Source of the DNA: Pectobacterium wasabiae CFBP 3304
GTDB taxonomy: Bacteria > Pseudomonadota > Gammaproteobacteria > Enterobacterales > Enterobacteriaceae
Assembly (NCBI RefSeq): GCF_001742185.1
Contig: NZ_CP015750.1
Coordinates: 4,216,001 to 4,280,000 of the forward strand
DNA: 64,000 nucleotides
Direction: 5' to 3'
The notes beneath the pieces were generated by a model, which searched no databases, had not been told where the DNA came from, and saw only the letters and a list, made by a program, of their open reading frames with translations. Below, piece after piece: positions 1-64,000 of this stretch. Each line of letters opens with the position of its first letter. Within the stretch, counting starts at the first letter, position 1. Position numbers and translations under genes: made by a program.

Positions 1-158
1 CATGAAAAACCGAACAGGATCATGCCCATGGTTTCCGTTGAAGCATTCAGAACATCACGCATCACAGGAGTCCGAGTCACCCAGGTTGCCCACGTAAAAC
101 CGGGAATGAACATTAGCCCGAACAGTGCAAATTTATTGATAGCAGGTTTTGTGGTCAT
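1..158 (-). CDS. MFS transporter, YbjJ-like, N-terminal part only (runs off the window start)
   Basis: Only about 52 N-terminal residues are present, starting at the ATG complementary to 156-158. The protein begins with a hydrophobic first helix followed by a WVTRTPVMRD motif. This matches the first helix and following loop of E. coli YbjJ (ASWATRTPAIRD by memory), a major facilitator family inner-membrane transporter of unknown substrate. It lies downstream of a TetR-family gene on the same strand, with a perfect palindrome just upstream of its start, so it is probably controlled by that regulator. In E. coli ybjJ also neighbours a TetR gene (ybjK/rcdA). Substrate and full length cannot be judged from this fragment. 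Confidence 0.75.
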   Translation of the reverse strand, partial: MTTKPAINKFALFGLMFIPGFTWATWVTRTPVMRDVLNASTETMGMILFGFS

Positions 159-180
159 AGCTTTTGGCGTCTTTATTTAA

Positions 181-208
181 AGTTATTCGTACATATGTAC
201 GAATAACT
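181..208. promoter_or_regulatory. Perfect 28-bp palindrome, probable operator of the neighbouring TetR regulator
   Basis: The half-site AGTTATTCGTACAT is followed by its exact reverse complement without any mismatch or spacer. The palindrome sits 22 bp upstream of the transporter start codon and 87 bp downstream of the TetR stop codon. TetR dimers bind palindromes of this size, so control of the transporter promoter is the natural reading. This is inferred from position and symmetry only. Confidence 0.7.
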
Positions 209-295
209 ATCGCACAGATATGCACCGCTTTGCACCTGTTTCATTACGTTCTTTTTTTCACGGGAAGAGGTTTGGCAAGATCGCGCCAGACGGTA

Positions 296-850
296 TCAGG
301 ATGTTAGTTTTATCACCGTATTGAGAATGTCTTCGCGGCTAACAGCTTCATTGTTGAGATAATTATGGATCGTGTACCCTTCAATCATTGCATCTAATGA
401 GCACGCGGTCGCAATATTGAAATGGAGGTGGAGTGATTTTCTGCTGCGCGTCATCCACTCCTGCAATATCAGCCGATACTCTTCTTTCCGCGATGCCAAC
501 GCATACAGTTCAAAGCTTAATGTTAGATGACGCGGTGTCGCCCAGATATCTCCACAAATCAGATCAACCACCGCTTCGCGCGCGCTCTCGATGTCTTTTG
601 CCTGCGTGAGGCGGACGCGGAATGCGTGTGATATACCATCAACCATATAAACGAACGCGCTGTTCAGCAGTAATTCAATATTGCTATAGCGATAGGTCAG
701 CGTCCCTGGCGACAACCCAGCCTGCTGCGCTATTTTTCGGTAGGTTGCCCCTCGAACGCCATGATCCAGAATGACCTCCAGTGCAGCCTCAAGAATTCTG
801 TGCGGTGTATCTTTGCCATCATGCGTTACATCCTGTGATGGTGACGTCAT
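296..850 (-). CDS. TetR/AcrR-family transcriptional regulator
   Basis: The 184-residue product has the usual TetR length. Residues about 16-65 form the DNA-binding domain: a helix containing RILEAALEVILDHG, then a helix-turn-helix GATYRKIAQQAGLSPGTLTY. The C-terminal part is the ligand-binding and dimerisation domain and has no recognisable substrate signature. It lies upstream of a YbjJ-like transporter gene on the same strand, with a perfect 28-bp palindrome between them, so local repression of that exporter is likely. The E. coli neighbour of ybjJ is also a TetR protein (RcdA/YbjK), but I cannot show orthology by eye. The start was chosen as the first ATG of the frame; the HTH begins soon after it. 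Confidence 0.85.
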   Translation of the reverse strand: MTSPSQDVTHDGKDTPHRILEAALEVILDHGVRGATYRKIAQQAGLSPGTLTYRYSNIELLLNSAFVYMVDGISHAFRVRLTQAKDIESAREAVVDLICGDIWATPRHLTLSFELYALASRKEEYRLILQEWMTRSRKSLHLHFNIATACSLDAMIEGYTIHNYLNNEAVSREDILNTVIKLTS

Positions 851-898
851 TCTGTTCCCCCTTAACTAGCAATCCTGACGATCATAACCTTTATAACG

Positions 899-937
899 AA
901 AAAAGCCGCCAGTGAGTTCAAACCTCACTGGCGGCTT
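899..937 (-). terminator. Rho-independent terminator after cybC
   Basis: A perfect 14-bp stem (903-916 with 924-937) closes a 7-nt loop. On the minus strand it is followed by a run of six T (899-904, partly within the stem). It lies 20 bp past the cybC stop codon. Confidence 0.9.
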
Positions 938-956
938 ATGGTAAACGAAAAGCGGC

Positions 957-1352
957 TTAGCCTCTCAATTTACTGTGATATTCACCTTTCAAGGTGTTGA
1001 TTTCTGCTAATGCCGCTTTGGCTTCGCTCAGCTTACCGGCATCCGCCAGAGCCTGAGCGCTATCGACTTTTTGCAAAATCTTATCCAGACCTTCCACATA
1101 GGCTTTTCTGTCTGGGCCATCAGCCGGCTGCTTGGCGAAATCAGGCGGCACTTGCGTTTTGGCGTTCACAACATGCTCACGGAATGTGCTCAGTGCGGTT
1201 TTCAACGCTGCGGCATCATCCGCTTTAGTGGCGGCAGTATAACTTTTTTGCATACCGCGCATGTCTTCCGACACGGTCGCATTTGCTAAAACAGGTGTCA
1301 GCAAACTACCGGCCAACAGCACAGAAAAACAGATCTTGGTCATTCTATTCAT
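957..1352 (-). CDS. cybC: Soluble cytochrome b562
   Basis: This 131-residue protein has a signal peptide (about residues 1-25, hydrophobic core ending in LANA) and a helical mature part of about 106 residues, the size of E. coli CybC. The heme-ligand positions are recognisable: a Met near the start of the mature chain (SEDMRGM) and a His near the C-terminus (EYHSKLRG). The PPDFAKQPADGPDRKAY stretch matches the loop before helix 3 in E. coli. It is a periplasmic four-helix-bundle b-type cytochrome, thought to carry electrons, with no firmly assigned partner. It is a single-gene unit ended by a strong terminator. A start three codons downstream (MTKICF) is also possible. Confidence 0.88.
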   Translation of the reverse strand: MNRMTKICFSVLLAGSLLTPVLANATVSEDMRGMQKSYTAATKADDAAALKTALSTFREHVVNAKTQVPPDFAKQPADGPDRKAYVEGLDKILQKVDSAQALADAGKLSEAKAALAEINTLKGEYHSKLRG

Positions 1353-2050
1353 CTTGAACTCTCGCTTGTGTTCTACAGCACGACATACTCAGAGAATCTG
1401 ACCACCACAAGCTGGCCAGCCCAATATTTCTCTTGTTATTTATATTGCGTCCTACGCCACGACCAGATAAGCAGTAATGGCAATTCTGATTTTATGGTTA
1501 TTATCGTAAAAATGTTAAATTATTTTTAATCATTTCGCCTTTTTTGATTGGATAAATGTAAAAAAGCTCACCAGTATCATCTGGTAAGCCCTTTTATCGA
1601 CCTCATATGTCGTCACGCCCACTCGTTAGTTCAACTGATCGTCCAGCGTAATCTCGGCCTTAAGCACTGTTAACATGGGGCAACCTGCTTTCGCTTTTTG
1701 GATAGTCTTATCGAACGAGGCTCATCAATCTTCGCTAGTTTCACCATGCTGTGAAGCGCGATGTTGGAGCGTAAGCATGTAATCGTCATGCCCTTTAAAC
1801 CGTAGAATATATTTGGCATAAACCCAAATCAATTATTCTATTCACATAATTATTTCAGCATACATAAATAAACCCGAGATATATTCACTGCTCTATTTTT
1901 TTAAGATAAAACCGATTTACCTATTTATACAAAACACCGATTATTGGTGCGCCAGAATAATGGGTTTTCAAAAAATGGATTTCCGTTTTGGCGTTGTTAT
2001 TTTTACAACTCACCTATGTTATTAATCTTGAATCATATTGGATGTGAAAC
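1353..2050. other. Intergenic region between cybC and the expansin gene
   Basis: This divergent 700-bp gap must hold the cybC promoter (near its left end) and the expansin promoter (near its right end). Both ends are AT-rich. Its centre holds a decayed osmC 3' end (1626-1790). I saw no other gene or clear binding site. Confidence 0.6.
1626..1790 (-). pseudogene. osmC: Remnant of osmC (organic hydroperoxide resistance), C-terminal fragment with frameshift
   Basis: Reading the minus strand, the segment before the stop at 1626-1628 translates as FDKTIQKAKAGCP followed by LTVLKAEITLDDQLN. This is nearly the C-terminus of E. coli OsmC (IIQKAKAGCP, VLKAEITLDYQL), including the peroxidatic-type Cys in AGCP. 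Just upstream, a different frame gives NIALHS and VKLAKID, resembling OsmC IALKSEV, so a frameshift lies between. The rest of the gene (about 90 N-terminal residues) is absent. No function is expected; it marks a deletion at this locus. Confidence 0.75.
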
Positions 2051-2740
2051 ATGAATAAAATAACCTCGTTAACGCTGTCTGCATTATGCTTTATCCCCCT
2101 AATGAATACCGCTCACGCCCAGTGGGAATTGGACGATATCTGTTATGGCTACGCAACCGCAACTGGCTCTGGATATCAAGGGGGGGCCCTCCTGCTAGAC
2201 CCTATTCCACAGAACATGGAGATCACCGCATTAAACCGGAGCCAGTTGGATTATCGCGGTGTTAAAGCATCACTAGCAGGGGCTTACCTGAAAGTGAATG
2301 GTCCAAAAGGCAGTACGGTCGTTTATGTCACCGATCTTTACCCAGAAGGTGGCGATTGTGCATTAGATTTATCGTTTAACGCTTTCGAAAAAATAGGTGA
2401 CCTGCGGGATGGGAAAATTAATATCGACTGGACGCTGATCGAAGCACCGGTAAATGGCAACGTTATTTATCGTATAAAGGAAGGTTCAAACCCTTATTGG
2501 GCTGCGGTGCAATTCAGAAACGTAAAATATCCAGTGATTGAAATGAAATATATGCGCGATAACCAATGGATTGCCGCACAAAAAACCGATTACAACCACT
2601 TCATTGTGGAACACGTCGGAATGAATGATATTCCTATCGAATTTACCGATGTAAAAGGCAACGTCCTCAGTGATACGCTGCCGCCGATGTCACAAAGCAC
2701 CTCATCTGCGTACCTGATCACGGGCAACGTCCAACTATAG
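2051..2740 (+). CDS. Secreted bacterial expansin (EXLX1/YoaJ type)
   Basis: This 229-residue protein has a Sec signal peptide (residues 1-23, ending AHA). Domain D1 is a double-psi beta barrel with the expansin signature VTDLYPEGGDCALDLS, containing the key Asp residues (the TD and the LD). Domain D2 (CBM63) carries the surface aromatics in NPYWAAVQFRNVKYP and DYNHF; the Bacillus subtilis protein has RWWAAIQVRNHKYP and DYNHF at the same places. Expansins loosen plant cell walls without hydrolysis and help plant pathogens and rhizosphere bacteria colonise tissue; Pectobacterium is known to carry one. Two Cys residues (in DICYG and GGDCA) may form a disulfide. It is monocistronic, followed by a weak hairpin. 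Function is well supported by both domains. Confidence 0.93.
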   Translation: MNKITSLTLSALCFIPLMNTAHAQWELDDICYGYATATGSGYQGGALLLDPIPQNMEITALNRSQLDYRGVKASLAGAYLKVNGPKGSTVVYVTDLYPEGGDCALDLSFNAFEKIGDLRDGKINIDWTLIEAPVNGNVIYRIKEGSNPYWAAVQFRNVKYPVIEMKYMRDNQWIAAQKTDYNHFIVEHVGMNDIPIEFTDVKGNVLSDTLPPMSQSTSSAYLITGNVQL

Positions 2741-2753
2741 ACGCCGACAACTT

Positions 2754-2780
2754 GAGGGCGCTGACACCGTGCAGCCCCTC
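2754..2780 (+). terminator. Possible terminator after the expansin gene
   Basis: GAGGG (2754-2758) and GCTG (2760-2763) pair with CAGC and CCCTC (2772-2780), with one bulged base. Only a weak T-rich tail (GTTTCTG) follows. It lies 14 bp after the stop codon. Confidence 0.4.
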
Positions 2781-2834
2781 GTTTCTGTCCGATAACGTTT
2801 AACAAAAAAAACCGTCATTTTTACCTAATGCAGA

Positions 2835-2918
2835 TCGTTTAAGCATCGAGATACACGGGGGTGAGGCGTCCCTGCGGGAACCTCCCTCTGTGTTTCCCCT
2901 AATGACGGACTTAAACGA
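2835..2918. repeat. Imperfect 84-bp inverted repeat (possible dispersed intergenic element)
   Basis: TCGTTTAAG (2835-2843) pairs exactly with CTTAAACGA (2910-2918). Inner arms rich in G (2853-2866) and C (about 2881-2893) also pair, and the centre forms TCCC-tgc-GGGA. The whole would fold into one long hairpin. It lies between the expansin gene and srfA and encodes nothing. It resembles elements scattered between genes in this group, but that is an impression only. The remaining gap (2919-3142) must hold the srfA promoter; I saw no clear site. Confidence 0.5.
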
Positions 2919-3142
2919 ATGGCACTACACCATTTTTCCCAGCTTTTTCATCGTATTATCCGGGTGTTGTCCGTTGTTCGTGGGGACACGTCTTGCTTCC
3001 CACTTTTTCTATTGCTCAAATATTTGTTAGTTTTATCACTTCTTTAAGCGTTTGATTCGCCATCATTCGCACTACAGTATACCCTGTCGCAGGTTACATT
3101 CTATTTTCTGCTTTAGGCATCATTACAAAAGGTCTCTTTTGC

Positions 3143-4528
3143 GTGGCAAAATTATTTTTACGTAGTGGAAGTTTGGATGATTTTCTGGCGCTGGGTGAAA
3201 ACGGGCAGCCAGTTTATGCATCGGCACTTCAATTGCGGGAAACGTTACGTCTCAGAAAACAACAGCAGATTGCCGATTGTCTGGCGATCCCCCAACCCAA
3301 CGAGCATGGCGACCGCATTGACTGGTATGCGTCAATTGACGGTAAAGTCACCTCCTGGATTGCTGCCAGTGAAGAAGAACGAGAAAAGGCGCTGTCGTTA
3401 CTGGAAACCTATCAAACTGCGGTTGCTGACATCAGTCAGCGTGCGCAACATGCAGAAAAAGCCGGGCAGAAGCTTTTCGGTGTTCTGCTGGCAAAAGCGC
3501 TACAGTTCCCCGGAGCAAACCACGTCTATCTGGTTGATGGCAAACCCGTCTTAACGTTCTGGGGCTTCGTCAATCTCGATAAGAAATCCCGTCTTGATGC
3601 GCTGGACTGTCTGCGACCGGTCATCAAGGAAATCGAACCGCTTGTGGTCGCACCAACTCCCGTTGCAAGCGTCCCAACGCTTCCAGTGGTCGAACCGGTA
3701 CCCGAGCCAGAACGACAGCCTATTGCTCAGCCCGACTCCGTCGAGCCAACGCCAGAACCTACCGCCGCGACAGCATTGCCTGCTCGTCCGCCATTCTTCC
3801 GCCTGTGGTGGTTGTTACCTGCTGCTGCACTGTTAGCTATTCTGGCATTGCAAATACGTGGCTGCGTGTCAGGACAAGACGATAAACCGACATCCGAACA
3901 GGCTGCAACGGTCAAGCAGGAAAAACGTGTCTTACCTTCTTCCACCCCGGCTGAACCCACACCGCCACCTGCTCCACCGGTAGCAGAAAAAGAGATCGTA
4001 AAAGCCGTTGAGCCTCCTGTTTCAGCACCGCCTATCGTAGAAGAAGTCAAGCCAGAAGCCCCTGCGGTTGTCGAACCCAAAGAACCTGTTGCGCCACCGG
4101 TTGAACCTGTTATTGAGCAAGTACCAGCACTTCCTGCGGGCCGGGATGACTTAGTAATGCCGGCAGATGCGGTGAAAATCGGTTCTATCAAATTCCTGAA
4201 CGGTAACTGGCGCGTCATTGTTGATGGAAAAGCCCCAATTACCGGAAGGCCACCTAGCCTGCGCTACCAAATTCAAAATGGCAAAGGGACTGCGCGAATT
4301 ACTCATGGTGACGGTGTCACGTGTCGCGCCAATATCGAGGCAGGATTAATGGGCTCTGGCAACCTGATCATCAACAGTCGTTCTGGTGCCCGCTGTTCCG
4401 ATAATTCTCGTTTCCAAATGCCGGAACTGGTCTGTAAACAAGGTGCGTCTGGCACCGCAGCGGAATGTATTGGTCGTTATGACGCAGACACCGTTTTCCC
4501 GATGACGATAAAGCGCGAGAGTAAATAA
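3143..4528 (+). CDS. srfA: SrfA, membrane-anchored first protein of the srfABC operon
   Basis: This 461-residue protein is identified mainly by its place before clear SrfB and SrfC. The start is GTG with an AAAAGG site about 10 bp before it. Residues 1-165 form a soluble helical N-domain. A Pro/Val/Glu-rich linker follows, then one hydrophobic segment at about 218-238 (WWLLPAAALLAILAL) followed by RGC. A second Pro/Glu-rich linker (about 250-335) leads to a C-terminal domain of about 125 residues with four Cys, probably beta-rich and outside the inner membrane. The layout suggests a cytosolic head joined to a periplasmic domain across one helix. srfABC was named as an SsrB-regulated locus in Salmonella; biochemical function is not settled. 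Confidence 0.8.
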   Translation: MAKLFLRSGSLDDFLALGENGQPVYASALQLRETLRLRKQQQIADCLAIPQPNEHGDRIDWYASIDGKVTSWIAASEEEREKALSLLETYQTAVADISQRAQHAEKAGQKLFGVLLAKALQFPGANHVYLVDGKPVLTFWGFVNLDKKSRLDALDCLRPVIKEIEPLVVAPTPVASVPTLPVVEPVPEPERQPIAQPDSVEPTPEPTAATALPARPPFFRLWWLLPAAALLAILALQIRGCVSGQDDKPTSEQAATVKQEKRVLPSSTPAEPTPPPAPPVAEKEIVKAVEPPVSAPPIVEEVKPEAPAVVEPKEPVAPPVEPVIEQVPALPAGRDDLVMPADAVKIGSIKFLNGNWRVIVDGKAPITGRPPSLRYQIQNGKGTARITHGDGVTCRANIEAGLMGSGNLIINSRSGARCSDNSRFQMPELVCKQGASGTAAECIGRYDADTVFPMTIKRESK

Positions 4529-4530
4529 TC

Positions 4531-7518
4531 ATGCTGGCGACGATTACCGATTATAAACAACGCATTACGTTGATCCAGGACAGCGGAATTCAGTTTTTGG
4601 ATTTTGCATTAAAGCCGCAGTTTTTGGCTGAACGCGCTAATAGCTATGTGCGTAAGAGTGCCAATGGCCCTTTACTGCACCTGCTTTACGATGAACACAC
4701 GGACAAATACCTGTTGCCTTCCGTAACGGGGATGCAGCCGGAAGTGGTGAAGCCTGAGTTGAGCATTTCGCTTGAGCAATCGCTGAAGCTGCTGGAGAAA
4801 ATCTGGCTGCCATTGCCCTTCTTCCGCTTCAATCCGCCGCGCACTTTTATGGGTGGCCCGGACAACTGGGCTCGCATGCAGATCCTGGCGTTGGATACGC
4901 CCGATCAGGACGGCAATACGCACCGCATTTGTCTGGCATTCGATACCAAAACCTATCCGGAAGGTCATGAATACGAGTCGCTGGCACCGAATGCCAATGA
5001 CATCAAAACGGGTGGAAATTTCGCGCTGGCTTATCACAGCGACGAGCTGGGTGAATTCCTCGATGAAACCTGGGTCGACGGCTGGCTGCGTGAAGTCTTT
5101 ACTCAACAGGCGAAAGCGCAGGAAAACCGTGATAGCCATGATGTGAAAGTGGCGTTAAGGGGATTCGAATATCAGGCGCATTATTTAAATGTGTTAGATA
5201 TGCTGGGTAACCAGCTAGAAATACCAGAAATTCGCATCAATACCAGCACATTGCAGGAGCCGGTGGTCAACGTCGACCTAATTTTGGATGTCGGAAATTC
5301 ACACACCTGCGGCATTTTGGTTGAAGATCATGCAGACGAAAGCAACGGCCTGAAGCAAACCTATGAACTGCAACTGCGCGATCTGAGTGAGCCACATTAT
5401 CTGTATAACGAACTGTTTGAGAGTCGTGTTGAATTTTCTCAAGCAAAGTTCGGCAAAGAAAATTTCTCCGTAGAAAGTGGCCGCGATGACGCTTTCATCT
5501 GGCCGTCGATCACCCGCGTCGGGCGTGAGGCTAGCCATATGGCACTGCTGCGTCAGGGAACGGAAGGATCGAGCGGTATTTCCAGCCCGCGTCGTTACCT
5601 GTGGGATGAAGAAAGCTATGCACCAGGCTGGCGCTTCAGCCAGACGGACGCCCATTCGCAAACCGAACCGTTAGCCACCGCTATGCCGTTGACCATCATG
5701 CTGAATGATGAAGGTCAACCCCTCTACAACCAGCCGCTGGATGAGCGTTTACCGGTATTTTCACCGCACTATAGCCGCAGTTCGATCATGACCTTCATGC
5801 TCTCCGAACTGCTGGCACAGGCACTCATGCAGATGAACAGTGCCGCTCAGCGGTTGAAGATGATCCACAGCAGCGCGCCACGCCAACTGCGCAATATCAT
5901 TTTGACGCTGCCTTCCGCGATGCCAAAGCCTGAACGTGAAATTTTCCGCCGCCGGATGCATGAAGCCATTGCGCTGGTCTGGAAAGCGATGGACTGGCAC
6001 CCAATGGATGACGATTTCACCACACTGGCCGACAAGCAACAGAGCCGGGTTCCGGTGCCTGAGGTGCAAATCGAATGGGATGAAGCGACGTGCGGGCAGA
6101 TGGTTTATCTGTATAACGAAGCGCAGGTGAATTTTGGCGGTCGAGCAGAAGATTTCTTCGCCAGCATGGCGCGACCAGATAAAGAACTCGACGAAGGTGA
6201 ACCCGTAGGAAAAACGCTGCGCATTGCCTCAATCGATATCGGCGGCGGCACCACCGACCTCGCCATTACGCAATATCTGCTCGATGACGGTGTGGGCAAC
6301 AACGTCAAAATCATTCCACGCCTGCTGTTCCGCGAAGGCTTTAAGGTTGCGGGTGACGATATCCTGCTGGATGTGATTCAGCTTTATATCCTGCCTGCAC
6401 TACAGGCTGCGCTGAAAACCGCAGGGCTGGCCAGCCCGGATGCGCTGATGGCGAAACTGTTCGGCAATGAAGGCCGTATGGACGCGCAGCTTACGCTACG
6501 CCAACAGGTGACGTTGCAGGTCTTTATCCCGATCGGTCGTGCAATTTTGGAAGCCTATGAGCGCTTTGATCCACTGGACACCAGCGCCGAGATCGAATCG
6601 ACCTTCGGCGAATTGTTGGAACAGGCACCGACGGACAAAGTGCTGGAATACATCAATACGGAAGTGCAGCGCGAACTGCCGGTTAGCGATAGCGTATTCG
6701 ATATTTTGCAGGTGCCGCTTATCCTCAAATTGAGCAAGCTGCACGGCGAATTTCTGTCTAACAAAATGAACATCACACAGAATCTGCGTCTGATGTCTGA
6801 AGTAGTATCGCTGTATTCGTGCGATGTGCTGCTGCTCACTGGCCGCCCTTCGCGCTTCCCGGGGATTCAGGCGCTGTTCCGCCACCTGCAACCGCTGCCG
6901 ATTAACCGAATGCTGTCGCTGGATGGGTATCACACCAATGACTGGTATCCGTTTAACAAACGCGGACGTATCGATAACCCGAAATCCACCGCTGCCGTCG
7001 GCGCAATGCTGTGCCTGCTGGCACTCGATCTGCGTCTACCGGGTTTTTACTTTAAGGTCGGTGATTTTCAACCCTACTCTACGGTGCGCTACCTCGGCAT
7101 GATGGACAGCAATAACGCACTGACGCTGGATAACGTGTATTACAGCGATATCGATCTGGATGCCCCAGATTTCGTGCTTGACCCAAAACATAGCTTCCAG
7201 GTGCGCGGTTCACTCTGCCTCGGTTTCCGTCAGTTAGACAACGAACGCTGGCCCGCCTCCTCGCTCTATATGCTATCAATTGTCGATCAGGATTTAGCCC
7301 GCAAAGTCGTCGGTGACAGTAAGCTGCACGTCCGGTTGGCCGTGACAAAAAGCGACGATCAGGACAGCCCTGAGCGCTTTGAGATTGCCGATGCGGTACT
7401 GGAAGATGGCACTCGCGTGCCGCCCCATCATTTACGACTCAAATTGAACACATTATCCGCTAACGGTTCAGGAGCGACCCATTATTGGATCGATAGTGGG
7501 AGTGTATTTAAAAAATGA
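4531..7518 (+). CDS. srfB: SrfB, Hsp70/actin-fold ATPase-like virulence-associated protein
   Basis: The product has 995 residues. All three nucleotide-binding motifs of the actin/Hsp70/sugar-kinase fold are visible: phosphate-1 DVGNSHTCG (about residue 250), phosphate-2 IDIGGGTTDLA (about 568) and an adenosine-type motif TGRPSRFPGIQ (about 768). The protein therefore very probably binds ATP. The 250 residues before phosphate-1 and the insert of about 300 between the first two motifs are particular to the SrfB family. It begins two bases after the srfA stop and its stop overlaps the srfC start (ATGA), so the three proteins are probably made together and work as one complex. Substrate and target are unknown. 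Confidence 0.88.
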   Translation: MLATITDYKQRITLIQDSGIQFLDFALKPQFLAERANSYVRKSANGPLLHLLYDEHTDKYLLPSVTGMQPEVVKPELSISLEQSLKLLEKIWLPLPFFRFNPPRTFMGGPDNWARMQILALDTPDQDGNTHRICLAFDTKTYPEGHEYESLAPNANDIKTGGNFALAYHSDELGEFLDETWVDGWLREVFTQQAKAQENRDSHDVKVALRGFEYQAHYLNVLDMLGNQLEIPEIRINTSTLQEPVVNVDLILDVGNSHTCGILVEDHADESNGLKQTYELQLRDLSEPHYLYNELFESRVEFSQAKFGKENFSVESGRDDAFIWPSITRVGREASHMALLRQGTEGSSGISSPRRYLWDEESYAPGWRFSQTDAHSQTEPLATAMPLTIMLNDEGQPLYNQPLDERLPVFSPHYSRSSIMTFMLSELLAQALMQMNSAAQRLKMIHSSAPRQLRNIILTLPSAMPKPEREIFRRRMHEAIALVWKAMDWHPMDDDFTTLADKQQSRVPVPEVQIEWDEATCGQMVYLYNEAQVNFGGRAEDFFASMARPDKELDEGEPVGKTLRIASIDIGGGTTDLAITQYLLDDGVGNNVKIIPRLLFREGFKVAGDDILLDVIQLYILPALQAALKTAGLASPDALMAKLFGNEGRMDAQLTLRQQVTLQVFIPIGRAILEAYERFDPLDTSAEIESTFGELLEQAPTDKVLEYINTEVQRELPVSDSVFDILQVPLILKLSKLHGEFLSNKMNITQNLRLMSEVVSLYSCDVLLLTGRPSRFPGIQALFRHLQPLPINRMLSLDGYHTNDWYPFNKRGRIDNPKSTAAVGAMLCLLALDLRLPGFYFKVGDFQPYSTVRYLGMMDSNNALTLDNVYYSDIDLDAPDFVLDPKHSFQVRGSLCLGFRQLDNERWPASSLYMLSIVDQDLARKVVGDSKLHVRLAVTKSDDQDSPERFEIADAVLEDGTRVPPHHLRLKLNTLSANGSGATHYWIDSGSVFKK

Positions 7519-9962
7519 AACGATTAACGCCTAAACAGCTTTCCACTCGGCTTCACGGCCAGCTACAGGCCGTCACGCAAGGTGTTGAACAGGCCATTGA
7601 CTGGGTTGAAACTACGCGTCAGAACGCCCCTCGTCTGGATATTGAGGCAGACCGCCTGATCGTCAAATTGCGCCGTAATCATAATAAAGCGCAGCACCTG
7701 TCCGATGTGGCGCAGAAAGAGATTGCCATCGGCTTTTTTGGCCTGTCTCAGGCGGGGAAAAACTATCTTATCGCGGCGCTGGCCGGGGGAGAAAACGGCA
7801 AACTAGAAACCTCATTTGAAGGGCAACCGCTGGATTATATCGATCATATTAATCCGTCTGACCGGGCTGCGGCGCTTGTCACGCGCTTTAGCCGACAGTC
7901 TGGCGTGAAGAACAAATCGTTTCCCGTGCAGTTGCAACTTCTCAACGAGCTGGATATCGGCAAGATCATGGCCAACGCGTTTTTGAACGATCTCAACCAA
8001 GAGACAACGTTTGAAGAACTGGATGAACGCCATATCGCTGAGCACATTAAAACGCTGTTGATGCACCGTCAGCCAGAACTCGTTGAAGGGATGAGCCGCG
8101 ATGATGTGGTCGAACTCTGGGACTATCTCGCGCGTCATGATGTCAAACGACAGAAACAGCTAGAGGCACACTTCTGGCCTGTTGCAATTGAATTAGCCCC
8201 CTATCTCGCCGTCGATGACCGCGCCCAACTTTTCTCGGTATTGTGGGGCGAATTGAATGCGCTGACCGCAGCGTATCGCCATTTCAGCCACACGCTGCAA
8301 CACCTGTCCGGTACGAGTAAGCTGTTAGTACCGTTACGCACGTTGGTGGATGATGATTTTAACCCAGAGGACAGCTTGATCGACGGCTCGGCGCTGGAAC
8401 GGTTGCACAGCGCCGACGATCCCGGCGTGCTGGTGCGCCCGCTCCAGAATGGTCGTGCCGGGAAAACAACGGAGCTCTCGCTGGCTGAGTTAACGATGCT
8501 GACGGCGGAGTTGCTGATCCCGCTGCATTTGCCTCCCAAAGAAGCATTGTTCGAGCAGGTCGATGTGTTGGATTTCCCCGGCTTTGGTGAGATCGTGCCA
8601 CCAGCAAAACGCCAAAATATACCGTATCCACTGGCGCACACGCTATTGCGTGCAAAACGCGCCTATCTGCTAGAGCGCTATACCGATAATCAGGAAATGA
8701 ACGTACTGATGGTATGTAGCGCCGCTGGCGATCGTGGTGATGTTAAAGTAGTCGGTAAGGCCTTAGATCACTGGGTTAAACAAACTCAGGGCGAAAACGC
8801 GCAGGTTCGTAGCCACCGTAAACCGGGGTTGATTTGGGCAGTTACCCGCCACGATCGACGTATTACGCACGGGCAAAACTATGATGCTGCGGTACAGCGT
8901 TATGTGGGCAACCCAGGCGATGCCTGGGGAACAATGCTGGCGATGGATAAGCGTGGCGTGGCGCGTATGGCAACGTGGTTGGGGGCTGAAGTCCACCGAG
9001 AGGTTAAACTCGGGCGCATCGGTGAACAGCTTAACGAACTCCAACGTGAGCTCAGCGATAACCTGCTGGGTAACTGGTATTTGCCCGTCGATGTTGACGA
9101 TCCTGCGGAAAAACAGCGCGTCGCAGAAACGTTGCTTAAATCGCTCCAGACCCGAACCGGCGTGCACGGCGAGTTGCTGGAACGTCTTCTACCTTCGCGT
9201 GATGAACTGCGCCGTCTGTATCTGCAACAGCGAGGCACAGGCTATGGCAATTTCCTCACCGATGCTGAAGATCCCTCCGCCCCTCTAGCCAATAGCGATC
9301 CGTTTGGTGTCGGGATCGAAATCGATCTCTTTGCCGATGAGCCGATCGCTTTCGATCAGCCTGCACCGCCCGTTCTTGCCGTCGATCATGGCTATGAAGC
9401 GGACTATGCGCACGGCGTTTATCGCTACTGGATTAACTACCTGCGCGGTCTGCCGGAAAATGCCCCGCTCCTCGATCTGCTGAACGTGCCGAAATCAACG
9501 ATCGAAATGCTGGTTGAAGAATTGATTACCGGCAGTATCCGTTTGCGAATTGAAGAGGCATTGGTCGATATGCTGGTCGACGGTGAGTCGTTGGGCATCA
9601 ACCGCGAGAATAAAGCTGACCGTCAGGTTTCGCGCGTGCTAACTATTCTCGGGGATTTTGTTGCTTGGCTCGGCTTCCAGCAGCTTGATGAATCCTTGCG
9701 CCCTGCCAGCCGCATTAATCGCGGCCATAAAATTTTCGCCAAGCCGGAAAAACAAGCGGTCAGTTTTGGTGCTTCGCAGCGCCTAACCAAGCTGTCGCTC
9801 ACGCCCACCAACAATACGGCGTTTTATATTTATGACTGGTTGGTTGGCCTGAACGAGATGATTATTCAGAATGCTGGCTATTCCGCTGCACGCGAAGTCA
9901 GTGCTGAACAGCGCGAGCAATTGGGCACTATTCTGGCGTTGATTAGACCCGCAGAGAAATAA
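7515..9962 (+). CDS. srfC: SrfC, P-loop (GTPase-like) virulence-associated protein
   Basis: The product has 815 residues. A P-loop lies at about 76-84 in GFFGLSQAGKNYL. The position after the invariant Lys is Asn, where GxxxxGK[S/T] is expected, so nucleotide binding may be altered. A Walker B/G3 motif is seen at about 351-361 (VDVLDFPGFGE). The rest is helical, with long segments resembling the stalk of large GTPases, and no signal peptide or membrane segment. Its start overlaps the srfB stop by four bases, so translation is coupled. SrfC proteins always accompany SrfB; a role as a GTPase partner of the SrfB ATPase is inference. Confidence 0.85.
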   Translation: MKRLTPKQLSTRLHGQLQAVTQGVEQAIDWVETTRQNAPRLDIEADRLIVKLRRNHNKAQHLSDVAQKEIAIGFFGLSQAGKNYLIAALAGGENGKLETSFEGQPLDYIDHINPSDRAAALVTRFSRQSGVKNKSFPVQLQLLNELDIGKIMANAFLNDLNQETTFEELDERHIAEHIKTLLMHRQPELVEGMSRDDVVELWDYLARHDVKRQKQLEAHFWPVAIELAPYLAVDDRAQLFSVLWGELNALTAAYRHFSHTLQHLSGTSKLLVPLRTLVDDDFNPEDSLIDGSALERLHSADDPGVLVRPLQNGRAGKTTELSLAELTMLTAELLIPLHLPPKEALFEQVDVLDFPGFGEIVPPAKRQNIPYPLAHTLLRAKRAYLLERYTDNQEMNVLMVCSAAGDRGDVKVVGKALDHWVKQTQGENAQVRSHRKPGLIWAVTRHDRRITHGQNYDAAVQRYVGNPGDAWGTMLAMDKRGVARMATWLGAEVHREVKLGRIGEQLNELQRELSDNLLGNWYLPVDVDDPAEKQRVAETLLKSLQTRTGVHGELLERLLPSRDELRRLYLQQRGTGYGNFLTDAEDPSAPLANSDPFGVGIEIDLFADEPIAFDQPAPPVLAVDHGYEADYAHGVYRYWINYLRGLPENAPLLDLLNVPKSTIEMLVEELITGSIRLRIEEALVDMLVDGESLGINRENKADRQVSRVLTILGDFVAWLGFQQLDESLRPASRINRGHKIFAKPEKQAVSFGASQRLTKLSLTPTNNTAFYIYDWLVGLNEMIIQNAGYSAAREVSAEQREQLGTILALIRPAEK

Positions 9963-10218
9963 TTTCCAACCCACCGCTATTGATATAGGAAATATGGCGT
10001 GACGTTGTCACTATCATTCATGTCATGTTTCCTTTTTCCTGCCACATTCTCCCTCCTAATGTGTTTATCGCTCCCCTATCATTCCTAAAATCGTATTTGA
10101 CGAACGGTGGATTCAATCTATACCTAAGTTGATGACTTTCAATTAATAAGCGTTGACGTTCCTCTATCTGTTAGCCATTTCCATTGCATGGACGTGGGTA
10201 ACATTAACAGGAGTGGTT

Positions 10219-10698
10219 ATGACGATAGAAAAAGCACGCGAGGAAGACGGTATCTCGCTAGAAAATAACGAGTATGAGCCCATTCTGCTGAAAATAAAGG
10301 CATTCTATCGCGAACTGGCAACCGAGGGATTAACGGAACTCGGTGATATCTATCATCAGGATATTCATTTTATCGATCCCGTTTCTAGCCATCATGGGCT
10401 GAGTGCTTTACATCGTTACTTTTTTCATTCACTCGAACATCTGAGCTATTGTCGGTGCGATATCACCGATATTCATACGTTTCGCGGCGGTGCGACGATG
10501 TTCTGGACGATGCATTATGCACATCCGTCCTTAAAACGTAATACGCCGCTGACGCTCGCAGGCTGTAGCCATCTGCTCTTTGCCGACAACAAAGTTATCT
10601 ACCACCGTGATTATTACGACATGGGGGCGATGCTTTATCAACATGTTCCCTTGCTCGGCTTGTTAATCAACTATCTGAAGTCGAGACTTCAGAAATGA
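10219..10698 (+). CDS. NTF2-like/SnoaL-type small protein
   Basis: The 159-residue product is set by the ATG at 10219, which has a strong GGAGTGGTT site just before it; the frame is open further upstream but only as a hydrophobic run without a ribosome site. The sequence LLKIKAFYRELATEG, then DIYHQDIHFIDP and later the NKVIYHRDYYDMGAML region, is typical of the NTF2-like (SnoaL) fold: a helix, a polar pocket with Asp, and a curved sheet. Related proteins are small enzymes or binding proteins. No substrate can be named. It stands alone between srfC and sodC, about 250 bp after srfC. Confidence 0.75.
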   Translation: MTIEKAREEDGISLENNEYEPILLKIKAFYRELATEGLTELGDIYHQDIHFIDPVSSHHGLSALHRYFFHSLEHLSYCRCDITDIHTFRGGATMFWTMHYAHPSLKRNTPLTLAGCSHLLFADNKVIYHRDYYDMGAMLYQHVPLLGLLINYLKSRLQK

Positions 10699-10792
10699 AC
10701 CCGTACCATCAGTACAGCTCAGGGCAGAAAGGCCATAAGCTAACAGCATAGCGATTGATTCTTTTCACTCAAACCCCAAGAGGTAAAAGACA

Positions 10793-11317
10793 ATGAAACT
10801 GAAGGCACTTATCCTGACAGGCGTGTTCTTTTCCTGTTCCACCTTCGCGGCAAGCACCACGGTGACGCTGAATGAAGCGCTGCCTACCGGTACTGGCGGC
10901 AGTATCGGTGAAGTCTCCCTTACGGAAACACCATACGGCCTGCTTTTCACGCCGAATCTGAAGGGACTGGACGCGGGTATTCACGGATTCCACGTGCATG
11001 AAAATGCCAGTTGTGAACCCGCCGAGCAAGACGGTAAATCGGTTCCCGCACTGGCGGCGGGCGGCCACCTCGATCCGAAAAAAACGGGTAAACACCTTGG
11101 GCCTTATAACGACCAAGGGCATTTAGGCGATTTACCCGGACTGGTGGCTACTGCCGACGGCACGTCAACCTATCCAATTCTGGCTCCCCGAATAAAATCA
11201 CTGTCTGAGGTGAAGAATCACGCATTGATGGTTCATGTCGGCGGGGATAACTATGCGGATATGCCAGCAAAACTGGGTGGCGGCGGTGCCCGCATGGCAT
11301 GTGGCGTGATTAAGTAA
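10793..11317 (+). CDS. sodC: Periplasmic Cu/Zn superoxide dismutase
   Basis: This 174-residue protein has a signal peptide (residues 1-19, cleavage after TFA). Copper and zinc ligands are in place: GFHVHENASC, GGHLDP, HLGDLPGL and the closing HVGGDNY, with GARMACGVI supplying the second Cys of the conserved disulfide. It converts superoxide to hydrogen peroxide and oxygen in the periplasm. Bacterial pathogens use it against host oxidative bursts, including those of plants. A ribosome site (AAGAGG) precedes the start. It forms a single unit and faces a minus-strand operon across a shared hairpin. Confidence 0.95.
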   Translation: MKLKALILTGVFFSCSTFAASTTVTLNEALPTGTGGSIGEVSLTETPYGLLFTPNLKGLDAGIHGFHVHENASCEPAEQDGKSVPALAAGGHLDPKKTGKHLGPYNDQGHLGDLPGLVATADGTSTYPILAPRIKSLSEVKNHALMVHVGGDNYADMPAKLGGGGARMACGVIK

Positions 11318-11335
11318 AACGAGAAGGGAAAAGAA

Positions 11336-11365
11336 CGATGCCATATCACGAAAGATATGGCATCG
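11336..11365. terminator. Convergent terminator between sodC and the binding-protein gene
   Basis: A perfect 12-bp stem (11336-11347 with 11354-11365) closes the 6-nt loop ACGAAA. On the minus strand it is followed by TTCTTTT. On the plus strand the tail has few T, so it works best for the minus-strand operon. Confidence 0.75.
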
Positions 11366-11383
11366 AACGTTAGCAATCGTTAG

Positions 11384-12703
11384 TTATCGGATAGCGCGTT
11401 TTAATATGCGATTAGCGCTACTCAGAAAATCATCGGCAACTTTATTCACTTCACCATTGCCGTAGTCCAGTTTTTGCAGACTCGTGGTCCACAGTTGTAC
11501 CAGCTCCTGATTTTCCATAAACGGTGAAACAGGCACCTTAGATGCGGGTTGCTCAGCGGCTGCCCGATAAGCATTGGCTAACAGGTTACCTGCGTTAATC
11601 ACACCAATATCTTCCAGCAGTTTTTGGGCTTTCGGGTTAGCAGGCATGCCGTTTTGCAGCCCCACCGCCTTCACGCCTTCTGGGTTACTCAGCATAAAAC
11701 TCATCAACATCGCCGCCTCTTTCGGATGTTTACTGTTTTTACTGATCGCAAACAGCGAAGACGGTTTGCTTGTCAACCCGGAATCTTTAGCATCTGGCAT
11801 CGTGATAAATGGCCCGGTTTCTAAGACGGTCTCTTTCGGCATATTGCTGGAATAGGTATAGATGGCCGAATCCCACAGATACATACCGGCTAATTCGCCG
11901 TTAATCCACGGGCGGATTTCATAAACGTTAGTACGCCCGAACGAGGAGAAATAACGCTGATCGGGTATCACATGGGAATCAACCAGTTTCTTATAAAAGC
12001 CGAAGAGTTCCCTTACCTGATCGCGGCTATAGGCGATGCTTTGCTTCTTCTCATCGATGAGATCAATGCCGTATTTCTGTGCCATGTAGCTGCGGCCGAG
12101 CGTGAGAATATCCAGTACATCGCTTGCGCCTTGGGCAACGCCGAGTGGGTAAAAATTGTCACCCAGTTTTTGTTTAAATACCGGGCCTGCGGCAAACAGT
12201 TCATCCCAGGTTTTCGGGTAAGCGACACCTGCGTTATCCCAGGTGGTTTTGTTGTAAATCATGCTGCGAGACGTCATCGAAATCGGGAGACCTTGCAGCT
12301 TCCCTTTTACGTCTGATGTTTTCAGATAGTTAGGCGGAAAATCCCCCAGCCCTAAAATATCTTTTTGCTTATTCAAATCATAAAAGCCGTCGCCATTACG
12401 GGAAAACTGTGGCAACCAGTTCCAGTCAATACGCATAACATCAGGTTCTTGTCCCCCAGCCATCTGTGTTGACAGCCGGGAAAGATAACCATCCCAGCCA
12501 GCATATTCCGCTTTGACGGTAATCGTCGGGTTGGCTTTTTGAAACGCGTTAATGGCAGCCAGTGTGGCTTCGTGCCGTTGATTTCCTCCCCACCAGGAGA
12601 TGCGGATCTCCGCGGCGTCAGCAGAGTGAGAGAAGGCAGCCCCAACAGGAAGAGCAGCACAGAGTAAAAGCAGGTGAGGTAATATGTTCCGTGTTTTCGC
12701 CAT
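11384..12703 (-). CDS. ABC transporter periplasmic sugar-binding protein (family 1), no permease genes nearby
   Basis: The 439-residue product starts at 12703, where AAGGG lies 8 bp upstream. The signal peptide (about 1-30) ends in SADAAEIR. The mature protein opens with ISWWGGNQRHEATLAAI and has the TVKAEYAGWDGYLSRL and EPDVMRIDWNWL segments of carbohydrate-binding proteins of the MalE/UgpB class. It should capture a sugar or oligosaccharide; in a pectin-degrading bacterium a plant-wall sugar is plausible but unproven. It is the last gene of a two-gene operon with an oxidoreductase. Permease and ATPase genes are absent here, so it must share a transporter encoded elsewhere. Confidence 0.85.
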   Translation of the reverse strand: MAKTRNILPHLLLLCAALPVGAAFSHSADAAEIRISWWGGNQRHEATLAAINAFQKANPTITVKAEYAGWDGYLSRLSTQMAGGQEPDVMRIDWNWLPQFSRNGDGFYDLNKQKDILGLGDFPPNYLKTSDVKGKLQGLPISMTSRSMIYNKTTWDNAGVAYPKTWDELFAAGPVFKQKLGDNFYPLGVAQGASDVLDILTLGRSYMAQKYGIDLIDEKKQSIAYSRDQVRELFGFYKKLVDSHVIPDQRYFSSFGRTNVYEIRPWINGELAGMYLWDSAIYTYSSNMPKETVLETGPFITMPDAKDSGLTSKPSSLFAISKNSKHPKEAAMLMSFMLSNPEGVKAVGLQNGMPANPKAQKLLEDIGVINAGNLLANAYRAAAEQPASKVPVSPFMENQELVQLWTTSLQKLDYGNGEVNKVADDFLSSANRILKRAIR

Positions 12704-12812
12704 AATAAAACCCTTATAATAGTATTTGGAGGTTTCCACCCTTCCCCTTTTTACAGGTAGATGGGTACTACGGATGCGGAAGCGTTTGCTGCCGAAATTG
12801 CAGGTACTGTTA

Positions 12813-14108
12813 TTAATGACTTCTTTTCAGATTAACGGCCAGCTCGCTTATTTTCACTGGCAGTTCGGTGCGTAGCGATCGATTGGCGGCAATACCCGTT
12901 AAAATAGACATCGCCCCATCACGATAATCTGCTGCACGATGTAATGGATCGGGTTCCGGTATACCAAACAGATCGTTTAGCATGACCTGATCGCCGCCGC
13001 CGTGCCCGCCTGATTTAAATTCAACCGGTACGGTATAAGGCGCATCAAACATCGGATAGATCTTTATTTCACATTCATCTAGCGCACCTTCATCTTCTTT
13101 TTGTCCGCCTCCATTTACATAGGATTTTTCTACCAGTTTCATTTCTAACCGGCCCTTGCTGCCATTAAACACCACGTTCAACCCTTCCCACGGTAAATAA
13201 GCGTTTAATGAGTACGTCATAATGGCTTTGTTCTTATAACGAACCATTACACCCAGCACATCTTCAATATTAATACCGTCATCGAACACGCTCTTATCGC
13301 GGTAATAACCATCTTCATGTTCGGCGTCTAAATATAAAGCCGTCAGTTGTTCGCTTTTGTTCATATGCAGTGCAAACGGGTCATTCTCTGCCGCAACGCT
13401 ATTATGTGAACGTGCATAAAACTCAGTGACACCACGAGCTTCAGCATTCGCTTTGCCATAAAAACGCAAATCACCTTGTGCATAGACGGTTTCCGGTTCG
13501 CTATTCAGCCAGAAATTCACCAGATCGAAATGGTGAGTGGACTTGTGCACCAGCAATCCGCCGCTATTGCGTTTGTCACGGTGCCAACGACGGAAGTAAT
13601 CTGCCCCATGTTCGGTATTCAACAGCCACTCAAAATGGACGGAATAAACTTCACCAATGACGCCTGCGGCAATTAATTCACGGACTTTACTGTGATGAGG
13701 AGCGTAGCGGTAATTAAAGGTCACCCGTAATTTACGGCCGGTGCGGTTAATCGCATCGATAATCGCCTGGCATTTTTCTTCGTCGATTGTCATCGGTTTT
13801 TCGCTGATGACATCACACCCTAATTCCATTGCCCGAATAATATAGTGATGATGCGTCCGATCTATCGATGCCACAATAACAATATCTGGCGTGGTTTCTG
13901 CGATCATCTGCTCAAATTGATCGGCATGATACGTCGCCACATTCTCATGCCCAAATTTATGGACAATCTGGTTGGCGTAATCCATCCGCGTCTGGTTTGT
14001 ATCGCAAAATGCAACAAAGTGACCCTGATCCTGATAATCTCTGGCGATCGATTCCAGATAAAGACCCGCTCGGCCACCCGTTCCCACTACGGCATATTTC
14101 TTTTTCAT
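12813..14108 (-). CDS. Gfo/Idh/MocA-family NAD(P)-dependent sugar oxidoreductase
   Basis: The 431-residue product has an N-terminal Rossmann fold with the nucleotide motif VVGTGGRAGLYL (about residues 6-17). The family catalytic signature SEKPMTID is at about 96, with NYRYAP and a HFDLVNFWL segment in the C-terminal substrate domain. The catalytic Lys (EKP) is present. These enzymes oxidise or reduce hydroxyls of sugars, inositols or sugar acids. The gene is followed after about 110 bp by a sugar-binding protein gene, suggesting uptake and first oxidation of the same compound. The start is uncertain: GGAGG lies 11 bp before 14108 but only 2 bp before an ATG at 14117. Confidence 0.85.
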   Translation of the reverse strand: MKKKYAVVGTGGRAGLYLESIARDYQDQGHFVAFCDTNQTRMDYANQIVHKFGHENVATYHADQFEQMIAETTPDIVIVASIDRTHHHYIIRAMELGCDVISEKPMTIDEEKCQAIIDAINRTGRKLRVTFNYRYAPHHSKVRELIAAGVIGEVYSVHFEWLLNTEHGADYFRRWHRDKRNSGGLLVHKSTHHFDLVNFWLNSEPETVYAQGDLRFYGKANAEARGVTEFYARSHNSVAAENDPFALHMNKSEQLTALYLDAEHEDGYYRDKSVFDDGINIEDVLGVMVRYKNKAIMTYSLNAYLPWEGLNVVFNGSKGRLEMKLVEKSYVNGGGQKEDEGALDECEIKIYPMFDAPYTVPVEFKSGGHGGGDQVMLNDLFGIPEPDPLHRAADYRDGAMSILTGIAANRSLRTELPVKISELAVNLKRSH

Positions 14109-14604
14109 TCTGCGCATGTCCTCCAAATAACGTAGATCACATAGCTATTCGTACATAAAACGCCCTTGCCATAAAAAATAGAACATACCAACATTGTTCA
14201 CCTTCATATTATTGCCATGCGATAGCGTTACCTGGCAGTAGGATAAAGATTGGCATGTTCCATCTCTCATAAATACAAATTGAATATTTACTATATTACC
14301 GTTTGATTTTATTGGTAATGTTAGATGCGATTTATCCCACACACCTCACACTGAATGAGCACCGCTTCTCTTAACGGCTTATGCGCCAACGGGATCCACC
14401 CTAAAATGGCGTACCGTTCTTCTATTCTTGTCAGACTCAGCATGCACGGAGGCGACACGGGTCACGATCGTGATGGCTTTCTCTTTTTTCGCCTCACTGC
14501 GTGACACATCTCGCATTTTATTTTCAATCCATCTGAGGATGCAGGATAATCGACGCGCAACTAATGAGAGATGCAAGAAAGCGACAAACGCGTAAGGAAT
14601 CACT
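14109..14604. other. Divergent intergenic region upstream of the oxidoreductase operon and ogt
   Basis: About 500 bp hold the promoters of both units. A GAACA...TGTTC inverted repeat lies near 14185-14204, and the 12-mer TATTCGTACATA (14146-14157) equals half of the palindrome at 181-208. I saw no convincing gene and no clear KdgR or CRP site. Confidence 0.45.
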
Positions 14605-15138
14605 ATGCAGATTTTTTTCCAGGACACCATGGCAACCCCGCTTGGGGAGTTATTGATTATTGCTGATGAAAATAATCATTTGCGCGCCGTCGAGTGGCGC
14701 GAATACGAAGAGGATTTATTTCGCTCGCTCAATCGCAGTTATCGAAACGATCCTTTCTCGTTGCAGCCACGTCATAATCCAGGTGGTCTGACAGACAGCC
14801 TGCAACGCTATTTTGATGGCGAGTTAGCGATTATTGATACGCTGCCCGTTGCTTCCGTGGGAACCGAATTTCAACAGCAGGTTTGGCGGGAATTACGCAA
14901 AATCCCCTGCGGAGAAATTACCACATACGGTGAACTGGCGACGTTACTGGGACGCACTGGCGCAGCACGTGCCGTCGGCATGGCAAACGGCTCAAACCCT
15001 GTCAGCATCGTGGTTCCGTGTCATCGTGTTATCGGCGCTGGTGGAGCGATGACCGGCTATGCTGGAGGAGTACACCGTAAGCAGTGGCTACTGAAGCACG
15101 AAGGTTATTTGGCTCGCCAAAATAGTTTACCGTTATAA
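14605..15138 (+). CDS. ogt: Methylated-DNA--protein-cysteine methyltransferase (Ogt type)
   Basis: The 177-residue product has the suicide active site VPCHRV with Cys139, the same position as in E. coli Ogt. The DNA-binding helix-turn-helix contains [11 protein letters not shown], where Arg is the nucleotide-flipping arginine finger. The N-terminal domain lacks the Ada metal-binding cysteines, so this is Ogt rather than Ada. It transfers the alkyl group from O6-alkylguanine to its own cysteine, repairing DNA without a cofactor. The order ogt-fnr-uspE is conserved in enterobacteria. The start is preceded by AAGGAAT. Confidence 0.95.
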
Positions 15139-15162
15139 TTATAACGTGGACGACACGTAAAA

Positions 15163-15203
15163 AACCCATGCCGAATTGCTTATCATCGTAAGCGATTCGG
15201 GTT
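15163..15203 (+). other. Imperfect hairpin after ogt
   Basis: AACCC, CCGAAT and GCTTA (from 15163) pair with TAAGC, ATTCGG and GGGTT (to 15203) around a small loop. No T-run follows, so it may be a weak terminator or an mRNA 3' end. Confidence 0.4.
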
Positions 15204-15373
15204 AAGCAATGTGTTAACCGTTCGGTAACGCGATAGATGATAATATTATCGTCACGTGGCGTTTATATACCGAAACATTTTCCAGAAAAATCGAAAATTT
15301 ATAGTTAGTTCACTATTTATTGGTCTATTCCTGTGATTGTCGGTCTTATCACAGCCGATAAAAGCTGTTAAAA

Positions 15374-15387
15374 TTGACCAATATCAA
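15374..15387 (+). promoter_or_regulatory. FNR box upstream of fnr (autoregulation)
   Basis: TTGACCAATATCAA differs at one position from the FNR consensus TTGAT-N4-ATCAA. It lies 20 bp before the fnr start codon. E. coli fnr also carries an FNR site over its own promoter and represses itself; the same is inferred here. Confidence 0.8.
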
Positions 15388-15407
15388 TTATTGCCTGAGC
15401 AAAGCCT

Positions 15408-16154
15408 ATGATCCCGGAAAAGCGAATTATCCGACGCATCCAGTCTGGCGGTTGTGCAATCCACTGTCAGGATTGCAGTATCAGTCAGCTATGCATCCCT
15501 TTCACCCTGAATGAACACGAGCTCGATCAGCTCGACAACATCATTGAAAGGAAGAAGCCTATCCAGAAGGGGCAAGCGCTGTTTAAAGCAGGTGATGAGC
15601 TGAGATCGCTGTACGCGATCCGTTCCGGTACGATAAAGAGCTACACCATTACAGAGCAAGGCGATGAGCAAATTACTGGCTTTCATCTGGCGGGCGATTT
15701 AGTCGGTTTTGACGCGATTGGTACCGCGCAACACCCAAGCTTCGCTCAGGCGCTGGAAACTTCAATGGTCTGTGAAATCCCGTTCGAGACGCTGGACGAT
15801 CTCTCAGGGAAAATGCCGAACCTGCGTCAACAGATGATGCGCCTGATGAGCGGCGAAATTCGTGGCGATCAGGACATGATTTTGCTGCTGTCGAAGAAGA
15901 ATGCTGAAGAGCGTCTGGCGGCGTTTGTTTACAACCTCTCCCGCCGTTTTGCCCAACGTGGCTTCTCGCCGCGTGAATTCCGTCTGACCATGACGCGTGG
16001 TGACATTGGTAACTATCTGGGGCTGACCGTTGAAACCATCAGCCGCCTGCTGGGGCGTTTCCAGAAGAGTGGTACGCTGGCAGTAAAAGGGAAATACATC
16101 ACGATCGAGAATATCGATGCGCTTTCCGAATTAGCCGGATCTTCACGCAAATAA
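15408..16154 (+). CDS. fnr: Oxygen-sensing global regulator FNR
   Basis: The 248-residue product belongs to the CRP/FNR family. The iron-sulfur ligands Cys20, Cys23, Cys29 and Cys122 are all at the E. coli positions, with Cys16 also conserved. Residues 50-140 form the cyclic-nucleotide-like sensor barrel. The C-terminal helix-turn-helix carries the recognition motif [14 protein letters not shown], with the Glu, Ser and Arg that read TTGAT half-sites. Without oxygen the [4Fe-4S] cluster holds the dimer and switches on anaerobic respiration genes. The protein is two residues shorter than E. coli FNR at its C-terminus. An FNR site precedes the gene and a strong terminator follows. Confidence 0.98.
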
Positions 16155-16173
16155 TATTCCCCCCTAACTATTT

Positions 16174-16215
16174 GACGCTGCCACTTTTTTTGCTGTGGCA
16201 GCGTCATTGTTTTTC
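16174..16215 (+). terminator. Terminator after fnr
   Basis: An 11-bp perfect stem (16174-16184 with 16195-16205) has a T-rich loop and is followed by ATTGTTTTT. Confidence 0.9.
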
Positions 16216-16342
16216 CGCTTCCCTGCATTATCCGTGATATTTCCTATTTTGTTATTCTGTAGCTTATCTCTATTGTTCAAAACGATTCCATTGCGGTACT
16301 CTTAAATTACAGGCTGTGGAGTCACAGTTGTTTGGAGGAGCT

Positions 16343-17293
16343 ATGGCAAAGTATCAGAATTTACTGGTAGCTATTGACCCAAATCAGGATGACCAACCAG
16401 CGCTGCGTCGGGCGGTTTATCTGGTTCAGCGACTTGGCGGCCATATTAAGGCATTTCTGCCGATTTATGATTTCTCTTATGAAATGACAACTCTGCTTTC
16501 CCCAGATGAAAGAGTAGAGATGCGTCAAGGTGTTATTCAGCAACGAACCGAGTGGATTAAGGAACAGTGTAAACACTACCTTGAAGCAGGCGTTGCGATA
16601 GAGATCAAAGTGGTTTGGCACAATAAACCATTTGAAGCCATCATTCGGGAAGTGATTTCCGGGCAACATGACCTGTTGTTGAAAATGGCCCATCAGCACG
16701 ATCGGCTGGAAGCCGTTATCTTTACGCCAACAGACTGGCAATTACTGCGAAAATGCCCTTGCCCGGTGTGGATGGTAAAAGATCAGCCATGGCCGACCGA
16801 AGGTCGTGCACTGGTTGCTGTCAATCTGGCCAGTGAAGACCCTTACCACGATCCGCTCAATATCAAACTGGTATCAGAAACGTTGGAATTGGCGCAGCAG
16901 GTTGACCAAACCGAGGTTCATTTGGTTGGCGCTTATCCGGTTACCCCTATCAATATCGCCATTGAACTGCCTGATTTTGATCCTAGTGTCTACAACGATG
17001 CGATTCGAGGGCAGCATCTGATTGCCATGAAATCGCTACGCCAGAAATTCAGCCTGGATGAGCGTGTGACGCACGTAGAAAAAGGGCTGCCAGAAGAAGT
17101 GATTCCCGACCTGGCGGAACATTTGCAGGCAGGTGTCGTGGTGTTGGGATCGTTGGGCAGAACCGGCCTTTCCGCTGCCTTTATCGGCAACACCGTCGAA
17201 CATGTGATTGATCATTTGAAGTGCGACCTGCTGGCAATCAAGCCCGATGATTTCATTTCGCCAATTACGCTAGAAGATAGCGACAACAGCTAA
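16343..17293 (+). CDS. uspE: Tandem universal stress protein UspE
   Basis: The 316-residue product, the exact E. coli length, starts at 16343 behind a strong GGAGGAG site. It contains two Usp domains in series: residues about 1-155 (starting [15 protein letters not shown]) and about 160-310, the second ending in [19 protein letters not shown], which has the GxxG(9)GS/T-like nucleotide loop of ATP-binding Usp proteins. UspE is cytoplasmic and involved in stress survival, motility and adhesion in E. coli. Its place after fnr is conserved. Confidence 0.95.
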
Positions 17294-17320
17294 TTACTCA
17301 TTTCATCACTTTCAACATCA

Positions 17321-17353
17321 AATAATGCCAGCCTTCGTGCTGGCATTATTTTT
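17321..17353 (+). terminator. Terminator after uspE
   Basis: A 12-bp perfect stem (17321-17332 with 17339-17350) closes loop CTTCGT and ends in ATTATTTTT. Confidence 0.93.
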
Positions 17354-17382
17354 AGCAATATCATAAATATAAGAGATGTAAA

Positions 17383-17405
17383 AAAGGGGCGATATTCGCC
17401 CCTTT
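17383..17405 (-). terminator. Terminator after pntB
   Basis: A 10-bp perfect stem (17383-17392 with 17396-17405) closes a 3-nt loop. On the minus strand it ends in CCCCTTTTT. It lies 27 bp past the pntB stop. Confidence 0.9.
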
Positions 17406-17431
17406 CATTCTCTACGCCCTACCACGCACGC

Positions 17432-18820
17432 TTACAGCGCTTTCAGAATCGCCTCAACGCTGTCTTTGGCATCGCCAAACAGCATCTGGGTGTTCTCTTT
17501 AAAGAACAGTGGGTTCTGTACGCCAGCATAACCGGTATTCATGGAACGCTTAAACACGATAACATTCTGCGCTTTCCACACTTCCAGCACTGGCATACCA
17601 GCAATTGGGCTGTGTGGATCTTCTTGCGCCGCCGGGTTAACGGTGTCATTCGCGCCAATGACCAGCACGGTGTCGGTATCGGTGAAATCGTCATTAATTT
17701 CATCCATTTCCAGCACAATGTCGTAAGGTACTTTCGCTTCTGCTAACAGCACGTTCATATGTCCAGGCAAACGCCCTGCAACCGGGTGAATACCAAAGCG
17801 GACCTTGATGCCACGCGCACGCAGTTTTGCGGTGATGTCATGCACCGGGTATTGCGCCTGTGCGACAGCCATACCGTATCCTGGTGTGATGATGACCGAG
17901 GTTGAGTTCTTGAGCAAATCAGCCACATCTTCCGCTGAAGCCTCACGATACTCCCCCACCTCTTCGCTCTCACTAGAGGAAACGCCATCCGTACCAAAAC
18001 CACCGGCAATTACGCTGATAAAGGAACGGTTCATCGCTTTACACATGATGTAAGACAGAATCGCACCAGAAGAACCTACTAAGGCACCAGTCACGATCAG
18101 CAGGTCATTGCTCAGCATGAAGCCCGCCGCCGCCGCCGCCCAACCGGAGTAGGAGTTCAGCATCGAAACGACGACCGGCATGTCCGCACCACCAATTGAT
18201 GCAACCAAGTGCCAGCCGAATACCAGTGCAATCGCCGTCATCAGAATCAGCGCCAGCACCTGCAACGCCACGCTGCTGGTATTAACGAAAACCAGAAGCA
18301 GCAGGAAGGACACAACCAGCGCCGCCAGATTCATTTTATGGCGATGAGGCAGCATCAATGGCTTGGAAGAAATATTACCGCGCAGTTTACCGAAGGCAAT
18401 AACCGAACCCGTGAAGGTCACCGCACCGATGAAGATACCCAGAAAGACTTCCGTCAAATGGATATTGACCATCACTGGATCGGTGATTTCACCGTGATCG
18501 AGGAAGCTGTTAAAGCCAACCAGCACCGCCGCCAAGCCCACAAAGCTGTGAAGAACCGCGACCAGTTCTGGCATTTCGGTCATTTCAACCTTACGCGCCA
18601 GATAAATACCGATTGATCCACCGATCGCCATTGCCACGATGATCCAGCCAACGTTACCAGAGTCAGGCCCAAGAATCGTCGCGATCAGCGCAAGCGCCAT
18701 CCCGCTGATCCCAAAGATGTTCCCCTGCTGCGATGTTTCGTGCTTAGACAACCCGGCCAAACTGAAAATAAAGAGAATTGCGGCAACAATGTATGCAGCA
18801 GTTACTAATCCACCAGACAT
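17432..18820 (-). CDS. pntB: NAD(P) transhydrogenase subunit beta
   Basis: The 462-residue product has the full E. coli length. The first 260 residues are a membrane domain of about nine helices, starting [21 protein letters not shown]. The C-terminal 180 residues form the NADP(H)-binding domain III, with [15 protein letters not shown] as the Rossmann motif and [21 protein letters not shown] next. With PntA it couples hydride transfer from NADH to NADP+ to proton entry through the inner membrane, supplying NADPH. It starts 10 bp after the pntA stop, in one operon. Confidence 0.98.
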
Positions 18821-18830
18821 GTGTTACCCC

Positions 18831-20360
18831 TTAGTTTTTACGGAACATTTTCAGCATGCGCTGAGTCACGGTGAAACCACCGAAAATATTGATGCTGGCA
18901 ATCAATACGGCAATGAATGAGAAGAATGACACCCATCCGCCGTGACCGATTTGCAACAATGCTCCGACAACGATAATGCCTGATATTGCGTTAGTGACTG
19001 ACATCAGTGGCGTGTGCAGCGCGTGGCTGACATTCCAGACCACGTAATAGCCCACCACGCAGGACAACGCAAAAACAGTAAAGTGAGACAGGAACTCTTT
19101 AGGTGCAACATCAGCCAGCCAGCCAAACAGCAGAATGGCGATCACGAGGAACGCATATTTCTTCCACGGCGATGTTGGTTTGGCTTCTGCTTTCACCGGT
19201 GCAGCGGCAGGTTTCGCCTGCTGTGGCTGCGCTGAAACCTGAATCGGCGGCGCTGGCCAGGTGATTTCACCTTCTTTAACAACGGTCACACCGCGAATCA
19301 CGGTATCGTCAAAATCGACGTCGATTTCGCCGTTTTTCTCTTTGCAGAGTAACTTCAGCAGGTTAACCAGGTTCGTGCCGTAAAGCTGCGAGGATTGTGT
19401 CGGCAGACGGCTAGGTAAATCGGTGTAACCGATAATTTTGACGCCGTTTTCCGTCACAGTCACCCGGTCGGCAACCGTCAATTCGCAGTTTCCGCCCGTT
19501 TGCGCGGCTAAATCGACGATCACACTGCCGGGCTTCATGCTCAGCACCATCTCTTTGGTGATCAGGCGAGGAGCCGGTTTTCCAGGGATCAGCGCGGTAG
19601 TGACGATAATGTCGACATCTTTCGCCTGGGCCGCGAACAGTTCCATTTCGGCTTTGATAAAGGCTTCAGACATGACTTTGGCATAGCCGTCACCGCTGCC
19701 CGCTTCTTCTTCAAAGTCGAGTTCGAGGAACTCGGCACCCATGCTCTGAACCTGCTCCTTTACTTCAGGGCGGGTGTCAAAAGCACGAACGATAGCACCT
19801 AAGCTACCTGCTGCACCGATCGCAGCCAAACCGGCCACACCTGCGCCGATAATCATGACTTTAGCAGGCGGAACTTTACCCGCAGCGGTAATCTGCCCGG
19901 TAAAGAAACGGCCAAATTCGTGGGCAGCTTCAACGATGGCACGGTAGCCCGCTATGTTGGCCATCGAACTGAGCGCATCCAGTGATTGTGCACGCGAGAT
20001 ACGTGGCACAGAATCCATTGCCATTACCGTCACTTGACGGGCAGCCAGTTTTTCCAGCAGTGCCGGGTTTTGCGCCGGCCAAATGAAACTGACAACCGTA
20101 CTGCCCGCACGGGTCAGCTCGATTTCGTCATCCTGCGGCGCATTCACCTTCAGGACAATATCGGATTGCCAGACTTCTGAGCTGTCAACAATCGACGCAC
20201 CGGCTTCTTCGTATGCCGCATCGTCAAAACTTGCCAGTTTTCCTGCCTCTCGTTCTATCGAGACCGTAAAACCCAGTTTTAGCAACTGTTCAACCGTTTT
20301 CGGCGTAGCTGCTACACGGGCTTCATTGGCCAACCGCTCTCTTGGTACACCAATACGCAT
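18831..20360 (-). CDS. pntA: NAD(P) transhydrogenase subunit alpha
   Basis: This 509-residue product matches E. coli PntA (510). It begins MRIGVPRE, the N-terminus of the alanine dehydrogenase/PNT fold. The NAD-binding Rossmann motif [19 protein letters not shown] is at about residues 170-188. An Ala/Pro/Lys-rich linker (about 375-400) leads to four C-terminal membrane helices, from [14 protein letters not shown] to the end. It is the NAD(H)-binding and first membrane subunit of the proton-translocating transhydrogenase. It heads the pntAB operon. Confidence 0.98.
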
Positions 20361-20942
20361 GCTGATACCCTTTTCGCTTATTTTTAACGAAGGTTATTAT
20401 TCTCACCCTACTCTGTTATATGCGTTCGCCGAGACCTGCTGCACCCTGTATCCCCGCTTTCGCGCGGTAGGAAGAGAGTCTACTCATCTTCTTGCCACAC
20501 GCTTTTTCGGGGCGTCTCACTGTAGGCGAACTCATTTATAACGTACTGAAAATGTGATCGATGATCCATAAATAAAATGAATTTCACAGAAAAGCCGAGT
20601 TATCACAGGTTCTGCCAGCCTTTCTTGGTCGAAAATCATGCTCTTCTCTGCCTTTTGTAGCATTATTACGGAAGTATTTTTCTGTGCTGTTTCACAAAAA
20701 CGATGTGTTACAGGGTTGTTAATACGATAAATTATATAAATATCCCTTATGATGGCAAAACAATCATTAACCGTTATTATTAGCACTTTTCTTGTTCCTA
20801 GCCGAAGCATCGCGGCTTTTCAGCCCCATTGAAAATGCTAAAGCACAAGAATTTATTCCGTGCGATAATCAGCCCCATTCCGTTACAGGTTGATTGCTAT
20901 ACCTTAAATAATTCGAGTTGCAGGAAGGCGAAAGGATTTTTT
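20361..20942. other. Divergent intergenic region between pntA and ydgH
   Basis: About 580 bp hold the promoters of pntA (left) and ydgH (right). The middle is AT-rich. A short dispersed repeat lies at 20898-20930, directly before the ydgH ribosome site. I found no credible gene. Confidence 0.55.
20898..20930 (+). repeat. Short dispersed intergenic motif (AATAATTCGAGTTGCAGG type)
   Basis: The motif ATACCTTAAATAATTCGAG followed by TTGCAGGAAGGCG is one I know from many intergenic positions in Pectobacterium and Serratia genomes. Only one copy was noted in this window, so the call rests on memory. It ends 13 bp before the ydgH ATG. Confidence 0.45.
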
Positions 20943-21896
20943 ATGAAGCTGAAGACTACTGTTATTGCATCCACATTATTGTTATCACTCTCGGCATTTT
21001 CAGCGCAGGCGGCACAGGAACTTACCCCTGAGCAGGCAGAATCCCTGCAACCCTTTGAGCGAATTACGTTTAAAGGACGTTTTAACGCAATCAATGAAGC
21101 GGTAGCCGCCGCATCAAAACGCGCCGACAAGGCGGGTGCAGCGTCGTTTTATGTGCAATCTATGACGGATGCGAATACAAGCGACGCCTGGAATGTTACT
21201 GTCGATCTGTATCGCAAAGATGCCGCCAAAGCGAAACAAGATGTGCAATATCGCACCGTCTACGGTGTGAAAGAACTGCCGAAAGATGCGGCCTACTTGC
21301 TGGAACCCTATGATACGGTCACAGTGAGCGGCTTATTCAGCACCCAGCCTGATCTGATCGATGCGATAGCGAAAGCGGCAAAAGAGAAAAATGCTGATTC
21401 GTTTTACATCGTGCGCCAAATCGATGTGAACTCGAATAGCGCTAATCAAAGAGCGACGGCATTTATCTATAAAGCCGATGCGCCAAAACGCCAGCTCCAG
21501 AAACCTGATGCGATCCCTGCTGATTCTGATGCGGGGCGCGCTGCGCTGGCGGCCGGTGGTGCAGAAGCCGCTAAGGTAGAAATTCCTGGCGTTGCTTACT
21601 CTGATAGCCCTAGCCGCAGTGTGGGTAACTTCTTTGAAACGCAGTCATCAAAAGGTGGACGTTACACGGTAACGTTGCTTGATGGTACGCAAATTCAGGA
21701 ATTGAACAATGCCACGGCGGCACAGATGGTGCCTTTCGACTCTATTCAGTTCCGCGGCAACTATACCAACACTACCCAGGTGTCCGAAGCCGTTGCTAAA
21801 CGTGCAGGCGAAAAAGGTGCCAAATACTACCACATCACCAGACAGTGGGAAGGCAAAGGCAACAACCTCACGATCAGCGCCGATCTCTATAAATAA
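20943..21896 (+). CDS. ydgH: YdgH, periplasmic protein with three DUF1471 domains
   Basis: The 317-residue product starts at the ATG at 20943, preceded by AAAGG; the frame is open upstream but without a signal peptide. Residues 1-22 are a signal peptide (LSAFSAQA). Three related domains follow, each with a 'hydrophobic-F..I.F.G.F' or 'Y.TVTVSGLFST' start and an 'A..YYxITRQ' or 'ADSFYIVRQ' end: about 35-105, 115-190 and 235-315. This is the BhsA/McbA (DUF1471) fold, otherwise found as single small stress and biofilm proteins. Its exact function is unknown. Position beside pntAB is conserved in E. coli. Confidence 0.93.
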   Translation: MKLKTTVIASTLLLSLSAFSAQAAQELTPEQAESLQPFERITFKGRFNAINEAVAAASKRADKAGAASFYVQSMTDANTSDAWNVTVDLYRKDAAKAKQDVQYRTVYGVKELPKDAAYLLEPYDTVTVSGLFSTQPDLIDAIAKAAKEKNADSFYIVRQIDVNSNSANQRATAFIYKADAPKRQLQKPDAIPADSDAGRAALAAGGAEAAKVEIPGVAYSDSPSRSVGNFFETQSSKGGRYTVTLLDGTQIQELNNATAAQMVPFDSIQFRGNYTNTTQVSEAVAKRAGEKGAKYYHITRQWEGKGNNLTISADLYK

Positions 21897-21926
21897 CGGC
21901 TGTCGTGTAGCCGCAAACCTTATAAA

Positions 21927-21950
21927 AAAACCCGCGATATCGCGGGTTTT
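21927..21950. terminator. Bidirectional terminator between ydgH and kdsA
   Basis: CCCGCGATATCGCGGG (21931-21946) is a perfect palindrome flanked by A-run and T-run, so it can end both convergent genes. Confidence 0.93.
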
Positions 21951-21975
21951 TACTATCAGTAATCAATACGATAGA

Positions 21976-22857
<882 letters not shown>

Positions 22858-22886
22858 TTAACGCTGCATTACTGCAAAACGGTTTC

Positions 22887-23696
22887 TTAATGCAAGACAA
22901 TCTGTTTCTGCTCTATCGAGTGAATCTGTACTTTTATCATTTCACTCACCGGGTCTTCCGGGCACTGCTCAACGAAATAGTTGAGATCGGACAGCGCAAT
23001 ATGGTCGCAATCCAGTTGAGCATAAATCAGGCCGCGATCGCGAATTTCATAGGGATCATCCGGGTCAAATTGCAGCACCGCTTCGCTGGCTCGCAACGCC
23101 AATTCCATCTGTTTTTCTTCCATCAGCGCGACTTTCAACGTATCGAGCATTTTACGCACGATCATGACATTCTCTGCTTCATCCAGATCTTCATCCAGCA
23201 AACGGGTGGACGGGCCGATGTTACCTTTCAGCCAAACTTCCAGCACATGCTCACTCAGCGTATCGCCATTAAGTGGATTGATCAGCCACATTTCTTCGTC
23301 GAGCCAGTCGGCACGCAGAATCAACTGCGTCGGGAAAATCACCGGCATTAGCGGCAGGCCAAGTTCGTTTGCGATATGCAGGAAGATGATGCCAAGTGAC
23401 ACGGGCATGCCCTGGCGAGATTCCAGTACCTGATCCAACCATAGTGCATCAGACAAGCGATAAACACCGCCGGCACCGCCAAATCCCCAGGTGTGATAAA
23501 ACAGCTCAATCAGTTTTTCAAGCTGAAGATCTTGCTCAAGGTCGTCAGGAATAACCGCTCGGGCGCTCTCAACCAACTGTTGCAGATTTTGCCGCACATC
23601 CTGAGCGGGAAAGTCGCGGCGAATAGCCTGTGAAACCAACACGACACCATCACTTAGCAGTGACTGGTTGAATTCAAAATCAGCAATAGCACTCAT
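22887..23696 (-). CDS. sirB1: SirB1/YchA, transglutaminase-like protein with TPR-like repeats
   Basis: The 269-residue product starts at 23696 (MSAIADFEFNQ), just after the sirB2 stop; the frame is open further upstream inside sirB2. The N-terminal 180 residues belong to the SirB1 (transglutaminase-like) family, with the LWLDQVLESRQGMPVSLGII segment at the centre. The C-terminal third carries TPR-like helices (ALRASEAVLQFDPDDPYEIRDRG). The function is not established, although the name comes from an effect on Salmonella invasion genes. It lies 57 bp before kdsA and within its operon. Confidence 0.93.
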   Translation of the reverse strand: MSAIADFEFNQSLLSDGVVLVSQAIRRDFPAQDVRQNLQQLVESARAVIPDDLEQDLQLEKLIELFYHTWGFGGAGGVYRLSDALWLDQVLESRQGMPVSLGIIFLHIANELGLPLMPVIFPTQLILRADWLDEEMWLINPLNGDTLSEHVLEVWLKGNIGPSTRLLDEDLDEAENVMIVRKMLDTLKVALMEEKQMELALRASEAVLQFDPDDPYEIRDRGLIYAQLDCDHIALSDLNYFVEQCPEDPVSEMIKVQIHSIEQKQIVLH

Positions 23697-23698
23697 AA

Positions 23699-24100
23699 TT
23701 ATTCCATCAGCAACGGTGATTGGGTCAGTGCCAGCAGCACGACCACACCAAAGCATATTAAAGCAGATACAAACGCCAGCCAGCGAATTTTCTGGCTACG
23801 GGGGCGTTTCCCCAAGGCGATAGCGCCAAGAAGGATATAAATGATAACGCCAAACAGTTTTTCCGTCAGCCAGCTTTGTTCAGGCGTAAACGGATAAGTG
23901 TGGCTCTGAATGATTAAACCAATACCGCTGATCAATAACAAGGTATCGTTAATATGCGGCAGAATTTTAACCCAGCGCTGTTGCAGTAGGGGGGATTGCC
24001 GACACAGCCAGAAAAAACGAATGACAAACAGGGAAATACTGATGCCAATCGTTGCCAGATGCAGATATATCGTGGCTGGGTAAAGAGTTATCACGTCCAT
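23699..24100 (-). CDS. sirB2: SirB2/YchQ family inner-membrane protein
   Basis: The 133-residue product has four hydrophobic segments (about 10-30, 45-65, 78-98, 108-128), with the family features PATIYLHLATIGISISLFVIRF and WVKILPHINDTLLLISGIGL. It is an inner-membrane protein of unknown function, always found between prmC and sirB1 in enterobacteria. Five bases separate it from prmC. Confidence 0.92.
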   Translation of the reverse strand: MDVITLYPATIYLHLATIGISISLFVIRFFWLCRQSPLLQQRWVKILPHINDTLLLISGIGLIIQSHTYPFTPEQSWLTEKLFGVIIYILLGAIALGKRPRSQKIRWLAFVSALICFGVVVLLALTQSPLLME

Positions 24101-24105
24101 TGCTC

Positions 24106-24951
24106 CTAATAATTGATGGTATCCAACCAGCGCCCTAACGACACACGGTCATTGCCACCATAGTCCTGACAAGTTTCTATTTGTGTAAATCCTCGTGCCT
24201 GCAATAACTGGCGCACCGCGTCGCCCTGCTGCCAGCCATGTTCCAACAGCAGCCAGCCACCAACCTCTAAATAGTGTGGAGCGGATTCAATAATGATGCG
24301 TAAATCCGCCAACCCGTTGTCGGCAGCAATCAGGGCGCTGGCAGGCTCAAAGCGAACATCCCCCTGCGACAAATGCACATCGTCGGCATCGATATACGGT
24401 GGGTTGCTGGCGATAAGCGCAAAACGCATGTGTTCGAGCGGAGAGTACCAGCTTCCGGGCAAAAAACGGGCGTTATCGAGCCTCAATTGCTGGGCATTTT
24501 TTGTCGCTAACGCCACAGCATCCGGTTGCAGGTCGACACCCATCACCCGGCAATCGTGTCGTTCACTGGCAATCGCTAACGCGATCGCGCCGGTTCCAGT
24601 GCCTAAATCCAACACATCACACGGCGTTTTAGGCAGACGCAACAACGCTTGTTCAACCAGACATTCGGTATCAGGGCGAGGAATCAACGTAGCAGGCGAG
24701 ACAACCAGAGGCAGCGACCAGAACTCGCGCACGCCGATCAAATAGGCGATAGGTTCTCCCTGTTCGCGACGCGCCAGCAGTTCGCTTAACTGCTGCTGTT
24801 CTGCGGCGCGTAGCTCAGTTTCACCAAACGCCAACACGAATGTACGTGACTTACCAGTCACAAAGCCCAGCAAAATTTCCGCATCTCGCTTTGGGCTTTC
24901 TCCCGCCGCGAGTTGCGTTGTCGCAAAAGCTAACCAATCCTGATAGGTCAT
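24106..24951 (-). CDS. prmC: Release factor glutamine methyltransferase
   Basis: The 281-residue product has a helical N-terminal substrate domain and a C-terminal Rossmann-fold methyltransferase. The S-adenosylmethionine motif is DLGTGTGAIALAIA (about residue 115), and the catalytic NPPY motif lies in ALIASNPPYIDADD (about 183). PrmC methylates the Gln of the GGQ motif in release factors 1 and 2. Its start overlaps the stop of prfA, which encodes a substrate, so translation is coupled. Confidence 0.97.
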   Translation of the reverse strand: MTYQDWLAFATTQLAAGESPKRDAEILLGFVTGKSRTFVLAFGETELRAAEQQQLSELLARREQGEPIAYLIGVREFWSLPLVVSPATLIPRPDTECLVEQALLRLPKTPCDVLDLGTGTGAIALAIASERHDCRVMGVDLQPDAVALATKNAQQLRLDNARFLPGSWYSPLEHMRFALIASNPPYIDADDVHLSQGDVRFEPASALIAADNGLADLRIIIESAPHYLEVGGWLLLEHGWQQGDAVRQLLQARGFTQIETCQDYGGNDRVSLGRWLDTINY

Positions 24952-26033
24952 TATTCCTGCTCGGACAACGCGGCAAGCTGATCGGCCTGATATTCCTGCA
25001 CGACCGGTTGGATCAGCGTATCCAGTTTTCCTTCCATAACCTCATCCAGACGGTAAAGCGTCAGGTTAATGCGGTGATCGGTCACCCTTCCCTGCGGGAA
25101 GTTGTAGGTACGGATACGGTCTGAACGATCGCCGCTGCCAAGCAGGTTGCGACGGGTTGATGCTTCTTCCAACTGACGTTTCTGCACTTCTGCCGCTCGA
25201 ATACGTGCACCTAACACAGACAACGCTTTAGCTTTGTTCTTGTGCTGTGAGCGTTCGTCCTGGCATTCCACGACAATGCCAGTGGGTAAGTGAGTAATAC
25301 GGATAGCAGAGTCGGTGGTGTTAACGTGCTGACCGCCCGCGCCAGAAGAGCGGAAAGTATCGATGCGTAAATCAGCAGGATTAATGTCCGGTAGCTCGGC
25401 TTCAGGCACTTCCGCCATAACGGCAACCGTACAGGCCGACGTATGAATACGCCCTTGCGATTCCGTAGCAGGAACGCGCTGCACGCGATGACCGCCAGAT
25501 TCAAACTTAAGCTGGCCATACACACCGTCGCCGGAGATTTTAGCGATAACTTCTTTATAGCCGCCATGTTCGCCATCGCTGGCGCTCACAACTTCCACGC
25601 GCCAGCGGCGTGATTCAGCATAACGGCTGTACATGCGGAACAGGTCACCAGCAAAGATCGCCGCTTCATCACCACCGGTTCCCGCGCGCACTTCAAGAAA
25701 ACAGCCACGCTCATCGTCAGGATCTTTCGGCAACAAGAGGACTTGAAGCTGCTGCTCCAGTGCTTCAATCGCCGCTTTGCCCTCTTTCAATTCTTCCTGC
25801 GCCATATCGCGCATTTCTGGATCGTCCAACATCATTTCTGCGGTCTGCTGATCCTCTTGCGCCTGCTGCCATTGCTGGAAACAGCGGGTAATATCCGTAA
25901 GCTGTGCATATTCTCGCGACAACGCGCGAAAGCGATCCATATCAGCGATGACGCTGGGCTCACCGAGTAACGCCTGGACTTCTTCATGGCGTTCTTGTAA
26001 CGCTTCCAGTTTAGCAACAATAGAAGGCTTCAT
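24951..26033 (-). CDS. prfA: Peptide chain release factor 1
   Basis: This 360-residue protein is identical in length to E. coli RF1. The stop-codon-reading PxT-type motif is in [15 protein letters not shown] (about 180-196), and the peptidyl-tRNA hydrolysis motif GGQ is in [15 protein letters not shown] (about 230-245). It releases finished proteins at UAA and UAG codons. It lies between hemA and prmC, as in most proteobacteria. Confidence 0.98.
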
Positions 26034-26066
26034 GCGGGCGGTTAAATCCTGTAATAGAGATGAATG

Positions 26067-27323
26067 CTAGTCCAGCCCAAGGCTGTCACGTAAAATTTGT
26101 AACCGGTTTTGGTCGCCGTCACGAGCGGCTTGCTGAAGGGATTTGGTCGGCGCGTGAATCAGACGGTTAGTTAAACGGTGTGTCAATTCTTGAATCACCG
26201 CTTCAACGTCATTGCCTTGTTGGATGGCAGCCAACGCCTTGGCTGTCATTTCTGCGCGCAGCTCATCGGCCTGAGCGCGATAATCGCGGATCGTTTCCAC
26301 CGCTGACTGCGCACGCAGCCACGCCATGAAATCTGAGCTTTCTTGCTGTACGATAGATTCAGCTTGCACCGCCGCCGCTTTGCGCTGCGCGAGGTTATGC
26401 TGAATGATCGCGTGCAGATCGTCCACACTGTAGAGATAAACGTTCGGCAATTTACCGACTTCCGGCTCAATATCACGTGGAACCGCAATATCTACCATCA
26501 GCATTGGCTGATTCCGTCTCGCTTTCAGCGTCCGTTCCATCATTCCTTTTCCGATAATCGGTAGCGTACTCGCCGTTGAACTGATCACGATATCGGCATG
26601 AACAAGTTGTTCATCCAGCTCTGCCAGCGTGATGACCTCAGCCCCCACTTCCGTTGCCAGCACCTGTGCGCGTTCACGGGTACGGTTCGCTATCAACATC
26701 TTTTGTACGTTGTGCTCACGAAGATAACGAGCTACCAATTCAATGGTCTCTCCGGCTCCCACCAACAGCACCGTGACATCCGCCAGTGACTCAAAAATTT
26801 GCCGCGCTAGCGTACACGCAGCGAACGCCACCGACACCGCGCTGGCACCGATATCCGTTTCCGTTCGGACACGCTTGGCGACGGTAAAAGATTTCTGAAA
26901 TAGCCGCTCCAGTTCGCTGGACAGAGAATGCCCACGCTGTGATTCGGCAAACGCCTTCTTCACCTGCCCTAAAATCTGCGGTTCACCTAACACTAAAGAA
27001 TCCAGACCGCTGGCAACGCGCATGAGATGGCTAACCGCTGCGTTACCCTGATGCCAGTACAGGCTGTCGTTAACCTCTTCCGGGCGCAATTGATGGTATT
27101 CACACAGCCAGCGAATCAACTGCTCACGCTGGTTTTCCTGTTCGTCAACGCTGAGATAGAGTTCCGTGCGATTGCAGGTAGACAGCACAACGCCGCCCTG
27201 CACCAGCGGTTGCTGTAACAGACTGTCGAGGGCCACTCCAAGTTTATCCTGTGAGAACACAACGCGTTCACGCAGAGAAACGGGTGCGGTTTTGTGATTA
27301 ATACCAAGCGCAAGCAGGGTCAT
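26067..27323 (-). CDS. hemA: Glutamyl-tRNA reductase
   Basis: The 418-residue product is the E. coli length. The N-terminal catalytic domain carries the active-site Cys in [14 protein letters not shown] (Cys50). The NADPH-binding motif [17 protein letters not shown] follows at about 185-201, then a helical dimerisation domain. It reduces the glutamate on tRNA-Glu to glutamate-1-semialdehyde, the first committed step of heme synthesis, and heads the operon. Residues 2-5 (TLLALG) match the region that in Salmonella governs heme-dependent proteolysis. It is divergent from lolB. Confidence 0.98.
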
Positions 27324-27554
27324 TAGGCTGTTTCTGAGTAATACCGGTCTTAGTATGGATTTCGTTTGAGTCGCATTCTACTTGATGCCGGGGTGCAAGA
27401 AAAGCGACAGCGCGTGATACACCTCGTCTGAGGTATACACTTTTTGACAAAAAACAATAAACGCCATTAACGAATAACAATCATTGACGCTGAGCGGTAA
27501 GCCCGTTAGCGTGACGTATTTCACGAATGTCTTCATTTACAGGATACGACCGAC

Positions 27555-28178
27555 ATGCCAACCAAAACCGTCCGATGCCTGCGTTTACTGCCTTTAGCCA
27601 GCGTATTGCTCGCCGCCTGTAGCGTTAATCAACCCACCCAAACGGGTACAAGCCCGACGTCGCCAGAGTGGCAACAGCATCAGCAAAAGGTACAGCAGCT
27701 CAGCCAATATCAGACACGTGGCGCTTTTGCCTATATCTCCGATAGTAAAAGAGTATCGGCTAACTTTTTCTGGCAGGATACACCGCCACAGCGTTATCGA
27801 CTGCTGCTGACCAACCCACTCGGTAGCACTGAATTAGAACTGCGAGCCCAGCCTGACGGCGTGCAAATCACCGACAATCAGGGCAAGCGTTATGTGGGTG
27901 AAGATGCCGAATACATGATCCAACAACTGACCGGCATGGCGATCCCACTGAATAATCTGCGCCAATGGATACGTGGTATACCGGGTGATGCGACCGAATT
28001 CACACTGGATGAACGCTATCTGCTGAAAACCATCACCTATCGGCAGGGCAATCAAAACTGGAATGTCAGTTATCAGAGCTACAACACCGAGCTCACACCC
28101 CCACTCCCAACCAGCTTGGAACTCGTCCAGGGGGAACAGCGTATTAAGCTGAAGATGAATAACTGGGTGGTTAAATAA
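27555..28178 (+). CDS. lolB: Outer-membrane lipoprotein LolB
   Basis: The 207-residue product has a lipoprotein signal with lipobox LLAAC (Cys22 lipidated). The mature protein contains [19 protein letters not shown] and an [17 protein letters not shown] segment, both typical of LolB. It accepts lipoproteins from periplasmic LolA and places them in the outer membrane. It shares a divergent promoter region with hemA (27324-27554) and is followed by ispE after 3 bp. Confidence 0.96.
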
Positions 28179-28181
28179 GCA

Positions 28182-30139
<1,958 letters not shown>

Positions 30140-30180
30140 TCGCTGCTGATCGGGTAACCGATCGCAGAAGATAATGATGA

Positions 30181-30206
30181 AGCCACCTGTAATAAGGTGG
30201 CTTTCT
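30181..30206 (+). terminator. Terminator after prs
   Basis: AGCCACCT (30181-30188) pairs with AGGTGGCT (30195-30202), followed by TTCTTATTT. It is 42 bp after the prs stop. Confidence 0.88.
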
Positions 30207-30235
30207 TATTTCTACCGTTTTTATCGCCATAAAAA

Positions 30236-30266
30236 ACAAAAAACCGCCATAGCGAGGCTACAGCGG
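30236..30266 (-). terminator. Terminator after ychH
   Basis: On the minus strand CCGCTGTAGC pairs with GCTATGGCGG around loop CTC (two internal mismatches), followed by a T-rich stretch GGTTTTTTG. It lies 43 bp past the ychH stop. Confidence 0.8.
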
Positions 30267-30308
30267 CTCTATTGTTCATTTTCATTAACACGATGACTTG
30301 ATTAACGG

Positions 30309-30578
30309 CTATGGGTGATGCTGGCGACGGCAACGCTTATCAAAGTGTTTAACCCACCAATAACGGTCTGTGACTTCTTCACGCCCGCTAATACGCGCCC
30401 CCGCCAACCAAAATATTGCGCCAGAAAAAATACTGACCAGATCAATGTAAGTCATATATTCAGGAACATTCAGTTTCGGGAACTGGCTGGCGATAGAAAA
30501 ACCGATGCCGCCAATCATCATGATCATCCCGATACCCATCAATACATTACCGAGTACTGTCACGTTTTTACGTTTCAT
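30309..30578 (-). CDS. ychH: YchH, small stress-related inner-membrane protein
   Basis: The 89-residue product begins MKRKNVTVLGNVLMGIGM and has two hydrophobic helices (about 9-30 and 42-60), ending with a basic tail (FDKRCRRQHHP). This matches E. coli YchH (92 residues), a membrane protein induced by stress and, in E. coli, activated by CRP. It lies divergently from pth, as in E. coli. Confidence 0.92.
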   Translation of the reverse strand: MKRKNVTVLGNVLMGIGMIMMIGGIGFSIASQFPKLNVPEYMTYIDLVSIFSGAIFWLAGARISGREEVTDRYWWVKHFDKRCRRQHHP

Positions 30579-30891
30579 CTGCCACCTCCAGATTAATTCT
30601 GTGGATGAATCGGAGTGCCATTACTGTTTACTGTCTTATTATTGATGTAATTATAGACAATAATGTACTTAGATGATTGCGGGAGGGATCACAGATAAGG
30701 GGAATGATTAATATTTTTTTACGTTTAAACAAATAAATAGACAAAAATATGAATAATTACACCACTAAATAAATAACAATATTTTTACATTCCAACACCG
30801 ATATTTGGCTATACCTCATGCGATGTGTAAACTAGCGCTTTCGTTATCACGCGACCCTGCGTCAGTTTAAGCACGTAATCTGGAATATACC
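30579..30891. other. Divergent intergenic region ychH/pth
   Basis: About 310 AT-rich bases hold the promoters for ychH (left) and pth (right). No gene is visible. Confidence 0.6.
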
Positions 30892-31479
30892 GTGAGCAGC
30901 ATTAAATTAATTGTCGGCCTGGCGAATCCCGGCGCTGAATATGCCGCCACCCGCCATAATGCGGGCGCCTGGTTTGTCGATCGTCTGGCTGAGTCTTATC
31001 GTCAGTCGCTAAAAGAAGAAAGCAAATTTTTCGGTTACACCGCCCGTCTAAATCTGGCGGGGCAAGATGTACGCCTGTTGGTTCCGACTACCTTCATGAA
31101 TCTGAGTGGAAAAGCTGTTGCGGCAATGGCCACTTTCTACCGCATTCAGCCTGATGAGATCCTGGTCGCACATGATGAACTGGATTTATTACCAGGGATT
31201 GCCAAACTTAAACTGGGTGGTGGGCACGGCGGTCACAACGGACTGAAAGACATCATCAGTAAATTGGGCAATAACCCGAATTTCCATCGTTTACGCATCG
31301 GCATTGGCCACCCGGGTGATAAAAGTAAAGTGACCGGTTTTGTGTTGGGTAAGCCACCGATGAGCGAGCAGACGCTGATCGACGGTGCCATTGATGAGGC
31401 CGTGCGCTGCACAGAAATTCTGATGAAAGAAGATATGATAAAAGCGATGAACCGCTTGCATGCTTTCAAAGCGGCATAA
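30892..31479 (+). CDS. pth: Peptidyl-tRNA hydrolase
   Basis: The 195-residue product starts at GTG 30892. Catalytic residues are seen: Asn and His in [11 protein letters not shown] (His20 by the E. coli count), and [16 protein letters not shown] and [12 protein letters not shown] in the substrate groove. It cleaves peptides from tRNA released early from ribosomes. The pth-ychF pair is conserved in enterobacteria. Confidence 0.98.
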
Positions 31480-31481
31480 TC

Positions 31482-31558
31482 TGGTCAGAATGCGGATGGC
31501 AGATCGAGATAAATCGCCATTCCGTGTATAATCGGCCGAAATATTTCCATTCTGACAG
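31482..31558. promoter_or_regulatory. Nested inverted repeats with a -10 box before ychF
   Basis: TCAGAATG near 31485 pairs with CATTCTGA near 31549, and inside it GGATGGC pairs with GCCATTCC. TATAAT at 31527-31532 is a perfect -10 box about 80 bp before the ychF start. I see no strong -35, so a ychF promoter here is tentative. Confidence 0.4.
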
Positions 31559-31608
31559 GCAAGATAAAGTAATTGCCTGATTAATAAGTTATTTAAGGTG
31601 ATATAAAC

Positions 31609-32700
31609 ATGGGATTCAAATGCGGTATCGTTGGGCTGCCTAACGTCGGTAAATCCACTCTGTTCAATGCGTTGACCAAAGCCGGCATCGAAGCGGCCAA
31701 CTTCCCGTTTTGTACCATCGAGCCGAACACTGGCGTAGTACCGATGCCCGATCCACGTCTGGACAAACTAGCTGAAATCGTTAAGCCCCAGCGTATCCTT
31801 CCTACCACTATGGAATTTGTTGATATCGCGGGTCTGGTAAAAGGTGCGTCCAAAGGTGAAGGATTGGGTAACCAGTTCCTGACCAACATCCGTGAAACGG
31901 AAGCTATCGGCCACGTTGTGCGCTGCTTTGAAAACGACAACATCATCCACGTCAATAATAAAGTTGATCCGGCTGATGACATCGAAGTCATCAACACTGA
32001 ACTGGCATTGTCTGACCTCGACACCTGCGAACGCGCTATTCATCGCGTGCAAAAAAGAGCCAAAGGTGGTGATAAAGATGCTAAAGCTGAGCTGGCCGCG
32101 CTGGAGAAATGCCTACCACAGTTAGAAAATGCTGGCATGCTGCGCTCGCTGGATTTAAGCGATGATGATAAGGCTGCTATCCGCTACCTGAGTTTCCTTA
32201 CGCTGAAACCAACGATGTACATCGCCAACGTTAACGAAGATGGCTTCGAGAATAACCCGTATCTCGATAAAGTCCGTGAAATCGCTGCTGCTGAGGGTTC
32301 TGTCGTCGTAGCCGTGTGTGCCGCCGTTGAATCAGACATTGCAGAACTGGATGATGCCGACCGTGAAGAATTTATGGCTGAGTTAGGTCTGGAAGAGCCC
32401 GGTTTGAACCGCGTTATTCGCGCCGGCTATGAACTGCTGAACCTGCAAACCTACTTCACCGCTGGCGTAAAAGAAGTTCGCGCATGGACAATCCCTGTCG
32501 GTGCTACTGCCCCACAGGCCGCGGGAAAAATTCACACCGATTTCGAAAAAGGCTTCATCCGCGCACAGACTATCGCCTATGACGACTTCATCACTTACAA
32601 AGGTGAACAAGGCGCGAAGGAAGCTGGAAAAATGCGTTCGGAAGGCAAAGAGTACATCGTAAAAGATGGCGATGTAATGAACTTCCTGTTCAACGTCTAA
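31609..32700 (+). CDS. ychF: YchF/OLA1-type ribosome-binding ATPase
   Basis: The 363-residue product has the P-loop [14 protein letters not shown] (residues 8-21), the G3 motif [10 protein letters not shown] and the NVNED variant of NKxD, which gives ATP preference over GTP. A coiled coil (about 140-190) and a C-terminal TGS domain follow, ending VMNFLFNV. It binds 70S ribosomes and is linked to stress response and catalase control. Its last codons and terminator are duplicated at 50682-50779, so this gene is the attachment site of an island. The coding frame is intact. Confidence 0.97.
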
Positions 32701-32785
32701 ATTGCTTCTGTTGCCTCATGCGATATCAGCGCATCGCATGAAGACTGACAAACCCCATAAAATCCACGCAGTTGCGTGGATTTTT
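32688..32785 (+). repeat. Left attachment site (attL) of the island, within the ychF end
   Basis: It starts at GTTCAACGTCTAA, the last codons of ychF, and ends in the T-run of the terminator. Compared with 50682-50779 I count about 13 mismatches in 98 bases and no gap. The mismatches suggest that one copy came with the island from another strain or species. Confidence 0.85.
32759..32785 (+). terminator. Terminator after ychF
   Basis: AAAATCCACGCA (32759-32770) pairs with TGCGTGGATTTT (32773-32784), followed by T. It lies in the duplicated attachment region. Confidence 0.93.
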
Positions 32786-32914
32786 GCTTTCATAACGTCT
32801 CATTCCATCTCATGACAGCGCAATCAAAAATGAGTACAGGCATGAGTACAATCAGTTTCTATCTTCATTTTAGGTGAGTACAATAACGGTATAAGAAATA
32901 GACAAGGACTCGCT

Positions 32915-33136
32915 ATGCTCACTGATACGCAATGCCGCACTGCTAAGCCGAAAGAAAAACTCTATCGACTCAATGACTTCAACGGCCTCTACCTCGAAGT
33001 GAAACCCAACGGAAAAAAGGCATGGCGCTATAGGTTTAAACTCAACGGCAAATCCAGCATGTTCGCGTTGGGTGAGTATCCAACGGTAAAACTCGCCGAA
33101 GCGCGGGAGAAATGTGAGCAAGCACGTAAGCAAGTT
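32915..33136 (+). pseudogene. P4-type tyrosine integrase, N-terminal fragment cut by an IS
   Basis: About 74 residues remain, from MLTDTQCRTAKPKEKLYRL through GLYLEVKPNGKKAWRYRF to LGEYPTVKLAEARE. This is the arm-type DNA-binding domain (DUF4102) of P4-like integrases. The reading frame then runs into the IS end at 33137. The catalytic domain (Arg, His, Tyr) is absent from the window: the DNA right of the IS encodes something else, so the IS insertion was accompanied by a deletion. Confidence 0.88.
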
Positions 33137-33144
33137 TGTAGTGG

Positions 33145-34313
<1,169 letters not shown>

Positions 34314-34385
34314 TGGAGCACCTGTGTTGTTCTGAGGTGAGCATATCACCTCTGTTCAGGTGGCCAAATTCATTAAACCACTACA

Positions 34386-34669
34386 ACCACTACAACGGGC
34401 GTTGGCCGACCAATATCAATATCATTAATGGGCATTTTTTCTGGATATACTCAGACATCAAAAACCTTCCTGAGATCTTCGTAGTTAAAGGGGTAATGGA
34501 TATTACTGGGTCAACACTCAGAACCCCACCGTCAGATCTGACGGTGGATGGTGATTTGAAAATGCTGGGCACTCGGACTCGGGCGACTCACCTGCCAGAG
34601 CGGATGACGCTGGGGGGAAAATTAAATCTTTCGTTTTCAAGGCTCTCTGGAATCAGCTCCATGACATAA
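34386..34669 (+). pseudogene. Remnant of an LPxxLTVxGxLxL repeat protein gene
   Basis: This frame continues out of the IS and ends at a stop at 34667-34669. Three copies of a loose 20-residue repeat are seen: LPEIFVVKGVMDITGSTL, PSDLTVDGDLKMLGTRT and LPERMTLGGKLNLSFSRL. Such beta-solenoid-like repeats occur in proteins carried by phages and islands. No start or upstream part exists because the IS cuts it. It may be the tail of a gene lost when the integrase was truncated. Confidence 0.5.
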
Positions 34670-34765
34670 GCGCATAGCCGTTCGACCATAGTACTAATAC
34701 TTTATCAGCACCATATTTTCATATAGTTTTTCTCATTCCCAATGCTATCCTGAACACTGCTATAT

Positions 34766-37426
34766 TTACTGTGGCAAAAAAGTTGCTGTATGTTGCCATA
34801 CTACTTGCTCATAGGGTAAATTCAACCCAGGAATAAAGAGATCTAATGCGGCCTCAGCACGCTTTATATCCCTCTCAAAATTAACATGGAATGCACTGTC
34901 AAGCTTAATCACCGTCGAACCTTTAGGTAGGTTGTCATATATAAAAGCCAGTTTATTGACTAACTCAGCGTTGACCAAAATTTGAATATTATCTTCCAGT
35001 ACCACTCCAACAACTGAAAATGATTGTACATTACTATCGCCAGTAATCTGGTCTCTCAATGTGTAAATCAGTAAAGCTGAGGAAATACCCCTTGCTACTG
35101 CCGTAGAGGCGTTAAATTTCTCAGCCTGATTAATAGCATTATTAATAATCACATGCCCTATCCCAAGCACTTCTAACGATTTCTCTGTAGGAACACGTTC
35201 AAAAGTCATATTGTTATATTTCTTCTTGATACCAAACTGTGTGATCCAGTCTTTGGGAGTGACAAAGCTAAGAACACCCTTATCATTGTCCAGACGGTGT
35301 CCATTCAATTTCAGCATGTTCTCGAGGAAACCATACATATGGATAAGATCAAGCTTCGGAACCTCATCTAAGTTCTGATACTCGAACTTATCCGCATGGC
35401 CTACAAGACCTTTAACCACGCTGACGGCTGACTGACCACCGAAGGTCCCTGCTCTAGAATCGAACCACGTATTTAGAGTTTCTGGCTTTTGTGTCAGGCC
35501 ATCAGCAAAAAGTGAATTGAAAAAAACTTTATCACTCATCCCAAGAATAAGCTGCAACAGATCTTCCGGTTCCTCCATCGCGTCGCCCAAAGAACGCATG
35601 ACTGTGGTTATTTTGCTGTTTAACAAGTCCCATATTCTGGACTCTACAGTATCGGGGTTGCGTAAAGTAATAACTTCAACCTGATTTTTTTGACCATAGC
35701 GGTTGAGTCGCCCTACACGCTGGTGAAGACGCATCGGATTCCACGGCAGATCAACATGAATCATGGAATAACAGTTGTCCTGCAAATCAATACCTTCACC
35801 ACCGGCTTCAGTACAAACAATAAAGCGTACCTGCCCGCTTTTAAATTGCTCCGCAGCATGGTAGCGATCCATACTCCATGACGTTTTGACGCCCTGTTTA
35901 TTGTAAATCCCTTCCAGGCGTCCTTCGCCATTGATAAAGCTGACGCAACCATAGCCAAAGCGAGCATTCAGAGTATTAATTAGCAGGGCCTGTGTCGCTT
36001 TATATTCAGTAAAGAATACGACGGTGCGATTAAGAAACGTGTTTTCCAGCACATGAAGCAAGGTCTGGATTTTCGTTTCCGATTCCACATTCCCCGCAAG
36101 CGCCTGCAGCTCTTCAAGCATGGGCAGCTCATTTTGCATAAGTTGAACCGAAGCAGACATTTCAACATATTCGCTTTCAAGCGCAATGTAGGCATCATCG
36201 AGATCCGGGGCCTGAGAATCACTCATGATGGCATTCATTTCATCATTCAGCGCCTGCAGCTTTTTCTGATTTTCCCCGAGCCTGGCGATACGCCCATTTA
36301 TTGCGGCATAAATTGCCGCTACCGAACTTGCCGCCAGTTTCTGTATTGCCGTTAACACCAGTTGCACGGCCTGCTGGTTTGCAGAGCTTAGCGACGAAGC
36401 GTAGGCCTGCCCTGAAAGAATAAATCGTGTGAGCCGGTCATAGAATGACTGTTCAGCCTCAGAAAAATGATAGGTCTGTGAGGTCACGTTGACGGTCTTG
36501 AACAAACGCTCACCGTCCATATTCGTGACGGTTTGCTTATTATTGCGAATCACAACATCCCGAACATGATGCTGCTGAGTTTCAAATGGCTTATTCACGT
36601 CAAATAAGTCTGGACGTAAAAGCCTCAACAGAGCAAAGAAGCCGTAATTTTTCCCGCGATGGGGGGTAGCTGTGAAAAAAAGCCGTGAGGCGAACTTTCC
36701 GTGATCGATAAGCTTCTGCACAAATCGATAGCCCTGAGTCGCCCCCGAATCTTCTAGCGAGTTAAGGTGATGTGCTTCATCGATGATCAGCAAGTCCCAG
36801 TCGTCTGCTTTGAGCATTCGCTCGTGCCTGCCATTAATATCTTTTCGCAGTGTCGGCAATGAAGCGACCACCCAGGGATGCGTATTCCAGTAATCTGATC
36901 GCTCAGTATCAATTTCCGCGGAGTAGAGGGACAAACGAATATCAAACATCTGCCGCAAACGCTCCTGCCACTGCGGTACTAACGATGCAGGCGCTAAAAC
37001 CAACAGACGCTGCACACGCTTTTTAGCCAGCAGCGGCCAAAGGATTAGCCCCGCCTCAACGGTTTTCCCCAACCCTACGTCATCAGCAATCAGCTTTTGT
37101 ACCGGCCATTGCCGTAACACGCGGTGACATACCCATAACTGATGCGGCAGCAGGTTGATACGTGAAGTAGAGAACACCCCCCAACTATCATTGATGGAGC
37201 GGATCGCAAGCGCCTGACTGCGCGCCAGAACTTCACGCAGATCGTCATAATTTCCTTCTGCCAAAGCATCCTGAGCACTGCGCACCGGCTCCAGTTCGGA
37301 AAGTGGACGTTCTTCAAAACTCGACTCGAAACGAATGAGTGCAGTGTTTTCCCGCAAGAGTTCAATCGTCCCCAGCCCAAAGCGTTCATGTCGTACCTGC
37401 TGGCCCTGCTGAAAGATCATTTTCAT
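34766..37426 (-). CDS. SNF2/RapA-like DEAD/DEAH-box helicase, last gene of the island operon
   Basis: The 886-residue product opens with a small barrel-like N-domain (QQVRHERFGLGTIELL). The complete SF2/SNF2 helicase core follows: motif I ADDVGLGKTVEAG (about 114-126), Ia LAPASLVPQWQ, II DEAHH (216-220), III FFTATPHRGKN, then, after a helical insertion, V CTEAGGEGIDLQ and VI QRVGRLNRYGQ. A C-terminal region of about 250 residues is unassigned. The architecture resembles RapA and the SNF2-like DrmD of DISARM. It starts by an ATGA overlap with the giant ATPase gene, so the two are tightly coupled. It probably tracks along DNA or moves a protein on it; it has no nuclease motif that I can see. 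Confidence 0.9.
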   Translation of the reverse strand: MKMIFQQGQQVRHERFGLGTIELLRENTALIRFESSFEERPLSELEPVRSAQDALAEGNYDDLREVLARSQALAIRSINDSWGVFSTSRINLLPHQLWVCHRVLRQWPVQKLIADDVGLGKTVEAGLILWPLLAKKRVQRLLVLAPASLVPQWQERLRQMFDIRLSLYSAEIDTERSDYWNTHPWVVASLPTLRKDINGRHERMLKADDWDLLIIDEAHHLNSLEDSGATQGYRFVQKLIDHGKFASRLFFTATPHRGKNYGFFALLRLLRPDLFDVNKPFETQQHHVRDVVIRNNKQTVTNMDGERLFKTVNVTSQTYHFSEAEQSFYDRLTRFILSGQAYASSLSSANQQAVQLVLTAIQKLAASSVAAIYAAINGRIARLGENQKKLQALNDEMNAIMSDSQAPDLDDAYIALESEYVEMSASVQLMQNELPMLEELQALAGNVESETKIQTLLHVLENTFLNRTVVFFTEYKATQALLINTLNARFGYGCVSFINGEGRLEGIYNKQGVKTSWSMDRYHAAEQFKSGQVRFIVCTEAGGEGIDLQDNCYSMIHVDLPWNPMRLHQRVGRLNRYGQKNQVEVITLRNPDTVESRIWDLLNSKITTVMRSLGDAMEEPEDLLQLILGMSDKVFFNSLFADGLTQKPETLNTWFDSRAGTFGGQSAVSVVKGLVGHADKFEYQNLDEVPKLDLIHMYGFLENMLKLNGHRLDNDKGVLSFVTPKDWITQFGIKKKYNNMTFERVPTEKSLEVLGIGHVIINNAINQAEKFNASTAVARGISSALLIYTLRDQITGDSNVQSFSVVGVVLEDNIQILVNAELVNKLAFIYDNLPKGSTVIKLDSAFHVNFERDIKRAEAALDLFIPGLNLPYEQVVWQHTATFLPQ

Positions 37427-40400
37427 ACGTAATCCAGGGGATCCTGTCCAAATATCTCAATACGAAGTGAGCGTTTCCCTTCGCTGGTTAAAATGCGCAG
37501 CGGTATGTCGAAACAATGATTAAAGGTCGCATCTTCCTCACCGAGATGTTCGCGGAAAAACGTCCACAGCAGAAGCGAGTCACTGGCAGTGGATTGCTTA
37601 ACATCCATTTCGTCGAACTCCATCGCCAGTAACAGACGCCTGACGCGTTCCGGCGCAGAGAAACAATATCGATGAATGCTGGAATCGATAAATACGTTAT
37701 TACGCACCAATTCACGGAAGATGAAGTTCACCCCAGTACCCAGAGTTGCACGTAACTCCGGGACTACAGTTCCCACGCCCGTTCCCGAAAGATTGAAACT
37801 GGATGCCGGTCGCAGCAAATCCCCAATATCCTCAAGGAACGCTTCCGACATATCCAGTAGTTTGCGATAGGAATCTAAATGCTTTGAAAAACGATACAGA
37901 GGCAATATTTGCAGCCAGATACGGTAGGTATCTCCGTACAAAGAATCCTCCAGATAATTGTCCATCACATCCAGCCATTGCTGCGCTGCATCAGGGTTGA
38001 TAAAGGTTTCCCACCAGCCTTTGTCCTCAAAATACTCAATTGCGGCACTGTGTTGCTCTTCCTGAGTCCGCCCAATGGTCTGGCATGAGCCTAGATACAG
38101 GAGTTTCAATAACGCCAGGCGTGAACGCTGATCGTCAGAGGCATTTCTTAAAGCTTCCCAGTCAAACCAGCCTTCAGGGTAGAGCCGAGCATTGTATTTC
38201 ACCAACTCTTCCTGCTGGTTCCTCTCCCACCAGGTGTGTATTTTTTGTACGGCTTCACCTGGTGTCACCAACGGTTCGTATTCTTCCGGTGTCTCCCGAA
38301 TCTCGCGCTCCCATGCCTTTGTTCTGTCAATGTTAGTCAGTAACCGCCCCTGCAGGAGAGAGGCAATATCATTATTGCTCCAGTGCCAGTCTGCCGGGAA
38401 GGCGCCTGGGCGCAGCTTAAGTTCAAGCAACCAGTCCGGTGGTATCTCTTCCATCAGCATACCCGCCAGTTTCTCCCCTTCCAGTCCTTCAATCAGAAAA
38501 CGACAAAATGCCTGCCGCTTTTGATTATCAGCCGCCAGGCCTTTGCGCTTTGCCCATTTGACTAAATCCTCAAAAACATATCCCTGACTTCTGCGTTTGC
38601 AATAAACAATAAATTCACAGGCCTGCTTAGAATATGATGATGAAATGATGGCATCGGTAGGTGCAAACCCAGAGATCATCCGTTCATTTTTTTCGGCACA
38701 AGGAGTGTTACCGAGCAAAATTTGGCTAATCGGGCGTGTAGAGCCTGCTTGTGTTTGCACATGCAGGTTTATCAGCTGTTTTCTGAAAGCCTCAATTTTG
38801 TCCTGCCAGCCTGTCAGTTCACCCAGTCGCTTGTCGAACTCTTCGTTAAATACGACTGCCAGCTTTTCAGCATCCCGCGGTGACAGATGCTGGATATCAA
38901 CACCCTGTTTATCCGGCAACGACGAGCTTATTAATGATTCAAGCGACAGTTTACTTTCGACTTTAAGTTTGCTTCCCGTCGTGTCTGCCACCAGGCACTG
39001 TGCACTGTGCAATGCCTGAAACGCAGGGAGATGAATCAGTGAACTCGCCAGACGAGAAACCAGTTCATCCGCGCTACGCACTCTGTCGCTCCACGTTATC
39101 AGTCCGGCAGCCTGCTCTTTAAATCCGTTAGGCAGCGCGGGATATGAGCGATAGAAGCTCATGATGCCATTTTCGCTTTCGTAAAGCTGCTGTAGCAATT
39201 TTTCGTTTTCCATCGCGTTAATATCGTTACTAATGCCTGTAGACATCACGTCCCAGAAGCTTTCCCAGAACTGAGTATGGGTCAATTCAGGGCTCAGTTC
39301 CCACTCAACAACCAGCTCCTCCCAGTTATGCTCCGTTTCCCACCAAAGTAATTCCAGCAGCGAATGAACTTTTGCTCCCGCTTTCTGGATAATGCCCCGA
39401 TTACGGTCAGCTTCAATAGCCAACTGGCGTCGACCAATATCAACCTCAAATCCAGCGTTAATCAAAAAGCCCTGCCGGGTATCACTCATCAATGGCGACA
39501 AGTTCCACAATCGCGGAATATGAGTATCAAAACTTCTCAGGCCCCTACGCGTGACCTGGAAAACCAGATGGCAGCGCTCATCATCGATTTCAGTCTGGTA
39601 AACCACCACCCGCACTGGCGACTGAGCACCCTTGCCGTTAGGCAGCATAACCTTGCCCAATGACAGACCAGGAATACGTGCATACTGAACAGGCTCCCAG
39701 CGCCATTCATGCTCATCAATGACAATCTGGCACAAGTTACGTGCATAAAGACTTAGCAAACCTGCATACAGAGTAAAATCTTTTAACACCACTTCCGCTT
39801 GCATATGCTGGCGCAGTGGCAAATACACAAGAGTAGGTGACAGGCCATTTGTCGCGGCACTTTCAGTGAGTTGGTTTAGTTGTTTATAACTTTCAGCATC
39901 ACAGGATTCGGGCACAATTCCACCCGCTATTTTAGTCGCCAGCCGCCCCGACAATAGGTAAGGATGATCAGACACCAGCAGACAGCTTTTGAAGCCGAGA
40001 CCGAACTTGCCGGTAACGCCCTGCTCTTTATCCGACTGGTAAAGCGCCAGCATTTTTTTCAGATCGTTTTTGTAGCCATCATGTACATTCTCGACTTGCT
40101 CATTTTTCACGCTCTGAAAGCGGTTAATTTCTCTCCCCCAGTTGAAGAATGACAATCCGCCGTTTTGCTCTTTCACCATAAATTTCTGGTGTACCCGCTC
40201 ATGACGGGCATCGCTATCCAGCTTGAACAACTCTTCTACTGCATCATCGGCATTCTGGAACAGCTCAAAAGGAACGCTTGATGGCTGATACTGAGCATCC
40301 TCTATACGCTTTCTGACCGCCGTTAATATTTCAGCCTGCAGTTCAGGGCGATCCTGGATAGCATTTGCAATGTCATAGACAATTTCAGTGAGCCTCGAGC

Positions 40401-43400
40401 TGTGGAGCAACTTGCCGTCACTACTTTCAGCAAGAGAGTGAAGCTCACTCTCATAGGCTCTCATTAAAACGTTAAGCTGAGAGTTTTTAAGGCCCAGTGT
40501 TTTCAGGCGCTCAACAATGCTGTTCAGGATAGTGACGCGCGCGATATTCACATCCAACTGCTCGGCCTGCTCAAAGGATTGCCAGAGCGTGTCTAGCCTT
40601 GCCTTCTGCAGATAAATACCTTCCTGCAGCCAGCTGGTGCTGCGTTTCAGAATCGCCAAAAGTTGCTGAGGCGTATACTGGTCTGGGGAAAATCGGCGAA
40701 TGAAGATTTGCGGTGCCTGACCGGTATAAAAAGCGTAGCCGTGCTGACCCACAAAGATCGTATCCAGGTCAGTTGCCAGCGCCACGGTCAAACGTTCCTG
40801 GAACAGAGAATGAACCTGCAACGTGTTTTCTTCGTAAACCTTCACGGCAAAGGCATATTTCTCAATGCACTGTAAGAGCGTTAACTCTGCAAAGTGAGCG
40901 TCATGGTTAGTTAAGGGTTTGCTGTCTTGCGACAGTTCATTCACGAACAGGGCATAACTTTGCAACCCCAGGTAGCTCTCACATAGCTTATGAACCTTAC
41001 GATTCCCCGCCAGCAAAGCCAGCAGTGCAGCAATTGCCTTACGTGGAACCCAGCGTTCCCAGGGCGCAAAGTATTCCCTTAAGACATTGGCAGAATGCTC
41101 AACATGACTGAGATGCCCTTCGGACTCAGTACTGTCTACCGACAAGTCATTAGCCTGCAGCCAAGGGGACAAATACGCCCAGTCGTCGTCATGTAGGACA
41201 GCACTACGTTCTGCTCCCGTTACGCCATAACAGAGATTGGTGGCTAACGCCCAGGTATCAGCAGCCGTTCTGAGCGGGATTGAACGCAGTACGCTGGCGG
41301 GATCTGAATGGGTATGACACAGCGTGCTTAACAGTGCTTTACGCAATTCACCACTTTGGGTTGGATTCATGCTGTCAACGAGATGCCGGTAGCTAGCAAC
41401 TATCTTGTCTGTAACCGGATGCGAAAAACTCAGCGCATTGATAGCCTCATTACCCTCAAGCGACTCAGCACCTTTGAGACACTCAATTAAGAGCAACCAA
41501 CCGTCAAAGCTCTCAAACGCGTACGACCTGTCACTGGCCTGAAGAATAATCGTATCAGTGAGACGTAAGCTGCTACCGATTGCATAAAGTGGAAGTGTAC
41601 CTGCTACAGTGAGCGCCTTGTAAAACGCAGCCTTGCCTCGCACGACCAATGAACTCAGCGCACAGTTAGCCTCATCTGGGAGAGCAATATCCTCAAGCAG
41701 AGCGATGAGCGGCGTCGCTTCTGTCAGCTTCGCGATCTCCGGATAGTCTGCCGCGCTAATATCCAGAATATTTTCTGGTGCCATCGCCACACCGCGGTGC
41801 AATAGCCATTTTTGGCGGCGCAGGTTATTGAATGCTCTCTCTGAAGACAAATCATTCGTCGGTTGCATTAACAATTGCAGGATAAAGTCGCAGTAACGTT
41901 CCGGGTTCGGCCCGGATAAAGCCAGCATGACCGCATGTTCGGCGTTCACCATTGTCAGATATTTGCGCTGCTGATCCTGCATCTCTGGCTGACTGGCGGG
42001 TTGGATGAACGTCACGTTGTCATTCAATTCAGTGGGCAGTTCAATGCGCCCCCCACGCAAGAAACAACGATCATCAAGGGATATATACCCCTCTTTGCCT
42101 TCCCTACGATGAAGAGCCATCTGCCGCCACATTGTTTCGCCCATAGAGCGGCCAATGTGCATCAGAACTTCTTCCGCATCTTCTGCAGATAAGTCATCAA
42201 ACTCCAGATATTCAAGGCTTTCTTTGAAGCGGTGGATCACATGATCCGGCGTTACACTATCAAGCCTAAGCGCCTTCTCGAATCCGGGAGTCAGTCCAAG
42301 ATTCTGCTCAATTTCTGGCGAAATAATAGTCCACTTGACCTGCTCCGAATCGGCATCAGAAAGAATTTTTGCCCATACGGGATGCGCTTTACCCGCCTTC
42401 CACAATTCAGCTTCACCAGTATCATCCGAATTACCGTGCATCAGATAGCGATAGACAAGCCGATCTCCGGCGCTAAATTTGTCCCCGTCCGCAGCCATTT
42501 TATTGAGTAAATCGATACGTTTTGTCGGCGAATCCAGACGAGGGTGAAGCTCAAGCAGATGGATAACCCCTTCGCTGTCACACTCCTTTGCTTCTGAATA
42601 TTCAGAACCACCAAATAAGGTCTGGTTAATATCATTGGTGATCAATACGATTTCTTTTTCAAGCAATGCCTGCTGCAACAATGCGCTTAAACCCATACCA
42701 AAATTAGCGCTCCCGCCAAGTTTGAATATCCTTCGCTTTTGTTTTAGTTCAAGCAAGTGACAGCGCGTCTCCAGGTAAGATATCCCCGTTGGCTGTGAAA
42801 CCTTAAAGACCTTCAAGGTATCAAACCGACGGTATAGCTCCTGACGATCGGGAGATGAGAGCTTGCCAATAAAATCCCGCACCAATTTTTCAAAGTTATC
42901 GCTGGCAGAAGCCTGTTTCTGCATCGCTTGCAGCAGGCTGCCAACCGTCTCCCAATTCAGAGATGCGCTGGCAGGTTCTTTACTGTTATCGAGAAAAGCA
43001 GGAACCAACAACCTATCCATAGCGGTACGCCCAAGCGTTTCCCACAGGGCCTGCTCCTGACGGTCAATGGCAATCCTGTAACGCCAGGTCGGACGAATGA
43101 ACGCCATCAATTCTCCGATCGCCGCCTGGTTACGTGAGAGCTCAACCAGCGGCACGCTAAATAACGTTTTTCTGAGCAATGCAATCAGGTCAAGCACAAA
43201 GCTGTCTGACTGAATCGGCAGTTCTTTCAGCAATTGATTGAGATAATTTGTAAGCTTTAAGCTAGTGAACACCATTTCGGGTACGCTATGCAGCAACACC
43301 TGAATCTCCGACAACTGCCACTTACTTTTAAATTCGTTGTAGATATTCTGCTGCGTTTCATCGATAAATCGGTGCGTTACACCCAGACTTTCCAGAGCGG

Positions 43401-44931
43401 GCAGCACTTCCCAGGGGCGATGCGCTTCACCTGAAGGTGTGGCAGGCAATCGACGAACGGGAGTGTTCGCATCAACTAAACACCACTGACTTCCATCCCG
43501 CGTTAGTTCGCATACCCACAGATGGTACAACGTTACCCAGTGGAACCAGGCATTATTGTTGCGTAAAGCTCTACGCACACCATCCGAAATTGCCGCTTTT
43601 TCCGCATCCCTGGCGTGAATAAGCGACATAAGAGAGGCAAGCGCTTTCGGTAATAGCGGCAACGTTCCCTGAGTAGCAAGACAGCGGTTCCATTCCTGAA
43701 CCAGTTGTTCCTGGCCTGGAGAATCTGGGGCATTGAATAACGGCGTGGCGCTGGTGAGTGTAGCCAGCCCCTGGATACCCACTCGCCCGGCATCGATGAA
43801 AAAGTAACCGTGCAGAATAATTTGATACGAGTACTGACCAGAAATAGAGAATGTTTGTTTCTGCGCATGCTGCGCGGTGTCCTGCTCACCCAAAGGTAAA
43901 AACACCGCCCATTCCACCGCCAGCGTTGCCTCTCCTTCTGGTACTTTCTCCGCCAGCATCACCACAGCGGCATGAGGCAGCGCTTTATCCGCAGTCTTCT
44001 TACCTTCTCGTGAATAACTGAATGGCCAGGCGCGTTGTGATTTCAGGGCAGAAAACTCAGGAGCATTCAGCAAAACCTCATGCCCGACGTAGAATTTTTG
44101 CTGAGGGTCCGGCAATCCAGCACGCTGAACGGTAATGTGGCCTTGCCATTCCCCAGCACCATTAAGATTGGTAAATTGTGGGCGAGTTGCCTTTTCAGGC
44201 AGCGAGATATGTATTTGACGCTGATACCCCTGCCCTGTTTTCACGACCAGCTCAATGTCCTGCAAGGTTTTCATCAGCGGTAACAGGCTGGCGAGCTTAT
44301 CCCCGAGTCCCGGGTCTGAAATAAAATCAGGCACCTCATAACGATAGTCTTCGCCGACAATAATAAAGTTTTCATCATCCTGGCGCGCCTGATAGATACT
44401 CTCTGAACGCAGCGGAACCCAGACAACGAAATAATCATCACACGCATTTTGGGTAATTGCGCGGACTTCATCCTCAATACGAACTTTATCCTGCTCGCTC
44501 ACCTCGGCCCAAGAAGATCTGTAACTGTCCCAGGGGTTAAAAACGTCTGATTTGGCCGAAGCAGTATGCCAGTCAAAGGACTGGTAAAAAAATACTTCAC
44601 CGAGATGGAACAGGCTTTTCATACCGAGCCCAAATTTCCCCACCGCATTTTCATCACCCGGTTTAGTGCCAATGCCAATGGAGAGGATCCCCTCTACATC
44701 TTCGAGTGTCAGCGGCGCATTATTGATAAAGAAAAGCGCGGGATCGCCCAATAAAGGGTGATCTGCCCCAGCAATACCAGGGCTCCAGCCAAAGATTAAT
44801 GATGACGCTTGTGCGTCATCTGCGTTTTGCACAATTTCTTTCAGAACAGGGAAGCCATTTTTATAACGGTCTTTTAAATTCGCAGCGATAATCGCAATAT
44901 CGTTGAGCGGCGTGGAGTGCGCTTTAGCCAT
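37423..44931 (-). CDS. Giant protein with two sacsin/Hsp90-type (GHKL) ATP-binding modules
   Basis: The product has about 2,502 residues. The start at 44931 (MAKAHSTPLND) follows AGAGG by 6 bp; the frame is open 48 bp further up without a ribosome site. Module 1 (about residues 1-250) has the GHKL motifs LKEIVQNADDAQ, FFINNAPL and VGKFGLGMKSLFHLGE. Module 2 (about 1550-1750) repeats them as ELFQNADDAVEEL, LSFFNWG and VTGKFGLGFKSCLLVSD. NADDA is typical of sacsin-like proteins, whose N-terminus is Hsp90-like. The roughly 1,300 residues between the modules and 750 after them are helical with no known domain. No nuclease motif is evident. ATP-driven clamping with the coupled helicase is a reasonable guess, not shown. 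Confidence 0.88.
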   Translation of the reverse strand: MAKAHSTPLNDIAIIAANLKDRYKNGFPVLKEIVQNADDAQASSLIFGWSPGIAGADHPLLGDPALFFINNAPLTLEDVEGILSIGIGTKPGDENAVGKFGLGMKSLFHLGEVFFYQSFDWHTASAKSDVFNPWDSYRSSWAEVSEQDKVRIEDEVRAITQNACDDYFVVWVPLRSESIYQARQDDENFIIVGEDYRYEVPDFISDPGLGDKLASLLPLMKTLQDIELVVKTGQGYQRQIHISLPEKATRPQFTNLNGAGEWQGHITVQRAGLPDPQQKFYVGHEVLLNAPEFSALKSQRAWPFSYSREGKKTADKALPHAAVVMLAEKVPEGEATLAVEWAVFLPLGEQDTAQHAQKQTFSISGQYSYQIILHGYFFIDAGRVGIQGLATLTSATPLFNAPDSPGQEQLVQEWNRCLATQGTLPLLPKALASLMSLIHARDAEKAAISDGVRRALRNNNAWFHWVTLYHLWVCELTRDGSQWCLVDANTPVRRLPATPSGEAHRPWEVLPALESLGVTHRFIDETQQNIYNEFKSKWQLSEIQVLLHSVPEMVFTSLKLTNYLNQLLKELPIQSDSFVLDLIALLRKTLFSVPLVELSRNQAAIGELMAFIRPTWRYRIAIDRQEQALWETLGRTAMDRLLVPAFLDNSKEPASASLNWETVGSLLQAMQKQASASDNFEKLVRDFIGKLSSPDRQELYRRFDTLKVFKVSQPTGISYLETRCHLLELKQKRRIFKLGGSANFGMGLSALLQQALLEKEIVLITNDINQTLFGGSEYSEAKECDSEGVIHLLELHPRLDSPTKRIDLLNKMAADGDKFSAGDRLVYRYLMHGNSDDTGEAELWKAGKAHPVWAKILSDADSEQVKWTIISPEIEQNLGLTPGFEKALRLDSVTPDHVIHRFKESLEYLEFDDLSAEDAEEVLMHIGRSMGETMWRQMALHRREGKEGYISLDDRCFLRGGRIELPTELNDNVTFIQPASQPEMQDQQRKYLTMVNAEHAVMLALSGPNPERYCDFILQLLMQPTNDLSSERAFNNLRRQKWLLHRGVAMAPENILDISAADYPEIAKLTEATPLIALLEDIALPDEANCALSSLVVRGKAAFYKALTVAGTLPLYAIGSSLRLTDTIILQASDRSYAFESFDGWLLLIECLKGAESLEGNEAINALSFSHPVTDKIVASYRHLVDSMNPTQSGELRKALLSTLCHTHSDPASVLRSIPLRTAADTWALATNLCYGVTGAERSAVLHDDDWAYLSPWLQANDLSVDSTESEGHLSHVEHSANVLREYFAPWERWVPRKAIAALLALLAGNRKVHKLCESYLGLQSYALFVNELSQDSKPLTNHDAHFAELTLLQCIEKYAFAVKVYEENTLQVHSLFQERLTVALATDLDTIFVGQHGYAFYTGQAPQIFIRRFSPDQYTPQQLLAILKRSTSWLQEGIYLQKARLDTLWQSFEQAEQLDVNIARVTILNSIVERLKTLGLKNSQLNVLMRAYESELHSLAESSDGKLLHSSRLTEIVYDIANAIQDRPELQAEILTAVRKRIEDAQYQPSSVPFELFQNADDAVEELFKLDSDARHERVHQKFMVKEQNGGLSFFNWGREINRFQSVKNEQVENVHDGYKNDLKKMLALYQSDKEQGVTGKFGLGFKSCLLVSDHPYLLSGRLATKIAGGIVPESCDAESYKQLNQLTESAATNGLSPTLVYLPLRQHMQAEVVLKDFTLYAGLLSLYARNLCQIVIDEHEWRWEPVQYARIPGLSLGKVMLPNGKGAQSPVRVVVYQTEIDDERCHLVFQVTRRGLRSFDTHIPRLWNLSPLMSDTRQGFLINAGFEVDIGRRQLAIEADRNRGIIQKAGAKVHSLLELLWWETEHNWEELVVEWELSPELTHTQFWESFWDVMSTGISNDINAMENEKLLQQLYESENGIMSFYRSYPALPNGFKEQAAGLITWSDRVRSADELVSRLASSLIHLPAFQALHSAQCLVADTTGSKLKVESKLSLESLISSSLPDKQGVDIQHLSPRDAEKLAVVFNEEFDKRLGELTGWQDKIEAFRKQLINLHVQTQAGSTRPISQILLGNTPCAEKNERMISGFAPTDAIISSSYSKQACEFIVYCKRRSQGYVFEDLVKWAKRKGLAADNQKRQAFCRFLIEGLEGEKLAGMLMEEIPPDWLLELKLRPGAFPADWHWSNNDIASLLQGRLLTNIDRTKAWEREIRETPEEYEPLVTPGEAVQKIHTWWERNQQEELVKYNARLYPEGWFDWEALRNASDDQRSRLALLKLLYLGSCQTIGRTQEEQHSAAIEYFEDKGWWETFINPDAAQQWLDVMDNYLEDSLYGDTYRIWLQILPLYRFSKHLDSYRKLLDMSEAFLEDIGDLLRPASSFNLSGTGVGTVVPELRATLGTGVNFIFRELVRNNVFIDSSIHRYCFSAPERVRRLLLAMEFDEMDVKQSTASDSLLLWTFFREHLGEEDATFNHCFDIPLRILTSEGKRSLRIEIFGQDPLDYV

Positions 44932-44934
44932 CAT

Positions 44935-45128
44935 TAACCTCTGTGTGCAATTTACGCCCCTCGGTAGGACGTTAAACACTGCCAGCTCACTCCCTGTGAG
45001 CTGGCTGTCACTAGCAGAGCGCTAGCGTAAAAACAGGCTGGCGCGACTCTTCCTTGCGCGTCTCGATAGGGCTCTAACTGTGAAGAAATGACAAAAGACC
45101 TTTTCAGGCCTTTTGTCAGGGTGGGATT
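44935..45128 (-). other. Structured untranslated region before the giant ATPase gene
   Basis: Three hairpins lie here. One has stem GCCAGCTCAC (44981-44990) with GTGAGCTGGC (44996-45005), another is CTAGC/GCTAG just beside it (about 45012-45026), and a third is TGACAAAAG (45089-45097) with CTTTTGTCA (45110-45118). None has a strong T-run on the minus strand. They may act as an mRNA processing or attenuation site within the operon, or mark an old insertion scar. Confidence 0.5.
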
Positions 45129-45518
45129 TTACACTCGCCCATCCCAGTTTTTAAAATAGAGTTTTAATTTTTCGACGGTATGACACCATTTCGGCGCGGT
45201 AGGTTTACAGACGGTATTTTGATTACCGAAGAATCCGACCCCGTTAACCACCTCTTGTTCACTGAGAATTCCCAGCCATTTCTCTGGAACAAAATACTCT
45301 AACTTATCGAGGTCATCCGCATTTCGATGATATAGTTAGCTACACTCAAGCACATCCATCGTCCGCTTGATCTCCTCCCTGAAAAAGACGAGGATGAAAA
45401 ATCCGCCACTGTTCTTATTTGTCGGAGGATATTTAGCCATTTCATAAACAGCAATAAAAGAAATCCTCAATGCAATATCTGTTGGAAAAGATATTTTATA
45501 TGAAGAAGAGTTGTGCAC
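45129..45518 (-). pseudogene. Small island gene with an in-frame stop codon (about 129 codons)
   Basis: From a GTG at 45518 the frame reads 60 codons (VHNSSSYKISFPTDIALRI, ending TMDVLECS), then a TAA at 45336-45338. It continues in the same frame for 68 codons (LYHRNADDLDKLEYFVPEKW up to LKLYFKNWDGRV) to a stop at 45129-45131. The second half has convincing protein composition, so one nonsense mutation probably split a real gene. Neither half matches a family I know. It lies between the coiled-coil gene and the giant ATPase gene, in the same direction. Its upstream end has no clear ribosome site, so the true start may differ. Confidence 0.55.
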
Positions 45519-45527
45519 GCGGGTTCT

Positions 45528-46265
45528 TTATAGAAAGTACTTAACTATAAACAGTGCGGTCACGCTTATCAGGATAAGCGTATTCGCTATGGAGAATCCA
45601 GCGGCAAGCTTACCCCAGCGACTATTTGTCCGAAAATCTGCACGTTGTTCATCTTCTAAGGTGAGAAACTGTCGATGCAGCGACTTATTCTGTTCCGTAA
45701 GTGACGCCAGCGTCACGTTTTGCTCTTGCATTTCGGCCAGAGTAGCAGTGAACCGTTGTTTCTGAAGGACCTCCTGCTGCTGGTTTAACACTGCATTCTG
45801 TTCTGTCAACACGGAGTATTGCGCTTGGAGTTCAGCGCTCTGATGAAACAACTGTTCCTGGATCCGTTGCAGTTGCTCGCCTTGTTCCTTATGACGCTTA
45901 CTACTTAGTTGCTGGAGTATATCTTGCAGAGCAGCGGTGTCCGTTCGGTTCTGTGCCAAACTATTCAGCAAAGAACGATAATGTGTTTGGGCATCAGCTT
46001 TAGCATCATTCAGTTCACGAGTCTGTTCGCCAAGAGTGTCGGATATCGTATCAAGCAATCCGCTCACGTTTTTAAATTCAGCGACAAATTTTCGGTCGAG
46101 ATTAAAGAGTTTGTCATTACTGTCGTCAATACTCTTCTTCTGCACACCCAGTTCACGTCGCAAATGCTCTAAAAACAGCTCCTGCACCAGTTGGTCCAGT
46201 AACTGCTCATCGCTGGACACTTCCGCGACAGCAAGATTTTTATTCAACTTTAGTGCTCTCCTCAT
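45528..46265 (-). CDS. Coiled-coil protein with a C-terminal membrane anchor
   Basis: The 245-residue product is almost wholly helical. Residues about 75-205 form a long Gln/Leu-rich coiled coil (for example LQRIQEQLFHQSAELQAQY, and NAVLNQQQEVLQKQ). One hydrophobic helix at about 222-243 (FSIANTLILISVTALFIV) ends with the short tail KYFL, so it is tail-anchored with the coil in the cytoplasm. No family is recognised. It overlaps the end of the second GTPase gene by 26 bases. A TTG start 15 bases downstream, behind GAGGAG, is an alternative. It may link the GTPases to the inner membrane. Confidence 0.75.
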   Translation of the reverse strand: MRRALKLNKNLAVAEVSSDEQLLDQLVQELFLEHLRRELGVQKKSIDDSNDKLFNLDRKFVAEFKNVSGLLDTISDTLGEQTRELNDAKADAQTHYRSLLNSLAQNRTDTAALQDILQQLSSKRHKEQGEQLQRIQEQLFHQSAELQAQYSVLTEQNAVLNQQQEVLQKQRFTATLAEMQEQNVTLASLTEQNKSLHRQFLTLEDEQRADFRTNSRWGKLAAGFSIANTLILISVTALFIVKYFL

Positions 46266-48117
46266 CTAAGGACTTTACGTAGTCAAAATCATTCTTTAAC
46301 GCTCTATACATCAGCACCCAAGCGAGACGCTCGCTGCGTGTAATATTCGGTTTTTTAGCGTTGCATTCGATTTCACGCGCTCGAGTATTTTTCGCCGAAA
46401 CAATGACTTTCGAAAAGTTTTTACTCTCTTTATATCTCTGAAAATAAAGAGTTAACGATACGCCTAACTCCTGCTTGATCTGGAAGAGTCTTGACTGCGT
46501 GTGCACCATTTTTTTCGACAATTGTTCAACGATACGCACCAGTCGGCACGCTGCCCGCTCGTTTTTGGCTATCTTATTGTTCAAGGCGCGCTCTTCGGCA
46601 CCAAACTTAACCTTGATTCGTTCGTGGAAAATATACGTTAAGCAGTTTGCGTCTTTAAAGCCTGCCTCTTCTATCTCATACTGATCATTCTGACGTGTTT
46701 TCTCTCGAAAATAGGTCTCAAACAAGTAGCCGTTTAGTCTTTTTAAGACCCGCTCTAGATTGGGCATCTCCGGTACTCTTTCAAGTGGAAGCTGGTAGAT
46801 TTCCAGCAGATCGTTCCAGCGTTTGGTATTTGTTTCACGAGATGCATAAATTTGAGACTTAAGATAACCGAGAGATGATTGCGAAATTATTTGAAACGCA
46901 TTCGAATGTTCACGAAAATCTGTACTCAACGCGTCCTCACGTTTTTGTAATAGTGCTTGCAGCTTTACTTGTAACCTCAGGTGATTATCTCTATTACTGC
47001 TGACCCGTTTCTCGTACATATCAACATATTCCCCCAGCCGAGAGAGCTGTTTTTGCAGCAATGCGTTTTCCGTCTCGTAAAGCTCTTTTTCGACAGCTAT
47101 CTGCTGTTTAATGATATGTGGCAGCGCGTATCCCGAACGTAAGCGTGATAATGGGTTCGATGCCTGGTGCAGAGAGTCGAGTAAATCTTGCAATACATCT
47201 CGCCGCAAATCACGGCACTGGCGGGCAAACTCGTCATCTTTGGCATTGATTGCCAGCCAAGAATGACCGCACTCCACGGGGTAAATCAGTTCACTGATGC
47301 TTTCAGGCAAGCCCAGATCCATGGTATTAATCTGTTGAAGCAAAAATATCCGCATTGCTTTTTTATCAAACCGTTTTTGTTTGATAAAACGCTGGAGTGT
47401 GGCATCTGAATAAGCACGGGTCAGTACAATCTTGTAGCGGTGGCGTTGCCAGTGCCAGTCGTTCAGCAGAGCATTGTCTAACTCTTCCGGCTTAAGGAAG
47501 GCCAACGCATCAGCCTTGCCGGTCAGCAGTACCACATCGGCAGAAGCAAGATATCGGCTGGCAAGCATGTTGACATAATACTGCTCGTTGGCGTTGGTTG
47601 AGTGAGTTCCAGGTAAATCACGGATCAGCAACTGGGCACTGCTCTGTAACTTCGGATCAAAAAAACGGCGCGGCAGGAAAACATCCACACTATCGAATTC
47701 ACGCTCGCCCTGCTCCACAGCCTGACGAAAATCTGCAAAAATGACTTTCGCCTCCTTGTCACTAAACCGAGTTGCACCGTACTCCCTATGGCTGAAATAC
47801 CAGAAGTCATCTTTCGCCATGCGATAGCGATAGGTGCGAGCCGTGGACATTGTGCCCAGCCCCTGCTCGCCGCGTAGCAAAGTATTGAGCTCGGTGAAGC
47901 AGTCATCACGAATACCCAGCAGGGTCAGGATTAATGAGGTTTTACCTACTTGGGCCGGACCGTACAGGATCACTGAAACCTGCCTATTGGCATTGTCTGC
48001 CGACTGGATCAACCTCTGTGCGTCAAATTTTTGTAGAAACGTGACAAAACTCTCTTCCGCCCACAGATAACGCTCCTGGCAAAGATCAGCCCAGGATTTT
48101 TCGGAAGTGAGTTTCAT
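46240..48117 (-). CDS. Dynamin-like large GTPase (second of a pair)
   Basis: The 625-residue product starts at 48117 (MKLTSEKSWADL), with AAAGGAAG upstream; a longer frame lies inside the previous gene. G1 is LYGPAQVGKTSL (52-62), a switch-1 Thr lies near STARTYRY (about 91-98), G3 is IRDLPGT (166-171) and a G4-like motif is LLTGKADAL (197-205). The C-terminal two thirds are long helices and coiled coils (MYEKRVSSNRDNHLRLQVKL), as in the stalk of dynamin-like proteins. No membrane helix is seen, but the partner upstream has one. Its start overlaps the first GTPase gene by 32 bases, so the two are probably made as a pair. Confidence 0.82.
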   Translation of the reverse strand: MKLTSEKSWADLCQERYLWAEESFVTFLQKFDAQRLIQSADNANRQVSVILYGPAQVGKTSLILTLLGIRDDCFTELNTLLRGEQGLGTMSTARTYRYRMAKDDFWYFSHREYGATRFSDKEAKVIFADFRQAVEQGEREFDSVDVFLPRRFFDPKLQSSAQLLIRDLPGTHSTNANEQYYVNMLASRYLASADVVLLTGKADALAFLKPEELDNALLNDWHWQRHRYKIVLTRAYSDATLQRFIKQKRFDKKAMRIFLLQQINTMDLGLPESISELIYPVECGHSWLAINAKDDEFARQCRDLRRDVLQDLLDSLHQASNPLSRLRSGYALPHIIKQQIAVEKELYETENALLQKQLSRLGEYVDMYEKRVSSNRDNHLRLQVKLQALLQKREDALSTDFREHSNAFQIISQSSLGYLKSQIYASRETNTKRWNDLLEIYQLPLERVPEMPNLERVLKRLNGYLFETYFREKTRQNDQYEIEEAGFKDANCLTYIFHERIKVKFGAEERALNNKIAKNERAACRLVRIVEQLSKKMVHTQSRLFQIKQELGVSLTLYFQRYKESKNFSKVIVSAKNTRAREIECNAKKPNITRSERLAWVLMYRALKNDFDYVKSLDEESTKVE

Positions 48118-50173
48118 ACAATTTTGCTTCCTTTTGTGCGGCAACAAGATTTTTAATGGCAAGCGTCAAGGCGCTTCGATTTGCCAGGGCATCCGTTTCG
48201 CCAAATATTTGCTTCAGGTTATACGCAATATAATCACGCAATTCGCCAATCATCTCCTTATAATTGCCAATAACGGTCTGTTCGTTATGGAATGACAATT
48301 CCTCCATCACACGACGAATGTAATAAATCTGCGCTTTATCGCTGTCGCGAATAACTCCTGTTAGTTGATAGATGCCATAAGCCACGCTTGCTACCAATGC
48401 CGCTTTACCTACCAGCGCTAGCGGAGCGAATCCCCCCTCGGTATTTGGCGTGCTCTTACCGTCTACAGTTCCATCTGCCGCATCAGCACCCAAAAACGCC
48501 ATCATGGCTGTTTTAATAGGATGGTACTGTTCTCTGCTCGAAAAGAGCGCATCAAAAATTTGTTTAGGCTGGATCTCCTCTGCCAGTTGGGTTGTGCAGG
48601 CCGGGTCAAGATGCATTGCCAACCTAGTACGAGCGTTTTCCAGCATTAAAGCAGGCATAATCTCCAGCGCCGCAGCGAGTTTTTTAGGCGGCGGTGCTTG
48701 ATGAGCGCCGCCCGGCTTTTTGAGCAGTGTATACAAACCCGTCATCAGGTCAGGATCCATTATTGAGTACTCTGCTTGTTTATCCTGAACCAGATACCCC
48801 ATTCTCCCGACTGCGCTGCCCGGTAATAGTTGCTGATTTTCAACGACAGGCAATAGCCCCTTGGCACGCAGCACCCGGGTATTCACAGACGTCAGTGCGT
48901 CGAAATTATGTTCGTGAATACTGATGTTTTCGTACTGTCTATTCCAAGCATCTATAATACGTTGACTGCGCTCATCATCCACTTCTATGCCGCGAAACGA
49001 CAGTCGGCGGGCGAAAATTTTGAGGTTTTTTTGAAAACCTACCTCTTCTCTTTTATAGCTTTTTTCACAGTACTTAAGCGCATCAGTAAAGTGCTGACGG
49101 GTCTCCTTTTTGATCGCTTCACGTAATTTTTGCTCATGGGTGGAGGCTGATTCATCGAAAACGTCTAGGATCTCATCCACTATGGATTCGTGATGCTGCT
49201 GTGTATCCGCCAATATCTTCAGATTATTGATTATTTCGGCCACGTCTTCGCGGATAAGTCCCATGAAGTTATCTAGTGCAATTGCTTCAGATACCGCACT
49301 GCTGGTGAGCTTATTGATGACTGTGTCACGTAGTGCATCAATCCAGATGTCGTTATTACCAGAACCAGTAGCTACGATATCCTCTTTTTTCATCCCAACA
49401 TTGGGGAAAACACGTTCAGCGGCACTGGTTTTGAGCTGTTTGATTTCATGTTCTCCGAGCATCTCTGTTTTGCTGATGACCACCACTGGGCCGCGTTCCT
49501 TGAAGTTATCTCGCAAATCTTGCAGCACTGCGGATTTGCTGTCATTGGCTAAGAGAGAGGGATCGGTCACGAACATGACACCACGGGCGTTAACCAATAC
49601 GTGGCGCATCATATCCTGCCAGAGATAGTTTTTACTTGTGGCTACCTCATAGCCCGGCAACAGCGCCCAAGTCACTTGCTCATTGATGAACGAGTTTTTT
49701 TTACTGATCAGCAATTTAGGGTAGAGCAGTTTAAAGCCCGCTTTTTCATAACGACGAATACTGCTCCAATCGCGAAGCAGACTTTGAAGTTGCTCCCCAC
49801 CCTCGCCCTTTTGCGGAGCAATTTCGCCTGTTTTAAGGTTTAGGCACTGATAGACAACTTGTGGAAAATCGGAGGGATCGCCATCCACCTGTTCGATAAA
49901 AAGCGGTACCTGTTCGCCACGACCCGGATTGGCATCTAACCATTCATCATCAATACCAAGGATCGCTTTCGCCAAGGTTGTTTTACCTGCCCCTTGCATA
50001 CCTGCGATGGCGTAAATGGATTCTTGCTGCAAAAGTACTGTCAACTCCACCTGCCGCAGAACATCAGTAATGTGATCGACATTTTCTGTTTCTTCATTGT
50101 GCTCAATCGAGAGCTCCAGCGCAGTAAGTAACGCGCGACGAAGATTATGCAACGTATTGATATTAATTGACAT
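48086..50173 (-). CDS. Dynamin-like GTPase with a hydrophobic membrane segment (first gene of the island operon)
   Basis: The 695-residue product starts at 50173 (MSININTLHNL), where AGGAAGG lies 7 bp upstream; the longer frame has no ribosome site. The G1 loop is AIAGMQGAGKTTLAKA (55-70). A G3-type LLPGYE is at 171-176, and a G4-like VVISKTEML at 231-239. A long helical stalk follows, with one hydrophobic stretch at about 582-605 (FAPLALVGKAALVASVAYG) resembling the membrane-inserting paddle of bacterial dynamin-like proteins, then helices returning to the C-terminus. Bacterial dynamin pairs such as LeoA/LeoBC (Eleos defence) are the closest known idea, but I cannot assign it to them. The promoter must lie in 50174-50681. 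Confidence 0.82.
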   Translation of the reverse strand: MSININTLHNLRRALLTALELSIEHNEETENVDHITDVLRQVELTVLLQQESIYAIAGMQGAGKTTLAKAILGIDDEWLDANPGRGEQVPLFIEQVDGDPSDFPQVVYQCLNLKTGEIAPQKGEGGEQLQSLLRDWSSIRRYEKAGFKLLYPKLLISKKNSFINEQVTWALLPGYEVATSKNYLWQDMMRHVLVNARGVMFVTDPSLLANDSKSAVLQDLRDNFKERGPVVVISKTEMLGEHEIKQLKTSAAERVFPNVGMKKEDIVATGSGNNDIWIDALRDTVINKLTSSAVSEAIALDNFMGLIREDVAEIINNLKILADTQQHHESIVDEILDVFDESASTHEQKLREAIKKETRQHFTDALKYCEKSYKREEVGFQKNLKIFARRLSFRGIEVDDERSQRIIDAWNRQYENISIHEHNFDALTSVNTRVLRAKGLLPVVENQQLLPGSAVGRMGYLVQDKQAEYSIMDPDLMTGLYTLLKKPGGAHQAPPPKKLAAALEIMPALMLENARTRLAMHLDPACTTQLAEEIQPKQIFDALFSSREQYHPIKTAMMAFLGADAADGTVDGKSTPNTEGGFAPLALVGKAALVASVAYGIYQLTGVIRDSDKAQIYYIRRVMEELSFHNEQTVIGNYKEMIGELRDYIAYNLKQIFGETDALANRSALTLAIKNLVAAQKEAKLYETHFRKILG

Positions 50174-50681
50174 GCTAAGACCTTCCTGATCGTTAATATG
50201 CAGTGTTAAGACACGCTTTCGTTTTGACCTACTATACCCGATTTCCACTTGGTATAACTTAGCAATCAGGTATTTGATGTATATTTCCTTTTAGACGTGC
50301 GCCTGGTGTGTGGCACCTTGTCCAGAGAGTCATGCTCAGTGCGTTGTTGATCTTAGGGGCAGCAACCATATGAGAAATTTTGCTATCTCAGCCTCACTTA
50401 GCATGTGGATACCACGAACGTTTGTAAGTTTCATTCAGGTTAAGAGTAGGCACATGATACCCAGCTATATCATGCTGAATAAGTACGCGAGGGATAAATC
50501 CGTGCAATCAGATAAAGGAGCCACAAGGTAACAATATGATTTATATTGCATTATAGGGATTAAGTCTAATAAGTTTGCATTACAGATGCGAACAAAATCA
50601 AAGATGAGTATATCTGTGAGTATAAATAAAAAATATATATTTATTTATAATAAAAAAAAATGCATTAAATTATAAAACGCC
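50174..50681. other. Island right-end noncoding region, probable operon promoter
   Basis: This 500-bp stretch precedes the first GTPase gene and ends in a very AT-rich block (about 50580-50675) beside the right attachment site. No intact gene is seen. It is the only place for the promoter of the whole island operon. Confidence 0.5.
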
Positions 50682-50779
50682 GTTCAACGTCTAAATAGCT
50701 TCTGTTGTCTCACGCGCTCTCACAGTATCGCATGAAGACTAACAAATCCTTTAAAATCCACGCAATTGCGTGGATTTTT
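50682..50779 (+). repeat. Right attachment site (attR): second copy of the ychF 3' end and terminator
   Basis: It begins GTTCAACGTCTAA, like the end of ychF, and ends with a terminator stem AAAATCCACGCA/TGCGTGGATTTT (50753-50778). Without a gene in front of it, this copy has no role of its own except as a recombination scar. Confidence 0.85.
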
Positions 50780-51282
50780 TTAAGCAATATCAGGATCAAA
50801 TCAATACCCAGAACAGGATATTTAAAACGCCATTCAACCAGGCAAAAGCGCAATTATGACAGACCGAGTTCCATCAGAGATATATCAGTCGCTGATTTAG
50901 CGTCAAAATGGCACATCAGCGAAAGGTGTTGTGCTGCACCAGCGGCTTCTGATCTCGCAATGGCATCACTGGTCATCCCCGATACTGCTATACAGTCAAT
51001 GTCTTAATCATGCAGGAAGCATGGAGGATATACCTATGCCGATTCAGGATATGGCTTGCAGATTCCTCTGCGGCGCCCTGAATCTCTTTCTTTCGGGTAG
51101 ATTCAGGAGATCAATGAGAACATTCCCAATACCTCAGATCTTATCTCGTCTGGCATTGAATATGAGTTTCCGGGAATAATTTCGCGAAAACGGAGAGAAA
51201 AAAAGCTGCTTTTTTCGGTTAAGCTGTATGCGTGTTTCAACATGATCGATAAGTCTGACCAATGTTCCAGGAAACGACCCGA
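50780..51282. other. Gap between the island and the melR-type gene
   Basis: About 500 bp hold several short frames without ribosome sites or recognisable products. The stretch near 51105-51200 reads as a plausible 30-residue peptide (IQEINENIPNTSDLI) and may be a decayed gene end, but I could not match it. The right end must contain the promoter of the AraC-type gene. Confidence 0.4.
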
Positions 51283-52221
51283 ATGGCAAACAGCATACCG
51301 CAACTGCCCCACGATCCGCATATGTGTCGCAGTTATGAAAAAAAGACGCGTAGCCCGCTAGCGCTCTATTCAGAGTACCAGCGTATGGACATTGAGTTGC
51401 GGGCGCCGCTGGCCATGACCTACACCCACTGGCATGGCCAAGTTGAGGTGAATGTCCCCTTTGATGGCGACGTGGAATACCTGATTAATAATGAAGTCGT
51501 GCGGATCAAACAAGGGCATATCACCCTCTTTTGGGCCTGCACGCCTCATCAGCTTACCGATGCCGGCTGCTGTCAACAGATGGCGATATTCAACTTACCC
51601 ATGCATCTGTTTTTGTCCTGGCCGCTGGATCGTGAACTAATAAACCATGTCACCCATGGAATGGTTATTCAGTCATTATCGGCACAACAGCTCAGCGTTT
51701 TTGAGATCCAGCGCTGGCAGAGTGAGTTTACCAGCGACAGCGAACCGGTGCGCCAGTTGGCGATCGATGAAATTACCCTGATGCTAAAGCGATTTAGTCT
51801 GTCTGGCTGGCAACCCATCTTAGTAAATAAAACGCCGCGCACTCAACAAAATAGTCTTTCGCGCCATTCGCAGTTTTATGTCAGCCAGATGCTTGAGTTT
51901 ATCGCCACCCACTGTGACAGAATGCTGACGGTTAACGATATTGCTGAACACGTTAAGCTAAACCCAAATTATGCAATGGGCATTTTTCAGCGGGTGATGC
52001 AGTTAACCATGAAACAATATATTACTGCGATGAGGATCAACCACGTGCGGGCGTTGCTCAGCGATACCGACAAGACGATTCTTGATATTGCAACGATCGC
52101 CGGATTTCGTTCAAGCAGTCGTTTTTACAGCACATTTAATAAATATGTCGGTATGCCACCTCAGCAATATCGTAAGCTGAGTCAGCAGCGAAGAAATCAT
52201 TTGCTATATCTGGAGGGATAA
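51283..52221 (+). CDS. melR: MelR-type AraC-family activator
   Basis: The 312-residue product is very like E. coli MelR from KKTRSPLALYSEYQRMDIE onward: THWHGQVEVNVPFDGDVEYL, HITLFWACTPHQLTD and MKQYITAMRINHVRALLSD can be recalled almost unchanged. The N-terminal half is the melibiose-sensing cupin, the C-terminal 100 residues the double helix-turn-helix. The start at 51283 has AGGAA about 11 bp before it. In E. coli MelR activates melAB (alpha-galactosidase and melibiose permease). Those genes are not next to this copy; the downstream genes encode an antiporter and a PLP enzyme. Confidence 0.88.
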   Translation: MANSIPQLPHDPHMCRSYEKKTRSPLALYSEYQRMDIELRAPLAMTYTHWHGQVEVNVPFDGDVEYLINNEVVRIKQGHITLFWACTPHQLTDAGCCQQMAIFNLPMHLFLSWPLDRELINHVTHGMVIQSLSAQQLSVFEIQRWQSEFTSDSEPVRQLAIDEITLMLKRFSLSGWQPILVNKTPRTQQNSLSRHSQFYVSQMLEFIATHCDRMLTVNDIAEHVKLNPNYAMGIFQRVMQLTMKQYITAMRINHVRALLSDTDKTILDIATIAGFRSSSRFYSTFNKYVGMPPQQYRKLSQQRRNHLLYLEG

Positions 52222-52391
52222 CTATTTGAAAATAATCTTAGAATAATTATTAAATGAAATACATCAGTATAAAATAATAAATACCTCGCCCTATAGGGGC
52301 TATATAAAAATCACTGAGTCCTTGCGTTCTGAACTCTCAGGGTCAGGCTATCTGTAATAGATATTCAACTTTTAACTGTTTGGATGGAATT

Positions 52392-53858
52392 ATGGAATCA
52401 AATAATTATGCTTTAAAAAGCAGAAAGTCGTTGAGTTTTTTTTGGTCAGTAATGCCTATGTTCCTTATGTTGGCCGGGATTAGCATCGGGTATTTTATCT
52501 TTAATATTCGCGCGGAACCTATGATCCTGATGAGCACAGCGGTTGCCTCATTTATCGCTATAGCGCATGGTTATACTTGGGATAATATTTTAAAATCTAT
52601 TTGCGATAAAATATCTGAGGCACTGCCGATAATCCTTATTGTCGCGAGTATCGGTTTTTTGATCGGTGCATGGATGGTATCCGGCACGATACCAATGATG
52701 ATTTATTATGGATTAAAATTTATTAACCCGCACTATTTCTATATTTCCGCTTTCCTTTTAGGTGCGCTAATTTCAGTATGCACAGGTACCTCTTGGGGTT
52801 CTATGGGTACCGTTGGAATTGCAATGATAGGCGTTGCTATTGGACTAAATATTCCACTTCCCATTGCGGCTGGGGCAATTGTCTCGGGCTGTTGGTTTGG
52901 CGATAAACTCTCGCCGGTGTCCGATTCAACAAACATGGCAGCCTTAGCCGCAGGTGTAAACCTGTACTCGCATATAGGTCATCTTCTCTGGACCACCGGG
53001 CCCGGATTTATTATATGCTGCATTGTCTATGTTTATGCAGGCTTAGGAATTGATGCGTCAATAAGCACGCCGGAAAATATTACAAGCTTGATGTCCGATA
53101 TTGGCCAAGTATATCACTTTAATCTGTTGCTATTATTACCGCCGGTTATTGTATTGTATGGTTCTTTGACGAAGAAACCAGCCATTCCCATGCTGTTCTT
53201 ATCGACGATAGTATCAATGATATTAGCGTTAGTATTCCAAGCATTCACCGCATCGTCGATTGGCGAGTCGGTGGTGAGCGGCTTTAAACTCTCTATGCTC
53301 GAAGGAGATAACGTAGCCGCTTTCTCTGCCGATGTCTCACGCTTGCTGGAGCGTGGCGGCGCAATATCTATGTTCAGCAGTTTTGTCACCGTTTTCAGTG
53401 CATTTAGTTTTGCCGGTGCGATGAGCACGACAGGCTCCCTGCATACTGTTATTAGCACGCTGACGAAAGGGGTTAAAACTACATTCCATCTGGTCGTTAC
53501 CACGATAATCAGTACGATAACGATTTGTGCGTGTACAGCAAACGGTACGCTGCCATTACTGTTATGTGGTGACGCATTTAAAGAGGAGTATAAAAAAAGA
53601 GGTCTTGCAACAAAAAATCTTTCCCGCACAACGGAAGACGCAGGCACCGTCGTCGAACCTATTATTCCTTGGTCGGCCTCTGGCGTTTATTGCGCAACCA
53701 TGCTGGGTGTCGCAACCCTCGATTATTTACCGTGGGCAATTTTATGTTACAGCGGCGTTCTGTTTGCGCTACTTTGGGCTGCTACTGGAATCGGTATCGC
53801 GAAGTATGACCCGAATGATGACCCTGAACACCTAGCTGAAAGTGAATTAAAACATTAA
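52392..53858 (+). CDS. NhaC-family Na+/H+ antiporter
   Basis: The 488-residue product starts at ATG 52392; a TTG 12 bases upstream is less likely. It has about 11-12 hydrophobic helices. Family signatures are TGTSWGSMGTVGIAMIGVA and SGCWFGDKLSPVSDSTNMAA, the most conserved NhaC segments, plus VVEPIIPWSASGVYCATMLGV near the C-terminus. Members exchange Na+ for H+, or in some cases take up amino acids or malate with Na+. It lies 36 bp before a MalY-type enzyme gene, suggesting transport and cleavage of one substrate, perhaps a sulfur amino acid. This is inference. Confidence 0.88.
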   Translation: MESNNYALKSRKSLSFFWSVMPMFLMLAGISIGYFIFNIRAEPMILMSTAVASFIAIAHGYTWDNILKSICDKISEALPIILIVASIGFLIGAWMVSGTIPMMIYYGLKFINPHYFYISAFLLGALISVCTGTSWGSMGTVGIAMIGVAIGLNIPLPIAAGAIVSGCWFGDKLSPVSDSTNMAALAAGVNLYSHIGHLLWTTGPGFIICCIVYVYAGLGIDASISTPENITSLMSDIGQVYHFNLLLLLPPVIVLYGSLTKKPAIPMLFLSTIVSMILALVFQAFTASSIGESVVSGFKLSMLEGDNVAAFSADVSRLLERGGAISMFSSFVTVFSAFSFAGAMSTTGSLHTVISTLTKGVKTTFHLVVTTIISTITICACTANGTLPLLLCGDAFKEEYKKRGLATKNLSRTTEDAGTVVEPIIPWSASGVYCATMLGVATLDYLPWAILCYSGVLFALLWAATGIGIAKYDPNDDPEHLAESELKH

Positions 53859-53893
53859 ATAACTTCTGGTTAATATTTACTATGGGAAACGAT

Positions 53894-55075
53894 ATGTCTA
53901 CATTCGATCATATTATTATCAGGGACGCTAATTGCCGCAAATACGGTCAGTTGCAAGAAATGTTTGGTACCGACGATTTGCTACCTATGTGGATCGCTGA
54001 TATGGATTTCATGACCCCGGCCCCCATTATTAATACGCTCCGCGCTGTCGTTTCCCAGCCCATTCAGGGATATAGCAGGGATTACCCACACTGGAAGGAA
54101 TCAGTTACCGGCTGGTATGAGAAACGTTACGGCACACAGGTCAATGAAGAGTGGTTGCATTTTGTTCCCGGCGTCATTAAAACCATCGTGATCTCGTTAA
54201 TGGCGCTGAGCAAAACAGGGGATAATATATTAACCTGTACGCCCATTTATGACCCGTATCCTAATTTTATTAAAACAAGCGGAAGAGGTCTGCTACAGAC
54301 TCGCTTAGTTGAAAAAAATGGCAGTTATGAATTTTCTTGGGATGATTTCACGGAAAAGCTAAATTCATGCAAAATTTTTCTCTTCTCATCCCCACACAAC
54401 CCCGGCGGTATTGTTTGGGATAAGGATACGCTTGAGAAGATAAACAGGTATTGCCATGACGCAGGCGTAATTGTTATTTCTGATGAAGTGCACTGTGATT
54501 TGGCTCTGCCAGATAAAAAGCACATTCCTTTTTTTACGGTAAATACGGACTTGGACAGCAAATCGATAGTGCTTACTTCGACTGGCAAGACGTTTAATAC
54601 TCCTGCGATACAAGGAGGTATAGCATTAATTAAAAATGAACAGTTGAGAAATGAATTCCACCATTTTCTCGATAACTGTTACCTTGCCGAAACAAATTCA
54701 TTACAGCAGGCGGCTATTTATTCTGCCTATACTTATTGTGATGAATGGCATCAGAAATTACTGACCTATCTGTCTGAAAATGTCAGGTATGTAAAAGAGG
54801 AACTAGCAGAGCATTGTCCGTTGATCTCCGTCATTTATGGCGGCGCCTCTTTTCTGGTTTTTCTCAATGCCAGCAAGTTAGGGCTAAGTGATGAGCAACT
54901 AATGTCTTTTTTCGCATACAAGGCGAAACTTGGTCTTTCCCCCGGGCACCAGTATGGCACTGGTGGAGAAGGCCATATGAGATTAAACATTGGCTGTCCG
55001 CGCGCTGTACTGATCGAGGCCATCACCAGGTTAAAAAATGCCTATAGGGCGTGTGGATTTCATTTGCAGAAATAA
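53894..55075 (+). CDS. MalY/PatB-type PLP-dependent aminotransferase or C-S lyase
   Basis: The 393-residue product is a fold-type I PLP enzyme. It opens with the MalY/PatB hallmark DDLLPMWIADMDFMTPAP, then SSPHNPGGIVWDKDTL, the PLP-phenol ligand in VIVISDEVHCDLAL and the catalytic Lys in TSTGKTFNTPAIQGG. The closing GGEGHMRLNIGCPRAVL holds the carboxylate-binding Arg. These enzymes cleave cystathionine or other C-S bonds, or act as aminotransferases. The start at 53894 follows GGGAA. It is likely in one operon with the NhaC gene. Confidence 0.85.
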   Translation: MSTFDHIIIRDANCRKYGQLQEMFGTDDLLPMWIADMDFMTPAPIINTLRAVVSQPIQGYSRDYPHWKESVTGWYEKRYGTQVNEEWLHFVPGVIKTIVISLMALSKTGDNILTCTPIYDPYPNFIKTSGRGLLQTRLVEKNGSYEFSWDDFTEKLNSCKIFLFSSPHNPGGIVWDKDTLEKINRYCHDAGVIVISDEVHCDLALPDKKHIPFFTVNTDLDSKSIVLTSTGKTFNTPAIQGGIALIKNEQLRNEFHHFLDNCYLAETNSLQQAAIYSAYTYCDEWHQKLLTYLSENVRYVKEELAEHCPLISVIYGGASFLVFLNASKLGLSDEQLMSFFAYKAKLGLSPGHQYGTGGEGHMRLNIGCPRAVLIEAITRLKNAYRACGFHLQK

Positions 55076-55173
55076 TTTTACCGACAGGCATTAAAACCAG
55101 CCCAGCTCAACGCCAGTTCTTTGTGTTCAGATCATTCAATGATGGGGTCGCATAAGCGCTGATGGTAAAACCC

Positions 55174-55197
55174 GTTACCCGCCAAAAGGCGGGTAAC
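55174..55197. terminator. Convergent terminator between the MalY-type gene and yfaP
   Basis: GTTACCCGCC (55174-55183) and GGCGGGTAAC (55188-55197) form a perfect 10-bp stem with loop AAAA. On the minus strand GGGTTTTACC follows. It touches the yfaP stop codon. Confidence 0.8.
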
Positions 55198-56004
55198 TCA
55201 ACCACGATTCGAGTAGCTGAACTGTTTTACCAACGTTAGTTCACCAGGATTACGCATCGGCACAATCACCATTTCCTGCTTTTCGTTGCTGGTTCCTTCT
55301 TCGGTCACAATGGTGATTTGCGCCGTAGTCAAAATTTCTGCACCACGCCCACCGTAATAGTTAACGTACACGAGATATTGCCCACTTTCCGGCGCTGGCG
55401 AAGAGAAGATCTCCGGGCCATACCCGGTAGTGACGTCCATATCCAACGCTCCGCCGTTTTGTAACTGCCTACCACCATACCAGGCATGTTGACCGTCGGG
55501 GGTGACCACGTGCAAATCAAGATCGGTGTTATCGGTGTCCCAGGAAAGCACTATCCGCAGGCGTGCAGGAACCGCGCCGCTGCCTCTTTTCGCATAAAAC
55601 TGGGTTCGATGCGCCGCCGACCGATCTGGGCTGCGAACTTCAACGCTGTTACTGCCCTGCGAGAAAATATAGGGCCGTGCAAAATCACCATTATCTTCCA
55701 CTTTCAGAGGCATACTGACGCCGTTGACGATCAACCTGGCCGGCTCTTGTTTGGCTTTGCTATCTGGCTTGGGGAAGCCTTTAATCTGGCCCCGGATCAG
55801 GGCTTGCGCAGACTGATTCGCGGGAGTATTCACCGATGCTGCAGGATAATTGACCCGCTGAGAATAAGTGGCATCTTCCCCGGAAGTGTCATGCCACCCA
55901 GCAATCGGCGTATCCATCACCACGTTTTGCTCTGCTACTGCCGACATAGCGGGCATCAGCAGCACCAGCGAGCATACTACTCTACACAACAAACGAATAA
56001 TCAT
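55198..56004 (-). CDS. yfaP: YfaP, periplasmic DUF2135 protein
   Basis: The 268-residue product has a signal peptide (1-24, ending AVAEQN). The C-terminal half carries the DUF2135 signature RIVLSWDTDNTDLDLHVVTPDG and QYLVYVNYYGG, an Ig-like beta sandwich of about 100 residues. In Pseudomonas aeruginosa the related MagF lies in the mag operon with the alpha-2-macroglobulin MagD. It is the last gene of the yfaA-T-S-Q-P operon, 52 bp after yfaQ. Its own role is unknown. Confidence 0.9.
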   Translation of the reverse strand: MIIRLLCRVVCSLVLLMPAMSAVAEQNVVMDTPIAGWHDTSGEDATYSQRVNYPAASVNTPANQSAQALIRGQIKGFPKPDSKAKQEPARLIVNGVSMPLKVEDNGDFARPYIFSQGSNSVEVRSPDRSAAHRTQFYAKRGSGAVPARLRIVLSWDTDNTDLDLHVVTPDGQHAWYGGRQLQNGGALDMDVTTGYGPEIFSSPAPESGQYLVYVNYYGGRGAEILTTAQITIVTEEGTSNEKQEMVIVPMRNPGELTLVKQFSYSNRG

Positions 56005-56056
56005 AGTGTTATCCTGAAAACCTTAAGTCCCTTGGCAATGGCTCAGAGCCAGCGCC

Positions 56057-57700
56057 CTATTCCAATAACAGATGGCGAGCCAGTTGTTCGACAAATACCT
56101 CATCTTGGCCATTCGGATGCGCAGCAAAGGCCAGGTGCAAATATTCATGGGTCAGATCCAACCGATCTTGCAGGGAGTAAAGATCCCGAACATAGATACG
56201 GCCATACATGCGATCAACATGGGGCTTGCCTGAGAGCAAACGGCATACCGTAAACTTCTGCAAAGGCGTGTAGCCCGGCTCGCTGTTAAGCTTTTCTCGC
56301 CAACGCTGCTGCTGCGTTGCTAGCCAGGTCTCGGCCTCCGGCATCGGCTGGCATAATATTTCCGGCTTATCCCAACGCCCCAGGCTAGCTCGAGGAAAAG
56401 CCTGTGCCAGGATCGCGTCATAGCGCATCCCCTGTTGGGCTTGCGACACCGCCAACTGCCAGGACAAGCGGTTATTACCCGCCTGATCGAGATGATAGTT
56501 AACCGGTGCCCCTGCCAACACCAGATCTGCAGTCCAGGCAGCAACGTTAAGCGCAGCAGGCAAGGCCGGCGTCGGGGCTACGCGCTGGCTGGCACTGCTG
56601 TCTGCCATCAGTAAACAATCACCGGACCGGCTGGCGTTTTGCAGCAGATAGCTGCGGATCGCCACCGCCAGCGCTTTCGCTGCTTCGACAGGTTGCGCCG
56701 CGGCTTCCCGCTGCAGCACCCGGGCAATATACTCTTCACGATCCAGGCGAGCAGTCAGGGTGAAATCACCCGCTTCCTGTTGCAAAATAAGTTCGCCGTG
56801 GCTTTCAATATTCAGGCGATTACCGTTACGGAATTCAACCTGATATTTTCCCTGCAAGACTCCTGCGCTAACCAGCGTTTGTTCACCAATACGACGCAAT
56901 GTTGCAATCGGGTAACGATCAAACAGCTTAACCACCACGCACACGTTGTGATCTATCGGTGGAGCCTGCGGCAAACGGTTATTCAACACCTCAGCATAGT
57001 TTTGCAGCACGATTTTGCTGGTACCCGCCCCTCTGGCCCACACCGGCGTGCCGTCGTTCAGCCAACCGGCAAATCCGCCCTGGCGCTGCTCGGGATGTTC
57101 ATCATCCAGCCAGCTCCAGGTTTTTACCCGCAGGCGGCTACCCAAGGCACCAGCCAGATTGCCGTCAGCGGTAAGCAACAGGTCCAGCAACACATTACGC
57201 GCCTGCTGCTGGGCTGGCAGCGCGGCCAATACCGCCAGCAACTGACTTACTGGGACACGGGTATCCGGCTGTAGCTGCGACAGATCCTGCAACCAGCCGG
57301 GACTATGTTGCCGTTGCCAATAACTGGCCCATTGTTGTTGATCCAGTTGCAGGCGCTGGGGGCTAAAATAGAGGCCGCACGACTGCACCAAAGCACGATC
57401 GCGTGCAATCGTCTTACCGGTTTCACAGCAGTAAACCTCTTCCTGCGGCTGGCTGCCATTGCAGAGATAATCAGATTCCTGCTGCTGGGTATCCACCAGA
57501 TAGGCATAGACGAAAAGCTTCCAGACGCTGCCTAATGGCGTGGTCAGCTCGCTCGGCAGTGGCTGCTGCGCAAACTGCCGACTCGGGCTTAACGTCAGCA
57601 AGATATATTGCTGCCCTTCGCGCAGAGCGAGTTCCAATTTCGGCTCTGCACTAAAAGCAGCAACAGGTATCAACCACAGTAACCACAACCAGCGAAACAT
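56057..57700 (-). CDS. yfaQ: YfaQ, DUF2300 periplasmic protein with SpoIID-like part
   Basis: The 547-residue product has a signal peptide (about 1-18). The N-terminal half resembles penicillin-interacting folds, with a possible SxxK motif in TPLGSVWKLFVYAYL (Ser58, Lys61) and an SCG at 107-109 where SxN could lie. The second half contains AKALAVAIRSYLL, typical of SpoIID/LytB-type glycan enzymes (about 350-365). Both suggest a peptidoglycan link, in line with the proposal that MagD works with PBP1b. The enzyme activity is unproven. It starts on TAATG overlapping the yfaS stop. Confidence 0.85.
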   Translation of the reverse strand: MFRWLWLLWLIPVAAFSAEPKLELALREGQQYILLTLSPSRQFAQQPLPSELTTPLGSVWKLFVYAYLVDTQQQESDYLCNGSQPQEEVYCCETGKTIARDRALVQSCGLYFSPQRLQLDQQQWASYWQRQHSPGWLQDLSQLQPDTRVPVSQLLAVLAALPAQQQARNVLLDLLLTADGNLAGALGSRLRVKTWSWLDDEHPEQRQGGFAGWLNDGTPVWARGAGTSKIVLQNYAEVLNNRLPQAPPIDHNVCVVVKLFDRYPIATLRRIGEQTLVSAGVLQGKYQVEFRNGNRLNIESHGELILQQEAGDFTLTARLDREEYIARVLQREAAAQPVEAAKALAVAIRSYLLQNASRSGDCLLMADSSASQRVAPTPALPAALNVAAWTADLVLAGAPVNYHLDQAGNNRLSWQLAVSQAQQGMRYDAILAQAFPRASLGRWDKPEILCQPMPEAETWLATQQQRWREKLNSEPGYTPLQKFTVCRLLSGKPHVDRMYGRIYVRDLYSLQDRLDLTHEYLHLAFAAHPNGQDEVFVEQLARHLLLE

Positions 57701-60700
57701 TACTTCACCGTCACTGTTTTCAGGGAACTGCCACTTTCCGTTGCCGCCTCTTGCGGCGTATACATGCGCGAATAACGGATTGGCGGCAACACAAACTGCC
57801 CTTTCTGCGAGAAACGCACCAAATGCCGGTACACCTTGGAATCCACCAATTCATCAACCGGTACCACATAAGAGAGTAGCCCCGATTCATTACGCGCTTT
57901 CTCAAGTGGTGTTACACCCTTGCCGCCCAAGCCCGCGACCTGAATACCCCAAGTGGTGCGTTCAACATCTGCGCCTGGTGGTAACGGCACTTCTAACAGC
58001 ATGTAGCGCTGCGGCGTGGAGGATTTGTTAACCAACGTCACCTCGTCAAGATACAGCGCATCGCTGGAGAGTGCCTCCCCATTAGCCACCGGCTTCACGC
58101 CAAATTCGAACGCCTTATCGCCAGGGATAAGTTGCAGCAGACGATGCTGGATGGTCACATTTAATGGCTGCCTCTCGCTGTCAGTTGCGGTCGCCGTCAG
58201 TGGCAAGTTATAGTTCAGCGAGACATTAAGCGGCTGTTCCAGTTCTGCTGGCATCACTACCGGCTGCACCGCGCCCTGCCCTTGCCACTGCCAGTAACGC
58301 TCCCCTGCGGTACCCTGCCGCAATTGCCAGCCTTCACCTGGGTTGAAACTCACCGGTGGCACTGTGGTGCCGAGTGAATTGTAGAGCCAGGTTAATGCCA
58401 AAGCGCGCTCTGGCCCTTGCTGCGCAGGCATCAGTTGCTGCAACAACCAGGCGACTTGCGGAGCATCTGCGCCACGCGTGCGCCATACCGCTGCATAGGC
58501 AAACGGATGTTCACTGAAGGAAATAAACTCCTGGCTCTGGCGCAACGTTTGCAGCTCTGGCTCCGAAAGTTTATAACCGGGCGTTTGCTGCAGCATCGAA
58601 TAAGTCAGCACCCGTGCCACCGCCAACCCCAACTTGAAGTTAGGCGCGGCCATCACCAGGCTGTCGGTTTCAGACAATGGCGCCCCGGACTCCACCTGCG
58701 CATTAGGCAATGACTCCGCCAGCCCTTGCAGCAGGCTGGTGATCGGCAGATGCATATCCTGAGCGAATGACAGTAACAGAGCACGATGGAGAACCGGCAT
58801 CTCTGCCGCCTGCTCGGCATACAGTTCCAAAATTCGCTGCCAGTGTTCTGCCGGTAACGCCATGCCTAATGCCTGGCTGGCATACCAGTCGGCATAGTAG
58901 GCGTAGGCGGTCAGGAAGGCATCAGGATCGCCATTCTCCCCCCACCAGGTAAACAACGCCCCTGGCCCCGCCATCTGCACCAGGCGCTGGCGGTTATTTT
59001 GCAGAGTCTGGCGTAATACATCCCCACGCTGCGCGTCTTCTTTCGCCAGCATGTTGTAAGCTAGGCTGAGGGGTAACAGGCGGCTGGCGGTATTGATCAC
59101 ACCACCATAAGGTTCATTGATCAGGTCATCCAGACCATTACGGAACATGGATTGCGCATCACTATTGAGGCGCAGGCGGATATCGTAGGCGCTGGCTGGC
59201 AGATTGAGAGTATTACTGCCGGCATGTAGCCGCACTTGCTGCTGCTGAGGCACTGGCCAATTGTCGTCACTCACCTTCAGATCAACGCTCAGGCTGTCCA
59301 GCACTTCACCGTTTTTCACCACTTCCGAGGTCCAGCGCCCAGACTGCATGGCTGCCACTGGTTGTGCCACGTAGTTCACCCCTTCATGCAGCGACACCGT
59401 TTGGCTCAGGTTGTTATCACCATATTGGGTGCGCAACTCCACCTGCTGGGCCTGCTTGTTCTGACTGAAGATAAACAGCCCAGGCTGCGGGTGGTCGCCT
59501 TTACGGAACTGCGTGGCCCCACTCCATTTAAGGTAGAGCGGTTTCTCGGAACGGATAAGCTGCTGTTTCTGGCCAACCTGCCCTTGCTCATTTTGCGCCC
59601 GGACCGTAATACGCCACCGAGTCAATGAATCTGGCATACGGAAACTGAATGTCGCTTTGCCGTTGGCGTCGGTGACAATGTCCGGCTGCCAGGCAGCGGT
59701 ATCCACATCTTCACGGCGTGGGCGTTCCAGCACCTTGACGTTGCGATCGCTGCGGTTCGCCACCCCAGGCGCTTTTGGCACCCCCGGTAACGCCAGATCG
59801 TAGGCGATAAATGACAGGCTGGCGGTGGTGCGCACGTTGTTGCGCCGAGGATGATAGAAGAACTGGTCGATGGTAGGCGCAATCTCCGGTTGCAAGGCAT
59901 AGACCATCTCATCAACGACGCTAACCGTCAGGTGAGCCGGTAAGGGTTTGCCCGCAAGTTGGGTATCCAACGCGACAGTGACCGTTTCACCTGGGCGGTA
60001 AACGACTTTGTCTGTTTTAACCGCGATATCGATACGCGGTATCTCAACCTTGATCCCGGCGTTCTGGAAGCTGTATTGGCCGCCTTTGCTGTACAGCACG
60101 GAGAAGGTCATATTCGGGGAAAAATTATCCCGCACTGCGATTTGCGCCAGATACTGGGTATCGCTTAAACGTTGCGCTTTAACCCATTCGGCACCACTGG
60201 AAAGCAACGCAATGCTCTCCACTTTGTCGCGCTCCAGCGTCAGCAATGCTTGCTCCACCGGCTCTGGGAAAGTAATTAATGCCTGCGCAGTTTCCCCCAA
60301 CCGATATTGCGGCTTGTCCATCACGATCTCAACGCTACCCGGCACCGATTTCCCGCCCGGCCCACTGACAAACTGGCTGATAGCACCAAGGATCATGCCC
60401 TGGTCGCTTTTCAACGTGACGGTATAGGTGCCGGGTTGCTGGAAGCTAATGGCAAACGGCTGCCCAGTGGCTGGCAATGGAGCACGCTCTGTTTTGCGGT
60501 CTTCCAGACGCACCCATTCATAAACCGCCGGTTTGTCATCCCCCTGTTGTTCGTTGCGATAGCTGAATTCCACTGGCTCATTTACCGCACTAAACCGTTT
60601 CAACGTATTGAGCGCATAACGCGAAACACCACGCTCAATCAGGATTTCCCGAGTAGTTTTGACTCGGTAGGCGGCACCATCGCTGGCAAAAATAGTCAGT

Positions 60701-62271
60701 AGATAGCGGCTCGGCTTATCCACAGCGGGTAGATCCAACTTGGCGTGGCCTTTGCTGTCGGTGGTCAGTTGAGCCGTTTTCAACTCAATGGGGAATTTAC
60801 CCTGATATTGCAGGTCGTTGCTGACCATCGAAAGCTGCTGGCTATACAGGCTCAGTTCAAGACGCGCGTTGGCCACTGGCTTGCCATCAGGATAGAGCAG
60901 CACGACGTCGCCATTTACCGGCTCGTTGGTGCGAAAATCAGTTTTGGCCATCGCCAGTGAAATTTCGAAGTGCGGTTTGATGTAGCTAGCGACACGGAAT
61001 GAGCTGCTGTAAACCTGATTATTGTAGGTTGAGCGCAGTTCATAGCCACCGGCCACGGAATTTTCTGGCAGTTGAAAACGCCCCTGCGCCCCGGATTTAC
61101 CGTCAACAGGCAAGTTCAAGGTTTGCAACGTTGCCCCATTGGCATCCAACACGGTCAAACTCAACGAACCTGGCTTGAGCGCGACGGAATCCAGCGCATT
61201 ATTGAATTCGCGCCCGATCAGTTTGACTTCAACCCAATCACCTGGGCGATAGAGCGGCCGATCGGTGAAGGCATAAAGTTTGGTGTCATAAATCTCGCTG
61301 TCGTAATAAAAGTTCTCCGAGACAAACACCCCGCCTTCGCTGTCTTCACCCATCACATACGAGCGCTCTGGCGAGATATGGCGCAGGCTCAGTAAGCCGC
61401 TCTTATCCGTCTGACCGCTGCTCATGATGCCCAACCCGTCGCTCCACAAGATGCGCGTTCCCGGCACCGCCTGCCCGTCATTGCGGCCAACGGTCCAGAC
61501 CAATAGCTCGTTGCCAGAAACCTTACTCATGGCCACGGTATTAGAGACAAACACCACGGTGGTCGCCCGGTATTGGCCAATCAGCGCTTCTACCAGATAC
61601 AGGCCCGGCTTTAGCTTGCCCAAGGGAACGTAGACATTACCCGGCAAAGGTTCAAAGAAACCGCTGGATGAGCCCTGCATATTGACGTGTTCTGGCGGCT
61701 GGATCGGTTGCGCGTCCCACAGTGGGTAACGGAACTGGCTAATCAGTGGCAGATTCTTCAGCGGCGCAAACTGCGGCTGCACGGTGAATTTGGGTTGTTC
61801 ATTTAGCGCGTCCCCCATCTTCAGCTCCGGCAGCGCACTGGTCACTTCCTGGCGGGTATCAGAGGAAAAGGTCCGCTGCATCACGCGGCGTGATTTGCCG
61901 TACCAGTTATCCCAAAGATAAGACAGCGTGTTAGATAAGCCCTCACCCTGGTATTGGCCTTCGATCATAATGCGATGGAGGTTTTTCTGCTTTTTCAGAA
62001 ACTCCATCGGCTTATCGATACGGTATAAACGGATATCTACGCCACCATACTGCTCGGCCTCAAAACGGCGGTAATCGCGCCCTGGCGCTTCCAGGCGCAC
62101 TTTCGCCACTTCATCCGTGGCAAAGCTGCTGTCAGAAAGCAAAAAGAAGGATTGCTGCGGAACGCTATAATTACTCGCAGGGAGCTCAGCTTCGGCATAG
62201 GCCAAGCTCAAGGGAATGAATAGCGCCATCCCTAGCAGCAGTTTTTGACACATACGCGGCAGAATTTTCAT
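57700..62271 (-). CDS. yfaS: YfaS, bacterial alpha-2-macroglobulin without thioester motif
   Basis: The 1,523-residue product starts at 62271 on an ATGA overlap with yfaT. The signal peptide is residues 1-27 (ends AYAEA); no lipobox is seen, so it is a periplasmic soluble form. Macroglobulin domains fill the first half ([36 protein letters not shown]). In the thioester domain the CxEQ of YfhM-type proteins is replaced: [14 protein letters not shown] at about 1052. Hence it cannot form a thioester, as in P. aeruginosa MagD. It may trap proteases or take part in cell-wall synthesis. It is intact here, whereas by my recollection the E. coli K-12 copy is annotated as a pseudogene. Confidence 0.92.
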
Positions 62272-62920
62272 CGTGACAGGAAACCTAAGCGATAAATGCC
62301 AATGAAGTTGGGGTTCGATTCGTCGGGTATCCATCGGGTGTCCTTCCATTTCATCAATTGTTGCATGCTCACCGCACGCATTCCATTATCTGTCGAACTC
62401 GAAGAACCAGTGTGATAGGCGATATAACGCCCCATCCAGATCATCAGATGCTGATCGTCACCCTGGTCAAAAAACAGTAGATCGCCCGGTTGCGCTTGAT
62501 TCATGTCGCGGCCAATAAGTTGGCTGTTAAATTGGATCAGCTTGATGGCATCTACATAGGGGCCTTGCTGACCCCCCCTTGCTGCCAACGTTGAGCAAAC
62601 TGGCGCTGTTGCGGGCTGATGTCCAGCTCTGGTGGCAGGTAGCGATTAGATAAACCATTCGCCCGCAGCCATTTGCTGTCATGAATTTTCAGGGATTCAT
62701 TGGCAGCAAAGCGCACCAGACCGGCGCAGTCCTGCTGATACCAGCGCGCACTTGGCCCTTGGCGTAACTGCTCTTCGGCAATGCGCACGAACCATGAGCG
62801 GAATACGTTGGATTGCTCAGGGGTCAGTGGCGCAACCGTCTCAACGGCCAGGCTGCCCCGGCTGAAAAGCATCAGGCTCATTAGGAACAGCAGGCCTAAC
62901 GTTGTCGGTTTGACGATCAT
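62268..62920 (-). pseudogene. yfaT: YfaT (DUF1175) split by a frameshift in a seven-G run
   Basis: The start at 62920 ([14 protein letters not shown]) has GGAG upstream and overlaps the yfaA stop. The signal peptide is about 1-26. The first frame runs through [18 protein letters not shown] and is then out of frame; the second, from [19 protein letters not shown] to YRLGFLSR, is the rest of the family. The switch falls in seven C (62572-62578; G on the coding strand): six G would restore the frame and give a protein of about 216 residues like E. coli YfaT. DUF1175 has an NlpC/P60-like core (Cys in [11 protein letters not shown], His in [10 protein letters not shown]). It is either a true mutation, a phase-variable tract or a sequencing error. 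Confidence 0.85.
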
Positions 62921-64000
62921 AGCTCCTGCCATTTCAGCGGTAGCCACTGCCAATGCTCGTGGATCTTGGTATCCGCAGGCAGGGTTAAGGCATAGCGCTG
63001 TTGCCCAGCCAATGCGCTCAGTTTAGGTAATAACAAGGTTTGAGCCGCGTTATAAAATACCGGTTCGACACTCTTTGGCAGGCTGGCAAACACTTCCTGC
63101 TTAAATAACCCAGACAGGGCTTCAGGAGCCATGTAAACCGGCACCACGGCCTGTTGTGGTAATACGTCCGCCAGCGGTGGGAAATTTTTATCCAGCGTTT
63201 GCAGCGCTTTATTCACCAGTTTGTCATCCAGAGAAAACATCAGCATCTGACCATGTCGCGCCAGGCTGACGCGGAAGAACTGGTTCCCCAGCAGGCTCTC
63301 AGGATCCTTGGCTTCACTTTGCGGATATTGGCCATAACGCGAGCTGGCTTCTCGCTGCCACAGGTGGCCCTGCCCCTTACTAGTAGATTCAACCGGAATC
63401 GGTTGTTTCTCTCTGGCGCCGATCACTTTGGTAAACATGCCTGTCAGGGTCTCATCAGTTTGTGCATCCGCAGTTTGTGCTAACTGGCTGACAAATAGTG
63501 GCGAATACAGATGAGAATCAGGATACCAGCACAGCCCACTGACCCCGTTTAATGCCAATGGGAAGGCTGCGGCTTTGTTGCCGTCAATGGCGTCGATGGC
63601 GTCGATACGCTGGAACAAATACTCCGGCACGCTTTGTGACACCGGCAGCGCCACACAGAAGCTGGCCCCGATTGGCATCGATTTCCAGACCGGGTTGAGA
63701 TCAAAACGTGCGTTCTCGCCCTGCTGCTGATCGTTAAGCGCCAGATAGCTTTGCCAGCCTTGCTGGCCCATTTCGACACGGACACCGGCAAATGCTGGGA
63801 CAAAACGCTGATAACCAAAACCAAGATAGTTAGCGCTCACTGAAATCCGGTGGGCTAAAGGCGGCGTATTTTTATCGTTGTCCGTCCCTTTATCACCCCC
63901 ACCATCACGGGGCTTCAAACCAAAACTTTCCGGCCAAGGGTTAGCGCCGCTCAGTAATGTGCTGGTGATTTGGGTGGAGTCTTGTGAGGGTGCCTGCTGG
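62917..64000 (-). CDS. yfaA: YfaA, DUF2138 protein, C-terminal part (N-terminus beyond the window)
   Basis: About 360 C-terminal residues are present; the frame is open from 64000 with no start, and E. coli YfaA has about 560. Visible family features are [16 protein letters not shown] and [19 protein letters not shown], and a long mixed alpha/beta region. No active site is known for DUF2138. It is the first gene of the operon as seen in E. coli, and its stop overlaps the yfaT start (ATGA). P. aeruginosa MagB is the counterpart. Confidence 0.88.

Follow-up and report, generated by a model that had tools for sequence, protein, structure and literature searches.

The window analysed here, a stretch of 64,000 nucleotides from Pectobacterium wasabiae CFBP 3304, is part of a 5.04-Mb genome contained in one contig. 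Five long open reading frames (ORFs), all intact and all on the minus strand, run from 50173 down to 34766; we call them GTPA, GTPB, CC, SACS and SNF2, and refer to the first three as the trio and to the last two as the pair:

48086..50173, minus strand: GTPA, 695 aa, divergent dynamin-like protein, trio gene 1
46240..48117, minus strand: GTPB, 625 aa, dynamin-like GTPase, trio gene 2
45528..46265, minus strand: CC, 245 aa, probable coiled coil, trio gene 3
37423..44979, minus strand: SACS, 2518 aa from a GTG, two sacsin/Hsp90-type (GHKL) ATPase domains, pair gene 1
34766..37426, minus strand: SNF2, 886 aa, RapA/BrxHII/DrmD-type SNF2 protein, pair gene 2

The 625 residues of GTPB are counted from the ATG of the database record P0093, the ORF itself opening at a TTG at 48162, and the start of SACS may lie about 15 codons further downstream, where the corresponding ORF of IMG/VR contig L058 opens. 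Full-length relatives are 85-86% (GTPA), 80% (GTPB), 91% (SACS) and 97% (SNF2) identical, and these relatives, together with the lengths of the ORFs, exclude chance ORFs. Our coordinates agree with the five intact same-strand genes of the initial annotation and with its overlaps of 32 (GTPA/GTPB), 26 (GTPB/CC) and 4 bases (SACS/SNF2). It had passed over the space between CC and SACS, which do not overlap and are separated by a 548-base gap (44980-45527), in which a pseudogene remnant is followed by a terminator-like hairpin. Weak Pfam matches to DUF1810, dynein heavy chain, COG6, V_ATPase_I, SesA and AAA_22 were rejected as noise.

The genes lie in an island bounded by a 98-bp direct repeat of the 3' end of a gene that we take, from its protein sequence, to be ychF:

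32688..32785, plus strand: left attachment-site copy, the ychF 3' end plus the sequence after it
32915..33136, plus strand: N-terminal (arm-binding) fragment of a phage-type integrase, reaching up to the IS3 element
33137..34386, minus strand: IS3-family element adjoining the integrase fragment
50682..50779, plus strand: right attachment-site copy, 87% identical to the left copy

The ORF at 32915-33247 matches Arm-DNA-bind_3 with 81.7 bits and runs into the IS3-family element at about 33137; the integrase fragment and the ychF-end repeat confirm the phage-type integration site that had been proposed. Repeated integration at ychF is indicated by two of five stretches from congeners, one of which (L054) has a longer integrase ORF directly after ychF and the other (L053) a second partial copy of the ychF end about 2.4 kb from ychF. 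All five congener stretches match the ychF side, and none matches the window right of 50792, so that no empty chromosomal site was found among them. DNA searches with the island gave no match in E. coli genomes or plasmids, and the IS3 element was the only match of a search that included the left end of the island. To the right of the island, at 51262-55075, lie an AraC-like ORF (identified by eye), a Na+/H+ antiporter and an aminotransferase.

Pfam, NCBIfam and PADLOC models weakly recognised GTPA and GTPB as P-loop proteins and gave only weak matches to CC. The AF2 model of GTPA, which is of moderate confidence (pLDDT 75.9, with residues 563-610 below 50), matches BDLP (2j69) with an E value of 1.1e-9, and the model of GTPB (pLDDT 83.7) matches BDLP at 2.3e-8 and LeoA (4aur) at 3.9e-5 in Foldseek. 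Both proteins show the combination expected of a bacterial dynamin, a dynamin-type GTPase domain with a helical neck or trunk; on these predicted structures GTPA and GTPB are dynamin-like proteins, each encoded by a single ORF, which bears out the two dynamin-like GTPases of the initial annotation. Their nucleotide-binding motifs are of two kinds. GTPB has a G1 (GPAQVGKT) and a G3 motif (DLPG) whose aspartate is kept in 32 of 33 aligned rows, the remaining one having E; GTPA has an intact G1 (GMQGAGKT), which is kept across its alignment, and a Leu in place of the G3 aspartate, which is missing in all 52 of 52 rows. GTPA also has a hydrophobic stretch starting at residue 583, and CC carries a single C-terminal hydrophobic segment (residues 223-241), a membrane helix at its end. 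The anchor of the proposed tail-anchored coiled coil therefore stands, while the coiled coil itself, suggested by the look of the sequence and by weak Pfam matches, remains probable. At a related locus (L013, 11990-12457) the third gene is far shorter (155 aa) and retains the C-terminal hydrophobic segment. GTPA homologues at three plasmid loci (L065, L066 and L067) are labelled 'sugar kinase' in public records, a label contradicted by the predicted dynamin fold of GTPA.

The pair encodes the giant double sacsin-type ATPase and the SNF2 helicase that had been described from the sequence: SACS has both N-boxes and both G-boxes intact, with the sacsin domain recognised in two stretches (NF047352, 104.5 bits against a cut-off of 50), and SNF2 has an intact Walker A, DEAH and motif VI. 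The median length of SACS relatives is 2514 aa among the 120 listed of the 429 found, and among the listed relatives of 2300-2700 aa two G-boxes are present in 107 of 111 and two N-boxes in 89 of 111 (strict pattern).

The gap between the trio and the pair holds two features, the first of which carries a PDC (phage defence candidate) label:

45130..45368, minus strand: PDC-S11/NucS-like remnant, the last 79 codons of a 366-aa gene, with one internal stop
45089..45118, minus strand: terminator-like hairpin of 13 pairs, between the remnant and SACS

The remnant is identical at 62 of 79 positions (78%; tblastn E 4e-38), and the similarity to genome G281 stops at 45368, inside the PDC-S11 gene of that genome. 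The NucS-like gene is intact before SACS in two relatives, G281 and L058, and its reduction here to a stop-containing scrap is a likely reason for the earlier remark that no nuclease was visible. G281 and L058 each have a similar hairpin in the corresponding position, as judged by eye; by count, the one hairpin found against 0.8 expected in shuffled sequences is no more than chance. Promoter-like matches are also present and were given no weight. The most parsimonious account starts from an hsdRMS-PDC-S11-SACS-SNF2 island in which the trio took the place of the upstream part.

We then turn to the distribution of the two halves. Outside the window, GTPA and GTPB stand in tandem at 12 of 12 trio loci examined, all without SACS and without SNF2, their absence being scored by tblastn at 1e-8 over stretches of 16-22 kb (L002 has 2 kb upstream). 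These loci comprise three of three returned from named genomes (L002-L004), five of the eight GTPA matches in family genomes (L013-L017; the window itself was left out, as were G221 and G292, dropped because their matches cover the P-loop only) and four of the 11 GTPA-bearing plasmid records (L065-L068). Further homologues, from the searches with GTPA, GTPB and SACS, come from Yersinia and Vibrio. The order of the trio genes is conserved down to about 25% identity; CC was seen by sequence (tblastn at 1e-8) only at the three closest loci and is recognised elsewhere by position and architecture. In a sample of 295 family genomes, a convincing GTPA occurs in six (the window counted) and SACS with SNF2 in two, and only the genome of the window has both. 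Scans of viral contigs with GTPA and with the GTPB alignment found none, and one phage record has a 30% match to GTPB across 44% of the query. A defence-type neighbour is present at 10 of the 12 trio loci, a raw count of hand-chosen neighbours without a background rate that includes the near-copies L003/L004 and L065/L068:

L002 (Buttiauxella): Mrr-like ORF directly upstream
L003 (Enterobacter): type I REase, HEC-06/Orf5-like, Mrr-like
L004 (Atlantibacter): type I REase, Mrr-like
L015: AbiH-like
L016: McrBC-type
L017: MkoC-like
L065: PDC-S26
L066: IetA-like
L067: E1-E2/JAB
L068: piece of PDC-S26

At L013 and L014 no defence match was found among the two and three ORFs scanned. We take the MkoC-like label to refer to Mokosh and the E1-E2/JAB genes to be CBASS-type.

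For the pair, among eight SACS loci outside the window (G281, L058 and six of the seven plasmid records with SACS), SNF2 is present at six and the GTPases at none. In G281, the nearest relative for the pair, the SACS-SNF2 region, 91% identical at the DNA level to window positions 34767-45368 and without GTPases, follows hsdR-hsdM-hsdS and a gene for a 366-aa protein that matches PADLOC PDC-S11 with 549 bits and NucS_C weakly (19.3 bits against a cut-off of 24). L058 (also L032; IMGVR_UViG_2905060043_000008) carries GajA/GajB-like genes and hsdRMS-PDC-S11-SACS-SNF2 in a row, adjoining an integrase. Two Deinococcus plasmids have SACS-SNF2 with the 4-base overlap and no hsd genes annotated alongside, and because these plasmids have the pair without type I restriction or NucS-like genes, the pair is probably the functional unit. 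In Trichormus the pair lies about 5 kb from drmC, with drmA before it, and it is also found in Sphingomonas. SACS occurs without SNF2 in Haematobacter and Synechocystis, and these two of the eight loci indicate that the pairing is not obligatory. Four further IMG/VR contigs (L059-L062) have PDC-S11 and hsd genes without SACS-SNF2 in the available stretch: hsdM and hsdS in three of them, hsdR as well in L060, and part of hsdS in L062. Each of these four has an integrase ORF, merely 22-41% identical to the integrase of L032. Wider scans with SACS in 369 genomes of the class, with SNF2 in 349 genomes of the phylum (E<=1e-90) and with the GTPA profile in 345 genomes of the order each returned the window's own genome alone; the SNF2 and GTPA scans returned neither G281 nor the family-sample genomes with GTPA, whose membership in the samples is unstated, and their sensitivity is uncertain.

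Each part of the locus has a likeness to a described system. TmtA of Tiamat and SACS both have a sacsin-type GHKL ATPase domain, but SACS is a protein of about 2,500 aa with two ATPase domains and a helicase partner, and we rejected the Tiamat label since the TmtA models cover only about 80-130 residues at either ATPase domain (at best 77 bits, residues 38-126). SNF2 resembles the helicases of DISARM and BREX and RapA, matching the PADLOC DrmD model PDLC02634 over its full length with 897 bits and BrxH models with 247 bits; it reaches, however, only 306.8 bits against the NCBIfam DrmD equivalog NF038317, whose cut-off is 610, and no drmA, drmB (which we take to be DUF1998) or drmC was found among the island ORFs of at least 200 aa. 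Within the genome, the DrmA model gives its highest score to the SNF2 gene and 89 bits to the runner-up; this model is unspecific, with matches in 13 of 14 control genomes as well. The DISARM label was rejected on account of the missed curated cut-off. The hsdRMS and PDC-S11 operons are linked to the pair as its upstream neighbours in two relatives and by the remnant in the window, where PDC-S11 is, in difference from these operons, shortened and stop-containing.

The trio is similar to Eleos in that an island carries two tandem dynamin-like proteins and, separately, a membrane anchor element, and in the fold match of GTPB to LeoA. It differs in that the PADLOC LeoA models hit the P-loop only (27 and 32 residues, 17.8 and 14.7 bits), in that the dynamins of the trio are unsplit, whereas the second dynamin of Eleos is divided into LeoB and LeoC (PMC4159319, in its available text), and in that GTPA lacks the G3 aspartate and the third gene encodes a probable coiled coil whose membrane segment is C-terminal. 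DynA, BDLP and IniA share the dynamin fold with GTPA and GTPB; DynA is described as two dynamins fused into one protein (PMC4159319), whereas the trio consists of two separate genes and an anchor gene on mobile islands. A 'dynamins' label exists in DefenseFinder, as mentioned in the accessible part of PMC12595487. The tests speak against membership in Eleos, DISARM or Tiamat, the three systems of which the initial annotation had been reminded. In the consulted parts of other reports, BrxHII/RapA-type helicases with an N-terminal Tudor domain (PMC12839542) and a GHKL-ATPase Shedu protein of a different family from SACS (PMC12137116) are described, as are the DISARM-like ARMADA systems, in whose accessible text the terms sacsin, DrmD and GHKL are absent (PMC12458937). 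Neither module is described in the open-access literature searched; subscription journals were mostly outside this scope, and a description elsewhere is possible.

Our data favour, with a probability of roughly 0.6, a model whereby a composite island has integrated at the 3' end of ychF and holds two independent cassettes, the trio and the pair, with the functions proposed below. Two cassettes are indicated by the 12 of 12 GTPase loci without SACS or SNF2, the eight of eight SACS loci without GTPases and the relic of a third gene at the junction. The single five-gene operon of the initial annotation, in which the ATPase and helicase would detect invading DNA while the dynamins worked at the membrane, agrees with the shared strand, the common island and the position of the trio directly before the pair; it is nevertheless very improbable, since no second locus with both halves was met among the 12 and eight loci, a pseudogene remnant sits between the halves, and the pair has different upstream neighbours in its two closest relatives. 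A lack of co-occurrence elsewhere was one of the refuting outcomes that the initial annotation had named, and on it the five-gene union fails in the loci examined. Sharing a strand, the five genes could still be transcribed or act together in this particular host. It is also rather unlikely that SACS-SNF2 is a non-working leftover of an hsdRMS and NucS-like restriction island whose partners are gone, leaving only the trio active. The gene order shared by G281 and L058, of which the window keeps only a C-terminal PDC-S11 scrap, is what such decay would leave, but both SACS and SNF2 have uninterrupted frames and keep their motifs, the pair is found without these partners on Deinococcus, Trichormus and Sphingomonas plasmids, and PDC-S11 and hsd genes likewise occur without the pair in the four IMG/VR contigs.

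The trio could instead be a membrane-maintenance or secretion module spread by islands for another benefit. LeoABC was originally described as aiding vesicle-linked secretion (PMC4159319, available text), two trio loci are without a defence match, and the DefenseFinder-predicted dynamins of the Pseudomonas element I55 were inactive against the phages tested (PMC12595487, in the part accessible); the defence-type neighbours at 10 of 12 loci and the location of four trio loci on plasmids argue the other way, and we consider this reading improbable, if less so than a defunct pair. The defence role first proposed for the locus is plausible from the neighbours of both cassettes, those of the trio and, for the pair, hsdRMS/PDC-S11, GajA/GajB-like genes, drmA/drmC and PDC-S68, and each module is likely, by genomic context, a candidate anti-phage system. 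More tentatively, and at somewhat less than even odds, the trio would represent a distinct, undescribed form of dynamin immunity that combines a normal GTPase, an obligate partner whose whole family has lost the G3 site and a dedicated tail-anchored protein keeping both at the membrane, and the pair a second undescribed system that extends from enterobacteria to Deinococcus and cyanobacteria.

For the two-cassette reading, we propose that GTPB is the working dynamin GTPase of the trio, that GTPA is its partner, whose G3 site is degenerate, and that CC holds the complex at the inner membrane through its C-terminal helix. Upon infection, both dynamins would assemble together at the membrane, remodelling or sealing it, and this change may alter phage release or cell survival, by analogy with Bacillus subtilis DynA, which is reported to delay lysis upon phage infection (PMC8844932, accessible part). 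If the modules defend, the three genes of the trio would form a compact model in which to study how phages are stopped by bacterial dynamins and why one partner loses the G3 aspartate, and the pair would make giant ATPases of the sacsin type tractable in bacteria; their human relative is mutated in a spastic ataxia (PMC3710099, available text). The interest of the locus lies in two uncharacterised modules side by side; it also illustrates that a composite island can pass for a new multi-gene system and that a helicase not belonging to DISARM can receive the DrmD label of PADLOC.

In the pair, SNF2 may translocate along double-stranded DNA in the manner of RapA, BrxHII and DrmD, and the double-sacsin SACS could serve as a clamp or chaperone that is gated by ATP and, together with SNF2, engages phage DNA or a phage complex. 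The two halves of SACS may work as separate chains, because SACS consists of two consecutive ORFs in Trichormus (L027, 11024-19071) and Sphingomonas (L029, 10527-17739). Next to the Sphingomonas pair a PDC-S68-type protein is likewise encoded by two ORFs (L029, 17858-21252), and on the Haematobacter plasmid (L030, 10836-21595) the SACS relative adjoins a gene for TmtA of Tiamat (794 bits) and an annotated RecB-like nuclease.
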